From Isoetes taiwanensis (taxonomy: Eukaryota; Streptophyta; Lycopodiopsida; Isoetales; Isoetaceae), in assembly GCA_021234155.1 (NCBI GenBank), contig JAJEKV010000035.1:5160224-5224223 (forward strand): a stretch of DNA of 64,000 bases, read 5' to 3'. Numbering within the stretch: the first letter of the stretch is position 1; each line of letters begins with the position of its first letter. Both the position numbers and the translations under genes were made by a program. Shown here one piece after another: positions 1 to 64,000 of this stretch. Below the pieces are notes generated by a model, which saw only the letters and a program-made list of their open reading frames with translations, did not search any database and was not told where the DNA came from.

Positions 1-1171
1 CAGCAGCAGGGGCAGGTAGTACCTCAGGGACCTGTCATTGTGTGTCGCTGAAGCTTCTCCGCTTGTTTGGAGCTCTATGCCGCCCGGCGTATTCGTCGAT
101 CTCTATCTCAGTCAGCTCTCGGTAGTCTTCAATTGTGGAGTCGACTCGTCTGAGGTCAATTCCCGCTCCTCTTGTTGGAGGTGGTGTCGAAGGCCTCGGC
201 ATTAAGATGCTCGTGGTCTTTCCACGGATCCCCATCTATTCCTGGAGGGCGAGGAACTCCTCCTCCGTTGGCAGCTCCCGCTCTTCCATCATTTGCCTGA
301 TGTTGCTGTAGGCCTGGATGTCGGAAGTCACTTCCCCTGTGTAGGTGTCGGCTTCCCTGACTTGAAGCGGAAAGTCTGAGACTCCCCGGACGATGAAGTC
401 ATCTAAGTCCGGTTGCGCCGTAGTTGGTGGAAGCGATTCATCCAGTGCGAGCTCCCTCTCCACGCATTGGGCGGGTTACGGATGTCGGCGAGGGAGTAAA
501 TACTCCTCTCCGTCGATGATGATAGGGGCTAGGCTTGTGATGCCTAGCCCAAGTGGGGGAGCACTCTGAGGTTCTGTCGGCTCTGCTCGAAGTTGACCAG
601 CTCCTCTTACGCTTGTCGCCCGTTCCTCCTCTGAGTCTAGCTTCGGTGTACTCTTAGGTCGTCCGACTCCTCTTCTTCCTCTCTTCCTTCTTGCTCTTCT
701 TTGATGCTTTGCAAAAGCATCACGCTCTTCTGCTTTCGGGCTGCTATGGGGTCCACCTCCATGGGAGGAATAGAGGATTGCCCCCAATGGGTTTTCGACG
801 CGGTGGGATAGGAAAATAGCTAAAGGCGGCGTGTAGGAGAAATACTTGGTCTGTTAGGCTGTCCGGGGACCATGTAGTCCCAGTAGCCTCTGCGCCTTGT
901 TAGTTAAGTACTTGGCGATGTTGGGGACATCACCCAAGGCTGCTTGAAGGGATGGGCGGGGGACAAAATAGCCTATGCAAGGGGGGAGCTGGACGAGAGA
1001 GGGTCCTACCCTAGCTTGGAATTCTGCTAAGACTTGTCTATATGCTGGGGTTGCATTCAGAGTGGCTTGCACATCTATTTCTTTCCCAAAGACTCGGAAG
1101 ATGTCATTGACATCCGCCTCGGCAGCATGGGCACTGGCGCTGTACCATCGCCTGAAGTCAGCAGTGGCCAT
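1..1171 (-). pseudogene. unrecognised protein, one frame broken by four stops, runs off left edge
   Basis: Reading from the ATG at 1171, a single frame stays open to base 1 except for stops at 856-854 (TAA), 478-476 (TAA), 238-236 (TAG) and 37-35 (TGA). There are no frameshifts in about 390 codons. The N-terminal block (MATADFRRWYSASAHAAEAD) looks globular. A basic stretch follows (RRARRKRGRRGVGRPKS, with an AT-hook-like GRPK core), then acidic segments, which suggests a nuclear or nucleic-acid-binding protein. I recognise no family. It lies behind a TATA box and leader that match those of the H3-like gene at 9.6-10.9 kb, so the two units probably share an origin. The stops may be C-to-T decay of Gln or Arg codons. 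A readthrough or recoded gene is possible but less likely. Confidence 0.5.
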
Positions 1172-1300
1172 TGATCTAGCGAAGAAGAGAGTATCAAACG
1201 GATGCAGAAGCGCCTCAGGGAGCTGGAAGATCGCCTAAGCAGTGGAGAGCAAACTTACAGGGTGCTAAATGAGAAATGGAGGACCTATTTATAGAAAAGG
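1172..1300 (-). promoter_or_regulatory. TATA box and 5' leader shared with the H3-like gene
   Basis: On the minus strand TATAAATAG lies at 1293-1285. It is followed by CTCATTT, a TGCTCTCC block and AGGCGATCTTC at 1236-1226, then the ATG at 1171. The leader at 10983-10875 has the same elements in the same order and at nearly the same spacing. A telobox-like AAACCCTA (minus strand: TAGGGTTT) is just upstream at about 1305. TATA placement and conserved order mark this as a real core promoter. Confidence 0.55.
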
Positions 1301-1483
1301 GAAAAACCCTAATTTTTGGATGACCTAGAATTTACTGAGATTGGGTGATTCTGATCTATTAAAGGGTGCAATTGCGAGTTTGAAGACTACTTCTAGGGTT
1401 TGAGCATGCTAGGATGGATTAATGAACCTATTACAACAAATTGGAGGTCATTTGAATGTGGCATGGTGAAGAAAATGCTGAGA

Positions 1484-1551
1484 GGTCTCACACGTTGCGC
1501 CCAGACCGATAATGAAAAGTTCATTTTCTGCCCTGGCGCGACGTGTGAGAC
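1484..1551 (+). repeat. 68-bp covarying hairpin element, copy 1
   Basis: The outer arms GTCTCACACGTTGCGCC and GGCGCGACGTGTGAGAC pair almost perfectly, with one T/G wobble. An inner stem reads AATGAA-AAG-TTCATT. The element is about 190 bp upstream of the TATA box of the minus-strand unit at 1-1171. Confidence 0.7.
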
Positions 1552-1717
1552 ATGGGCTCTAAATGGGTTAAACTTGATCTTATATTATAATGTTATACCG
1601 TAATTCTTGGATCAAGCCCTAATTTCAATGTTCGAGATCATCTGAGTGCATCCGAAGGCCGAGATTTATTGAACGACTTACCATCACCATGATTGGTTGT
1701 AGTTTGATCTCTTAAGG

Positions 1718-3085
1718 GGAAAGGTAAAGGAAAAAGGGGGGAAAGGAAAAGGGAAGAGACAAGAGAGAATGTGAAGGGCGAAAAGGCACGGGAAAAGGGA
1801 GAAAAGCAAAGGGAAAAGGGTGGGGATAAGAGAGGAGAAAAAGGCATGAAAAAATGAAAAGGGAAAGAAGAAAGAAAAGGGAAGGGGGAAAAGGTACCTG
1901 GAGAAAGGGCACGAGGGAAAAGGGAAGAGATAAAGTGGTAAAGGGAAGAGGAAAGGGCACGGGAAAAAAAGGAAGAAGGAAAGATTGAAGAAAGGGAAAA
2001 GGAAGGAGGAAAAAAGCATGGAAAAAGGGAAGAAAAAAAGGGCATGGGAAAAGGGAGAAGAGCATTGAAGAAAGGAAAAAGGAAGGGAAAAAAGGAAAAA
2101 GAAAAGGAAAAGGAAAAGGAGAGAAGGAGAGAGGGAAATGGAGGGGAAAAAGTGCATCGAGAAAAGGGGAAGAGTAAAAGGTTGGGAAAATGAGGAAGAG
2201 GGAAGGGAAAAAGGAGAACAAGAAAAGGATGGGGAGAAGGGAAGAAATAAGGGAAAGTGAGAAGAAAGAAAAAGGAAAGGGAAAAGGGAACCTAAAAAAA
2301 AGGCATGAGAAAAAGGGAAAAAGGTAAACAAGAAAAGGGAAGGGGGAAAGGGCATGAGATAAAAGGGAAGAGGAGAACGGCGGAGAAATAGAAAAAAGAA
2401 AAGGAAAAAAAGGGGGGGAAGAGAGAAAGGGTGGGAAAAAGAGGAAAATGAGTATAGGAAAATAAGAAAAGAAAACAAATGTGGAAAGGCATGGGAAAAG
2501 GGAAAAGGAAAAGGAAAGGAAGGAAAAAGGGCACGAGGAAAGGATCGGTAAAGGAGGAAAACAGGAAAAAAATCCATTAGGAAAGGGAAAAAGGAAGGAA
2601 AGCGCGGGAGCAAGGGAGAAGAGGAAGAAAACATGGGAAAAGGAAAAGAGAAAAGAAAAAGGAAGGGGAAAAAGAAGAAAAAATTGCACGGGAAAAAGAG
2701 AAGTGGGAAAGGGTGGGAAAAGGAGGAAAAGGAAAGCACAGGAAAAATAGAAAGAAGAAAGGGGTGGAAAAAAAGGGAAGGAAAAAAGGGCGTAAGAGAA
2801 GAGAAATGGAATTGAAAAAAGGAGGGAAAAGGGAAAAAAGGGGAGAGGGTACGGGAAAAAGGAAAAGAGGAAAATAGGAAAAGGGAAGAGAAAAAGAGAA
2901 CATAGAAAAATGGAAGGGAGAAAGGGTGAGGAGATGGGAAAAGGGAAGGTAAAAAGGGCATGAAAAACGGGAGGGGAAAAAAAACTAAAAAGAAAAAGAA
3001 AAGTGTATAGAAAATAAGAAAAAGTGAAATACGGGATAGAGCAAAAGGGAAAGGGAAACAGAAAGGGAAAGGTATAGGGCTTTTC
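1718..3085 (+). repeat. 1.4-kb polypurine/polypyrimidine block
   Basis: The plus strand is almost entirely A and G, built from irregular GGGAAAAGG-type units with only scattered C or T. The long minus-strand open frames here (up to 425 codons of Phe, Ser, Pro and Leu) are products of composition, not genes. Such tracts can form triplex DNA and are prone to length change. Confidence 0.85.
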
Positions 3086-3124
3086 TCACTACAGCCAAAA
3101 ACATTTATAGGCTCTCAACTTACG

Positions 3125-3151
3125 CCCAGCAACGCTGGGTACCATTACTAG
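3125..3151 (+). mobile_element. Helitron 3' terminus
   Basis: A perfect short hairpin (CCCAGC-AAC-GCTGGG, 3125-3139) is followed 8 bases later by terminal CTAG (3148-3151) and a host T. Helitrons end with a hairpin 10-12 bp before CTRR and insert between A and T. The same hairpin and end occur at 5635-5661. The 5' TC end was not found. Confidence 0.55.
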
Positions 3152-3950
3152 TTTCATTATAATACTACGCATGTTGTTCTCAACACATTTAGACTAATGC
3201 AATCCTAATCGTGTTATTTCATTACAAGGCGATTATCATGGACGTTCTTCAACACCCTTTGCATTATAAAAGGGGAATGTACAACTACACATCAAAAATA
3301 CTGAAATTAATGGATAAGGATTCAAACAAAAGAAAGATGGAAAATATACAACACATTCAAGAAATTGGATTTCATTTGTTTCATAGTCCTTATGCTTTAA
3401 TTCTAGCTCAACAATGTCTTTTGAATCAACAAGTCTGTAGTGGACAAACTTTGAAGCAAAACTTTGAAGCATTACTTTCTGGTAATATTTAAAATGTAAA
3501 ATCTCTGACAATCTTACTTGATCAGACCGACAGCACCGGAAATAAAGCTAGAAGCTTCTGTTGGAGAAGCAGAAACTAAAGAAGGGGCAAGACCATTGAG
3601 CTCAGCCACTTCGGATTGCGCCATCATCTGCAAAATGAACATGACAAATATTACTGCTTATAAAATGTCAAGCAACAACCAGAAAACAGATCAAGGAAAT
3701 AAGCTAACCTTAGGAGTAAGAACGCTGGCCTCACTAATAGCATAGACCATTTGCAGGTTCTGACTGTGCTGATCCTGAAATTGATGGTGATCACAAAACA
3801 GAAGCAGAAAAAGAAAACTAAGTTCAAAGCAGGCTGTTAAGGCTAAAAGTTAACATCTGTAAAGAGAACTTGAAAAAGCAAACCTACACAGATTATGATG
3901 TAGCAATGATAACAACAAAACATGAGGAGCATTGTAGAATGCACATTGGA
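3152..3950. other. no recognisable feature
   Basis: AT-rich sequence with short open frames on both strands. None has a recognisable motif, splice context or codon pattern. Confidence 0.4.
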
Positions 3951-3984
3951 AACGAGCACCAGAAGTGCTACAAAAAATTATTGG

Positions 3985-5612
3985 CAACGTATAATATTAT
4001 ACTCTTGTGGGACAGATTGAGACAGCTAGGGACCCCCGTCGACTTGCAGAATGCTATATACAGACTATACGAGGCTTGCTCCGGTCGTCTCACACACGTC
4101 GGGGAGCCCGTTGTTAGTAGCATTGGGGTGCGCCCGGTGCCCCTCTATCCCCGACGGCTCTTGGCACACATACATTGACCGTAGAAGAATGGCTAGCCGA
4201 GCACGGGAAGGCGTTGATGCACCACATAATCCGGCAACTCATATATGCCGATGATGTTGACCTGCTCGCATATACCCCTGGAAGGACATGCAACGCCACC
4301 GGATGCTTTGGACACTTTCACGCCAATTCACCGACATGAGAGTTAACTTGGCCAAGACAAAGGGTGCCGCTTCCCTCATTCACTTACCGAGGGGCGGGTA
4401 GTGGAGGTGGCTCGATCCCTATAAGTATTTGGGCATTGAGTTTTCTACTACCACACACCGGGATGCATCCATCGTTCTGAGGTCCCACCGCAGTTTGGAA
4501 AGCCCCGTATGCAATGCAAAACAACAGATCCTGAGGCGTAGCCAGATGCATGGGGTCACCGAGGCACACTTGTTCGAGGGCCTTGGTTGAACCGGTCCTC
4601 CTCTATGGGGCAGAAGTATGGGGGCGATGATATCCCTCACCACTTGGAACGATCTAAAGCAGTACGAAGTCCTTCTTGGCCCTGCACCGGGAGTGAAGTC
4701 CACGGTCCCATATCGATCTTGCTCCGAGAGGCGCTTCCTTCCATTCTGAGAGCTGCACCGAACGTCACATTATTTACTTCCGAGAAGGTGGTGGCTATGG
4801 ATGAAGCCCGGCTGCCCAACCTTGCTTTGGCGGTGGCGATGGGCCCTTGATGACTCAAAGCTTCTTTGGAAAGACAAGCAAGCCCGGTCATCCTCGCTAT
4901 GGAATGTGCGGGCACACGGATGTGGACCATGCATACATCGGCGAAGAAACGCGTTGCCTTGAAGCGATGCTTGGATGCTTGCTTCATGGCCAAGCTTTGG
5001 GATACTGAGGCCCCATCACATGTCAAGGTGGCAAATTATCGACGGCGGTTAATCCCATGCTCACGAGGGGCCCACACCACTACCTGCGCACCCATCTACC
5101 CATGAAAAAGCAGAGTGATTGCTTCCATTCGCGACAGTGCACACCACCTCCGCATTGAGACGAGGGAGATGGATTCGGGGCCGCGCGTGAGGCGCGTAGT
5201 CCGCCGCCGATCTTTGCAGCGATTGAGGATGAAAGTCACGCCCTCGGGCTGTCCATACCAAAGATATCCGGGCTCGGTATGCTCGGTTAGGTGTGCCCCA
5301 TCGGGCCTTGCATGAGCTACTGAGCCACGGCCTCAGAGGGCTTGTTGGGATCGTGGGGGAGGTAATGGATCTGCGGACTTCGATTATGCCCCCCGTCCCA
5401 GCATTAACCTCACTTTGTACTTGTGATTATGTATATAAGCTGTGCAAGATGTCGGCATCCTTATTGCTACTAAGGTTTTTCCCGAAAACCCTTGAGGCGG
5501 GGTTTTTAATCTGGTAGTATCGCTTTCTTTGCTCTCTCTTTGTACTTGGGTCCCATAGGCCAGTTGGTCTCCGTGGACGATAAAATCATATTCTATTCTA
5601 TTCTCTCCTGTC
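3985..5612 (+). pseudogene. decayed LINE reverse transcriptase
   Basis: A frame at 4005-4130 reads WDRLRQLGTPVDLQNAIYRL and then THVGEPVVSSIGVR, the region before the RQGCPLSP block of non-LTR reverse transcriptases. After a shift the next frame gives YIDR and WLAEHGK. A third frame at 4240-4275 gives QLIYADDVDLLAY, with the catalytic YADD box. Downstream sequence is coding-like but broken many times. The 3' end (gtggacgataaaatcatatt followed by ttcta repeats near 5580-5612) looks like a LINE tail ending in simple repeats rather than poly(A). Endonuclease sequence is absent, so the copy is 5'-truncated and dead. Confidence 0.7.
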
Positions 5613-5634
5613 ATTTACAAGTTCCCAATCTACC

Positions 5635-5661
5635 CCCAGCAACGCTGGGCACCCTTACTAG
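5635..5661 (+). mobile_element. Helitron 3' terminus
   Basis: Hairpin CCCAGC-AAC-GCTGGG (5635-5649), then CACCCTTACTAG ending at 5661, and T. It is nearly identical to the end at 3125-3151, so two Helitrons of one family ended here. The decayed LINE lies just inside this end, as captured or inserted cargo. Confidence 0.55.
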
Positions 5662-5766
5662 TCAATCTAGGTGATCTAAGGTTGTAATTCTACTGAACTC
5701 GTCGAGTTAGGCAGAATTGACCCCTTATTTGGTCGATTTGGAGCTGCTTTGGGCATTTTTGGGCAT

Positions 5767-5834
5767 GGTCTCACACGTTGCGCCCAGCCCGAAAATGAGA
5801 TTCTCATTTTCTGTCCTGGCGCGACGTGTGAGAC
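5767..5834 (+). repeat. 68-bp covarying hairpin element, copy 2
   Basis: Same outer arms as the other three copies. The inner stem is AATGAGA-T-TCTCATT, different from copies 1 and 3 but still fully paired. It lies 3' of the truncated H3-like copy. Confidence 0.7.
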
Positions 5835-5978
5835 ATCGTCTCAATTTTTGCTCAAAAGTCCAATTTGATCAAAACAAAAGCTAGAATTCAATATCTTAAC
5901 CTAGTTAAGCAAGATTGAACACATTATTTACACAAAAATTCTTTATATTAACAAAAATTTTCATTATTTACAAGAAGT

Positions 5979-6518
5979 TCAAGGGCGTTCTCCCTTGATG
6001 TGTGCGCCAAAAAACATATCACGCCTCATGGCGTGACCCTCTTGGCGTGAACCGTGCAGCCGTCAATCCTCGAAATGCTTTGACTATTTTAAGCCTCTGG
6101 CGCCTTACAGTGACACCGCGACATTTCATCGGTCACCCGCATGTCCGTGTTGTACTCCTGCATGACTTCTCGGACCAAGCGTTGAAACGGTGCCCGGGGA
6201 ATCAAGAGTCCATAACTTCGTTGGAAGTGCCGGATTTCTTTGAGGGCTCTCTGCTCCTTCTGCTTGCTCTTGGTCCGCTTCTTTCCTGGTGCTCTGGGAG
6301 GCTTGGGCTTGGGTGGCGGCGGCTTCAGGGCCTGGCTTTTTGTCGGGCGTCCGCCTTCAATTGTTCTCACCCTGTGCTCCTGGTAGTAAGCGTTGTACGC
6401 CTCCCACTTCGCCATATAGGCGTTGTGCTCCTTAATCTTCTTCTGATAGACCTTGACCGGGTCTATCACGTACGCCTCCCGTTGGGGTCGCGGGGCTTTA
6501 ACTCTATCCCACGTCGGA
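5979..6518 (-). pseudogene. divergent histone H3 variant, 5'-truncated copy A
   Basis: The minus strand encodes a Pro/Lys-rich tail ([19 protein letters not shown]) and then an H3 fold: [36 protein letters not shown]. This aligns with the alphaN helix, alpha1 and loop 1 of H3 ([24 protein letters not shown]). After VTDE the frame shifts. The rest of the fold is found in pieces: HFED, VHAKRVT and IKGER up to the stop near 5979. LLIP.APF resembles centromeric H3, but loop 1 has the normal H3 length. The 5' part ends at about 6518, where a gypsy integrase begins on the other strand. The lesions differ from those in copy B at 9.6 kb, so the ancestor was intact. Confidence 0.8.
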
Positions 6519-7123
6519 ATCCAGACACTTGGCACAACCCCGTGTCAAAAGTGGAAGTTTTGCAGCAGATGTTGGCCGATATGCAGCAGCTCGTGGAAGA
6601 GGTTCGAGGGTATCTGCTAGCAGCAAGAAGTGGACAAAAGAGCATCGCCGACAAGCATCGAACAGTTAGAGAGTTCCAAGTTGACGACCATGTTTGGTTG
6701 AAGATCAAGGTAAAGCAGGCGAAGCTCAGGATCGGGAATTGCAAGAAGCTTGCTCCAAGGTGGGCTGGACCCTTTAGAATAGAAAAGAGAGTAGGTAATC
6801 AATCCTACAAGCTAGACTTGCCAGCACACCTAAAGATTCATAAGGTCTTCCACGTGAGTTTGTTGAAGAAGCACACTCCAAATCCAGACGAAGTCTTGGA
6901 CACTCCAACGTTGTTGGAAATGATTCTTGATAAAGCTTTCAAGAAAACAAGGAGGTCAGAGTTCCTCCAATACTTGGTCAAGTGGAAACACTTACCAGTG
7001 GAAGATGCGACATGGGTACTTAAGAAAGATCTAGTAAAGCAGTACCCCCAGTTTATGGAGCAATGGGACGGCAAGGTCATCTCCGAAGAAATCGGCTCAG
7101 GCATGTCGATTTGTGTAGATTAA
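6519..7123 (+). pseudogene. Ty3/gypsy integrase C-terminus with chromodomain (fragment)
   Basis: The frame 6540-7123 encodes the 3' end of a gypsy pol. It has the integrase C-terminal region (ADKHRTVREFQVDDHVWLK, LAPRWAGPFRI, YKLDLPAHLKIHKVFHVS) followed by a chromodomain (FLQYLVKWKHLPVEDATWV). Chromodomains of this position guide chromovirus integration to histone-marked chromatin. Protease, reverse transcriptase, RNase H and the integrase core are missing, cut off where the antisense H3-like copy starts. The open frame continues upstream through antisense H3 sequence by chance. A polypurine tract and LTR follow at 7976-9508, so this is the 3' end of one element. Confidence 0.85.
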
Positions 7124-7988
7124 TTCTATGTATAGTTAAGATTAATCTACGCATGCAACCTATGCTAGGTATGGGTCGCATGCGTTGTGACCGATGATGA
7201 GACCATTACGGTGATCTCTAGGGCGTGGTGTAATGTCAATGTAGGCATGACCGCGTTTCCGCTTGGGCGAGTGGAAGGTAGATTAGAAAGTCTACTTCTG
7301 TCCCACGGAAGTAGACGACCTCGAGAGAAATGAGGTCATGAAGGAATGCACTGATAGGAAAAGCACCTCTAGCCCCATATATGCTTTGATAGGAGGAATC
7401 AGGCCTTCGCGCCCCATATACGGGAAGGACCTATCCTCCACGCTGGGCAACTAGGGTGTAGGCATGAGCGGCATATAGGCATATAGGCGCTGTCTCCGCG
7501 GCCATAATGGAAGATTCACCCTCTTCCTACGCCGGGAGATTAGCCATGCATCCATGTAGATAGGTAACCAAAATTTTATTAATAATTAAAATGGTACTAA
7601 CATAGTGTCGACCTGCAGGCCAATAGAGCGCTTCGGAGGGCAAGGAGGTCGAGCTACGAAGACTTGCAACACAAATTTTGTAAGAATGTGTTGCAAGGAA
7701 TGAAGAGTACCTAGAACAATAATTATGAAATGTTAAAATTTTTGATAAACTAAATTGTCGTGATAAGTAAACTATCGAGTAACTTGCTTAAAGATGTTAT
7801 GCATTGATAAGTTATTTCATAATATAATGGCGTGATAATGTTCTAAAAATATTACCTTAAGGTAATCTTAATAAATGTGTAAGTATTATAGTAGTTATCG
7901 TATGTATCAGGTTGATTGCAGATTAAGATGATCCCAAGGTGGGGAGACCCGCGATGCTGCGGACAGCATCATTTCAAGGTGGGGAGAA
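7124..7988 (+). other. gypsy 3' untranslated region ending in a polypurine tract
   Basis: About 860 bp without coding sequence between the chromodomain stop and the LTR. It ends in AAGGTGGGGAGAA (7976-7988), directly before the LTR start TGTGATG. This is the place and composition of the plus-strand primer of an LTR element. A near copy of the tract lies about 37 bp upstream. Confidence 0.6.
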
Positions 7989-9508
7989 TGTGATGTTCGG
8001 GGACGATATCTCACGGTCCCGGGGCGTCGATCTTTATCTTGCCGCCAAATCATGTACACGCCACTCCGACTGACGTGTACGCCGACATGTAGCCAAGTGG
8101 GTAGCCCCTAGGGGGCAACTTGCTAAGAATGTGCATTAGTATTAATGTGCACATTTACCAATGTACACATTAATGTGGGGGTACTTTTCCATATGGACAC
8201 CTTATGCCAAGTGGGCCATACCCAAGTGTGCAATTAATGTGCACATTTACCAATGTACACATTAATGTGGGCATATTTTGCCACCTAGCCATTAAAGGCA
8301 AGTGGGCCCATTCCCAATTATCCCACATGCCAAAAGGGGATAATTGGAAACCCTAGCCAACCCCTTGTCTATTTAAGAAGGGAAACCCTAACTTGCCCAT
8401 TTTTCGTTTCTAGGGTTTTAGAGCTCTGTTTTGGCTGCCTCAAGAGACAAAACCGCCTCCCAGACTCTGACTGAGGGAATTGCACCATTAGTTTCCCTTG
8501 ATTCGAGCGTTTCAGCAGGATGGTCGAACTCAGGTCAGGAGGAGCCACTCAAGGATTAGGTATTTGGCCAATTAAATAGTCTAAACCCTATTTCAGTCAT
8601 AGAAGCAGTAGATTTAGCCTATTAAATTGCCCATAGCAGCCTTCTAGATCTCTAGATACCAGATTCTAACTAAAGAACCTAACTCTATGATATAGATTAG
8701 ATATAGTTCTTTAGTTCTTCTGTGATGTATATAGATGATGTATCTCTATGAACTCCTTGTATTGGGAAGGGGGGTAGAGACCTAAAGCTTGGTAGTAGAT
8801 GCTCCTAGATTAGCCTCTCTAGCACACTATAGATTCGGCCTGTGTACAAGAACCAAACTTGGTTGTGGGTGAAGGGGCCAGACTGGCTAAGAAGGAGATT
8901 CGTGTCCTGACTCTTGAACGATCCCTCTGGTGTGTAAGGCCTACCGGGGATCATTGTGACTAGGTCTAATGGCTTACCACCGAAGTGTGGGGTAAGGCAT
9001 GGGCTCGACACCCCGTGAAGTGGTGTTCATGACTTTCCATTGGGTTCGGTCGAATAAGGGCGGTGGCCCTCTAGTCACCTTGAGTCGATGGAGATCTCTG
9101 AGGGAGTGATCCCTACCGCCCCATCGGGCGGGGAGATGCAACCCGGGAATAGCCCCTTTGGCTATGCATCCCGAGGCTCTGATCAGTCCCGACACTTTTC
9201 AGCCTATTCTGCAAAGTGTGCACAGGAGGGGTGGATGGAGTGGACAACCCTATGCCATGTTCATATGCCAGCCAAATCCATTGTCATGAATTCTGTCTGC
9301 AACGAACTCTGGAGACCCAAGCCGTCAGTCACCCCCCTTGAGTCTGAGCCTTGGGTAGGATTTCCCCTTATGTATTGTGCTCATCTTGTCTATGCAGATG
9401 TGATGGACCACCCTTCGAGGTGGATATGTGCTTGTGTTATATACTGACGTGTATGTTTACGCTTCCGCAGCTAGGTAGGCCCTGAGGGAGACGGGGTAAA
9501 ATGACCCA
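7989..9508 (+). mobile_element. gypsy 3' LTR, truncated
   Basis: Begins TGTGATGTTC after the polypurine tract. From about 8050 it matches, in opposite orientation, the complete LTR at 11541-13407: the gtacacgccactccgactga block, the aatgtgcacatttaccaatg repeats, a TATA-like CTATTTAAG near 8376 and the ggggtaaaatgaccc block. The last part present in the other LTR (about 140 bp, ending CGTCACA) is missing. The sequence changes at 9509 to the 3' flank of H3-like copy B. Short open frames inside are not genes. Confidence 0.75.
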
Positions 9509-9554
9509 CAAAAATTCTTTATATTAACAAAAATTTTCATTATTTACAAGAAGT

Positions 9555-10874
9555 TCAAGGGCGTTCTCCCTTGATGTGTCTGGCCAAAAACATATCCTGC
9601 CTCATGAGCGTGACCCTCTTCGCGTGAACTGTGCAGACCGTCGAATCCTCGAAATGCTGCACTATTTTCGCCTCTGCTGCCTCCTGTGACCGCAAGAAGA
9701 TTTCATCCGGTTACCCGCATGTCCGTGTTGTACTCCTGCATGACTTCTCGGACCAAGCGTTGAAACGGTGCCCGGGGAATCAAGAGTCCATAACTTCGCT
9801 GGAAGTGCCGGATTTCTTTGAGGGCTCTCTGCTCCTTCTGCTTGCTCTTGGTCCGCTTCTTTCCTGGTGCTCTGGGAGGCTTGGGCTTGGGTGGCGGCGG
9901 CTTCGTGGGCTGGCTTTTTGTCGAGGCGTCGCCTTCAATTGTTCTCACCACGTGCTCACGGTAGTAGCGTTATGCGCCTCACACTTAAGCCATATAGGCG
10001 TTGTGCTCCTTAATCTTCTTCGATAGACCTTGACCGGGTCTATCCCGTGCGCCCTCCGTTGGGGTCAGCGGGGCTTTAACTCTATCCCGCGTCGGAAAAA
10101 AGTGGGGGCTTTGGCGCTTGCGGGGCTGTTCTTCTTCCTTTCGGGGGCTGCAAGCTCGGTACTTCCTTCTCCACGACCGGGGGTTTTGAAGAGCTTGCCC
10201 CAGTGTTGGGGACGTAATCTTCGTCCGAAGTCGTCGGTAGAAGCGGGTGTCTTTCGCTGATGGCTCGTTGATGATTCTTGGGACCCATCCTTTACGTTCG
10301 CTTCCCAACCTTCACAACTTTTCTCTTGCCGCCTTAATGGCTTTGGCCTTCTTCCTCTTGGCTCGCCCATTGCGGATGGCTTTTTTTATCGTCTGCTTTG
10401 TCTCTTTGTCCTCTTCTTTTCCTTAACTTTCTTAAGAGTTGCAATGGCAAAAATAGCGCTCCTTGGCTTCATACTTTTCTCTTGCGTGAAGGCCTTCATG
10501 TCTGCTTCCTCCAGCGGGGCTAAGCCCGGCTGCCGGCTCCTCTCTCTCCTCCTCCTCCTCCTGCTGAGGCCGGGCCCCAACCTCGAGTTGCTCTTGGCGA
10601 TCGGCTGCCCCTAAGCGCTCCGTTCCTCCTGCTCCTCCTCTCCTCTTGACCCATCTCTTGAGAATCATTTGCATAATGTCAGGCGCTCCTCCTCTATGAC
10701 CTCCATCACCTTTGGTTAAGCTCGTCCAGATCCTGCCTCCCTCATCATTGGAAGAAGATTAAGCCTTCTTGGGAAAAGCGTTCTTGCAGATATCCTCTGA
10801 ATCAGGCGGGGTCAGTCCCTGGAGGATCCCGGCGTCGGCGGGGGGCTTCTGGCGATCTGCTTTGTGCGGACCAT
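9555..10874 (-). pseudogene. divergent histone H3 variant with very long N-terminal region, copy B
   Basis: The minus-strand ATG at 10874 opens MVRTKQIARSPPPTPG, close to the H3 tail start MARTKQTAR. A long low-complexity region rich in Glu, Lys, Arg and Pro follows, in several frames, through about 10000. Then come [20 protein letters not shown] and [15 protein letters not shown] (frame of 9951-9703). After a one-base shift the fold ends with [28 protein letters not shown] and [10 protein letters not shown] before the stop at 9555. This covers the whole H3 fold. TLMR.D is typical of centromeric H3, while the GER end and loop length are typical of H3. Several frameshifts make this copy non-functional as written. 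Introns in the tail are possible but would not mend the fold. Confidence 0.8.
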
Positions 10875-11000
10875 GTTTGACGGTTCGCCGATCCGAGCTA
10901 TGCGCCAGAAGATCGCCTTGGCAAAGGAGAGCAGACTTTCCAAGCAGGGTACGCGAAAATGAGGGGGTCTAGGTCTATTTATAGGGGTCGATTTTTTTAG
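10875..11000 (-). promoter_or_regulatory. core promoter and leader of H3-like copy B
   Basis: TATAAATAG on the minus strand at 10983-10975, then CTCATTT, TCTGCTCTCC and AGGCGATCTTC (10918-10908), ending at the ATG at 10874. The same order and spacing occur before the frame at 1-1171. Two hairpin elements lie 80 and 280 bp upstream. Confidence 0.55.
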
Positions 11001-11062
11001 GTCAAACTTCAAACTACCTTTTTGGATCATCTAGGACATCTAAAACACCTTAATTCGAGCAT

Positions 11063-11130
11063 GGTCTCACACGTTGCGCCCAGCCCGATAATGGAAAGTC
11101 CATTTTCTGTCCTGGCGCGACGTGTGAGAC
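11063..11130 (+). repeat. 68-bp covarying hairpin element, copy 3
   Basis: Same outer arms as the other copies. The inner stem is AATGGA-AAG-TCCATT. It lies about 80 bp upstream of the TATA box of H3-like copy B. Confidence 0.7.
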
Positions 11131-11265
11131 ATGGTGGGTCCCGCTGCTAAATTTTATACTTTCTAAGCATATAACATGCTAATTCTACAATTTCTTAACT
11201 CAAATTTAGAATGGCCAAGTTACTTTTCTGTAATTTATGACTTTTTGGTGTGTTTCAAGCTGAAT

Positions 11266-11333
11266 GTCTCACACGTTGCGCCCAGCCCAAAAATGAGATT
11301 CTCATTATCTGTCCTGGCGCGACGTGTGAGACC
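11266..11333 (+). repeat. 68-bp covarying hairpin element, copy 4
   Basis: Same outer arms. The inner stem is AATGAGA-T-TCTCATT, as in copy 2. It is the second hairpin upstream of H3-like copy B, in the same orientation as copy 3. Confidence 0.7.
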
Positions 11334-11528
11334 ACCCTACTTTTTGGGGGGTTGGCTCACCAATTTTTAATCTTTTTATGTTTTTCATTCATTCTAACTG
11401 TTACTACCTTAGCATAAACTACAAAAATGAGAAAAAAAATTTCCCATTTTTCGAGGTTTAAGGATCCTATCAAGTTAGTGCTATTGGGAACATGGTCAGT
11501 GCTTTGCTCTTGGTCACCAAGAACATTG

Positions 11529-11540
11529 CTCTGATACCAC
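11529..11540 (-). promoter_or_regulatory. tRNA primer-binding site of the inverted gypsy-type element
   Basis: The minus strand reads TGGTATCAGAGC right after the LTR end at 11541, with a one-base gap. It matches the 3' end of plant initiator-Met tRNA and marks 11541-13407 as a 5' LTR in minus orientation. The internal region of that element therefore begins here and runs into the leader of H3-like copy B. Confidence 0.75.
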
Positions 11541-13407
11541 TGTGACGTCCCCTACTCATATACGGTGCACTCACCGTATACAAACAGGAGTTCATCCCCC
11601 ATACCAGCTCTATCTTGAATCTGGGGCCCTCCACATGACACCGCAACCGCGGTGGCGGGTTCCGGTGGGAAGAGTGAAGGGGTCATTTTACCCCGTCTCC
11701 CTCAGGGCCTACCTAGCTGCGGAAGCGTAAACATACACGTCAGTATATAACACAAGCACATATCCACCTCGAAGGGTGGTCCATCACATCTGCATAGACA
11801 AGGTGAGCACAATACATAAGGGGAAATCCTACCCAAGGCTCAGACTCAAGGGGGTGGATCCGGCGGCTTGGGGTTCTCCGAGGTTCCGTGAGTTCGCGAG
11901 ACAAAATTTCATGACAATGGATTTGGCTGGCATATGAACATGGCATAGGGTTGTCCACTCCATCTGCCCCTCCTGTGCACACTTTGCAGAATAGGCTGAA
12001 AAGTGTCGGGACTGACCAGTAGCCACGGGATGCATAGCCAAAGGGGCTATTCCTGGGTTGCATCTCCCCAGTTCCGATGGGGCAGGTAGGGATCACTCCC
12101 TCCAGAGATCTCCATGCTGACTCAAGGTGACTAGAGGGCCACTGCCCTTATTCGACTGAACCCACTGGAAAGTCATGAACACCACTTCACGGGTGTCGAG
12201 CCCATGCCTTACCCACACTCGGTGGTAAGCCATTAGACCTAGTCACAATGATCCCCGGTAGGCCTTACACACCAGAGGGATCGTTCAAGAGTCAGGACAC
12301 AAATCTCCTTCTTAGCCAGTCTGGCCCCTTCACCCACAACCAGGTTTGGTTCTTGTACACAGGCCGAATCTATAGTGTGCTAGAGAGGCTAATCTAGGAG
12401 CATCTACTACCAAGCTTTAGGTCTCTACCCCCCTTCCCAATACAAGGAGTTCATAGAGATACATCATCCATATACATCACAGAAGAACTAAAGAACTATA
12501 TCTAATCTATATCATAGAGTTAGGTTCTTTAGTTAGAATCTGGTATCTAGAGATCTAGAAGGCTGCTATGGGCAATTTAATAGGCTAAACCTACTGCTTC
12601 TATGACTGAAATAGGGTTTAGACTATTTAATTGGCCAAATACCTGATCCTTGAGTGGCTCCTCGACTGAGTTCGACCATCCCTTTGGCAACGCTTCGAAT
12701 CAAGGGAAACTAATGGTGTAATTCCCTCAGGCAGAGTCTGGGAGGCGGTTTTGGCTCTTGAGGCAGCCAAAACAGAGCTCTAAAACCCTAGAAACGAAAA
12801 ATGGGCAAGTTAGGGTTTCCCTTCTTAAATAGACAAGGGGTTGGCTAGGGTTTCCAATTATCCCCTTTTGGCATGTGGGATAATTGGGAATGGGCCCACT
12901 TGCCTTTAATGGCTAGGTGGCAAAATGTGCCCACATGGAAATGTGTGCCCACATTAATGTGTACATTGGTAAATGTGCACATTAATTGCACACTTGGGTA
13001 TGGCCCACTTGGCATAAGGTGTCCATATGGAAATGTGTGCCCACATTAATGTGTACATTGGTAAATGTGCACATTAATTGCACACTTGGGTATGGCCCAC
13101 TTGGCATAAGGTGTCCATATGGAAATGTGTGCCCACATTAATGTGTACATTGGTAAATGTGCACATTAATTGCACACTTGGGTATGACCCACTTAGCATA
13201 AGGTGTCCATATGGAAATGTGTGCCCACATTAATGTGTACATTGGTAAATGTGCACATTAATACTAATGCACATTCTTAGCAAGTTGCCCCCTAGGGGCT
13301 ACCCACTTGGCTACATGTCGGCGTACACGTCAGTCGGAGTGGTGTGTACGCGTGACGAGGCAGTATAGTATACGTCCTGGGACCGTATACTGTCCTGGAA
13401 CGTCACA
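11541..13407 (-). mobile_element. complete gypsy-type 5' LTR in minus orientation
   Basis: Bounded by TGTGACGT on the minus strand at 13407 and a complementary ACGTCACA at its other end (TGTGACGT at 11541 on the plus strand). Same family as the plus-strand LTR at 7989-9508, but longer. It contains extra 92-bp repeats at 12930-13240 and the terminal 140 bp lost from the other copy. A primer-binding site follows at 11540. A polypurine tract and partner LTR for this copy are not in the window, so the element is broken or nested with the plus-strand one. Confidence 0.75.
12926..13250 (-). repeat. 92-bp tandem repeat inside LTR
   Basis: The unit starting gtccatatggaaatgtgtgc occurs at 13021, 13113 and 13205, an exact 92-bp period, with a partial copy near 12935. 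The plus-strand LTR near 8150-8290 has fewer copies. Such upstream-region repeats vary within LTR families. Confidence 0.75.
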
Positions 13408-14590
13408 AAGGGTATGTGTTGGGATCCCATCTCCAACAAGATTTCTGTTAGCATAGATGTAATTTTTGCAGCATATATCTTCTGCCCATAGTATGGAATC
13501 TAATTTTAGATTGTGACTTATTTGTGCAAGGTCCTTTTCTGTCTTGGAAGAGGAAATGCTGGCATATCTTTATGCTACATATTCTAAATGAGCTGCACCC
13601 TGAATCACTTCAGTCGTCGGATCCATCGATCCTACATCCCAGACCATATGCTGGAGCCTCTCATTTTGATTATGGCCAATTATGATTGGTGGCAACTATG
13701 GTATTGAAATATGAAATACGAGTTCGCCTAAGGTTTTTGAATCTGAAATACGTGTTCGCCTAAAGTTTTGAAATATGGAATACGGGGACTCGAACCTCTA
13801 TATGAAATAGCAAATCGAGTTTGAGTTTTATTCCCTCTTCTATTGGTTAGATATTAGAGCACATATGAGATTTATTAACGGCTCCCTAAGCTCATTTTTT
13901 TTTTGGAGGGGAGGGGGATTGGGGGGGGGGGTGGGGGAGGGAAGGGGAGATTTTTGCTACCCTTGACATTACACAAACATTACTTTCCCATGACCATAAT
14001 TTTGATGATTGCATCTTGGATTTCCCTTCTCACCAAACTTACAAACTCCCTTTCAATCCGGCCAAAGTTGAGAGATATGGCGCCATCGAACTTGCTTTAG
14101 TTCACTTGGAAGCAACAAACAGATGAAGATGCATTAGTGCGAGCATCTGGAGCAATGAACATAGATCTCTAGGCTAAAGGATTATTGTATCTTCAGGTTC
14201 CTTTTAGTCGAGTCCGGGTAAAAGCATGCTAGGGTGTCATACATTAGTTCTAAATTCATGTACTATTTTGCACTAGAAACCCGTTTTTTATGTAATTTTG
14301 AATGTATGGTAGGAGGCCACGTGCTTGTCGTTATATATTTAAAAAAGGAATATATTTGATTGTTTGTCATCATGACATGAAGTGGCCGACGGTTGTTGCG
14401 AAATTTTGGGCACAATCACTGGATTCCCTCTGATCTAAGCAAATTCCCTCCAATCCATCCGAAGCAAGCAAATTCCCTCCAATTTACGGTCTAAGAATCT
14501 AAAACAAAGAAAAGAATTTCAAATTCTTGCCGGATCTTTGCATGCATATCAGTTTTCATAGTAGTAGTAGTGGCATGGCACAAGAAAATC
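13408..14590. other. intergenic, one G-rich run
   Basis: No convincing gene. A run of G tracts at 13904-13948 (several runs of 4 to 11 G) could form G-quadruplex DNA. Two short near-repeats around 13700-13790 (gaaatacg.gttcgcctaa) are also present. Confidence 0.4.
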
Positions 14591-14614
14591 AAAGTATGAA
14601 ACAGAAATTACTCG

Positions 14615-15060
14615 GTGATGTCCAAAATGAGGACGGTGATACCGAAATCGACAAAGAGAAGCGAGAAAATGGTTGAACAAGATACTCTAAATGACATCTT
14701 GAATGAAGTGACAGAGAGAGTGATAATCACCAAAAAGGTGAGAATGGCGATCATATTTCAGGTACTTCACCAAAAAATCAGGAAAAGAGCGGTTGAATGC
14801 TTTAGAAATGAAGCCGATTCTCTATCTCCCCGGTGAAAGAGAGGTATTGGTTTCGGGGATCTTGCAAGATAACAGAGCTCTTGGGGTTGTTTAAACACAG
14901 TGATTGGGCTACCTTCAAGCGGTGGTGAAACATTCATTGTTACAAAATCTTAAAGATGGATTAGAAGAGGTTAAATCTTCTAATAGCAGTGACAAGTTGG
15001 CAGCCAAGCACTCTGTTTTATCCATGATTGTTGGGAAAAATGGGGAATTGAAGTAAAAAG
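14615..15060 (+). pseudogene. possible coding remnant, unrecognised
   Basis: Pieces of coding-like sequence in changing frames: RLNALEMKPILYLPGEREVL (about 14790-14850) and later KHSLLQNLKDGLEEVKSS with KLAAKHSVLSMIVGKNGELK (14930-15055). Codon use looks protein-like, but there is no complete frame or known motif. It ends shortly before the convergent multi-exon gene at 15221. It may be a gene fragment or a misread intron. Confidence 0.25.
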
Positions 15061-15220
15061 GAGTTGCTTCAAAAATGTTGAACTGCCATCCTCGAAATTT
15101 GTCATACGCTGCAGGCAGAAGAAAGAGAATGAAAATTGCAGGTCCAAGTATATGGGCATTAGCAGGCAGAAAGAGAAGAAAAGCCAATTGGCCTCATTTG
15201 ATAAAGAGTTATGAAAGAAG

Positions 15221-18200
15221 TTAAGCGCTACCATGCTTCTCTTGCGAGGTGCTAGTAGTGCCTGTTTCGATGAGATGGCTCTTATAATTAATCATAGCCT
15301 TAATGAGCACATGTCTCCTGGACTGTGCATACTCCGCATCAAACCAATCTGAAGAGAACTGAAAGAATGAAAACAAATAGTTTTCAGAATTAAATATTAT
15401 ATAAAAAGCAATTGTGTATATGTTATCTCACCGTGCTCTTAGCCTGCACCTGGGCATCCACAAAGGCTTGCATATAAGCCATGACATAAAGACCACAGGA
15501 GCAGGGAATAAATTACTAATCGCATATTTCTTATTAGCCAGAATGACTTTAGCTAAACTTGCACGATATTAATCCCAAAAGTTTCTGTGGTTTAGCTAAA
15601 CTCTACACATTTTATCTCTCATACTTCCTAGCATTTAGCTAAACTACCCCAAACATCATCCCAAAATTTTCTATGATGTGGCCAATAGAAAATATTAAGC
15701 CAAATTACTATACCTTTTTTCAATTGTTTCCACTTATTTTAGTCATTTTCTTTGTAAAAACATTCTAAAATAATGTTAACTAGCAAAGGCTAGGACTCAA
15801 ATTAATTCATAATTCTAGAAACTAAACTACTAGTCATATATTTCATATAAACTAGAATGACTTTAGCTAAACTAGCCCGAAATTCATTCTAAAAGTTTCT
15901 ATGGTTTGGCTAAACAATACAAAATTTCACTTTCTTGCTTTCTAGTGTTTGGCTAAAGAGCTCCAGGATTGGTGCAGTCCCGGAAAAAGTTAAGCTAAAA
16001 TTATTATTTTTTTCCCAATTTTTTCCATTTACTTTAGCCAATGTTTTTTGAAAACGTGCTAAAAAATTGCCAAATAGCTAAGTTTAGCCCTTAAATTATT
16101 CCATGCACAGGAGGCCAGGCCACCTTGTTGTGGAACCTCAGATAAATATCAATCTTACGAGAACTGGAATTAATCAATGCTGTAATGATATCTTTATGAA
16201 GCCTGCAATAGAAAATAACATCAGAATTATGAAGCATTACACTGAATTAATAGTGAGTGCACTTACATCATAACCATCCTCGTGTCAACCTGCACATTCT
16301 TTAGCGAGTTCAGAATAAGGATAGCTGGAGAAGACAAAGGGGTCTTTGCTATGTTCTTGGCCTTATCTAAAACAATGATGACCGATTGCATGGTGCATAG
16401 GATCCTCAATGCGGATTGGAATCATAATGTCTTGGGCATTTGCTCAATATGATTCCACGAAGCCCTTTTTGAACTACTGACCAATCCGTCCCTACCATCA
16501 AGTTGCATCGGATGACGGTTTGTTAAAGGTCGCTCAGACTAAGAAATTCTCTGAAGGGAAGAAAAAAAATGCATCACGCCATTTGTCAGGCATAATGCTA
16601 ATCAGATACCTATTCACAAAGAAAGTGAGGTTAGATGTTCAGTAGTTAACCATAATGCAAAAAAAGAATCTGATCAAGTTACCTTCCAAATATATCTATA
16701 TGCCTGTTGGACATGTGCATGTCTCTGCAAAGACCTTCCACACAATATTTAGTGACCTTGATTAGAGGCTTTTGCTGGAAAGGGTAGCATGGAACTATTT
16801 TCAACAAGCTCTCCAGGTCTCTGTAAAGCAAACTTGCATTATTGAGAGACAAATGAATTGCAACTTCTAGCGAGAATCTTACTTACTCTCTCTGTCTTTG
16901 TCATCTCGGATCGAGCACTTTCAGATGATGTTTGGCTTCTAGTCCTGCAGAAGTCATCATAAAATTGTTCAGATATTACACTTTAAAAGCTTCAATTAAC
17001 ATAATAAATATTCACCTTTTGGTTGAAGTTGTATTTTGCATACACTCCTTCCTTTTTCTTGTCTGCTTCTCCTATTTAACAACCTTGGTCTCCTCAACCT
17101 TGGTTTCCTCTATGTCATCAACCTTAGTGGCCTCAACCTTTGTTTCCTCAACCTTTGTTTCCTCAACCCTGGTTTCCTCCACTGCCACATCATCCTTTTG
17201 GATCTCTTGTACCTCCACCATCTCTTGCTCTCCCTTAATATGGCTACTATCCTCTATCTTTTCGATGGTTGCCTGAACAAAGGCTGCAGAAGATTCACCA
17301 ATTTCCAACACTTCTGCATAAATTAGTCAACAAAGTTAATCAGTATTGTGAATCCTAATTTTAAGTTAATGGTATACCTGTTGAATCATCACTCAACAGC
17401 ATTTGAATTTCCTGCTGAAATGATGGCATTGGCTTAATAGGTTTCCAAATTGGTTTCTCTGGAAATTTGTATTGTGAAGAAAGACACTGGGACTGGAACT
17501 TTATCTTTGAAGAAGAAAAACTTGAAGAACCTACAAAAAATGGTGTTTAATAATTGCAGTACACACAAGCAAAAAGAAGATGCAACATACCTGCAGTATT
17601 AACTACTGCCTTCTGCTTTAACTTTTCAACCTCTGCTGCATAATCCACAAATGTTCGAATCGGTATGCTCGTGGCTATATGGAATTCCAAGTGACATATC
17701 AAGCTCATATGACATGAAAATTAAATTCCAGGTTGTAAATCAATCAAATGTGATATTTACTTACATGTATCCGAGGACTTCACTAGTACCTCAAGCTCTT
17801 CCTCAAAAGACTTTACAAGGTTTACAGGTGATGCCCGCTGTTGGCTTCTTGCTGTCATCTACAATAAAGAGTAGAAAAAGACTTGAGATAAGAAAAGGAA
17901 CATGCATGATTAACAAGACTACAATATCATACCCTTTTCGGTTTCCTTATGCTACCAAAATCACACATCGGTCAAACATTGAGTATATCGGATCATCGGC
18001 TAAGAAATGTATTCTCAATGTACTCTACAAAAGTCTGATTTAATGAAAAAAAATTAACGAGACAATGTACTCCAATGTATCCATCGATAATGTACTCGAT
18101 TTATCATGTAAATGTACCCAATGTCTTGTTGAAATGTAATTGAATGTACTCACGAAATGCATTGTTCTCAAGTACAATCAATGTAAACAAAGCTAGCTGA

Positions 18201-19785
18201 TATTGTACTCGCCTTGATGAGTCATGAAGTATTCAATAATAACTCAAAATGTAATTTTGACAACAACAATAATAGCAATGTATCCGTCAATTGCTACACT
18301 ATCTGATTCTCAATAACAAGTAATTAGCTACCTACATTCTTGAATGATGAGCACATGAAATTAAAAACTCTCATCTTTGAAAATAAGTAGTCTATTTGGT
18401 AGATTATACATGGCTGAACCCACATTATCCAACTACAAAAACTATGTATCTAAATACTCAATGTAAATGCAAGCCTAAAACCTTCATGCAAAAAAAAAAA
18501 ATCTAACCATTAAAATAAGAAAAGAAATTGTAAATTAAATGTACATCTACTAACCTTTTGTTGCAAGCGGTCCAAGCGCTTCTGAGGCAAATTGCTATTC
18601 CATGAGCGGTCGGGATCAACACATGAAATCTTTGTGCTAGCAAGATAGGATATCTGAGCGGCACAATAAGGGTGTGTCTGCGGGGTGCCGAAACCACTTT
18701 GGATTCACACCAAAAGATTGCTCACAATATGTACATGAAGAAAAAGGCTGAACAATAATCTGATCTGCAAGAATTGTAGACTGGAGAGGAGGGGGCTGTA
18801 AAGTAAGGATCGAGGAATGTTCTAAAAATTCCATGAGTTCCATAATTTTTTTATCTCCTGCCTCAGCTGAGCTCATATCAACAGATGTAGCTTCAATCTT
18901 TCCATCTACATATTTCAATTCGATAAGATTCATGTCAATATGTTTTACGAGCTCGGCGATCCTCGCATTCTTGATTCATTTTGCTTTCGATAGATCCTCA
19001 ACTTTCCATTTTAGGTGCTGAAATCTTATGGCACTTTCAGATGTTTGGTCCAGTTTTGATTGTTGATCCTCTAATGCTGCCATTTTTGCTTCAACATTCC
19101 TCTCTGCTTCCTGGACTAACCTAATGTAAACTGCTCTCTCCCCTTCCTTGTGCTTCAATGTATCAAGGATCTCTTGCCTTCTTTCCTTTAACTCAGTTAA
19201 TTTCTTGCTTAAAGATGTTTTCACAATAGATATCTTTGTCTAAGAAGTTTCTTGAAAACTTCTAATTGCTCCTTTGTGTAACTCTTAGCTGAAGTTCTTG
19301 GGGCTTTTGCATTTGCATTGCTAGATTTCACTGTCACCACCTCACTAGATAGATCAGAATCCTTTTGCTTCGATCTGGCCCATGCTTTGACATCTTCCCA
19401 GTCCATACGCACCTTTCGGATGTAATGCAAATGCCCTTCGCGAAGTCTGAGGGGACATAGTGATTCATAACATCTTTTCTTCCAAAAGCAAACTCATACC
19501 ATTTGCAGAATTCTTCTGTCCACTTCATATCAATTCTGTCATCCTTATAGCCATACCTGCTTGGTGCTTCATCACCCCATATCTCTCTTACCATAGCATC
19601 ATCTTTTCGTAAACATCACAAAAATTCGGTTATGCGAAAAATTCTGAAAAAAACCGGTATCATCGGGGAGGTAAAATTTCCCTTTGGCATGCGAACTTGA
19701 AGCTTTCTTATTTCTTTGGAGGCTTTCCGGTCCTTGGAGACTTTCTTGAACCCTTTATTGGTGTCTTCTTTGGGGTCTTTGCCAT
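15221..19785 (-). pseudogene. multi-exon gene of unknown function, probably nuclear, with several lesions
   Basis: The start at 19785 (MAKTPKKTPIKGSRKSPRTG) is rich in SPKK-like DNA-binding motifs. A coiled coil follows (KKLTELKERRQEILDTLKHK, 19210-18980), then a Cys pattern faintly like a GATA finger (CTYCEQSFG ... LLC, about 18720). Exons with good splice sites follow: 17858-17765, 17683-17593, 17532-17386, 17310 to about 17020 (ending in Glu-Lys-Thr repeats and a KQTRKRK signal), 16945-16888, 16819-16682, and one ending near 16266 with VIIVLDKAKNIAKTPL. After that come LHKDIITALIN and the final exons YMQAFVDAQVQAKST and WFDAEYAQSRRHVLIKAMIN, with the stop at 15221. The helical 16.1-16.4 kb part recalls TFIIS-N/LEDGF-type domains, only weakly. 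In-frame TGA (18981 region) and TAG (17072) and a few one-base shifts break it. A dispersed AT-rich repeat fills the intron at 15.5-16.1 kb. Confidence 0.55.
15510..16110 (-). repeat. dispersed AT-rich repeat (TTTAGCTAAA family), two units
   Basis: Two related units (about 15510-15790 and 15830-16110) share tttagctaaa motifs and a-rich spacers. The segment also matches 43390-44070 in opposite orientation, including catggaataattta and attagtaatttatt at its edges. It has no coding capacity and sits in an intron. It is MITE-like, but no terminal inverted repeats were proved. Confidence 0.55.
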
Positions 19786-20780
19786 GTTTACGATGCACTG
19801 CAAAATGAACAAAGCAACAAATTTGATTTCATAAGATAAATTTGCCCGAAATATTTGAAGATCAGACCGTAAACCAAACGCATTGTTTATATTCATGTAA
19901 CTCCTACATCGATTTAGCTTGAAAAATACCGCAACCCAATTTTTAATCCATAGAACCAGTTCTGTTACTTCTTGAATTCATTTTCGGACTGAAATCACAG
20001 AAAATTAAAACTACAAAATAAAGAAAACAAAACCTACAGGGCAGATCACACGGGTATGCAGTGTTCCGAGCCAGTTCAAACGTTCTTAGCAGTGCCAATT
20101 TTCGGAAAACAAACCAATTCTTGCTCCACTCGGTTAGCCAAGAAACAGGGGGAACAAAATGGAGGGAATTTTTGGTACACTCGAATAATGACATTTTCTT
20201 TAATGATGACAATCAAAAACTTGCTATAATTAAAATACATAACGTTATATGTAATGTATTCGAATGGCCCTTTTTTTTATCACCCTAGCGTGCTTATACC
20301 CGTCCGTCCAATCTTTCACTCTGCATATAGTCTTGTTGAACTCTTTTGCAAGGGTGGTTAACAAGATCTACTTGGTTATGATTATAAGTTGGTTAATGTC
20401 AATTCTGATCCACATTTGCGTTCAATTAGAATTTTTTTAATCATATATTTAACATTTGCAACAGGCAAAACATTTGTTGTCTCAACAATTTGAAAGGCAA
20501 GTAAATTAAGCACAATTTCATTATAATGGGAAAATTTTTAGTAAACTGGAATTTTTTCATTATAGGGGTTGTATAGACCTTATGCAGGAGTTGTATACAC
20601 GTGTACAGTACCCTGTATCATAGACCTTATGCAGGGGTTGTATACACGTGCAGTACACGTGTATCATACATACATGGATATTTAGAGAACATAATAACAC
20701 GATATCATATACCAACTTCCAAACACAATAGAGACCGAAGTATGAACTATGTATGTCCCTAGTAACCTTCCCCCAGGTTC
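19786..20780. other. 5' flank of the multi-exon gene, otherwise featureless
   Basis: An acceptor-like cattttgcag lies 13 bases before the ATG at 19785, so a leader exon upstream is likely. Near 20570-20670 a short direct repeat (accttatgcaggggttgtatacacgtg type) occurs twice. Nothing else is recognisable. Confidence 0.4.
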
Positions 20781-21395
20781 CTAACCCCTTCCCCTTCCCC
20801 TTCCCCTTTCCCTTCCCCTGCGAGGTCTAACCCACGCATCTGGGTTAGGAAACCAGAGCTCACGCATATCCCAGCCTGATTCTTCCCACCATATGGGGTA
20901 CCTAGTCATTAGAAAAAGTAATTCCACAGGATGATACTCACGGAAGAAGAGCGGACCCAACTCTACAAAACCGTTGTACTCGTTGTAGTACGCCCTAATA
21001 AGGCCATACATCTGTCCCTTACAAATTTCATGAATGAACTCTGATATGTATTGATCCAGAGAGTGTGCTAAATATCCAGCACGAAGAAGAGGCCTCAACT
21101 GCTGTAGCATCTCGTCCAGATAAGGAGGGGGTTCAAGAATTCCCCTCATTGCAAGTCTCCTATAACATTCAGATGGATTAATTTCCATCAGTGGCTCATG
21201 ACCACAATCAAATCGCTCCAGAATGAAGTTGATCAACTCCATTGCAAGCTCCTTGGTGGGACCGTGGCGCAACCTCCTCTCCAAGAAATGGTCAAATAGC
21301 TCATCTTGCCCAGGCCGCACAGAATGCATGGGGCATGCTTGCAGGCCTTCTGGAGTAGCCCAGGGAGGATTGGGTCCAATCATTTGCAAAAGCAA
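20781..21395 (-). CDS. intact 204-aa ORF of unknown function with RGR tail
   Basis: An uninterrupted frame from the ATG at 21395, rare among the decayed genes here. The protein is mostly helical and acidic to neutral, with motifs such as LINFILERFDCGHEPL, LDEMLQQLRPLLRAGYLAHS and EYHPVELLFLMTRYPIWWEE. It ends in a basic RPRRGRERGRGRGRG tail suited to RNA or DNA binding. No signal peptide or membrane segment is seen. I do not recognise the family. Its upstream region holds AAGTAGCAAGGAACAAGGAT-type repeats, and 477 bp away a divergent small gene starts. A spliced upstream exon cannot be excluded. Confidence 0.5.
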   Translation of the reverse strand: MLLQMIGPNPPWATPEGLQACPMHSVRPGQDELFDHFLERRLRHGPTKELAMELINFILERFDCGHEPLMEINPSECYRRLAMRGILEPPPYLDEMLQQLRPLLRAGYLAHSLDQYISEFIHEICKGQMYGLIRAYYNEYNGFVELGPLFFREYHPVELLFLMTRYPIWWEESGWDMRELWFPNPDAWVRPRRGRERGRGRGRG

Positions 21396-21404
21396 TCAAA
21401 GATC

Positions 21405-21660
21405 ACCGACGGAGCAAGGAACACGGAGCAGAGCAAGTAGCAAGTTCAAGAGCAAGGAACAAGATCAAGTAGCAAGGAGCACGGGAATGAAGTAGCAAGG
21501 AACAAGGATCAAGATCAAGTAGCAAGAAGCAATGAACAAGGAAGATCAAGTAGCAAGAAGATCAAGGAACAAGGAAGATCAAGTAGCAAGAAGATCAAGG
21601 AACAAGGAAGATGAAGGAGCAAGAAGCAAGGATCAAGATCAAGTAGCAAGGTGAAAAGTG
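21405..21660 (+). repeat. purine-rich tandem repeat
   Basis: Irregular repeats of gatcaagtagcaaggaacaag and shorter forms, about 20-36 bp per unit, just upstream of the minus-strand 204-aa ORF. Simple expansion of a short unit is likely. Confidence 0.75.
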
Positions 21661-21699
21661 AGAAGTGAAAGCAAGGTAAAAGAATTTATAGCTACGAAT

Positions 21700-21820
21700 C
21701 CAATAATGTTGAAGTATAATACCAATAATGTTGAAGTATAATACCAATAATGCTGACGTATAATGCCAATAATGCTCACGTATAATACCAATAATGCTGA
21801 AGTATTACACCAATAATTCT
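21700..21820 (+). promoter_or_regulatory. six 22-bp CCAAT-containing repeats upstream of small gene A
   Basis: CCAATAAT begins at 21700, 21722, 21744, 21766, 21788 and 21810, an exact 22-bp period. The last copy is 19 bp before the TATA box at 21829. CCAAT motifs bind NF-Y, so this looks like an expanded upstream activating region. The small genes B and C have ccatcaataat or ccaataatt in the same place. Confidence 0.65.
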
Positions 21821-21828
21821 ACAACGAC

Positions 21829-21835
21829 TATAAAA
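21829..21835 (+). promoter_or_regulatory. TATA box of small gene A
   Basis: TATAAAA within actataaaagcagctcca, 37 bp before the ATG. The same 17-bp string precedes small gene C at 24085. Confidence 0.7.
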
Positions 21836-21871
21836 GCAGCTCCATTCGGTGGTAGAAGTCATTCATCTCCC

Positions 21872-22111
21872 ATGGCTTATAATATTTATGAAGATCGGTT
21901 TGAGACTATTCTTTGCTCCATGAGCTACAATGATATTGTTCGGTGCATACATAAAGGTGTTAAGCTGGATCCCTACTTGCAATCCAAAGCTGATGGTCCT
22001 GAGTGTCATTGCCCTGGCCTTACTCGTGTTGTCATCCATCTTCTTTGGCTTCCTGAGCGCCGTGCCTATGAGCTGAATGCGATCACGTTAGCAGGGATTG
22101 AAGATGAGTGA
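21872..22111 (+). CDS. small gene family member A (79 aa), unknown function
   Basis: Intact frame from the ATG at 21872 to the TGA at 22109. Recognisable blocks shared with member C are SYNDI, LDP.LQSKADGP, LTRVV.HL and the C-terminal LAGI.DE. It has no signal peptide or membrane segment, and it is a small, mildly acidic protein. Member A is the best preserved of three copies lying in one orientation within 2.5 kb, each behind a TATA box and a ccaataat-type motif. I do not recognise the family. The intact frame plus conserved promoter argue that it was, or is, expressed. Confidence 0.6.
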   Translation: MAYNIYEDRFETILCSMSYNDIVRCIHKGVKLDPYLQSKADGPECHCPGLTRVVIHLLWLPERRAYELNAITLAGIEDE

Positions 22112-22791
22112 ATCATCGACTCTATAATGCCATCAATAATATGTGCATCTAAATTATATGTATGCCATCAATAAAGCATAATTTCATTAATTGTGGACTT
22201 TGCCTAAGTCCATATGACTCCCAAATGGACCCGAGTTTTTAGAATATAAGGGTTTTATTTGGTGGAATGATGCAAAATTTCGAAATGCGTGCAGGTAGGT
22301 GAGTTGGCAGGCCTTTTATCTACTATGCCAAAGAAGTGACATCCGAGTTTGTTTGCCGCCCAAGCGCCTTCACTGGACGTGGTCTCGCCGCACCAACCGG
22401 CATTCGCAAATCTGCACAGTTTAGATTCATAGTGGGGACAGTCAGAATGGTCCGAACTAGGCGCAGCGATGGATTCACAATGAGCGAAATGCAGTGCCAT
22501 ATCTCCCAGCCAATATTAGCTCATGCGAATCAGCTTCAGCTTGAGGTGCAGAACGAGAATTGCGGTGGAACTGGATATTGACTGAAATGTCCTTGTTTAA
22601 TATTATCTATTACTATCTATTATCTTTCTGTTCAACTATCTCTTTCGAGGCATGATGTTTAGTTGATATTATTATCTATGTAATCCATCCATGTACTCCA
22701 TTCCTATATGAATAGAATGGTTCTTGTCTACATTGAGAACAGCCCATGACGTGCAATTTTTGAATAGTAATATCTTGTTTCCTTCCAGAGG
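22112..22791. other. spacer between small genes, one weak ORF
   Basis: The plus-strand frame 22336-22581 (81 codons) has no recognisable motif and no TATA box close by, so it is not called. Otherwise there is AT-rich sequence leading into the palindrome cluster. Confidence 0.3.
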
Positions 22792-22965
22792 AAATTGGGC
22801 GCCCGCCCACTTTCCTTCCAGAGGAACTTGGGCGCCCGCCCACTTTCCTTCCAGAGGAAATTGGGCGCCCGCCCACTTTACTTCGGGAATAGTCTCCCCC
22901 AGAAATTGGGCGCCCGCCCAGTTTCCTTTGGGAATAGTCTCCCCCAGAAATTGGGCGCCCTTTCC
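22792..22965. repeat. GGGCGCCCGCCC palindromes, five in tandem
   Basis: Near-palindromes AAATTGGGCGCCCGCCCA.TTT at 22792, 22825 and 22858 (33-bp period) and at 22903, then a shortened one at 22948. Spacers are ccttccagagg or cgggaatagtctcccccag. Confidence 0.8.
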
Positions 22966-23510
22966 ACTATGCCCTTCAGATGGCTTGAAGATAGTTTCAT
23001 GTAGGCAAAAGGAAAACGAGAAAACGTAGATCATAACCGAAGATAAGAAGCGAAGATTACAAGCCGAATCATGCACAACACGATTCGTCATCATATCATA
23101 TAAAGTTATGAAATACATGAGTCATAGATTGTAATTATTGGTGATTCTATTAATCTCAAAAGCCTCGCTCCCGAACCCACACAATATGGATAGTAACATG
23201 ATACTCGTAGGGGAAGTCTTTCTTTTCGACCAAGTAGCTATACCATACGACCCGGGGGATCGAGGGAGATCCCTTTCAACTTCATGAGCATGAAGATCGT
23301 CAAAGGTCATAAGGCAAGTGAGGGTGTCAAGATGTGGCCTCACGAAGATGGCGAGACATGGCAGCGGAATGTGCTGTGCCCTCGAATGCAGACTATATTC
23401 ATAGCCATGGAATTATTGATGACCACTGTAGCAGCATTATTGGGTGTATATCACGGTAGTATGTATATCCAATAATCTTTACGTACAATACCATCAATAA
23501 TTATGGTGGG

Positions 23511-23518
23511 TATAAATA
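23511..23518 (+). promoter_or_regulatory. TATA box of small gene B
   Basis: TATAAATA follows ccatcaataattatggtggg and lies 46 bp before the ATG at 23564, matching the layout of genes A and C. Confidence 0.5.
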
Positions 23519-23563
23519 TATCTCAAACCAATTTTGTCCATCAAATTTGGCCTTCGTCTAGCC

Positions 23564-23815
23564 ATGTGGTCTCATTCTGGTCCTGAACGTGATTCCATCA
23601 CCGCAAGATGAATCATGAAAACTTCAAGCGGTCTTGCGAGCGGCGAGATACCCATGGAAGGCCCGGATGACCACGGTCGCTCTAAATCCTCGCCATTATC
23701 CCGATCCTTCGATGTTATCATCCATCTGATATGGAATAGAGAGCATCAAATGTACATGATAGAGAAGATCGTTGGGGTGCCCGGTGAAAATGACTCAGAA
23801 GAGTCCCCTAAATGA
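23564..23815 (+). pseudogene. small gene family member B, diverged and frameshifted
   Basis: The C-terminal part (frame 23615-23815) reads FDVIIHLIWNREHQMY and GVPGEND. This lines up with TRVVIHLLWLPERRAY and LAGIEDE of member A. The N-terminal start MWSHSGPERDS at 23564 resembles MASLPDRPEN of member C, but it stops after 15 codons in its own frame. The most diverged of the three copies; probably dead, or two exons joined by an unrecognised intron. Confidence 0.4.
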
Positions 23816-23915
23816 ACGCTTGTCATCTTGTTGTAATCAGACTGTAATCATCTATGAGATAAAGTATTAGTACAACTTGTCTTCTATATGTACAACTTGT
23901 CCAACATGTCCCGTC

Positions 23916-24000
23916 AAATTGGGCGCCGCCCACTTTGCCCTAGAATGGTTCCCCTTGAATGCATGTAGTGAATGAGTGCGCCAAATTGGGCGCCCAATTT
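23916..24000. repeat. two GGGCGCC palindromes
   Basis: AAATTGGGCGCCGCCCACTTT at 23916-23936 (21 bases, given here as its two halves around GGC) and a perfect 18-bp palindrome AAATTGGGCGCCCAATTT at 23983-24000. They lie about 100-170 bp after small gene B and before the promoter of C. Confidence 0.8.
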
Positions 24001-24086
24001 TTGCGTGTCAGTCTGGTATCTGATATCACGGTCAATCTTGGCGCTAGAATGTATGCCAATAATTGACATCAATAATTTTTCACCAC

Positions 24087-24093
24087 TATAAAA
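24087..24093 (+). promoter_or_regulatory. TATA box of small gene C
   Basis: TATAAAA in actataaaagcagctcca, 25 bp before the ATG at 24118. The string is identical to that of gene A. An upstream ccaataatt is at about 24055. Confidence 0.7.
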
Positions 24094-24117
24094 GCAGCTC
24101 CACTGCATTCATCTCTC

Positions 24118-24359
24118 ATGGCTTCCTTGCCGGATCGTCCGGAGAACATCCGATCCTTCAAGTGCTACTTGAGCTACAACGATATTAACGATTATATATG
24201 AATGGTGTTAGTCTTGATCCATGGCTCCAGTCCAAAGCAGATGGACCTGCGAGTGCTTGCAGGAAGCTCACTCGTGTTGTGGTCCACCTGTATTAGCTTC
24301 CTGATCAGCAGATCTTTGAGCTGAATGGCATCGCCTTGGCAGGCATTGACGACGAGTGA
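24118..24359 (+). pseudogene. small gene family member C, broken
   Basis: Starts MASLPDRPENIRSF, then LSYNDINDY. A one-base shift follows, after which NGVSLDPWLQSKADGP, LTRVVVHLY, a TAG in place of the Trp codon of member A, and LNGIALAGIDDE before the TGA at 24357. Blocks match member A throughout, and the promoter is even closer to that of A than the coding part. One shift and one nonsense change make it a pseudogene. Confidence 0.6.
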
Positions 24360-24536
24360 ATCGTTGTAGACTACTGTATCTGACAAGGATATAATAATGT
24401 TGTAAGGATGTAATAAGCATAGTCAATATTATATAATGTAACGTACCTGAGTAATTCTTGAGGGTCTGCTCTTTGATCTCCACTGTTTCTGCACCTCCAC
24501 TTCACTTCACGTTTGATGACGTTTACTCTGCTAGTA

Positions 24537-24670
24537 AATTGGGCGCCCGCCCAATTTGTGGCCGAGGATAGCGAAGGTCTCAAGTTAACAGCAACAAGAT
24601 TGGTCGTGAAATAAATTAAATTAAAGGTTTTAGTTTCTACGGGTAACCAAATTGGGCGCCCGCCCAATTT
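24537..24670. repeat. two GGGCGCC palindromes
   Basis: Full-length AAATTGGGCGCCC-GCCCAATTT forms at 24537-24557 and 24649-24670. They lie about 180 and 290 bp after small gene C and before the end of the convergent minus-strand coding region. Confidence 0.8.
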
Positions 24671-25698
24671 GGTTAGCAAAGTAAACTAGAGAATTTTAAG
24701 ACAAGGAAATGGGTGAAACATTATCATTTCTGAAAAAGAAGTAATTACAAATGTTCATAACATATTTCACATATTTTGAAATCATAAATCGCTCATTCGT
24801 CTGGAGGCACCTCTTCTGAATGATCCTTGCTCGGTTCTTCATCTTTGGGAGGAGGTTGTTGTCTTTGCCTCTTTGATCTTTTCCATTCTTTGCCTAAAAT
24901 CTTGACCCCGTTCCTCATTCTCCTCATCTGCACCACGATTGTCTTACGTGTTCGCGACCTCTTCCTCTACATCTTGGCTGTTCAACGTGTTGGGGACCAC
25001 ATCCTCTCCATCCCGATTGTCCCCTTCACGTGTTTCCATGACAGCGGCAGTCGGGGATCCCTAACAACCTCTTCCTCGAACTTTGAGGTCGCCTCAATCA
25101 TGTCCCCGAGTATTCACCGGTCTTGGAGTCCACTGCCGGTCGTTGATGTTCTCTTTTTCTCCTAAATAGTTCCAAATCCACGAGAGCCAAGGGCGGCTGC
25201 CTTTTGAGCTCAACTTTGAATCGAGCTCTTGTCACGTCTCGAGAATGGATTGCACCGTTTATGGTTGTAGAGGAGAGCGGACAAGGTGTCTCGGGGCGAG
25301 GAAGGCGAGGTTGAGGAACATTTTTGGAAGTAGAGGCCTTCTTCTTTCCTTCTTTGATCTTTTGTAGTGCCCGCTCTTGATTTTTTCTCGTCTAACATGA
25401 CATCGAGTTGCTTTCGAATATCCGTACAAAGCTTAATTTCCAGCTTCGTCTGTCTCAAAAGACAATGTTTTATAGCCCTCGCACACTCGGCTTCGGCTAA
25501 AAGCACCAGGAGAAGAAGTCGAAAACGGTGCAACCTTCCAACATCAACTTCATACTAGATAGGTGCCGTCCTACTTTCCAACTAATTACGCACGAGTACT
25601 CCTCCCCACTGCTTTGCACCCTTGTCGCGCACCAAGGGCGATCTGACCAATAAGGCTGCGGGGAAAACAAATGTTAGAAACATTCATAGTCAACAACA

Positions 25699-25720
25699 AA
25701 ATTGGGCGGGCGCCCAATTT
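25699..25720. repeat. GGGCGCC palindrome, reverse orientation
   Basis: AAATTGGGCGGG-CGCCCAATTT. The asymmetric centre is the reverse complement of that in the other copies. It lies between two coding blocks of the minus-strand region. Confidence 0.75.
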
Positions 25721-26865
25721 GAAATGCATACTTGCTGCACACTCATGATCAGGCAAATTCTTTTCGATGTCCTGTTTTTCTCGTAAATGCTTGGGAAACT
25801 TAGGATGGTGGATGGTCGAATTGGCCCGAAACAAATATTTATTTCACATTATGCGGATAGGCGGAGCCGCTTCGTCTCGGCAACATACATTAGCGGGGAC
25901 AAGACATTGCAACTCTCGAACTCTAGAGGTAGAAGCGATTACGGCGGGGGTCTGATAGGAACCAATCCAAACATGGCTGCCACCGTCTATTGTCTTCATG
26001 GCGGATAGGCACTCATTGAGGCGGTCCGGGGTAATAAATATAGCTATCCAGTAAAGCTGCTAGTCCGTCATCGTGCTGAGCTGGTCAAGGAATTTTTCGT
26101 AATCTTCCTTTGGCCATTTCTTTGTATATCACGAAATCGCATCCAATGAAGCGGGCAGAGTGTTTACCACGTCCACGCACAAACCTCGCGGACTAACGTG
26201 GAAACACTTGAACGGTTTGCCACCCTCCTCAACTGGCCCAAGAAGATATTCGTCTACTTTGCTGTAGAGGGACTCCGGAAAGCTTTCCTTCTCCATCTCT
26301 TTGCGTCCTTCTGCCCATCCACTGATACTACTGGCGAACATACGCATCAGATTCTCTGTGAATATGGGATGAGCTTGCCTCAAGGCAGCCATGTCTTGAA
26401 AAGGAAGTTTCTTCACTTCCTTCATGTATCTGACAAGGGCCCGCTCCATTGTTCCAATCTTCTTCAGCTCTAAGGCTCTGACTTTCATGGTACGTCTCCC
26501 AGTATAATCCTTGCTTCCCTTCAGGAATGTGGTGCCATCCTTGATCTCCTTCATCAGCCTTTGCAGATCTAGAGGATGCATGGACTTTAATGGGCGACAG
26601 GAATTGTTGGTGAAAAGTCTAAGCCTATCTTTCACTTCAATTCTTTCTCCCTTCTCGTCCTTCAACCGGTCTTACATTAGAATAAGCTGGGCAACCGGTG
26701 CACATTGACCACGATTCGTTATCAAGATATACAAAGTAGTCGTAGTCACACATAGTTGACTTTTTAATCGTTTGCAACGCTACAGTTTTCCAATCCTGCA
26801 TGACACAGAAGGCATTAGATAAGGCCCATACACATCATCTTAATTTGCGTGCACTAGCAGTCCCA

Positions 26866-27004
26866 AATTGGGCGCCCGCCCAATTTCAGACCATCCGACA
26901 CTGAGTTGAAACTAGGCGGGCGCCCAATTTCCACTGAGCGGGTCCCAAATAGGGGCGGGCCCAATTTGCACTCGTTCGGGGGGAAATTGGGCTTCGCCCA
27001 ATTT
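26866..27004. repeat. cluster of four GGGCGCC palindromes
   Basis: Copies at 26866-26887 (full), 26913-26932 (reverse, partial), 26947-26967 (degenerate) and 26983-27004, where the centre is GGGC-TTCG-CCC. They follow the stop of the minus-strand block 27392-27075. Confidence 0.8.
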
Positions 27005-28713
27005 GAAAAAGTGTCAACGATCTGAAATTGGTCTGGTGGATAGCCTGGCTTGTCAAAATAATGGTGGTAGTGCACTAACGAGAATAAGCTCCACCCCAGT
27101 GCCCGCGTTTGCCCTTCTTAGGCTTCCCGTAGAATGCCCACTTGGTTTGAAGCTGCTGAATTTCTTGAAGAATACTTTTTAGGTGTATAGTCTTCTTTGT
27201 TATGTCATTATTCTCCTGGCTGACACGAACGTACTCGATTGCTGTGAGATTTCCTGCCAGGACTCGGCATTTCCTTTTGGCATAGAAAAAGAATATCAGT
27301 TCTGCCAAATGCTTCCTTTCAAGAGGCCATGCCAAAGCTTGTGTGACAAGCGGTTGAGCAACCGTGGTCGTATGGTTGCCATTTACAATCAAAATTACGC
27401 ATTTTTGCGGGTCCTCCGCCTTCTTCCACTTAATTGCTGCGCCCGCATCGTGGATCGAGCGGCGACATCAACACATGGAGGGTGCATCTGATGGCTGATA
27501 AACGATTCGTAGAGAGTGTCCAAGTGCTCTGAACTTATGACCCTACAAGTCATATTTGCGGGGGCTTTATGCATCTTGAACACATCGACTTCAATCTCCG
27601 AAGCCCACCCCCGGAGGGTAGATTCTCTCCACGTGCTTGATGCTTGCTATGGCTCTGTGACAACTCATATGCGCTCTCACGTGTGGCGTAAGCCACGGAT
27701 GGAGTGAACTTCACGATCTGCCGGCTAGTCTCCCGTTCTTCAGATGAAGAAGCAGACAAAGACTCCCTCTCCGAACTATTTGGGCTCTGTGGTGAGATGT
27801 CCCGCTTGCGCCTCTTGGACGGACCAGCTAAATGTTTTCCTCTGGCGCTTAGAGGGTCCTCTTGAGGGCAGCCCGTTCCTCTTACGCACTCACACAGGGG
27901 CGACCTTCTGTTCTCGACATTCCACCCAATACAAGTTTAGGGGCAGCTTTACGGGGAATAGCTGTAGCAGGTGTCCTCGCCTTCTTTGCTGCTGTCTCGG
28001 TCTCCATGGGCGCTGGCGCCTGCGCTTGTGCTGTCTCACTCTTCTTGTATCTAGACTTAAGCCACTTAGTATCATTATACTTTAGGTTGGTTTTGCCTTG
28101 ATACTCAGTGAACGATGCTTTTCGACCTGTTACGTTTTGTGTTCTAATATCCATTGCTGCGGCGATTAGTAGCCATCAAGATATCAGTTCTTGATTTGAT
28201 GCCCGAGCGCTCTAAACTTTCATATGAGTCTAGCGCCCATCCTTTATGAGCGCAAGATTGTGGACTTTCCTTTATACTTGCGTTCATCATACATGGCTCG
28301 TAGCTAGAAAGTGGAACTTTATAACGGACGAAAGCCCGATCTACGGTGTCTTCAACATCGATGAGGAAGTCATGATTGTTCTCGGGCGAGACCTCCATGT
28401 CAATGACGATACCCGCCGAGTTCATTTTTCCGGTCCCTCTCTTGCCAAAGAAAAGCAAAAGATCCTTGAGGTGGTTTGTCTGGGACCCAGGATGAATATT
28501 CCCTATCTCTATGCACCAGTACCATTCCTCAGCAACCGTCAAAACTTCATGGGGCACTACCTGGATGCCCCGACAAAGCAGTTCTTTCTCTTCTTACGTT
28601 CTTGCATCCTCTCTTGCAATAGCCTCTGCAAATGGAGTGCGGGACCCGGGAACGGCGATGCACGCTTTGTTGGCGCCATAATAATTCTGCGAGCGGAAAG
28701 TAGTGTTAGTACT

Positions 28714-29080
28714 TGGGAGACTTGGGGCTGAAGAGGCGGTTGCATCAAAGATGACAAATTGGGCCCGCCCAATTTACTCGCTCACTTCATGGTGAGACTT
28801 GTGGGCTGAAGAGCGGTTGCATCATCTGAGGCCAAATTGGGCGCCCCCCAATTTGGCCCGATCCCTACACACCAAATTGAAGCCCGCCCAATTTACTCCC
28901 TTCAATTCATGGTGAGACTTGGGGCTGAAGAGGCGGTTGCATCATAGAAGCCAAATTGAGCCGCCCAATTTGGCGGGATCCTCAGCACACCAAATTGAAG
29001 CCAGCCAATTTTTACTCACTTAAGTCTACCATCCAAGGAAGTCGTGTTGTCCTTAAGAGTAAATTGGTCCCTACCAATTT
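28714..29080. repeat. three 80-120-bp repeats carrying palindromes
   Basis: A unit starting gagacttggggctgaagagg occurs at about 28714, 28795 and 28914. Each carries one or two palindromes (28756, 28834, 28874, 28953, 28992), with another at 29061. Stems remain although centres differ (GGGCCCGCCC, GGGCGCCCCCC, GAAGCCCGCC). Confidence 0.7.
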
Positions 29081-30230
29081 GGTGTGAGGGAGAAGTTAAG
29101 TTCTATTGCCCATGGCGTAGTTAAGATACCCCTCGTGATGGAAGGGTAGCCTCTTTGGAGAAAAAGGCCAATGTTGTGCAAAATGAAAGCCCCTCGGGGG
29201 AAGCAATTGGGTGCCCTATGAAGTTACGCACCGCAATATGCATTTGTGGGGACCCGGTGAGGCATCTAGAAGATGTTAATTTATCGACCCACGGCCAATT
29301 TCCTCAAAACAAAAGTGGGATACCCGAGGTTTATGATATGGCATACTCAATCGGGCGGGCGCTCAAGTTTATATTAAGATAGTAGTCCGGCTTACCTTTG
29401 CCTCCCTGTGGTGGGGCGAGATGCCATCAACTGCTAAGATTCCTTGGTGTACAGGCGTTCCCGGGCAATAGGACAATGAACGGGAAGGCGCCAGCGGGAT
29501 GGCGACAAAGCGGCCGAGAAACACAAAGCGCCAAGTGCTTTCGATCCGGGCCGCGACGGCTGGTTCGGGGAGTATAGTCTTGGCGGCACGGGATAGGGAT
29601 GAGAATGACTTTCGTGGGTAAAAAAATATGAAGGCGGCGGTGTTAAAAGGGCGGCGCCAAAAAGCCGCGAGAATTTTCTAAAACTGCGGTCGAGGAGAAT
29701 GAGGGGCTTTTAAAGGGTTATGGACCTTACATGAGCGGAAGACAAAGTTATGCGTGCATGTGAGAGTTTGGCCTTTTCAAATAAAAATGGACCGTTGATG
29801 GGTTCGAGTGTGAGGAATTAATTGTGGACTTTATTAATAAATGCACGGAGATTTTAAATTTCAAATCCGTCATTTAAAGCCCGCCCAAATTTAATTCGAG
29901 ACATGCACGTGTCGCACGTGTTTTAGGCGGGAAGTTGTGTTTAAAAGTTCGGGGTCGGGCATATTACTTCGAAATTAGGGGGGACATTTAACTTTCAAAA
30001 TAGGGGGGAAATTACATTCAAATTTTGGGGGGAATTTGTGTTTAAATGTAAATGCGCTTCAAACCTATTGTTTTTCTGGCACTGCTCTGTTTGGCTACTA
30101 TCTTTTCTTCAAGACGCAAACATCTTCAGCGCTTCATACTCATGGCCATGAAATCTCCAAAGGTTTGGTCTTTGCTCCTCGGTTTTATTAAGCCATAGCT
30201 CGATGTGTAATTGCTGCAAATCTAATCTGA
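29081..30230. other. no recognisable gene
   Basis: Mixed-composition sequence. A 75-codon plus-strand frame at 29155-29382 lacks motifs. G-rich ggggggaaatt-type repeats lie around 29980-30030. Confidence 0.35.
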
Positions 30231-30239
30231 AGGGATGTA

Positions 30240-30385
30240 ATCATTCACGCCTTTCCATTCACGGCTGTTCATTCGCACCTCTTCAAGCACGCCTGTTCAT
30301 TCACACCTCTTCATTCACGCCTGTTCATTCACACCTCTTCATTCACGCCTGTTCATTCACACCTCTTCATTCACGCCTTTTCGAT
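30240..30385 (+). repeat. minisatellite of cattcac units
   Basis: Alternating ttcattcacgcctgttcat and tcacacctcttcattcacgc units, about 31-32 bp, repeated four to five times. It lies in a frame without stops but has no sign of being a gene. Confidence 0.75.
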
Positions 30386-30699
30386 GGCGCCTGTTGATTT
30401 ACTCCTCATCATTCACCGGGGTGGTAGTTCGGTCACATTTTTGAAGTTTGGACTTTGACAGCTACTGTCACATTTACATAAACTCTAAGTTTCGATGCAG
30501 TCCTTCCTTTTCCTGAAATTGGTGTGCAGGAATTGTGTGCCTGCTGTTTTCAAGAACTACCCTGATAAGTCCACCCTTGTTTGTAGTCAGGCCCTTCCAA
30601 TGCTCGATTGTATTTGTTTTGGTAGCTCAATGATAATTCCACTTAGGTGTGCAGTCCAACCCTCCCCCTTTCAATCGAAGGGGGTTCTTGTAGTGTCTG

Positions 30700-30775
30700 C
30701 CTCGTTCAGTTTCATCTACAGAAAGGGACAAATTGGGCGGCCGCCCAGATTGTCCCTTTGTGTAGATGACCAGAT
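30700..30775. repeat. extended palindrome around a GGGCGGCCGCCC core
   Basis: Arms TCATCTACA and TGTAGATGA flank GGGACAA.TTGGGCGG and CCGCCCA.ATTGTCCC. This makes a roughly 60-bp inverted repeat, the longest of the GGGCGCC family, at its right-hand limit. Confidence 0.7.
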
Positions 30776-33500
30776 AGGTGAAATTGGCCGGGTGGGCAAA
30801 CTGTATCTCAAGTTGTGCCTCCACCCAGCAGTCAGGTAGGTTTGCCGGATCGCAGGTCCGGCCTGCCGCCAAGGCCTCTCAGGCTGCCGTTACAGTAACA
30901 GGGTGGCATCCCCGATTTAAGGGGTGCTCACCCTTTAAAAGGTCAATGGTTTTTAAACCATTCATATGCCCTTTTTACACAATGGTCACTTAAACCTTTA
31001 TAACAATGTTATAACTTTAAGGGTTATTTGCCCCTAAGGCCCAATGGTAATTTACCATCCTGACCATTCAAGCATTGCCCTTTACATTATATTCATAATG
31101 TATTTAGAGCAACCACGCAACCGAATCTATCATCCATAAATAGTTGCGCCCCTAGTCTAGGATCTACTAGGTGCATCATACCCTAGGCTAGAGAACAATA
31201 TGCGACCATTACACATCTATGGCTCAAATACCATAGAACATTTCATTATGCCCAAACATTAGTATGCATGCAACATTTCAAACCATGGTCTGTACAAATA
31301 TTTAGGCATAACACTTATGTGACCCAACAGAAATGGCTAAAATATGAGACACCCTCATAGGACATGTGTTATAAGCATACGGAGTCTTATTTTCTTTCGG
31401 TGGAAATCCCCTGCCACAAAATAAGTCCAATCAGAGCATTTCTTCGTCAAGAACTTAGGATGTTGCAAAAAGAGGTCTCGATATGAATCGCTGGACTGGA
31501 ATCGTTGTCGGAACTGCAATCGTTGGACTGAAATCGAAGCATCTCATGGTATCTTCAAATATATAACGACATGATGGTTGCAAGTCGGAATTGATTGCCG
31601 CAAATCGAAATTTACAGGTCGAAACCATTTGCTGCAGATCGTAATTGCCGCAGGTCGAATTTGTTGATCTTGAATTCTCAGTGTAGAGGTCAAAAAAGGT
31701 AGTTCATTTTGGACGACAGGTCATTTTTAAAGCTTCGGAATTTTGGACGGCAGGTCGTTACAGGAAAAGGCCAATCATTTTGGAGAAATTTGAAGGCAAC
31801 TGGTCGTTTTCGATGAATTTGAAAGCATTTGTTTTTGTTAGACAAATTGGACGGAAAAGGGAGCTGAAAATTTTTTAAGCAGCTCGATTTATCATCAGGG
31901 CGAATTTGCAGCAGAATGTCAAATTTCTTTCTGAAATCATATTTTACAAACGAATCTAAGCAGCAGGAGCCATTGCTAATCCCATTCATAGGTTTGCATT
32001 TTATAATCCTCTTTTTTCATATATTCATCATGAAATTCTAGAATTTTTTTCAAGAAGTAATAATACTCTTTATCTTTGGAGAATTGGGTTCCTTTTAAAA
32101 CAGTAGAATATTTATAGGTCGAATTGCTACAAGTCCTTTGCTCCAATCTGCATATGGTAAACCAAAATTATAAGACACGTCTTATGTTAATAGTACATAT
32201 CTTATATTTAAGTAATGGAAAAATGATTTCTTTAGGACGTGTCCTCTATATGACATGGAGTCCAAAATGATGTCTTATAAAAATGTGACAGCCATAAAAT
32301 AAGATTGATGTGGAAAAAGAGCCTTGCGCCATTCACGAGTTTGCATGTAATCCAAGATCTTCCATGCAAAAGAGTGGATACAAAATTGTATTATTTTCAA
32401 CTTTGATAGTGGCAATTAAAGACATCTTCTGCAGAAATCGCATATCTCGCAACTAGGAATTCTTTGAAACTTTCAACTAATTTGTGGGTAAAGGGCTGAA
32501 AGGCGAAGGTTGCTCATAGCTTACATGTCAGCATATACATTTCTTTTCTTAGGCTAACAAATGCTTTTCTGCTGCAAGTAACCGAACTCCTCCTCCCATG
32601 CATTTTAGATATAGCATGCTTAGATTGGTTCAACTGCATTGGCCATCTCTTTGTTAGATGCAATGATTATGTCATATGGATTTGACATAATGGCCATCTA
32701 TTTGTTAGATGCAATGAATGATTATGTCATATTTATTATGTCAAATAAAGAATACTCAATACTTAGATAATGGCTCAGATGCAGGAACAACCTATTCCTC
32801 CACTTAGCAGTAGTTTTAACAAGAAATATATCATAGCTCAATAATTATTTCATGCATTTTGATGCATCTTAAAGTTCTCCGTCAAACTTCCAGTTTTAAT
32901 GCATTTCTAAAGTTGAGATGTAAAAGGGAAGTTAGCCATCATTCATTTAAATTGAGATTATGTCTATTCCAAAATCATGATGTATAGGCTTAATATCAGC
33001 CTTTTGAGTCATGCAATATTTTTAGAGTGTGTTTATTTTCAGTCTGGGCATGCGCATATTGCTGCACCAATTCTTGCTCATGCAGATTCTTCGCGCCCAT
33101 ATGTTGTTTAAGCAGATGCTTCTGATTTTGCTCTTGGAGATATCCTATCACTAGCATTGGTTTTAGTGGCTAATATTCGCCATTTCGCTAATATTTTTGG
33201 ATTTCATGAAAACTTGCGCTAAAGTTTGATAGGGTCAAATAAAAAATAAAAAAGTGTGTACCAAAATATTGTACAATGCTCCTATAGAACTCTAATATTC
33301 GCCTTTGTATATGAAATGGATTGAGGGATTTTTGCAGATTTTGATATCAACCTTCTATAGGAAGACTCCCATTCGCCATTACGAGTCCATGACCAATTTT
33401 TCTAAGCTTGAGTTTTCCCTAATCGGGATAAAAAGAATACGAGGTGACTCATTCTTTAATTCAAATAAAATTCAACAATCTTAGGACTTTTAAGATCTAC
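30776..33500. other. AT-rich intergenic sequence
   Basis: No convincing gene. Short degenerate repeats of the type gcaggtcgaaat occur at 31480-31760. A repeated atggccatctatttgttagatgc-like stretch (20-bp core) lies at 32640 and 32690. Confidence 0.4.
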
Positions 33501-33509
33501 GTAAGGTAA

Positions 33510-33896
33510 GTGTTACTTCTTTCATTTCCTTTCCTTTTACCATATTGTGAAACTGCATATGCTAGGTTTCCGTATGTGGCTTATATGATATCAATGTCAG
33601 TAGACAAGAACTATAATATACACCTAGAGCGTGACATCTCTCTTAAGTCAAAACTGAAGTCATTAGTTGTATTACCGTTGATCGTCTGCTGGCTGATGAG
33701 GATATATGGAGATTCGAAAATTAAGCCGTATTTCCTGGCCAAGAAAAAGATTCATGAAGACGCCCGTGATTCTTGGATCATGTACCTGCTGGATTCCACT
33801 GGCTATGGGCCTAATGAGCTCGATGACATGATGTTTATTCACACTGATGAGGCCTTTGCAATTATCACGTTGGATGGAGTTCCAGATATATTATGA
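33510..33896 (+). CDS. hypothetical ORF, possible last exon
   Basis: 128 codons after a gtaagt-containing stretch. The second half (AKKKIHEDARDSWIMYLLDS, then GPNELDDMMFIHTDEAFAII) has protein-like composition. The first half is hydrophobic and may be intronic. The stop at 33894 is followed by 210 bp and a 42-A tract, so this could be the end of a retroposed transcript. No family recognised. Confidence 0.25.
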   Translation: MLLLSFPFLLPYCETAYARFPYVAYMISMSVDKNYNIHLERDISLKSKLKSLVVLPLIVCWLMRIYGDSKIKPYFLAKKKIHEDARDSWIMYLLDSTGYGPNELDDMMFIHTDEAFAIITLDGVPDIL

Positions 33897-33899
33897 GCA

Positions 33900-34106
33900 G
33901 CCCATGATACAATAGTTCTGTATTAACTTCTGAATATTTGGTTTAAAGTGGTCTTTATTTTGTGCTTTATCTAGTGCCCTCCTATGTAGGGCTCCTGATG
34001 GCTACCAGCTGTCAACATTTTCCCAAGGATGGATGTCTCTACTCTGGGTTTTTTGTATGATCATGTAATTTTCCCATATAGTAATATATTTTCTCTGGCG
34101 TTTCCT

Positions 34107-34149
<43 letters not shown>
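33900..34149 (+). mobile_element. 3' end of a retroposon with 42-A tail
   Basis: Sequence typical of a LINE 3' end (tgtatgatcatgtaatttt, then agtaatatattttctctggc, then tttcctc) runs into 42 A residues at 34108-34149. The A tract directly adjoins the left edge of duplication copy 1. Confidence 0.5.
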
Positions 34150-34151
<2 letters not shown>

Positions 34152-36605
34152 GTTCTACTCTGTCTAAACAGCCCAATTTTGGAACTAAAAGACTTTCGAT
34201 TGCAATCTTACAGACCAGGTGACAGTCTAATCTAAGCCCTGATCTGAGGCTTTTTTAAGAAAAATGAAAAATACAAATAAGGACAAGTTTATGAAACATT
34301 GGCCAAATAGCCAAAACGATTCAAAAGATATAGGAGATCAACATCAGACTATATGGAAGACTTTTTGAGCTTTGAATTCAGACAGATGATAAAACATGTA
34401 CAAATATAAAAAAAAAGGAACTTAATACTAAGATATGAACCACAAATCAATATAATACTGATTTGCATAATATAACTTATGAGTCAACCATCCACGGTGG
34501 TGGAACAACATATAACAACTTAAAATAGAGAAAAGTAGACAGATGTCACCAAGAAGCTAGCTTCCGAAGTTTAATCTTGCAGATTTGAGCAGTAGTTTTT
34601 GCTCATTGAACACCATGGAAAACACCACTTGGAGGGATAACTCCGGTTACCTGCAGTGGAACCAAACGCAAGTTAGCCTGAGAAGGGTAAATGTGTAAGC
34701 CACAAACAGGTAAGCAATGGACTCATCCGGCTTAACGCCTTTCACCATAAAACGAACACTTAATAATTTAATAAGACGCAAACAGTTTAAGAAAATGAAT
34801 TTGTTAAATTGATACAACGTAAATAGAAATAGCACAGTTAGGGCTATAAATAACAATATTTTAATTGGAACTGGAGCGTAAAAAGAGGACCGTAAGGAAA
34901 CTAGCTAAAGAGGAATCCGTAGAGCTAGATAAGAGAATGAATAATTGAGCTTGCACTATCATGTTTGCACAGGTAAAATTGTGCAAGGCAAAGAACATGT
35001 GGGAATAGAAAATCTATCCAGCTTAAGTAGCTCAAAAGGATAGCACTGTATCAGCTTACAATGGAATCGAAATAGAACATAACTAAGGACAACCAAAGAT
35101 CCATGCAATAACAAAGATCAAACAAGATAGAGAGAAGATAATGTTAACATCAATATACAGCAAGAAACTATCGATTATTCAGAAGAAGATACTGCATGGC
35201 CATCATACAAGGGCAGATCTGCTCCAAGTTGCTTTCAAAACACGAAATGGAAGGATATGCATCTACTTTCTGAAATTGTTAACAAGAAATAGTAGACTTA
35301 TACATCAATAAAATATTACGGTTCAAGTAGCATACAAGACAAGGGATATTACATATCCACTGTCACATCTGTGCAGGTCATGTATGTGTAGAAATAGGAA
35401 ATCCATCTAGCTATCCAGAAATTCTAAGACAGATCCAAATTCAACTACCTAATACAGGTCAATGTGCTGTTTATTTCTTAAGTTACCAACGAGCTAAATG
35501 AGAACCATTATTAGCAGCATAATATGACATCCCATCCTTATGATACAGTGTACTTCTAGCGGCTAGCTTATTCTTCTGTTTTGCTATTTTAGATAGAGAT
35601 CTACATAAGCTGTATTTGACATATTTTCAGTATAACCATATAGAACATCACGATCAACCTGTATTTTAAGGTCTACCTAGCCAAAAAATTGTGGTAGAAT
35701 TAAAAACGAAAATGGGTAAGAACCTGGTTCGTCATGATGCCATCTACTTGGTCGATTTGTGCTTTTGCAGCTGAGGCCGATGGTATATTGTACTTTGGGC
35801 AGAGAAACTCTCTTTGGGAGTGCATAGCTAATCATGAATAGATTGTAGCTAATCATGAATAGATTCTTTGCTGGCGAGACCTTGCACATTCTGAGCCGAG
35901 CTCCCTTGTTCTTCAAGATCAGCGAGTTCACTGGCTGGGAATGCATTAGAAACCTTAACAGGCTTAGTGAAACCTCATTTTGGTCTACCCATAAACTGAA
36001 AGCAGCTCAACAGTGCAGCATGTCTCTGGTTTAATACAATCCCAAGATACGCGAGGATGATTTTCATATGGAGCAACTCCTTGGAATATCTGTTAGGGTA
36101 AGGAGACGTCTGCGCCCATCGTAAAGTGAAGAAGCTCAGAGAAATGAAAGAAACCTAAACCTAAAAGAATCATGCAAAATATTGACGGTCTGTTTTTTTT
36201 AACCATACTACCATGTAATTTCTAATTGTAGAATAGAAATGTTCAATGGTTAAACTGAACATTGGTAGAGTTTACGATATTCAATGAAGCAAACGTTAAC
36301 TCATAAAAATGCAATACCGAGTTGAATGTCGTTTTCAAGGTGGACATGAACTCTACAAGGGGACTAGAGATGATGCAATACCAAGTTGAATGCCGTTTCC
36401 AAGGTGGACCTGAATTCCACTAAGGGGACTGGAGATATCAATCTAATTTAGAGAAGGGAAAATCAGTTGCTAACAAGGATCCATTTATTTTAAGAAGATA
36501 CAACAACACATGAGTCAACTAGGGGGTCTCAAAACATCCGTTGCTAATAAGACCACTGGGGGCATGATTTTAAGAAGAATCAGCAGTGTATTGGTCAATA
36601 TAAAA
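34150..36605. repeat. 2.5-kb direct duplication, copy 1
   Basis: Nearly identical over its length to 37285-39807. Differences are scattered substitutions (for example at 35758, 35822 and 36022), short deletions near 34170 and 34215, and about 50 bp lost near 36236. It is AT-rich and mostly non-coding. The 5' edge abuts a 42-A tract. Confidence 0.9.
35849..35992 (-). pseudogene. exon-like remnant with AT-hook-like start (copy 1)
   Basis: After an acceptor-like gctgctttcag the minus strand reads MGRPK, a TGA, GFTKPVKVSNAFPASELADL, then EEQGSSAQNVQGLASKE and a stop. If the TGA was once CGA the start would be GRPKRGF, an AT-hook core. The downstream part has protein-like composition. The second duplication copy at 39148-39005 has the same TGA, so it predates the duplication. 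Family unknown. Confidence 0.25.
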
Positions 36606-37284
36606 AAATCCTACCTCCTACCTCAGGCAGGGAGGTCCCAATAAGTCACTTTACTTGACTTAAGAAAGCTGCAACAGGGAGAGTAGGGCCCTGTTGCAAC
36701 ACAGGGGCCCCACCCAACCCGTATAATTCTACTCTATGAATGTGCAAAAAAGGAAAGATAGAACTTACAGTATAGCTATAACAGTCCTGATGAATCTTGG
36801 CATTCAAAAAATGTCATAATGATATCTGTTTTGAGATATGATAGTGTAAAAGTTTTTGTTTTAATACATAACCAGGCATGGAAAAACTCTTTCCATAAAA
36901 CCCATGACTGGTGGTACATATGTTAACTCCTTGAGTTCTGTAAGTACACAATACCCTTGATGCAAAGAGAAGTTTCAAATTCAATTGACGTGAGTGTATA
37001 TACGTACCCAGTTGCCCACATTTGGATGATGAATTCATGAACTTCTTTAATGTGATGAAGTCAGTTCGTGCTAGAAATACCACACTGGTTATCCTTTAAT
37101 AAAGATCAGCTCCTTTATCCTTACAGTATTGACGTCATCATCTTTAACAACAATTTAAATATTCTATACAAGATAATAAGAGTGTTAAGATCAAAAATTT
37201 GAACAGTTCCAGCAATCAATTAAATACACCTGACCTCAAATCAAGGTTCTGGGTTAAACCCAGAAATTGAGATAACATTAAAAA
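36606..37284. other. spacer between duplication copies
   Basis: About 680 bp of unique AT-rich sequence, including aggggccc-type low-complexity near 36690. No gene seen. Confidence 0.5.
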
Positions 37285-39806
37285 ACCGTTCTAGTCTGTC
37301 TAAACAGACTTTAAGCCATTTAGACCCAATTTTGGAACTAAAAGACTTTCAATTGCAATCTTAGATTAGACCAGGTGACAGTCTAATCTAAGCCCTGATC
37401 TGAGGCTTTTTTAAGAAAAATGAAAAATACAAATAAGGACAAGTTTATGAAACATTGGCCAAATAGCCAAAACGATTCAAAAGATATAGGAGATCAACAT
37501 CAGACTATATGGAAGACTTTTTGAGCTTTGAATTCAGACAGATGATAAAACATGTACAAATATCCAAAAAAAAGGAACTTAATACTAAGATATGAACCAC
37601 AAATCAATATAATACTGATTTGCATAATATAACTTATGAGTCAACCATCCACGGTGGTGGAACAACATATAACAACTTAAAATAGAGAAAAGTAGACAGA
37701 TGTCACCAAGAAGCTAGCTTCCGAAGTTTAATCTTGCAGATTTGAGCAGTAGTTTTTGCTCATTGAACACCATGGAAAACACCACTTGGAGGGATAAGTC
37801 CGGTTACCTGCAGTGGAACCAAACGCAAGTTAGCCTGAGAAGGGTAAATGCGTAAGCCACAAACAGGTAAGCAATGGACTCATCCGGCTTAACGCCTTTC
37901 ACCATAAAACGAACACTTAATAATTTAATAAGACGCAAACAGTTTAAGAAAATGAATTTGTTAAATTGATACAACGTAAATAGAAATAGCACAGTTAGGG
38001 CTATAAATAACAATATTTTAATTGGAACTGGAGCGTAAAAAGAGGACCATAAGGAAACTAGCTAAAGAGGAATCCGTAGAGCTAGATAAGAGAATGAATA
38101 ATTGAGCTTGCACTATCATGTTTGCACATGTAAAATTGTGCAAGGCAGCAACATGTGGGAATAGAAAATCTATCCAGCTTAAGTAGCTCAAAAGGATAGC
38201 ACTGTATCAGCTTACAATGGAATCGAAATAGAACATAACTAAGGACAACCAAAGATCCATGCAATAACAAAGATCAAACAAGATAGAGAGAAGATAATGT
38301 TAACATCAATATACAGCAAGAAACTATCGATTATTCAGAAGAAGATACTGCATGGCCATCATACAAGGGCAGATCTGCTCCAAGTTGCTTTCAAAACACG
38401 AAATGGAAGGATATGCATCTACTTTTTGAAATTGTTAACAAGAAATAGTAGACTTATACATCAATAAAATATTACGGTTCAAGTAGCATACAAGACAAGG
38501 GATATTACATATCCACTGTCACATCTGTGCAGGTCATGTATGTGTAGAAATAGGAAATCCATCTAGCTATCCAGAAATTCTAAGACAGATCCAAATTCAA
38601 CTACCTAATACAGGTCAATGTGCTGTTTATTTCTTAAGTTACCAACGAGCTAAATGAGAACCATTATTAGCAGCATAATATGACATCCCATCCTTATGAT
38701 ACAGTGTACTTCTAGTGGCTAGCTTATTCTTCTGTTTTGCTATTTTAGATAGAGATCTACATAAGCTGTATTTGACATATTTTCAGTATAACCATATAGA
38801 ACATCACGATCAACCTGTATTTTAAGGTCTACCTAGCCAAAAAATTGTGGTAGAATTAAAAACGAAAATGGGTAAGAACCTGGTTCGTCATGATGCCATC
38901 TACTTGGTCGATTTGCGCTTTTGCAGCTGAGGCCGATGGTATATTGTACTTTGGGCAGAGAAACTCTCTTTGGGAGTGCGTAGCTAATCATGAATAGATT
39001 GTAGCTAATCATGAATAGATTCTTTGCTGGCGAGACCTTGCACATTCTGAGCCGAGCTCCCTTGTTCTTCAAGATCAGCGAGTTCACTGGCTGGGAATGC
39101 ATTAGAAACCTTAACAGGCTTAGTGAAACCTCATTTTGGTCTACCCATAAACTGAAAGCAGCTCAACAGTGCAGCATGTCTCCGGTTTAATACAATCCCA
39201 AGATACGCGAGGATGATTTTCATATGGAGCAACTCCTTGGAATATCTGTTAGGGTAAGGAGACGTCTGCGCCCATCGTAAAGTGAAGAAGCTCAGAGAAA
39301 TGAAAGAAACCTAAACCTAAAAGAATCATGCAAAATATTGACGGTCTGTTTTTTTTAACCATACTACCATGTAATTTCTAATTGTAGAATAGAAATACCA
39401 AAGGTTGAATAATAAAAAAATTATTCTAATCATACACTTAGAAGGTTCAATGGTGAAACTGAACATTGGTAGAGTTTACGATATTCAATGAAGCAAACGT
39501 TAACTCATAAAAATACAATACCGAGTTGAATGTCGTTTTCAAGGTGGACATGAACTCTACAAGGGGACTAGAGATGATGCAATACCAAGCTGAATGTCGT
39601 TTCCAAGGTGGACCTGAATTCCACTAAGGGGACTGGAGATATCAATCTAATTTAGAGAAGGGAAAATCAGTTTCTAACAAGGATCCATTTATTTTAAGAA
39701 GATACAACAACACATGAGTCAACTAGGGGGTCTCAAAACATCCGTTGCTAATAAGACCACTGGGGGCATGATTTTAAGAAGAATCAGCAGTGTATTGGTC
39801 AATATA

Positions 39807-39807
<1 letters not shown>
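37285..39807. repeat. 2.5-kb direct duplication, copy 2
   Basis: Partner of 34150-36605, offset 3.13-3.20 kb. It retains about 20 bp (actttaagccatttagaccc) and a 50-bp piece near 39398 that copy 1 lacks. Its 3' edge runs into 27 A residues (39808-39834), where copy 1 has only seven. Confidence 0.9.
39005..39148 (-). pseudogene. exon-like remnant with AT-hook-like start (copy 2)
   Basis: Same as 35849-35992, including the TGA after MGRPK. It differs by very few bases. Confidence 0.25.
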
Positions 39808-39837
<30 letters not shown>

Positions 39838-40259
39838 CTCTTGGGGCTTCATTTTGCTCTAAAGATATTGAATATTTTTGTTCTTCCGATGAACAAATCA
39901 ATAGAAAATATTACATCAAAATAGTCTTGCAATAATGAATAAAATTTGCCTATATGCGTTAAATTATTCTGAGATTTGCTAGAGATTCACCAAATTTGCT
40001 ATTCCCTTTTAATAAATATTCGCCAAATATTTTACATCTGCAACTCAAGTTCCCCCGGACCCTTGAAGCGCAGCTCAATAAGTCGGCAACGGTAAAGTAC
40101 CCATGGTCTCCCGCCCAAGGATCCTTAATCTGACCCTCAGTACAAATTTGGAACAGGGATATGATCTTCTTTAGTACATTGCTGCAGGATGGATTCTTGG
40201 CCGAGTTAACGCATGGAAGGATAATTGCTTGCCAGTGCCCTCCAGTTATTTGCATTTTT

Positions 40260-40683
40260 CGGGGTGAGCTTCAAATGGTTACAGTTGAGTCTGGAAATTG
40301 ACCTTGATCATCGTTCAGGCAGAGAAGGTCTACATCAGTCTTTGAATCTGATTTTGGGTGCAACATCTTGCTGGAGGCTTCTTTAGGATAATTTTCATTG
40401 GAACTGCTATCAGCTTTCTCCTGTAGTATTCTGAACTGTTAGATATGTGCTTCTTTGCATTGAGGGGCATTTCATCTTGCAGGGACGTAGAAGAGGTTGA
40501 GGACTGTGACCATAGTACATGGATTTGATCTTAAAGTAGTTTTTTAGTTTGATGGATGCTTGTATTTCTCGTGACAATTCTGTCTATCTGGTGACCAGGA
40601 GCATTGTATACTTCCTATCTGGCCTATTGTGGAGCCCACAAGAAGGTCGTGTACCATTTTCCTATTAATCAAAAAATTTCTTA

Positions 40684-40716
<33 letters not shown>
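40260..40716 (+). mobile_element. 3' end of a retroposon with 28-A tail
   Basis: LINE-like 3' untranslated sequence (ctatctggcctattgtggag, then tattaatcaaaaaatttc, then ttaccctc) ends in 28 A at 40689-40716. A cttaccct motif also precedes the A tail of the candidate SINE at 58.9 kb. The 5' limit is uncertain. Confidence 0.45.
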
Positions 40717-40719
<3 letters not shown>

Positions 40720-40813
40720 ACATCTTCGAAGTCTAGAAAAAAATTAGAGACAACACTACCTATCACAGAAGGGAAATGACCATGAACTGCACCCAGTTGC
40801 CTATCACTAATGA

Positions 40814-41086
40814 AAGTTCCAGACTGCCAAAATCAACTATTTGATTTGCAAGGAGTTGTTGGCGATAGTTGTTTCTTTCGAGGAGTGGAGATATTTCTTG
40901 AAAGGTTCTCCTCACACGGTCACAGTCTATATAGATCATCAAAATCTGGAGTATTTTTAGTTTGCTCGAGTGCTCAAGTACTGTCCTGGACCCCTCCAAG
41001 GGAAGCCTGATGCCTTATCTCGATGCTCCTACCTTGAGCCTAAGCCGGATGACCCCACATTTGATAGCAATCACAAATTATTCTAG
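40814..41086 (+). pseudogene. Ty3/gypsy RNase H fragment
   Basis: The plus strand reads [39 protein letters not shown] and DHQNLEYF. This is the RNase H-like region after the reverse transcriptase of gypsy elements (family form: KELLAIV..FEEW, TVYTDH.NL.Y). A TAG follows, then GKPDALSR, which marks the usual end of this domain. An internal deletion has removed the segment between. It is isolated, with no LTR found nearby. Confidence 0.75.
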
Positions 41087-41089
41087 GGC

Positions 41090-43380
41090 CTAATCGGTTC
41101 CAGCTCGTTGCAAGTCACAAACCTTTGCCATCTGAATTACCAATGTTTTGTTGAAGACATTTCCTTACATCTTCTTCATATGCGAAGTTGTCCAGGAGGT
41201 TCTAGAATATTCTATAACCTACATGCATGCATGATACTTGGCGTGTCTCGTCCATTGGAGTGGCACGATCCGAAACGTTGATTAGATATACATTGTAGGA
41301 GCCTCATTCTTGTCGAAACATTCTAGTTAATGCCAGTCTTGAGCCTTAGACACTTCTCTCATGTTCTTGCTTGTCTTCGAGCCATTGTATTCTTGATTCT
41401 TGATTATAAATCTGATTTTCACATATTCCTTGTGTATTTTTCAAATAGGTTCCATGTATTTTCTTTGTTTTCGAGTAAGTTCATGACATCAAGAAGATTA
41501 TGAACATCAACACAAATAGGTGCTTCCAAGGACTTAGTTTGTAACTTCTTACATTTTCTAGGCAAAGAAAAAGTAACACGCAAAGCAGATATAAACATTG
41601 ATAGCATATTTGATTCACTACACATAATGCCTAGCTGCCAATGTAATTCTAATATATGTTTGTTTCTGATTGAAGACAGAGGTGTAATGTTGTGTTTTCG
41701 GATCGAGCTCTCTTTTGCCATAATACCATGTTCAAGAAAGTTAGCAAAGAGATAGGAGATAAATAAATTTAGCAAAGAAGTAGGAGATTGTAAAGAAACA
41801 GAGATCCAAAAGTAATGAGTTGGATTCAAATTTTACCTCTACAACAACAATCTAACAAGATTTGATGCTCTGAAATGCCTTGCCAATTCATATATAGTCA
41901 TACTTCAACGTTGTAACACCCACATGGTGCTAAATCTTTTTACCTAAGGGATGGATCACATGAAGATGTCAAAATGGACTATGTTTGTGCGACATGGAAG
42001 TGTACAAAATTCCAAGGTCGTATATTTATTTCAAAAGAGAGTGTTTGTGTAGGGATTTACATGTTCTTGCCACAAAGTACATGTTTAGATTTATTAGATT
42101 CACTTCACATGAAGAACTTCATTCGAAAAGAAGGTCGGTGTAACTGATTGATGTTGACATCAAATCTTTCATGTCAAATTTCTTCATGTGACCCTTTTCA
42201 AAAGCTATTTTGACATCTAATTCTCCAAGTTGGCAGCTTCATGTGATCGTGCTCTAACTACATAACGCAGTTTTTAGGTCGTTATCAGCAAGAAAGAAAT
42301 TGTTGGGGGTTCAACTCTATATAAGGGACATATGGCATGTGCATTCTGTGGGTTTGGAGAAACCTCTTTGTATACAACTTATCATCCATGGAAACCCCTT
42401 TGTAAATAGTCTCGTGCTCTCAAAACTAGAATACCCTCTTTCTTACTTTTACACCCAGTTTGGTCCATTATCCTCAAATGTATCATAACACCCATTGTGG
42501 GTACAGGAACTTATGGCAATAGTTCAACTCCAGCATATTCTCAAGCTGACAAGTTGTCCTAGCCTGTGAGGCAGAAGGATTCAAAATAAGAAATGCCCAC
42601 GGGGGCCAACAGGATTCCAAAAAGGAAAAGGCCGCTGGGATAAATTTCTTATAAGATTAAGCAAGGTCACTTTTGAAGACCTGTAGGAGAAAGAGAACTT
42701 TATAGATCTGTTGAACCAAGTGTCTGCTTGAAATAGTACTGCCAACATCTAGGTGCAATTGAGATGAATGAAATTTTTGGAAAGAATATCAGCACAAAAC
42801 AAATGTGCAAATAAACCCTGCTTTTGTGCACAATTGAAGCAACAGTCGAAGGAACCTTAGCCCGAAAATCTATGGCTCTTCTTAAATCCTAGATCTCATA
42901 GGCACGATGCTTCATGTCCTTTAATCTTTTTTCCCCTTAGAAAAAAAGGGCTTTTGTTTTGTGCCCTTCGATATAAACCATTGGAAAAGAAAAAACAATC
43001 GCACAATCTTTCATCTGCAAATACAGTGTGCACTCTTAATGTACTTATTGGTACACCTGCATGTATATGACATAGGGACCATATTAGAAAAGAGTGCAAA
43101 ATATAAAAAAATAATCCAAGTTATTATACTAGATATCCGAACACTCAAATGACACATTAGTTAACTTTTTTTTGTCAATTGTACAAGGCCCATAATGAAT
43201 GGTTTCACATCATTAACATGGTTACGATTATCTTAAGAAATTTGCAAATCAAAGGAGAGTGATAAATATTTTTCAACGAATTTAACAAATCTATCTAAAA
43301 AGTTAACTACAAACTTTAAGTGTTTATCTATTGACAACCAAAAGTTTTGCAATCCATTCTATCTACCCTGGTGCAAGATA
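41090..43380. other. AT-rich intergenic sequence
   Basis: No supported gene. A minus-strand 136-codon frame (41829-41419) has no motif or splice support. Confidence 0.35.
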
Positions 43381-43389
43381 ATATTCGGT

Positions 43390-44070
43390 TCATGGAATAA
43401 TTTAAAGGCTAATCTTAGCTATTTGATGATTTTTTAGCACTTTTAAAAATATGTTGGCTAAAGTAAATGGGAAAAAAAAGAAAAAAAAAAAAAGAAAAGC
43501 TTAACTATTTTCGCTCCTGCACCGACCTTCAAGCTCTTTAGCGAAACGCTAGAAAGTAAAAGAGTAAGAACTTGGAACGTTTAGCTAAACCATGGAAAAT
43601 TTTAAAATGAATTTTGGGTTAGTGTAGCTAAAGTAGTTCTGTGTAAAAAGAAACGTCTGATTAGTAATTTAGTTTAAGGTCTAGGCTTAACCAGCTGCAT
43701 TGTTTAGAAAATTGTATGTTTATTGGTTCGGGACTTAGCTCCGGTTTCTATTTGGGCTTCTGCCCTTTGCTCTCTACTGTCTCATGGCCCGAGGGGTCTC
43801 CATGGACATAAACAATGTCATCTTATTTTATCTTATTGTTTTAGCACATTCCTACAAAGAAAATGATTAACTTAAATGGAAACAATTGGTAAAAGTATAA
43901 TAACTTTAGCTTAATGCTTTCTCTGCCCACACACATAAGGTTTTGGGATGAACTTCGGGTTAGTTTAGCTAAGCGCTAGAAAGTATGAGAGGAAAAATTT
44001 GTAGAGTTTAGCTAAAGTTATTACGGCTAATAAGAAATATCCAATTAGTAATTTATTCTCTGATTCGGTT
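43390..44070 (+). repeat. TTTAGCTAAA-family repeat split by a LINE 3' end
   Basis: Matches the reverse complement of 15510-16110. Between about 43700 and 43855 lies a LINE-like 3' end (ggcccgaggggtctccatgg, then cataaacaatgtcatcttat with ttatctta repeats), similar in form to the LINE tail at 5560-5612. It appears to have inserted into the repeat. Confidence 0.5.
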
Positions 44071-44411
44071 TATATTTGCTATCTATTCTATCTACCATGG
44101 TGCAATAAAGGAATATGCAATTATACTTTGACCTCAGATGTAATAAGAAATGATGGATGACCACAAGGACTTAGAACCTAAACGGATCGTTTCAGATTTT
44201 TGGGAAAAACCCTAGTGATAAGCCCTCATCATGGGCTTAGACATAGACTTGGCTGACATGGATCACGCAATCTGCAAGAATCTACAAAAAACATCTCCTA
44301 CATGGGAAAGAAAAAAGAAGAAATTAGTGGTGGCCCTCTATACCTACACAACATAAGCATTAAAACACAATGTTACAAAATAATTCTCCCACATAGATGG
44401 GTGGTTCATGT

Positions 44412-45473
44412 GAGCCACTCTTTAATGCTTTCTCCGAGTTTCGCCGGTTCAGGAGCTTGGATAAGATCATCAACACTGGTTGCATTTCCCTTATTCCTAA
44501 GTGCAAAGAGCCTAAAACTATCTCGGATTGGCGCCCTATAACTTTGTTATCTACGGTGTACAAGATCTTTGCTAAGGCCTTGGCAGAGAAAGTGAGGGAT
44601 ATCTTAGCAGAGTCTATCTCTTTCACGCAATCAGGTTTTTTACCTAAGCGTTGTACTCTTGATAATGTGGCCGCCGCTTATGAGGGGATGTATTGGGTGC
44701 GTCTTAAGGGTCAGCACATTGTATATCTCAAATTGGATTTTGCTAAAGCCTATGACAGTATAGATTGGAATTTCCTACAAAAATGCCTTCTGACATTGGG
44801 ATTTGGAGAGTTGTTTACTAGAGATGTTATGAAGCTCCATCTTTCTGCTCGGTCTACTGTGCTTTTTCAGGGAGAACCGTCGGCTGTGCTTCCTATTGGT
44901 AGAGGAGTTCGATAAGGATGTCCCCTTGCCCCATTATTGTTCACTATTGTGGCAGAGGTATTGTCCCAGCTATTCTCTTCGGCTACTCAAGATGGCGTAA
45001 TTCAGGGATTGACTATGGAGGATGGTTCTCAAGAAGTGTGTAATCAGTATGCCGATGATACATTTCTCTTTCTAGTGGCTGAGGATGATAATCTTCAGAA
45101 TGCTAAGCTTTTGCTGGACTCTTTCTCCCTGGGATCAGGGGTTCTTGTTGGGTGGCTAGAGTGCTCTGCTTTATGGACTTTGGATGTGGATGTTCCTCCC
45201 TGTGTTTACGAGTATCCATGGAAAGTGCTTCCTCAAGGAAAGGCCACTAAACTCTTGGGCATTCCTGTAGGTATACATATCGCTACTTCAGATGCATGGG
45301 ATGTTATAGTGGAAGGCCTGCGTAAGCATCTTTTTTGGTGGAATACAGCTAAGCTTTCTCTGGCAGGGCGGATAGTAGTTGCTAAACAGGTTCTCAGCAA
45401 CACTCATGTATATATGGCATCTGCTGTGCTTGCCTCACAAGCAAAGTTTCAAGAGGTTGTCGCAATTGTCCGT
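44412..45473 (+). pseudogene. LINE reverse transcriptase, 5' part, interrupted by copia
   Basis: Starts inside ORF2 (FNAFSEFRRF, then NTGCISLIPKCKEP, SDWRPITLLSTVYKI). It continues with QSGFLPKR, LDFAKAYDSIDW, GVR and GCPLAPLLF, then QYADDTFLF with the catalytic YADD near 45048. A TAA (44913-44915) stands where Gln of the RQGCPL box is expected. The endonuclease is missing, so the LINE was 5'-truncated at insertion. The frame runs to VVAIVR at 45473 and resumes after the copia element as NFIWAG at 51510. Confidence 0.85.
45469..45473 (+). repeat. target site duplication of copia, left
   Basis: TCCGT before the left LTR, repeated at 51505-51509 after the right LTR. Removing one copy and the element restores the LINE frame. 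Confidence 0.9.
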
Positions 45474-46345
45474 TGATGGAAATTCATCTCATAATCCTGC
45501 AAGATCCAGGTCAGTACATGCAAACAATAATATAAGTTGTGTACAAGGTTATCATGTGATGAGGGTTATCATTTGTATGATCTAACTATGCGAAGCAGTG
45601 GCAGTAGTGTAGATCAACATGATTTCAAGTTGTCTGCTTAATGTACATATGAGAAGCAGTGGCAGTAGGTTACCTTGCAGACCATGACCTAATTTAATGT
45701 GCAAATGAGAGAGGAGTTTATGCCAGGAGCCTATGCCAAGTTGTTTAATACTCAAGATCATCACCAAGGTTAAGAAAATGATTGAAATGTTAACATGAAT
45801 ATTGAGGAAGAACTTCTAATAGGGAAAGATTGATTCAATGGTCGAAAAGCCAGTTTATACCGTTTGTCCTGTGGGATATTTGTGAAAGGCTAGTTTCGTG
45901 GACTTGTCCTGTGGGATATTATCGACGGATTGAAATACCAAGATTGGAAAGAAAGATCGGTCCCATAACCGTCGGAGTGATGAATATAACTGGTAGAACA
46001 CTTGCTGTATTGGACATATTGAAGGAGGAGATCACATTGGTGATCAAAGATCTGCAATGGCCGGAGTCAACCATGCTACAGTTATTGGGTCAATGCCCCG
46101 ATGAACAGTGACTTATTTGCTACAGTATTCCTATGGTTAAATCATTACTTTTATTATTGACAATGATCTTATTGTCCTAAGGCCATTCTAGAATGTTTTC
46201 TAGAACCTTGTGTTCTAGAGAAAATTAGTGACCATGTTTTGGCTTTTCTCTAGATCATCATTGTAACTCTATTGTTATAGAATTTGCAAATCTTGCTAGA
46301 CATCTAGATTCATTGTCTTGTGTGCATTATCTTTAAACTCCATCA
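45474..46345 (+). mobile_element. copia 5' LTR
   Basis: 872 bp, TGATGGAAATTC ... AAACTCCATCA. TTCTAGAA occurs at 46186 and 46198, and ttctagag at 46213; these are heat-shock-element-like modules ahead of the transcribed part. Short open frames in the LTR are not genes. Confidence 0.93.
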
Positions 46346-46346
46346 G

Positions 46347-46358
46347 TGGTATCAGAGC
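46347..46358 (+). promoter_or_regulatory. copia primer-binding site
   Basis: TGGTATCAGAGC, one base after the LTR, complementary to the 3' end of plant initiator-Met tRNA. Confidence 0.92.
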
Positions 46359-46366
46359 CATTCAAC

Positions 46367-49300
46367 ATGTCTAGCAGATTTGGTGCATCATTATTGAATA
46401 CTGTGGATGTATACAAAGGAGGTCCAGGTTTCCAAGTATGGAAAGATACTATAGCACACATATTAGAGGTGGAGGACCTTTGGGAGCTGGTAGATCCAGC
46501 AGGAACAGTAGGTACAGGAGTACTTACAAGGACTGGTTCATCTAGTTCTGTTGTTGGAGCAGCAGGGAAGGCTGCAACAGGGACTGAAGCATCAGGAGAT
46601 GCAGGAGCAAGTGCTGGAGCATCTGGAACAGGAGGTAAATCATTGCTGGCCAAAACAAGGGAAGCACAAGGCATTATCACATGCAAGGTTAGTCCAACTA
46701 TACGCTTGAAATTAAGGTCATTAAGTCCTGGAGAGATGTGGAAGTTTTTACTCAAACACTATGAGGAGAAGACATCCTCACAAATTGATCTTCTTGAGAA
46801 TGAATTAAGGGGTTTAAAGCTTAAAGAAGAGGAGGATGTAACAGAATTCTTCAATAAGTTTGATAATCTTATTGCTGACCTAAATGGAGCAGGAGTTGTC
46901 ATTTCTGAAAGAAGTCAGGTGTTGCAAATATCTAGGGCAATTGGTGAAAATGAGACATTGGCCTTATTTATAAGAAAATAAGGCAGTAAATCAAGAGAAG
47001 AGGCAGAAAATATATTAAGAACTGAGTGGGAGCAGAAGAAAATACTAAAGCAGAATCAATCTGATGAAACTCCTGAAATTCTATTGCTTAAGAAAAAGGA
47101 TAAAGTGATATGTTATAATTGCCATGAGAAAGGTCATTATAAGAATGAATGCCCAAAATTCAAAAAGGATTTCAACTGCTACACATGTGGTGGCAGAGGA
47201 CATGCAGCTTCAAAATGTCCTACACCTAAAAATTATGGTAGATCTGCAAGAGGCAGAGGTGAAGCTAGAACTACAAGAGGTGGCAGAGGACGTGGTACTG
47301 AAAAAGCCTATGTGGCAAGAGAACAAGAAGACAAGACAAATGAAGAAGATGAGGATGAGGTATCTCATGAATTTGCAATTGTTAATGAGAGTATGTCATC
47401 TAACAAGTCTGATCATTTGATAGTTGATAGTGGAGCTGAAAGATCAATAGTACAGAATATTGATCTTTTGAAGAATACAACCAATGCAAATTCAAGGAAG
47501 ATTCAAGTGGGAAATGGAGCTCTTCAAGATGTTCAAGGAAGGGGATTATTGCAGTTAACAGATTTGGCTGGAAATGTTATAAACATCCAGAATGTTTTGT
47601 GTGTGCCTGGAATTATCAAAAACTTAATATCAGTTAGTCAGTTATGTGATTTGGGATATAAAGTTGTATTTGATGCTGATCAGTGCAATATTATGAAGGA
47701 TAATGAAATAAAGTTTTTTGGAAAACGTGTGGGGAACTTGTATGGATTGGAAAATAGTGTTCATCATTCTACTAATGCAGTTCAGGAAGTTGGCTTAGAT
47801 ACTTGGCATAATAGACTTGCCCATACCAATTATAAAAAATTAGAATCACTTCACAAGCAAGGTCTTATTAGCTTTGAAAGTACAACTAGACAAGATCTCA
47901 TATGTGAGGGATGTGCCCTGGGTAAACTAAGCAGGTTGCCATTTCATAAAAGGAAAAATAGAGCACAACAAAAACTTGAGCTGATACATTCAGATTTATG
48001 TGGCCCCCTAAATGTCAAAAGCAGAACAAATAAGAGATACTTTATAACCTTCACAGATGATTACAGCAGAATGTGTACCACATATTGTTTAACCAGGAAG
48101 TCACAAGCAATAAATGCATTCAAGCAATATGTTGCAGAAAAGGAACGAGAAACGGGTGTCAAAGTGAAATGTATCAGATCAGATAGAGGAGGAGAATACC
48201 TTTCAGGCCAATTCAAATCTTTTTGCATATCACATGGAATCAAGAGACAATTAACCTGCAGACACTCACCTTAGCAGAATGGAGTTTCAGAAAGAAAGAA
48301 TAGAACCTTATTGGATGCTGTCAGATCAACGCTAAAGGAAAGTGGGTTGCCTAACTATCTATGGGCAGAAGCACTTTATACAGCTGTTGAAATTCAGAAC
48401 ATGCTTCCATCAGTAAGTCTTCAAGGAAATATTCCTATGCTGCTATGGGATTCAGGGAAGAAGTTAAACTATGAAAAGTTCAAAGTATATGGATGTATGG
48501 TCTATGTGCACGTGCCATCTGAACTAAGAAAGAAGTTAGATAACAGGGCAGAAAAAGGTTTTTTGGTAGGATATGACAAAGAATCTAAAGGGTACAGAAT
48601 CTACTTGCCAGAGTCCAAGGAAATCATAATTAGTAGGGATGTATTATTTAATGAAGAAGTGTTATACAAACATAAATTCAAGAAAGGCATCAAAATTCAA
48701 CTAGATAAACCTGAACAAATTCCCAAAGTGGAATTTGAAGAAGAAGATTATGAGGAATTAGAAATTCCAGAAATACCAAAAGAAACAAATGAGCTGGAAC
48801 AATCAAGTTCTGAAACAAATGTGCTGGAACAACCAAGTTCTGGAGATTTTTCAGATCTAAGACAAGCAAGTGCTGAGCCCATCAAGGAATATCATGAAAA
48901 GAAGAAAAGGAAAACCCAGGCAGAAAGGCTTGTTGAAGAAGCTAAACTGGAAGATCAAAATTATGGCAGAAATGAAAGGGGAAGAAGTAGAAGAATTGAA
49001 GCAAAGACAGTTGAACATGAATATATTATGGCAATATTAGAAGATGAGATAATTCCCCAAAGTTATGAAGATGTACAAGAAAGCATTGACAGAGATAAAT
49101 GGATAGCAGCTATGGATGATGAACTCAAATCATTTGTGGACACTAAAACATATGAACTTGTAAAATTAGATGGTAGCATAATATCATTGGTAGCAAATGG
49201 TTATTCAGAATTAAACTAAAGCCAGATGGGACAAAGAAATATAAGGCTAGATTGGTGGCACAGGGCTATACACAGAAAAAGGGAAGAGATTATGATGAGA

Positions 49301-50617
49301 CTTATTCTCCACTGGCCAAATTGACAAGCATCAGAATATTGTTGGCCATGGCAAATGCTATGAAACTGGAAATACATCACATGGATGTCAGAACAGCATT
49401 CTTAAATGCAACATTGGAAGAAGAAGCATTTCTGAGGCAACCTCCAGGTTATGAACAAGGCAAGAACATGATCTGGAAACTAAATAAAGCAATGTATGGA
49501 TTGAAGCAGTCACCAAGGGAATGGTACCTTTGCATGAATCCGTTTTTGCAAGAACAAGGCTTTAATAAACTACATAATGATGGTAACCTTTACAGATTAG
49601 AACAAAACAAAGAATATTGTATTATTGCCCTTTATATAGATGACTGTATCATGGTGGCAACTTCACTGAACATTCTAAACAAATGCAAAGGCATTTTAAA
49701 GTCCAGGTTTCAAATGACAGACTTAGGGGAGCTAAGGAAATTTTTGGGGATTGAGGTGGTCAGAAATAAGGAAGAAAAATGGCTCAAACTGCATCAAACC
49801 AAGTATATAGAAAATATGCTTAAAAGGTTTAACTTGGTTGAGGCCAAACCTGCTAAAATACCCATGATTCCAGGACACAGACTGACTGATATTCAGCAAA
49901 CCACAGTTGAGGATATCACAAAGATGGAAAATGTACCCTACCGAGCATTGATTGGCTGTTTACTTTATTTAGCAAATAGCACTCGACCTGATATTGCTTA
50001 TGCTGTAAATATTCTCAGTAGAAGAAACCATGATGCTACACAGGAACATTGGGAGGCTGCTAAACGTGTATTGAAGTATTTGAAGGGCACTCAAAATCAA
50101 GGAATCTGTTATGACTCAGAAGATCTCACTATGTCATGCTTTAGTGATGCAGATTGGGGAGGTGATCTCTCCACTAGAAGATCAACCTCAGGATATGCTA
50201 TTTTCTTTGGTGGTGGAGTGATTACCTGGAGGTGCAAGAAACAAACAGCTATAGCCATGAGTTCTGCAGAAGCAGAGTATGCTGCATCCTCACTTGTAGC
50301 TAAAGAAATTGTATGGTTGAGAAGGTTGATGGATGAACTATGTTGTGAACAAACAGGTCCCACAGTAATATGGACAGATAGCCAAAGTTGCATAGCCATA
50401 GTGAAAAATCAGAACCAAGCACATAGAACTAAGCATTCATTTTATAAGGGAGTTGGCAGAAAGAAAATTAATTGAAATGCTTTATTTGGACACTAATCAT
50501 CAAGTTGCAGATATTTTTACCAAGGCTCTGCCTATAAACAAATTCAATGGATTTAAGGCAAAGTTAAAGGTGTTGGAAAAGCCACAATTGCAGTCTTATG
50601 AGCTGAAGGAGGAGTGA
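46367..50617 (+). pseudogene. copia gag-pol polyprotein with four lesions
   Basis: Start at the ATG at 46367. Gag has two CCHC knuckles (CYNCHEKGHYKNEC and CYTCGGRGHAASKC near 47112-47210), the protease has VDSGAERS (about 47425), and the integrase has HNRLAH, CEGCALGK, HSDLCGP, FTDDYSR and SDRGGEY. The reverse transcriptase has AFLNATLEEE, YGLKQSPREW and YIDDCIMV, and RNase H has SDADWGGD, SSAEAEYAA and TDSQS. Lesions: TAA at 46979 in gag; TAG at 48272 at the Gln of the integrase SP-QNG box; a frameshift at about 49175-49190 just before KWLFRIK; and a deletion of about 14 bp at 50433 before the HFIREL box. The last frame ends at TGA 50615, formed by the first bases of the right LTR. Confidence 0.92.
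50605..50614 (+). promoter_or_regulatory. copia polypurine tract
   Basis: GAAGGAGGAG directly before the right LTR. Confidence 0.85.
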
Positions 50618-51504
50618 TGGAAATTCATCTCATAATCCTGCAAGATCCAGGTCAGTACATGCAAACAATAATATAAGTTGTGTACAAGGTTATCATGTGA
50701 TGAGGGTTATCATTTGTATGATCTAACTATGAGAAGCAGTGGCAGTAGTGTAGATCAACATGATTTCAAGTTGTCTGCTTAATGTACCTATGAGAAGCAG
50801 TGGCAGTAGGTTACCTTGCAGACCATGACCTAATTTAATGTGCAAATGAGAGAGGAGTTTATGCCAGGAGCCTATGCCAAGTTGTTTAATACTCAAGATC
50901 ATCACCAAGGTTAAGAAAATGATTGAAATGTTAACATGAATATTGAGGAAGAACTTCTAATAGGGAAAAATTGATTCAATGGTCGAAAAGCCAGTTTATG
51001 CCGTTTGTCCTGTGGGATATTTGTGAAAGGCTAGTTTCGTGGACTTGTCCTGTGGGATATTATCGACGGATTGAAATACCAAGATTGGAAAGAAAGATCG
51101 GTCCCATAACCGTCGGAGTGATGAATATAACTGGTAGAACACTTGCTGTTTTGGACATATTGAAGGAGGAGATCACATTGGTGATCAAAGATCTGCAATG
51201 GCCGGAGTCAACCATGCTACAGTTATTGGGTCAATGCCCCGATGAACAGTGACTTATTTGCTACAGTATTCCTATGGTTAAATCATTACTTTTATTATTG
51301 ACAATGATCTTATTGTCCTAAGGCCATTCTAGAATGTTTTCTAGAACCTTGAGTAATGATGCTTGTATATGTTCTAGAGAAAATTAGTGACCATCTTTTG
51401 GCTTTTCTCTAGATCATCATTGTAACTCTATTGTTATAGAATTTGCAAATCTTGCTAGACATCTAGATTCATTGTCTTGTGTGCATTATCTTTAAACTCC
51501 ATCA
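50615..51504 (+). mobile_element. copia 3' LTR
   Basis: 890 bp. Identical to the left LTR apart from about seven substitutions and an 18-bp insertion after tctagaaccttg (near 51352). Confidence 0.93.
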
Positions 51505-51509
51505 TCCGT

Positions 51510-52757
51510 AACTTCATTTGGGCAGGTACTGAGACAGGTGTAGTTGTGAAGGTCGCTTGGTCCACATGTATCAAACCAAAATTTGCTGGAGGTCTAGGTA
51601 TGATTGACTTTCATTTACAGAGTAAAATTATGATATCTAAGTTCATTTGTCGCTAGTTGGTGGGTATGATACATTCGCCTGGAATGAGATTGGTTGCGCA
51701 AGCACTTGGGCAGTGTATTCCTTTTGGAAAACCGGCACTTAGGGCAGTTCTTTCTTGGTGTCTCTTTTATCAGCTTCGTCCATATCCGAATGCTTCCCCC
51801 TTCTTGAAGGGACTGCTTGATTCTTGGGAGACAGTTCGTGTGCTATTTAAGATTAATCCAGGTGTATGTCCACAGGTAGGTTCTTTGTGTTGGTGGATTC
51901 CTCTGGATAATCACATGCCTCTGTGTGCTACTGTACATCCATTGACTCAGCGACGTTGGAGGCGTGCTGGTACTCTCACAGTTGGTGCTTGGTATGAGGC
52001 AGGACACTTGTTGACTTGGGATGCTTTTCAGACTAAGTTTATGCTATCTCGATGGGACAGAGCTCTGTGGCAAAAGCTGGCTGGCATTCTGCTAGACGCT
52101 CCTTTACAATCAGTTGATGTGCCTATTTGGACTGGTCCCCAAATTATTAATGCACAACGTCTTGTGCATTCATTATATCAAAAGCTGGTTGATGTTGACA
52201 TTGTCCTCCCTCGGACTGGTTGGCAGCTCCGCATTCCCCCTCCTCAGTGGAAGCATATGTGGTCCTGGGTCTGGAATAAATTGCTGCATCCCAAAGTTTC
52301 TACCTTATGGTGGCAACTCCTTCACAGATGTTTGCGGGTTAATGTGTTGGTTCATAAGTTTTATCCCCGCATTTCAGAACTTTGTCCACTGTGTAAGTGG
52401 CAGGTTGAGAGTATCGAGCACTGCTTTTTTCCATGTGACCAAGTTCAGCCAGTTTGGTCATGGTTACTATCTCTCTTCCATGTGGTCTTGACTAGCCAAC
52501 AGGTGCTTGTCGCCATTTATCCTTCCACTTGGAACAGCTTGAAGCAACAGGCTTTCCACTTAGCTTCAGGTTGGTTGTTGTGGTCTATTTGGAAAAGAAG
52601 GCGGATGTTTATCTTCAAAGGCTTATCAATTAGTGTCGACCAACTTCTTCACGAGGTGCAAGACAGATTGGTGAAGGCATACCTATGTTCTCAGCTTGCT
52701 CCTGAGAAAAAACGTTTGATTTTTGAGGAATATTTGGGTATCTTATCTTATGCATAG
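51510..52757 (+). pseudogene. LINE ORF2, 3' part, after the copia insertion
   Basis: Resumes with NFIWAGTETG and VVVKVAWSTC, equivalent to the conserved region after the reverse transcriptase in L1-type plant LINEs. A TAG follows at about 51654. The frame 51657-52757 then carries the zf-RVT domain (STLWWQLLHRCLRV, CPLCKWQVESIEHCFFPC) near the C-terminus. About 110 bp of 3' sequence and A(13) at 52868-52880 close the element. Confidence 0.85.
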
Positions 52758-52867
52758 ACAGGTGGCTGCACTCAGTGGATTATCTTTGTCTACTGACATT
52801 TTATTCCTGTCTCTGCATCTATGTGTGTACTTCTTCTGGAATATTGAATAACAGTTCGTCGTCCTTC

Positions 52868-52915
52868 AAAAAAAAAAAAAGGAAAAAGAAAAAAAGAGAG
52901 AGAGATGCTTTTCCA
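52868..52915 (+). repeat. LINE poly(A) tail with A-rich and GA repeat
   Basis: A(13), then ggaaaaagaaaaaaagagag. It marks the 3' end of the LINE that hosts the copia element. Confidence 0.8.
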
Positions 52916-55010
52916 TATAGAGGGTCTCATCAAGTCTGTGAAGTGAACATGAAGCAGAGTGGGATTAGAGAAACATAGTAAATAAAATGTTAAGAGAAAT
53001 CCTAAATAAAAGCAACTCCTAGAATGGTCTCATCCTAAAACATACATGCTAGCCTTGTTCAAGAATGGTCCTTATCTATCTATCTATCTATCTAAATTGA
53101 TGTCATTCTGGTATAAATGCCACGTGAATACGTCCAAAAACTCTCATTAAGATGAGAGGTTCTAGTTTGATTCACCAAGAAGAAGGTCGAACCTCCTCTT
53201 TATGGGATAAGGGAAACAAGAGTAAAAAAAACCGTTCCAAAAGAAAACCATTGATGGAAAATTGATGCAAGAATATTGGATATGTAACATCTTTAGGAAT
53301 AATTTATTGGCCCCCAAAATGCATGTCAATAATGCGTGCATAGATCATTCTTCCCTTGATTCTGAGTGATGATTCGCTTGCTCGGATCGATGCCATCTCA
53401 ACAAACATTATTAATGAGACCATATGTGTACAAATAGATGGTCAAAATGGATGAATAGTGCATACAACCAGAGTTGAGCCATCTAAGAAGATAGTGAAAA
53501 GAAGAAGAAGATGGACCGTGGAAAATGTTAAGAAAAGATACCCTAGCTCAGACTATGGAAACATGTTTTGTGAAGCTGGGACAATTATGCACGTTTTTTA
53601 ATAAGCACCAGTATATATAAGTACATGGTTCTATTTTGGATGCTGTACATTTTGTACATAGGATAGATTTTCCATGTCAAGATGATGTAGAATAGTGGAG
53701 AGCAATAGGATGTATTGAAAGTTCTAGAATGCTCTTACGTAGATAGACAAGAGAATCAAATTAAATTTTATTCTCCAAAAAGATCAAAAGGTCTATACCC
53801 AAGAAAGAGAATTGAGTTGAATTAATTTTATCACGGGGATCAAATAGCCTCTATATATGCAATGCTTAGTGTGATTACAAAGAATAGTGATTATCTATAT
53901 TTTCAGGAGAAACTTCGAGGGTTCATCTTGAAATTGGTAAAAAAATTCTTTATTTTGTGTGTTATTATTCATCACATGCTTTTAATCTCCAAAATACCAG
54001 GGTAGGGTCTTCGTTTGAAGTCTTGCACATATGGCCCTCCTAGGGCCCATTAAATTGAATATTTGGTTCTCATGTTTTTTACATTAAATGTTTGAAACTG
54101 GTCTGCCGGCAGACGTGCATTTCCCGGTTTGTTCCATTCTCATTCTCATCCATCAATCTCATTCTTTTTTCATTTCTTTCAACTTATTCCCAGTTTGTCT
54201 TATACATTTTCTTCTTTTCATATCCTCTACTCTATTCCCGTTTATTTAAACTATGTTCTAAAGGTCAAACCCAAGGTGGCGTCTATTTTGTCCATTCCAT
54301 TCCATTCTTATTACCTTTAACTCTATTCCATTTTGTTAGCTTCCATTCCATTTGTTTCTAATCAAGTCTTTGTTGTCGAAAAGTCGACTTGTCCTTAAAT
54401 TTACACTTGTATGTCGTCTTATGCACTTTGTCATTCTATGGTCTAGTCATTCTATTTCATCAATTTGCTCCTCCTCCTCCTCCTTAGTATGATTCTATTT
54501 CATTCAATAGGTGATCATCAATTCTTGTATTGGGGAATGGAAGTTGGGATCCTGGCCCAACAAAACAGAAGTGGGCATCCATTTTTCCACTTTGCCGACA
54601 TTTGTTTGTCCCCTAGGAGATGAATTTCTTATAGCTTTGCCGGAATTTTTGTCCTTACATGGTGGATAGGTCGAAAAGAAGAGGTGTTACACAATCCACA
54701 TCCAAAATGTCAATACATGTTGGTGCTAAAAGTATAAAGTATAAAGTATAAAGTCTAGCATGATCAAGTCAAGCCTAATTGGACATAGAAGCTTCCTCGA
54801 TGTGTTAGGTGGTGTCATATATGAACCCATAGAAGCTTCCTCGAATTAGGAACATCATTCTGTGATATAAATTACAAGTATAGACAAGCAAGGCAACACA
54901 CTAGTTTCTTTTGTTTACTTCATGAAGTCCTGTTCAATTTTATCATTTGAAGATCTATAATCTTCAATTTTTTCATCTTTTCTTTGTCCCCTTCGTGCTT
55001 TTAAGTTGTA
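52916..55010. other. intergenic, microsatellites only
   Basis: An (ATCT)5 run lies at 53073-53093, cattc-rich low complexity at 54120-54360, and (CTC)6 near 54468-54483. No gene supported. Confidence 0.5.
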
Positions 55011-55029
55011 TTACTAAATTTGTAGTGCA

Positions 55030-55490
55030 ATGGCTCCTTGTTGTCATTGTCATTGTTCTTGCCAGAAAACAGAGGTGATCCTCAAGGTAAACATGTGCTG
55101 TAACAAATGCAAGGAAGAAATGCTTAAAGTTTTCAATGAAATGAAAGGCAAGTGCAGTGTATGCATGCCATCATTTTTCTCTTGGATCCATGTTTGACAT
55201 TTTCTAATATGTTATTTTTGTTGTTTACAGAAGTTGATTCAATTGACGTGGATTGTGACAAACAAATGGTTAAAATAAAGGGATCTCTCACACAAGATGA
55301 ATGCATTAAGCAATTGAAGAAGATAGGCAAGGAAGCAGAGCCATGGCCAACGAAAGATGAAGGGCAGGAAAAGGATAGTGGACCAGAAACCATTGTGGTG
55401 TATAGATATTTAGAAAGATATCCTCGTCCATATTATGGAGACATGTGTTATTGTCCTAACGAAAATCGGGATAGTTGTTCAATTATGTGA
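55030..55490 (+). CDS. HIPP-type heavy-metal-associated isoprenylated protein, two exons
   Basis: Exon 1 is 55030-55147 and exon 2 is 55231-55490, giving 125 aa. The start MAPCCHCHCHCSCQ (the Cys-His run as read, approximately) is followed by an HMA domain: VILKVNMCCNKCKEEM holds the M-C-x-x-C metal site, and IDVDCDKQMVKIKG with QLKKIGKEAE completes the fold. The protein ends CSIM, a CaaX box for prenylation, so membrane attachment is likely. The family binds and moves Cu, Zn or Cd in plant cells. The 83-bp intron starts GCAAGT after AAAG and ends TTTACAG, a GC-AG intron. A GT donor four bases on would break the frame. The gene looks intact. A broken relative lies 1.25 kb downstream. Confidence 0.85.
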
Positions 55491-55499
55491 TTAGATTTA

Positions 55500-56280
55500 A
55501 TGGCAGCATCAAAATTACCATATGCTTGTGAGGATTAGAGCGGCACTTTAAGTTGGCTGACCTGAAGGCTCATCTGGATTCTGAAGTGGGATTTTTTTGG
55601 TTTCCAGGTAGATAATTGATCGTATTTCATTAATATATATTTGATTCTCCAAAGCACATTGATTAAATAATTAAATCTTACTTATGCCTATGTGTGAGCT
55701 TGCATGTCAGTCTAGTCTTATTTTGTGAAAAAGTGCTTCAGAGAATGTTATAATTGGAAGTGTGATTTATGTCTAATGGAGCTTAATTGCTATTTCACCT
55801 TTTTGGGACCAAGATGGAAAACCAGGTGAAGCTTGGAGCACTGTATATATTTGATGCCGTTATGTTTCAGGGTCTTTGACATGTTATAGCCACATCACAA
55901 AAAAAATACACGGCATTTTTGTGGACTTAGCGGATTTTTTGTGATTTTGGGCTGGGTTAAACATGCTCACGTCTGACATATACAACAATGAGTGCAGCCT
56001 TTGCAGCCAGATTCCATAAGAAAGAATCATGAAAAAAAAGAAAATCATGTATGTGAAAGACTTTATTAAATGGCAATATAATATGAAGCAAAAAGTAAGG
56101 AAGATGTGGACAGATGACAGATGACGTTCAAAAGCTAAAGGCACATTCTCATTCTCCGAACTAGCCCTGAATCAAGGGAAAAATAACGTTATCCTTGTTA
56201 TGGGTTGTGGCACAATCATTACCGATGGTTATTCTACAGAATGGAATCACCAACCAACCATTGGGATCATATTGCGCCAG
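55500..56280. other. 3' flank of the HIPP-type gene
   Basis: AT-rich with no further gene. The transcript end is not evident. Confidence 0.4.
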
Positions 56281-56284
56281 TGTT

Positions 56285-56406
56285 GGGCAAAGTCGGTGTA
56301 ACACTATAAACTAACCAGTTGAAATTGCAAATTTTCCGGTTCGGTGGGCAAAGTCGGGGGAACACTATAAACTAACCAGTTGAAATTGCAAATTTTCCGG
56401 TTCAGT
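56285..56406. repeat. 61-bp tandem duplication
   Basis: gggcaaagtcgg.g.aacac starts at 56285 and 56346. The two copies differ at only a few bases. Confidence 0.85.
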
Positions 56407-56737
56407 TAGTCTGTCGTAGGAATTTTTCTGGCAAATTCTCTTAAGATTTTCTATCAAGATAATAGAAATTTCCGACTCTAAACATAATATATCTTGAGTG
56501 GTCAAACTAACCATAGGAAATTTTCTGGTGGGACCTAAAAAGTTCCCCAAAACACTGTATTGGGCCACATCCGCGTGGCAAGGGTAACTTTATTTTCCCG
56601 AGAACAGAGGGCTTAAGCGACCAGGTCAAACACGAGGGTTAAAGATAAGGTCAAGTCAAGCATTCTCCATTCATGGAACATCGCCTGCCCGAAGATGAAG
56701 CATTTCTGGTTTGATTTTTTCCGGTTGACTTGCAGCT

Positions 56738-57011
56738 ATGGCCCCCCAACATCATTGCCCTGAGAAGAACAAAAACACAGATCGTTCTCATAAATTTTGT
56801 GCGTTTTCTCTGTGTAAATCTGAAGCTTTGCTCAATCGGATTATGACGACAGTTTTGTTACTTAGTTAATTGGGTATTTCATCAACAGTTTGTTTCTTAG
56901 TTAATTGGGTATTTTGCAGGATCAAACGGATCATCTTTCAGGAGTCGAGACCGTGGCGTTTGATGTCGTCAAGAACATGGTTACTGTAAAAGATGTTGAT
57001 TGCCTAAAAAG
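56738..57011 (+). pseudogene. partial HMA (HIPP-like) gene
   Basis: The ATG at 56738 reads MAPQHHCPEKN, like the start of the HIPP-type gene. After an intron-like gap ending in tattttgcag, 56920-57011 reads DHLSGVETVAFDVVKNMVTV and KDVDCLK, the second half of an HMA fold (family form LxGVxxVxxDxxxxxVTVxG). A donor-like AAAG/GTACAG follows. The first HMA half with the Cys-x-x-Cys site was not found between, so the copy seems to lack metal binding. An unannotated middle exon is the alternative. Confidence 0.5.
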
Positions 57012-57400
57012 GTACAGAAAAAGGGCACAAGTATATGTTATAGTGTTGTTACAAAGGCGCTCGATTCTATCCTCTTTCTGAAAATCTTAACATAAATCCG
57101 ACACCAAGACTCTGATTCCCAAAATTTGACGAATTGAATTCGCAAAATCCATCAGATTGGAGCTTGAATTGAGGATCAGAGGCAACAACGAGAGCTGGCC
57201 CAAATCTGCAATCCGCATTTCATCACAGAAGAAGGGCCATTACGTAAAACTTCTGGTTTGCGTTGTGGGCGAATCTGCCTCGCCGGAATTGGATCTAAAA
57301 GCTCATACGAGGCAAATAAATGAGTAGACGAATCTCCATCTGAAGATTGATAAACACAACCCCTCCTTCCCCTCTGTTACAGCCTCTGCAGTTATGGGGT
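57012..57400. other. intergenic
   Basis: No gene seen between the HMA fragment and the palindrome. Confidence 0.4.
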
Positions 57401-57551
57401 AGATAACGTCCTCTCCCGAGGAGTTATGGGCCATAAAAATGGCTGAGTGGCCATGTGGCCACGAAATTCCGAGGCCGGCCTCGGAATTTCGTGGCCACAT
57501 GGCCACTCAGCCATTTTATGGCCTATAACTCCGAGGGGAGGACGTTATCGA
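57401..57551. repeat. 150-bp near-perfect palindrome without spacer
   Basis: Arms 57401-57476 and 57477-57551 meet at gaggcc/ggcctc. The inner 43 bp (gtggccatgtggccacgaaa and neighbours) are perfect. The outer part has a few mismatches (for example one A fewer in the right arm at ccatttta). Such a foldback can be a MITE or a head-to-head transposon end. Confidence 0.85.
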
Positions 57552-58516
57552 CCTTAACGTCCTTGGCCGAGGCATTTGGCAGAGACGCCATAGCCAAGCT
57601 TGGCAGCCCGGACTGCATTCCGGCAAGAAAAAAAAAACAAATGTAAGCCTCTGTTTTCATAACAGAACATGCATCAAGAACATGTGATGCGGGACGAAAG
57701 GCGGGAGGCTGATTTAAACAGAGCGAGTCCGATTTGCCGGGGAGGCCCGATTTAAACAAAGGGGAGTCGGTTGCATCAAATGAGGCGGATTTAAGCGAGC
57801 GGGAGTTCGGTTTGCATCATTTGCATCAAATGAGTCGATTTGCATCAAATCGCGGTGGATTTAAACAAAGCGGAGTCGGATTTGCATCAAACGCATCAAA
57901 TGAGTGGAGTTGTAACATCTTTCTTGCCGTTCTTTAACCCTTTTCCGCCTTTTTGTATCGAAGCTCCCGTAGCGGTGGTTTTTATTGCGGTATTACCCGC
58001 TAGAAGCTCTGTTTTAAAAACGAGAGATGCCACCGCCGGATCAAACAAAGAAAATCTGAAAAATGAAGCGCCAGGTCGTTCAAAAGACGAGAGAAGCCGA
58101 CCGGAGGCGCCCTCGATCGGCTATGGCTTGGAGGAACGAAGAAAATCTGAATCTTTGCTAGAAGCTGTTTTTAAAAACGAGATGCCACACCAATCAAACG
58201 ACAAAATCTGAAAAAATGAAGCGCGGAGTCGTTCAAAAGGCGGACGAAAGCCGGTGAGGCCGCCCTAGAGATCCGGGCTATGGCTTGAGGCCGGAGGCCC
58301 TGGCTATGGCGGGCTTTGCTAAGGATCGACCACCGCAGAAAGTGCGGCCCGAAAAAGTAGTGCGTGGCGATGCCGAAAGCGAGGGATGTTATGGACATAA
58401 CATTTTTGTTATGGACATAACAGTTTTGGCCCAAAATTGTTACTGGATATAACCTCTTAGAATCAACGGCTAGGATTTAATCCTACGGCTAAATGCAGAG
58501 GCCAAGGACGTTAAGG
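57552..58516. mobile_element. candidate 965-bp element with 17-bp inverted ends
   Basis: CCTTAACGTCCTTGGCC at 57552-57568 recurs inverted at 58500-58516. The interior has repeats: gatttaaacaaagcggagtc with gcatcaaatgag variants at 57710-57915, and two 156-bp-spaced copies of tctgaaaaatgaagcgc at 58053 and 58209. No transposase. Terminal duplications were not confirmed, so the element call is tentative. Confidence 0.3.
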
Positions 58517-58936
58517 CTTCTTCGCCAGAAAACAGAGAACCCACTTTCTTTCTTTTTTTGAGGGAATTTTAATCTTGGAGCTAAATGGCGCATCCAGAGC
58601 CTTCGAATTTCTGGCTCCCTTGTTTCCGAATTCCTCTTCCTTGCTCATGGCCTTGGCATTAGGCTGGGCTGTTAAAAAGCCTTATGTCTTAAGGCAAGAA
58701 CCAGATCGCAGGAAGCACTGATTATGCCCAGGGATCAAAATTCAAAATAATGTTGGCTATATACTGCAAACCTACTTACAAAATCTGGTTTTCCAATGCA
58801 AACCATCTTCAAAAATTTAGTTTTCAACCTCTTCTAGGATGACTACTCAAATACATCATCCCAATTCCTTCCATAATGGGTACTCAAATCTAAGCAACAT
58901 AGGTGCATCCAAAATATTCAAGCACATTTGGTTTCC

Positions 58937-59290
58937 TTTTTTTTTTTTTTTTTTTTTTTTTAGGGTAAGGATATCATATCATAATATAATATTAATATTA
59001 ATATGCTTCTTTATATACACCCCCCTCAGATCTTGGCCGTCGGTCAGATTTTATATGCTCCCTTGCAATCTCGTCCGTCGGATCTGATGGCTTCTAGAAG
59101 CTTCTTGGCAGCCCTGTGGTGGTCCATCTCGACCGTCCATTTGTTTGGGATCTCCCAAATTTTACCCAAATTTTTTTTGCATTGGGGGGGAATTGGGGGG
59201 GAATTGAACCCCTGACCCCCTCACCCCTACAAAGGGGGTTTGGGGGGGGGAACGCCTCAACCAACTTTCCACACCTCCATTTAGGGATGT
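58937..59290 (-). mobile_element. candidate tRNA-derived SINE
   Basis: On the minus strand AGTTGGTTGAGGCG (59266-59253) resembles a tRNA box A. GGTTCAATTC (59210-59201), flanked by gggg and cccc, resembles box B. The pair lies about 56 bp apart. The sequence then runs about 240 bp to cttaccct and an A tail (26 T on the plus strand at 58937-58962). C runs make the head diverged. No target duplication was identified. Confidence 0.4.
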
Positions 59291-59309
59291 GCTTTTTTCT
59301 TGTTAAGGT

Positions 59310-60170
59310 TACCTCGAACTCTAATAGTTCTAGAATGTCTAGGATGGTTCTAGAATTTAGGGTTTGCACATATATCCCACATGCATAGATGCAAAAAAGA
59401 GCCTCTTTTCCAATATATAAAAAGGCCATCCAGATGGGAATAAGCATTCTGGTTTTTGGCTAGAAAATTCTAGATTGGAGTTCTAGAATGCTCTAGAAAG
59501 TTCTAGAATGTTCCAAAAATTATGGAATGTTCTGGAAAATTCAGGGGCTTCCTAGAACTTCTAGAATGTTCTAGAAAAACCTAGAAACTTCTAGAACCTT
59601 CTAGAAGAATCTAGAACCTTCTAGCATCTTCTAGAAGAATCTAGGATCAGGGGGTTCTAGAATCTAGAACCTTCTAGAACAATAAAAAAAAGTTGTAAAA
59701 TTTTGTAAAAAGTAAAAAAAAAAGTTACGAAATTTGAACCTGATTCTAGAAGAACCTATTCTAGAATATAGAACCTTCTAGAACAATAAAAAAAAAAAGT
59801 TGTAAAATTTTGTAAAAAGTAAAAAAAAGTTACGAAATTTAAACCTTATTCTAGAAAAACCTATTCTAGAATTTAGGGTTTGCACATATATCCCACATGC
59901 ATAGATGCAAAAAAGAGCCTCTTTTTCAGTATATAAAGAAGCTATCCAGATGGGAATAAGCATTCTGGTTTTTAGCTAGAAAATTCTAGATTGAAGTTCT
60001 AGAATGCTCTAGAAAGTTCTACGATGTTCCAAAAATCTCCCAAACAAGGGGAATTATAGAAAGTAAAAAAAAACATAAGGGAATCTATAGAAATATAAAG
60101 AAACCTTATTCTAGAACCTTCTAAAATGTTCTAGAACATTCTAGAACTTTCTAGCCTAGAACATTGAACC
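59310..60170. repeat. array of TTCTAGAA palindromes (heat-shock-element-like)
   Basis: Dozens of ttctagaa or close forms. At least three perfect four-module runs of alternating TTC and GAA with 2-bp gaps occur: 59496-59513, 59559-59576 (TTCTAGAATGTTCTAGAA) and 60129-60146 (TTCTAGAACATTCTAGAA). Two TATA-like sites (tatataaaaagg near 59415 and tatataaagaag near 59932) lie inside matching blocks. Confidence 0.75.
59350..60038. repeat. direct repeats within the TTCTAGAA array
   Basis: A 170-bp block (ttctagaatttagggtttgc to gatgttccaaaaat) occurs at about 59350-59520 and 59868-60038. Between them a 105-bp unit (ccttctagaacaataaaaaa to acctattctagaat) is repeated twice at 59656-59865. Confidence 0.8.
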
Positions 60171-60174
60171 TTTT

Positions 60175-60550
60175 ATAATGCTCTAGCTATAATATTCTAG
60201 AACTAAGAGAATCTCACACAATCTAAGTAAATCTAAAACATGCTAAAATTCGAACTTGCTCCGTAGGAACATACACCGTAGGACGTGTTAAAAACTTGTA
60301 TATTAATATAATTAAATTATACAGTGAATGTCCCCTTTAGGGATAGATAGAAAGAATTGTCACTAATGGGGTTATCCCTCCAGTCCAGTTTTGTACTCCG
60401 TGGCAGCAGTTCCAGTCTTCTCTAACCCTAGGTTACTATAGGGTATCTCCCGTCTTCTCCCAGGGCCGATACTACCTAGTACTTTTGGCCACTTTCCAAG
60501 AAAGGTGGATGTAAGGATATCCCCTTTGCATGATAGTTGAATTTCCAAAT
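60175..60550. other. 3' flank of the minus-strand LINE
   Basis: Probable 3' untranslated part of the LINE. No clear A tail on the minus strand was found, so its end is uncertain. Confidence 0.35.
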
Positions 60551-60554
60551 GGGT

Positions 60555-63500
60555 TTACCTCTGCTGATCACTTATCCATCTTATGAGTCCCAATGGCATC
60601 TGAAGAACGAGTAAAACCCTATCAGACTTCCGATCCTGTCCAGCTCTCTGTTGTAGTTGCATCCAAACTTCCGGTGATGAGCCAGGGCCATGAGAGCCAC
60701 CTCTTGGTTGAACTGATTTTTTATTCCGTCTACTGATGTAGCTAAGCCACCAAGAGCTACTCCACATCGGTGCTTCCATATACACCAAAGAGATATGTTG
60801 GTAAGTGTTAGCTGGATGATATCTTCCCCTAGGTTGATTAAGATTTCTGGCCATGATAATTGATGCATATCCAGCCCAATGATTGGACTGACCCATCTCC
60901 AGAAGTCGCTTATTTTAGGACAGAAGAAGAGGTGATCCAGTGTCTCTGAGGCGCCACAGCCCAATGGGCAAAGATCGTGGTGCACTATGTCTCTGTTCAG
61001 TAACCAGGTCATATTACATAGACCGTCCTGTAGACTGCTCCAACAAACAAATTGTGACTTTCTTGAACACAGAGAAGTCCAGGACTTAGTTAATAGTCTT
61101 ATAGTTTCTGCTTGATCCAATCCCAATGTTTCAGCTGCTTTAAGTGGGGGTGATGGCATCAGCAGATCATATATTTTTCTGACCTTATAGCCATCTTCAT
61201 CCCCACACATCCATTTTTCCTCAGGCCCTGCAATGCCTGAGAGCGCAATAACATTTCTCATTATTTCTTTGAACACCCTTCTGTCCCCTACCCCAAAGGG
61301 TCCTCAGTCTAGTCCGTGAGATCCATCTGTCATTTTCCCATAAGTGCCCCACCTTAGTTACACCTGCCTCAGTGACACGCCATTTGACAAAGATACGAGG
61401 GTGTGCCAGTGCTAGTGGAAGTTGGTCCTTTTCCCAAATTTGTACATTCCAAAATATGCTAAGACCTCCAGCTTCCCATGGAGCATCAGCCACATGGAAA
61501 AGGTCTTGCACTTCTTGCCATGCTCCCAGAATTTTCCTCATTATAGGGGACGTGCCCGGGCCCATTGTGAACTTGTAGAAGAGGGACCCAATCTCCTCCC
61601 TCGGAGTAGAGGGTTTTGCCTCTTATTTTGCCTTGATGAAGCCAGAATCTCACTATGTCAATTGCCGGTGATCTATCTTTCTGAATTGCCCGCCAGACAA
61701 ACTTAGCCGCTAGTGCTTTTGCCTGAATCATTGGGTCTTTACATCCTAGACCTCCATCCTTTCTGTCTCGACACATTTCTGACCATGCCACCTTCGTTTT
61801 TTTCCCCCATATGAATTTATGGATAATAACCAGAATCTGGTCATATACATACTTTTGTGCCACTATTGCCGACGAATAAAAGATATGCGTGGCATTGAGG
61901 ATTGCATTTGCTACTGTCACTCGTCCCATTGTTGAGAGAGCTTTACAGGACCATAGATTGACCTTTTTTCGAATCTTTTCTATGATAGGAGACCATAGCC
62001 CTTTTAGATTATCTGCTAGATTAAGAGGCATTCCCAGTAGCTTAATAGTCTTTGAGGCGGCTATTACATGATAGTTCCATGCCCTAACCCTGGCATCGGC
62101 AGCCCCATCAAAAGGCCATATAATAGCACACTTGGCTGGGTTGATTCCTATTCCGGCGATAGAGAAAAAGGAATCCAATGCATTCTGGAAGGCTTCGAAG
62201 CTCTCATCATCGTATCTTAAGAAAAGGAAAGTATCATCCGCATACTGCATTATTGTCAACCTTCTGTCTGATCCAGGGAGAATTAAGCCATTTACCGTAC
62301 CTCTTGCCTCCAAATTCTTGACCATGCAAGTTAGAAGATTTGCCATAATCAGAAATAAGTATGGGGCGAGAGGGCAGCCCTGTCTAATTCCTTTCCTGAG
62401 GTCAAAGAGACTAGTGGATTGACCATTCACTAGCACTGATGCAGATGCCATCTTATTCAACCCCATGACTAGATTTATGAAGTCCGTTTCAAAGCCCATT
62501 TGTGCCATAACATCCTCTAATCCACACCATCTTAGTGAGTCATAGGCCCGGCGAAAGTCAAGTTTAAGCATGACACACTTTTGGCTTGAGTGCTTACACC
62601 AGTGAAGCCCCTCCCTGGCAGCCAAGTAATTGTCCAGGATGTTCCTATTTGGAAGAAATGCTGATTGCTCATACCCTATTACACGGTCCAAGATTGGCTT
62701 AATTCGGGTAGCTATTACCTTCATGATTACTTTGTACAGAACATTGGTCAATGCTATCGGTCTCCATTCATTGATAACCTGAGGCCTACTTACTTTTGGA
62801 ATGAGTGCAATGAATCCAGCTGCCAAGGTTGGATGGAGATATCTAACAGCCCAGGCTCCTTTGACTGCAGCGGCAAAGAAGGGACCCAAGATATCCCAGA
62901 ATTCCACATAGAACTCTGGTGGGAACCCATCTGGCTCTGGGGATTTCCCAGAGGCTAGAGAACTTAACGCCTTGCAGATTTCTGCATCACCTGGTTCCTG
63001 AAGCAATAGTCTGTTCTCCTCATCACTTATTGAAAGGTCTTGACGGATGGAAGATAGCCATTTTGAGCATTGGGAGGAATAATCCTTTGGAAGAGGATCT
63101 TCCTTGAAAAGCCCCTCGTAGCTATTTCTGAAAAATGATCTTATTTCGGCTTCACCTTTTATGACTTCATGCTGGTCATCAATTACTGAAGTAATGCTGT
63201 TCTCAGCCAACCTGGATCCAGCTAATCTAAAGAAACACTTAGAGTTTTCATGATCCACTTCGGCGTACCACTTAGTCCTAGATCTCATGGCTGCCCCATG
63301 TGCTTCTTCTTCCTCTATTGCTTTGACTTTGATGCTTAATTCTTCCTCAAGATTCTGATGTACAGAGTTAAATGGGTCGGAGACTAAATCTTGTTTCACT
63401 TGTCGGATTTGATTGTACAAATCAGCTTTGGTTCTTTGGAATTCCTGGGCCCGCTCTCTGCCCCATTTCTTTATCCAATCCTTTATTAGTGCACTTTTTC

Positions 63501-63723
63501 TAATCCATGCTTTCATAGTAGGAAGCTCATCTTCCCTTGGTTGTGTCGTAATGAATTCTCTGAACGGGGTGCAGAATGCTTCCTTTCCTAAGAGGCCAGT
63601 ATTGAATTTAAAGGGAACATTGCCCCTTCTTCTTGCAGTGGGAAGCTCCTCAAGTATTAGTTTTTGTGGCACATGGTCAGACTGCGAGAAGGCAAGGTCT
63701 CCTTCCACATAACATTTATCCAT
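60555..63723 (-). pseudogene. LINE ORF2 (reverse transcriptase and zf-RVT), minus strand
   Basis: The 745-codon frame 63723-61486 starts at the end of the endonuclease (SQSDHVPQKLIL). The reverse transcriptase follows: KSPEPDGFPPEFY (family form has G for the first E), FIALIPKV, EWRPIALTNVLYKV, SAFLPNRNILDN, LDFRRAYDSLRW, GIRQGCPLAPYLF and QYADDTFLF with the catalytic YADD. Then come IHKFIWG and GGLGCKDP. Frameshifts at about 61560 and 61270 lead to the C-terminal zf-RVT (CPLGCGASETLDHLFFCP, near 60960-60900) and a last shift near 60600. Almost complete 3' of the endonuclease but inactive. Upstream, the endonuclease start is on the opposite strand. Confidence 0.88.
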
Positions 63724-63782
63724 GAATGGGGAAGGAAACTAGATGAGTGAAGAGAAAAAACAGCTGTACTTTTAAGGTCACA

Positions 63783-64000
63783 ATGAATTTTAAAGTCCTG
63801 AGCTGGAATATCAGAGGGGTGAAGTCCTTGAAATTTAAGAGTAACAGACTCTCACTAGCAACAAGAAAAATGAATCCAGATATCATATGCTTTTAGGAAC
63901 ACAAGTGTAAGAAGGAAGAAGTTGATGCTCTATTTAAAATAATAGGGAATGAATATGTTGGAATAGTCTCAGCAAAGGAAAAATCTAGTCCAGGCATATT
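63783..64000 (+). pseudogene. LINE endonuclease N-terminus, plus strand, runs off right edge
   Basis: The ATG at 63783 reads MNFKVLSWNIRGVKS, then MNPDIICF, a TAG where Gln is expected, and EHKCKKEEVDAL. This is the start of the APE-type endonuclease of L1-like ORF2 (family form LSWNIRGL, PDIICLQE). It lies 60 bp from the truncated 5' end of the minus-strand LINE and points away from it. Confidence 0.8.

Follow-up and report, generated by a model that had tools for sequence, protein, structure and literature searches.

The H3 ORF and its surroundings in the window

The window, a stretch of 64,000 nucleotides from Isoetes taiwanensis, holds an open reading frame (ORF) for a histone H3 on its minus strand, with the ATG at 10874 and the stop codon at 9557 to 9555. 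The original prediction had described a divergent H3 with an H3 N terminus and a very long extra tail, and such a protein is present: this copy, B, begins with MVRTKQIAR and ends in an H3 fold running through HIKGERP, as confirmed by reading the frames and by Pfam and PDB searches. The Pfam profile Histone (PF00125) matched the read-through fold, in which X residues were placed over one unsure stretch, with an E value of 1.2e-20 (74.5 bits; cutoff, 26.4), and PDB H3.8 matched it at 2.2e-25, with 48 of 88 fold residues identical in a gap-free alignment. The H3 match is thus real, and PF00125 recognized the fold of the natural copy L044 at 3e-27. A second stretch, copy A (5931 to 6519), shares 91% DNA identity with positions 9507 to 10097; the frame is broken in A and in B, at differing places.

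Compared with intact copies of the retrotransposon described below, the minus-strand segments 13407 to 9507, 6519 to 5662, and 1579 to 1 read as one element, with the following features.

11541 to 13407, minus strand: 5' LTR of the minus-strand element, with TGTGACGTTCC and GACGTCACA ends and homology to the LTRs of other copies
12918 to 13262: tandem 92-bp units inside the 5' LTR
11528 to 11539, minus strand: primer binding site TGGTATCAGAGC; the same site follows the 5' LTR in L016 to L018 and L021
11267 to 11331, minus strand: 65-bp dyad 1, preceding the H3 ORF
11065 to 11129, minus strand: 65-bp dyad 2, likewise preceding the H3 ORF
10975 to 10983, minus strand: putative TATA box lying 109 nt upstream of the H3 ATG (pattern match)
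9555 to 10874, minus strand: copy B of the H3 ORF, with a disrupted frame in the assembly (Pfam/PDB; open copies elsewhere)
6520 to 9507, plus strand: inverted 3' part of another copy, with the end of pol plus chromodomain (to 7123) and an LTR (from 7989, cut at 9507)
5931 to 6519, minus strand: copy A, a repeat of the final ~590 bp of the H3 region
5769 to 5833, minus strand: 65-bp dyad 3, between H3 and X
1580 to 5661, no strand assigned: one or more later insertions separating dyads 3 and 4, with a purine-rich block and LINE-like sequence with reverse transcriptase (RT)-like frames
1486 to 1550, minus strand: 65-bp dyad 4, upstream of ORF X
1285 to 1293, minus strand: putative TATA box of ORF X, 122 nt before the ATG (pattern match)
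1 to 1171, minus strand: ORF X (MATADFRRWY...), cut by the window edge, frame broken here

The piece at 6520 to 9507 comes from another copy of the same element and has ~590 bp repeated on both its sides; it matches L030 and L032 contiguously and L034 in two separate parts. Because copy A is this ~590-bp repeat flanking the inverted piece, the layout makes it a duplicated stretch of one H3 ORF, or the product of a misjoin, and not a second gene. The idea of A as a second whole gene copy was therefore abandoned, A and B being overlapping parts of one element copy. The insertion of ~4.1 kb is bounded by the end of element homology at 5662 and its resumption at 1579, at one point of L017/L018. 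Sequence similar (66 to 79%) to the purine-rich block (1690 to 3080) adjoins another element copy (L030, 8354 to 8808).

Other repeats populate the rest of the window. A Ty1/copia element lies at 45474 to 51504 (LTR-like repeats 97% identical; gag, integrase, and RVT_2 frames), a 2.5-kb direct repeat at 34144 to 36608 and 37280 to 39812 (96.4% identical), and a LINE-type reverse transcriptase ORF of 745 aa (RVT_1) at 61486 to 63723 on the minus strand. Dense tandem TTCTAGAA units, which we take to resemble heat-shock elements, occupy 59481 to 60154.

The retrotransposon and its two extra ORFs

To place the ORF in its genome (1,658,258,908 bases in 1,110 pieces), we searched with 401 bp of the fold and obtained 1,219 candidates. 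Forty of these were scored, and all 40 matched at 87 to 100%, on many contigs and with the window's two included. We fetched 32 of the 38 scored places outside the window, 12 of them (L016 to L027) as 9.9-kb stretches. Sequence around the H3 region was common to all 12 long loci, and in most of them the homology reached the end of the stretch or nearly so; it ended soon past the H3 region in L019 and before the stretch end in L023, and L020 was without the part preceding the H3 ORF.

The element runs in the order 5' LTR, H3 ORF, ORF X, gag, pol with chromodomain, and 3' LTR, over ~13.4 kb (13,355 and 13,380 bp computed for two elements; ~15.1 kb for a third). Four elements traced to both ends had LTRs of ~1.66 kb (TGTGACGTTCC...GACGTCACA), the primer site TGGTATCAGAGC, and a purine tract preceding the 3' LTR. 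A 5-bp target duplication was exact in two of the four and had one mismatch in another, and the 3' end of the remaining one was damaged. Differences between the LTRs within these elements came to 57/1653, 44/1648, 46/1668, and 93/1504. Gag, protease, RT, RNase H, integrase, and chromodomain were found in that order in pieces of L017, L018, L032, and L034. By sequence, the element is an abundant, chromodomain-bearing Ty3/gypsy chromovirus, and the ORF belongs to a high-copy LTR retrotransposon and not, as had been predicted, to a host histone gene present as two copies that decayed independently. An endogenous giant virus, a foldback element, and a Pack-type transposon were dropped as candidates once the LTRs, primer site, and gag-pol had been found, and in place of hAT-type DNA-transposon ends or a transposase we met LTRs and reverse transcriptase. 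Its chromodomain keeps one of the three aromatic-cage positions in an alignment with a presumed HP1 sequence and presumed cage positions.

ORF X is open over 488 to 511 aa in 3 of the 12 loci (L021, at 5890 to 7362, L025, and L026), had no Pfam match and no PDB match, and gave a pN/pS of 0.090 over its first 130 codons (n = 8). In this family (family 1), each extra ORF stands behind two 65-bp dyads and a putative TATA box. Of 45 dyad copies found, at a mean column identity of 94%, the window contributes 4 and the 12 long loci contribute 41; eight of these loci have the full set of four. The two modules of ~260 bp are 71 to 74% repeats of each other in 8 of the 12 loci, and the window's two promoters likewise resemble each other (score of 32.5 versus a maximum of 22.5 in 300 shuffles). 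Of eight loci scanned, five had matches to both H3 motifs, at a TATA-to-ATG spacing of 109 to 111 nt, and seven showed a spacing of 122 nt for X. Several versions of the dyad center (GGA..TCC, GAA..TTC, and GAGA..TCTC) occur in the window and in L016 to L027, and all keep the symmetry. Such centers hint at a dimer site or a hairpin, and X is a possible partner protein or DNA-binding protein of the dyads, as a candidate only. In IMG/VR, a dyad pattern scan returned six exact matches, which is not above chance by a rough estimate; the H3 query found no relative, and the X query gave one match of only 16 residues.

A search with canonical H3 revealed a second family. It returned 9,022 candidates, and among the 150 that were scored, 15 were host-type H3 (96 to 98% identity) and 135 lay at 71 to 86% identity, the match being interrupted by a stop in 6 of the latter. 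We describe family 2 from five of those 135 places (L059 to L063), each of which holds a 409- to 413-aa ORF with a differing N terminus (MA.TK.APDP) and an H3 fold; pN/pS was 0.049 for the fold and 0.143 for the whole ORF (n = 5). H3 residues 1 to 9 are not kept in these five ORFs (MAITKSAPDP). A constant part of ~320 aa (MA.TKSAPDPSTLSIVEIYAMIAKH...) precedes the fold in L059 to L063 and matches no family tested. At the one place whose flanks are described, family-1-like LTR stretches and the primer site lie upstream, and an X homolog, a gag-like frame (57 to 61% to family 1 by tblastx), and an RT frame lie downstream. The X proteins of the two families are 22% identical over 445 residues (E = 3e-10; family-2 homolog at L064, 257 to 1657). 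Since the H3-X-gag order also occurs in family 2, at this one place, the H3-X pair before gag likely predates the split of the two families. The family-2 pieces showed neither a dyad nor the TATA motif (TATAAATA). A common origin of X and the N-terminal part of the family-2 H3 ORF was suspected but found no support (best BLASTP E value, 0.20), family-2 X being a separate ORF.

Selection on the H3 protein, frame breaks, and origin

An intact form of the protein had been predicted to exist, and 4 of the 32 fetched copies are indeed open from MART to the stop codon (415 to 417 aa). Three of them start exactly as H3 does (MARTKQTARK; MARTKQTARKPR), and the fourth starts MARTEQTARKPR, with E replacing K4. 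The protein consists of H3 residues 1 to 9, a replaced S10, ~315 mostly charged residues (an insert both K/R rich and acidic), and the fold, ending in GERP. By a pattern-based criterion, the fold is open in 20 of the 32 copies and not in the other 12; L018, L051, and L053, counted among the 20, have garbled letters within the second helix. The pooled pN/pS of the 20 open folds was 0.138, a level that is possibly biased, as copies were picked by similarity to the window and an open frame. The same holds for its parts: 0.093 in the 11 low-indel copies (bootstrap 95% interval, 0.041 to 0.166) and 0.201 in the 9 indel-rich ones. In the four full copies, pN/pS was 0.071 for the first 12 codons, 0.245 for the insert, 0.207 for the prefold stretch, and 0.101 for the fold. 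Judged by these ratios, the H3 fold is under purifying selection among element copies.

The frame breaks in the window had been read as decay that differed between A and B. Their places do differ, but they cannot be taken as decay. Clustering of the differences between A and B is strong (columns with one difference, 192; 0 of 10,000 shuffles), and on the gene strand these differences often exchange CAG and CGT. When 33 sequences (31 fetched copies plus A and B) were compared with the open copy L023, they formed two classes, 17 with 0.8 to 8.8 indel events per kb and 16 with 12.9 to 39.4; B had the highest rate of all, and A had 13.0 per kb over its part. Indels of the rich class were concentrated at CHG (153 versus a control mean of 91.3) and CG sites (107 versus 66.9), counts reached by 0 of 2,000 shifts in both cases, and showed no enrichment in homopolymers (59 versus 72.4). 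The poor class, with few events, tended in that direction too, with 23 versus 10.3 at CHG (115 of 2,000 shifts) and 23 versus 7.7 at CG (21 of 2,000). According to the accessible text of the genome paper, the published assembly (1,658.30 Mb; 204 scaffolds and 909 contigs) rests on Nanopore reads, with racon and pilon used for polishing (PMC8566536). In roughly half of the copies, the window's included, indels favor CG and CHG sites, as methylation miscalls would, which makes decay an unsafe label for the lesions. Miscalls at methylated cytosines would explain many of the frame breaks at least as well as decay does, and the CAG/CGT exchanges together with the two indel classes suggest methylation-linked assembly error. 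Apparent pseudogenes in methylated repeats of other long-read assemblies may likewise be sequencing error.

These data bear on whether the ORF is simply a host gene for an H3 variant that underwent duplication and decay, its spread as a repeat being passive hitchhiking of a captured fragment. The broken frames of the window copies and the 12 fetched copies without an open fold would fit such a history, and a captured, inactivated H3 in a fungal transposon provides a precedent, at least in the accessible text (PMC6710886). However, pN/pS is low among the copies of both families, X is conserved too, the putative promoters are separate and constantly spaced, and the lesions are enriched at CG and CHG sites, so we regard this history as very improbable.

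The source of the histone is less clear-cut. The original prediction noted a mixed CENH3/H3 look, and this is real: LLIPRAPF and RVTLMR in the fold are motifs that we take to be CENH3-like. A CENH3-type insertion in loop 1 is absent, though, the window fold needing two to three gap columns against each of four CENH3s and none against five H3s, with which it shares the length of loop 1 and an H3-like C-terminal end. Its pairwise scores were 236 to 245 against the five H3s and 173 to 189 against the four CENH3s, three of which are presumed sequences. In the tree, for which 11 of the 20 open family-1 folds were used, family 1 fell on long branches beside two plant CENH3s (sequences likewise presumed) at 84/84, which is not strong, and family 2 fell among canonical H3s; a single clade of both families was not rejected (p-AU, 0.2). 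Family 1 ends in GERP, family 2 in GEQP or GERP, and three fetched host H3s in GERA. The host H3s carry Y41, which fits the signature of non-flowering-plant H3s given in the accessible text of PMC4357034. If family 1 derived from a host CENH3, its product might act at, or mimic, centromeric chromatin; the tree grouping and the two motifs point that way. We nevertheless consider this improbable in view of the H3-length loop 1, the H3-like PFQRLVRE and GER end, the higher scores against H3s, and the unrejected joint clade. One capture followed by fast divergence of family 1 and two captures are both possible.

Possible function and relation to known systems

With considerable confidence, we interpret the window feature as the histone ORF of a Ty3/gypsy LTR retrotransposon whose product would enter nucleosomes for the element's benefit. 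The parts of this reading differ in strength. That the H3 is encoded by the retrotransposon and selected appears nearly certain from the copies compared; that it enters nucleosomes is somewhat favored; and anti-silencing or targeting as its purpose is a tentative suggestion. The H3 fold pairs with H4, and plants silence retrotransposons largely via histone H3 marks. The protein (~417 aa) would be made from its own internal promoter, pair with host H4 through its conserved fold, and then enter nucleosomes, most likely on or near element DNA. There, the altered tail (residues 1 to 9 kept in family 1, the rest a long charged insert) might weaken silencing or mark integration chromatin. In both families the fold is the long part that is kept best, which makes contact with H4 and nucleosomes the likeliest function for them to share; family 2 does not keep H3 residues 1 to 9, and a tail-based function is therefore not common to both. 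With one of three aromatic-cage positions kept, the chromodomain gives little reason to expect a direct link between it and the H3 tail of the same element. More speculatively, the lineage might build its own chromatin, using a nucleosomal H3 with a remodeled tail and X as a partner, both expressed in family 1 from the matched dyad-TATA modules, on its own DNA to escape or steer silencing.

The H3 could instead act in the element particle, in cDNA compaction or nuclear import, and not in host nucleosomes. The long insert, K/R rich and acidic, and the position of the ORF before gag are compatible with such a role. Yet the best-kept part in both families is an H4-pairing fold, and the H3 has its own promoter module and is not part of gag, which makes a particle function unlikely. 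If nucleosomal use by the element is correct, one lycophyte would have kept, in two element families, a new strategy for the conflict with the host, and this histone would be the first known to be encoded by a retroelement. An element making its own selected H3 would render the silencing conflict testable from the element's side, and its copies supply a natural series of H3 folds that remain constrained despite having diverged to about 54% identity. Unusual annotated "histone genes" may, by extension, be element cargo.

In the literature searched, which included few subscription papers and no bioRxiv-only ones, we came across no histone described as encoded by a retroelement. The word "histone" is absent from the main text of two Isoetes genome papers (one being PMC8566536) and, for plant retrotransposons, from that of PMC7264820, and it occurs once in the accessible text of PMC6317226. 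In the examined portions of papers on Isoetes, histone H3, and retrotransposons, Isoetes occurs only in reference lists.

As far as the accessible texts go, several known systems share single traits with the Isoetes element. Like plant chromoviruses (PMC6317226), it has the gag-pol order, an integrase chromodomain, and a tRNA-Met-type primer site; it differs in its two extra ORFs and in the cage motif, which is reported to be kept in non-seed plants and is mostly lost here by alignment. Additional ORFs beside gag-pol, some with their own promoter, also occur in other plant LTR retrotransposons (PMC7264820 and PMC6317226), although the described ones lie mostly between pol and the 3' LTR and those of Isoetes lie before gag. 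A Phalaenopsis Ty3/gypsy element with an AlkB-type RNA demethylase ORF (PMC9289625) is likewise a plant element keeping an acquired ORF with a host-type domain, but it is Tat related, 25 kb long, and carries an enzyme, whereas the Isoetes chromovirus carries a histone and a second ORF before gag. In Pseudocercospora fijiensis and relatives, a hAT element has amplified H3 (PMC6710886), as here; that element is a DNA transposon whose copies, except the original, are RIP inactivated, whereas Isoetes copies stay open and constrained. DNA viruses with histones (PMC9145170) are mobile genomes encoding their own histone, as the Isoetes element does in the form of a retroelement.
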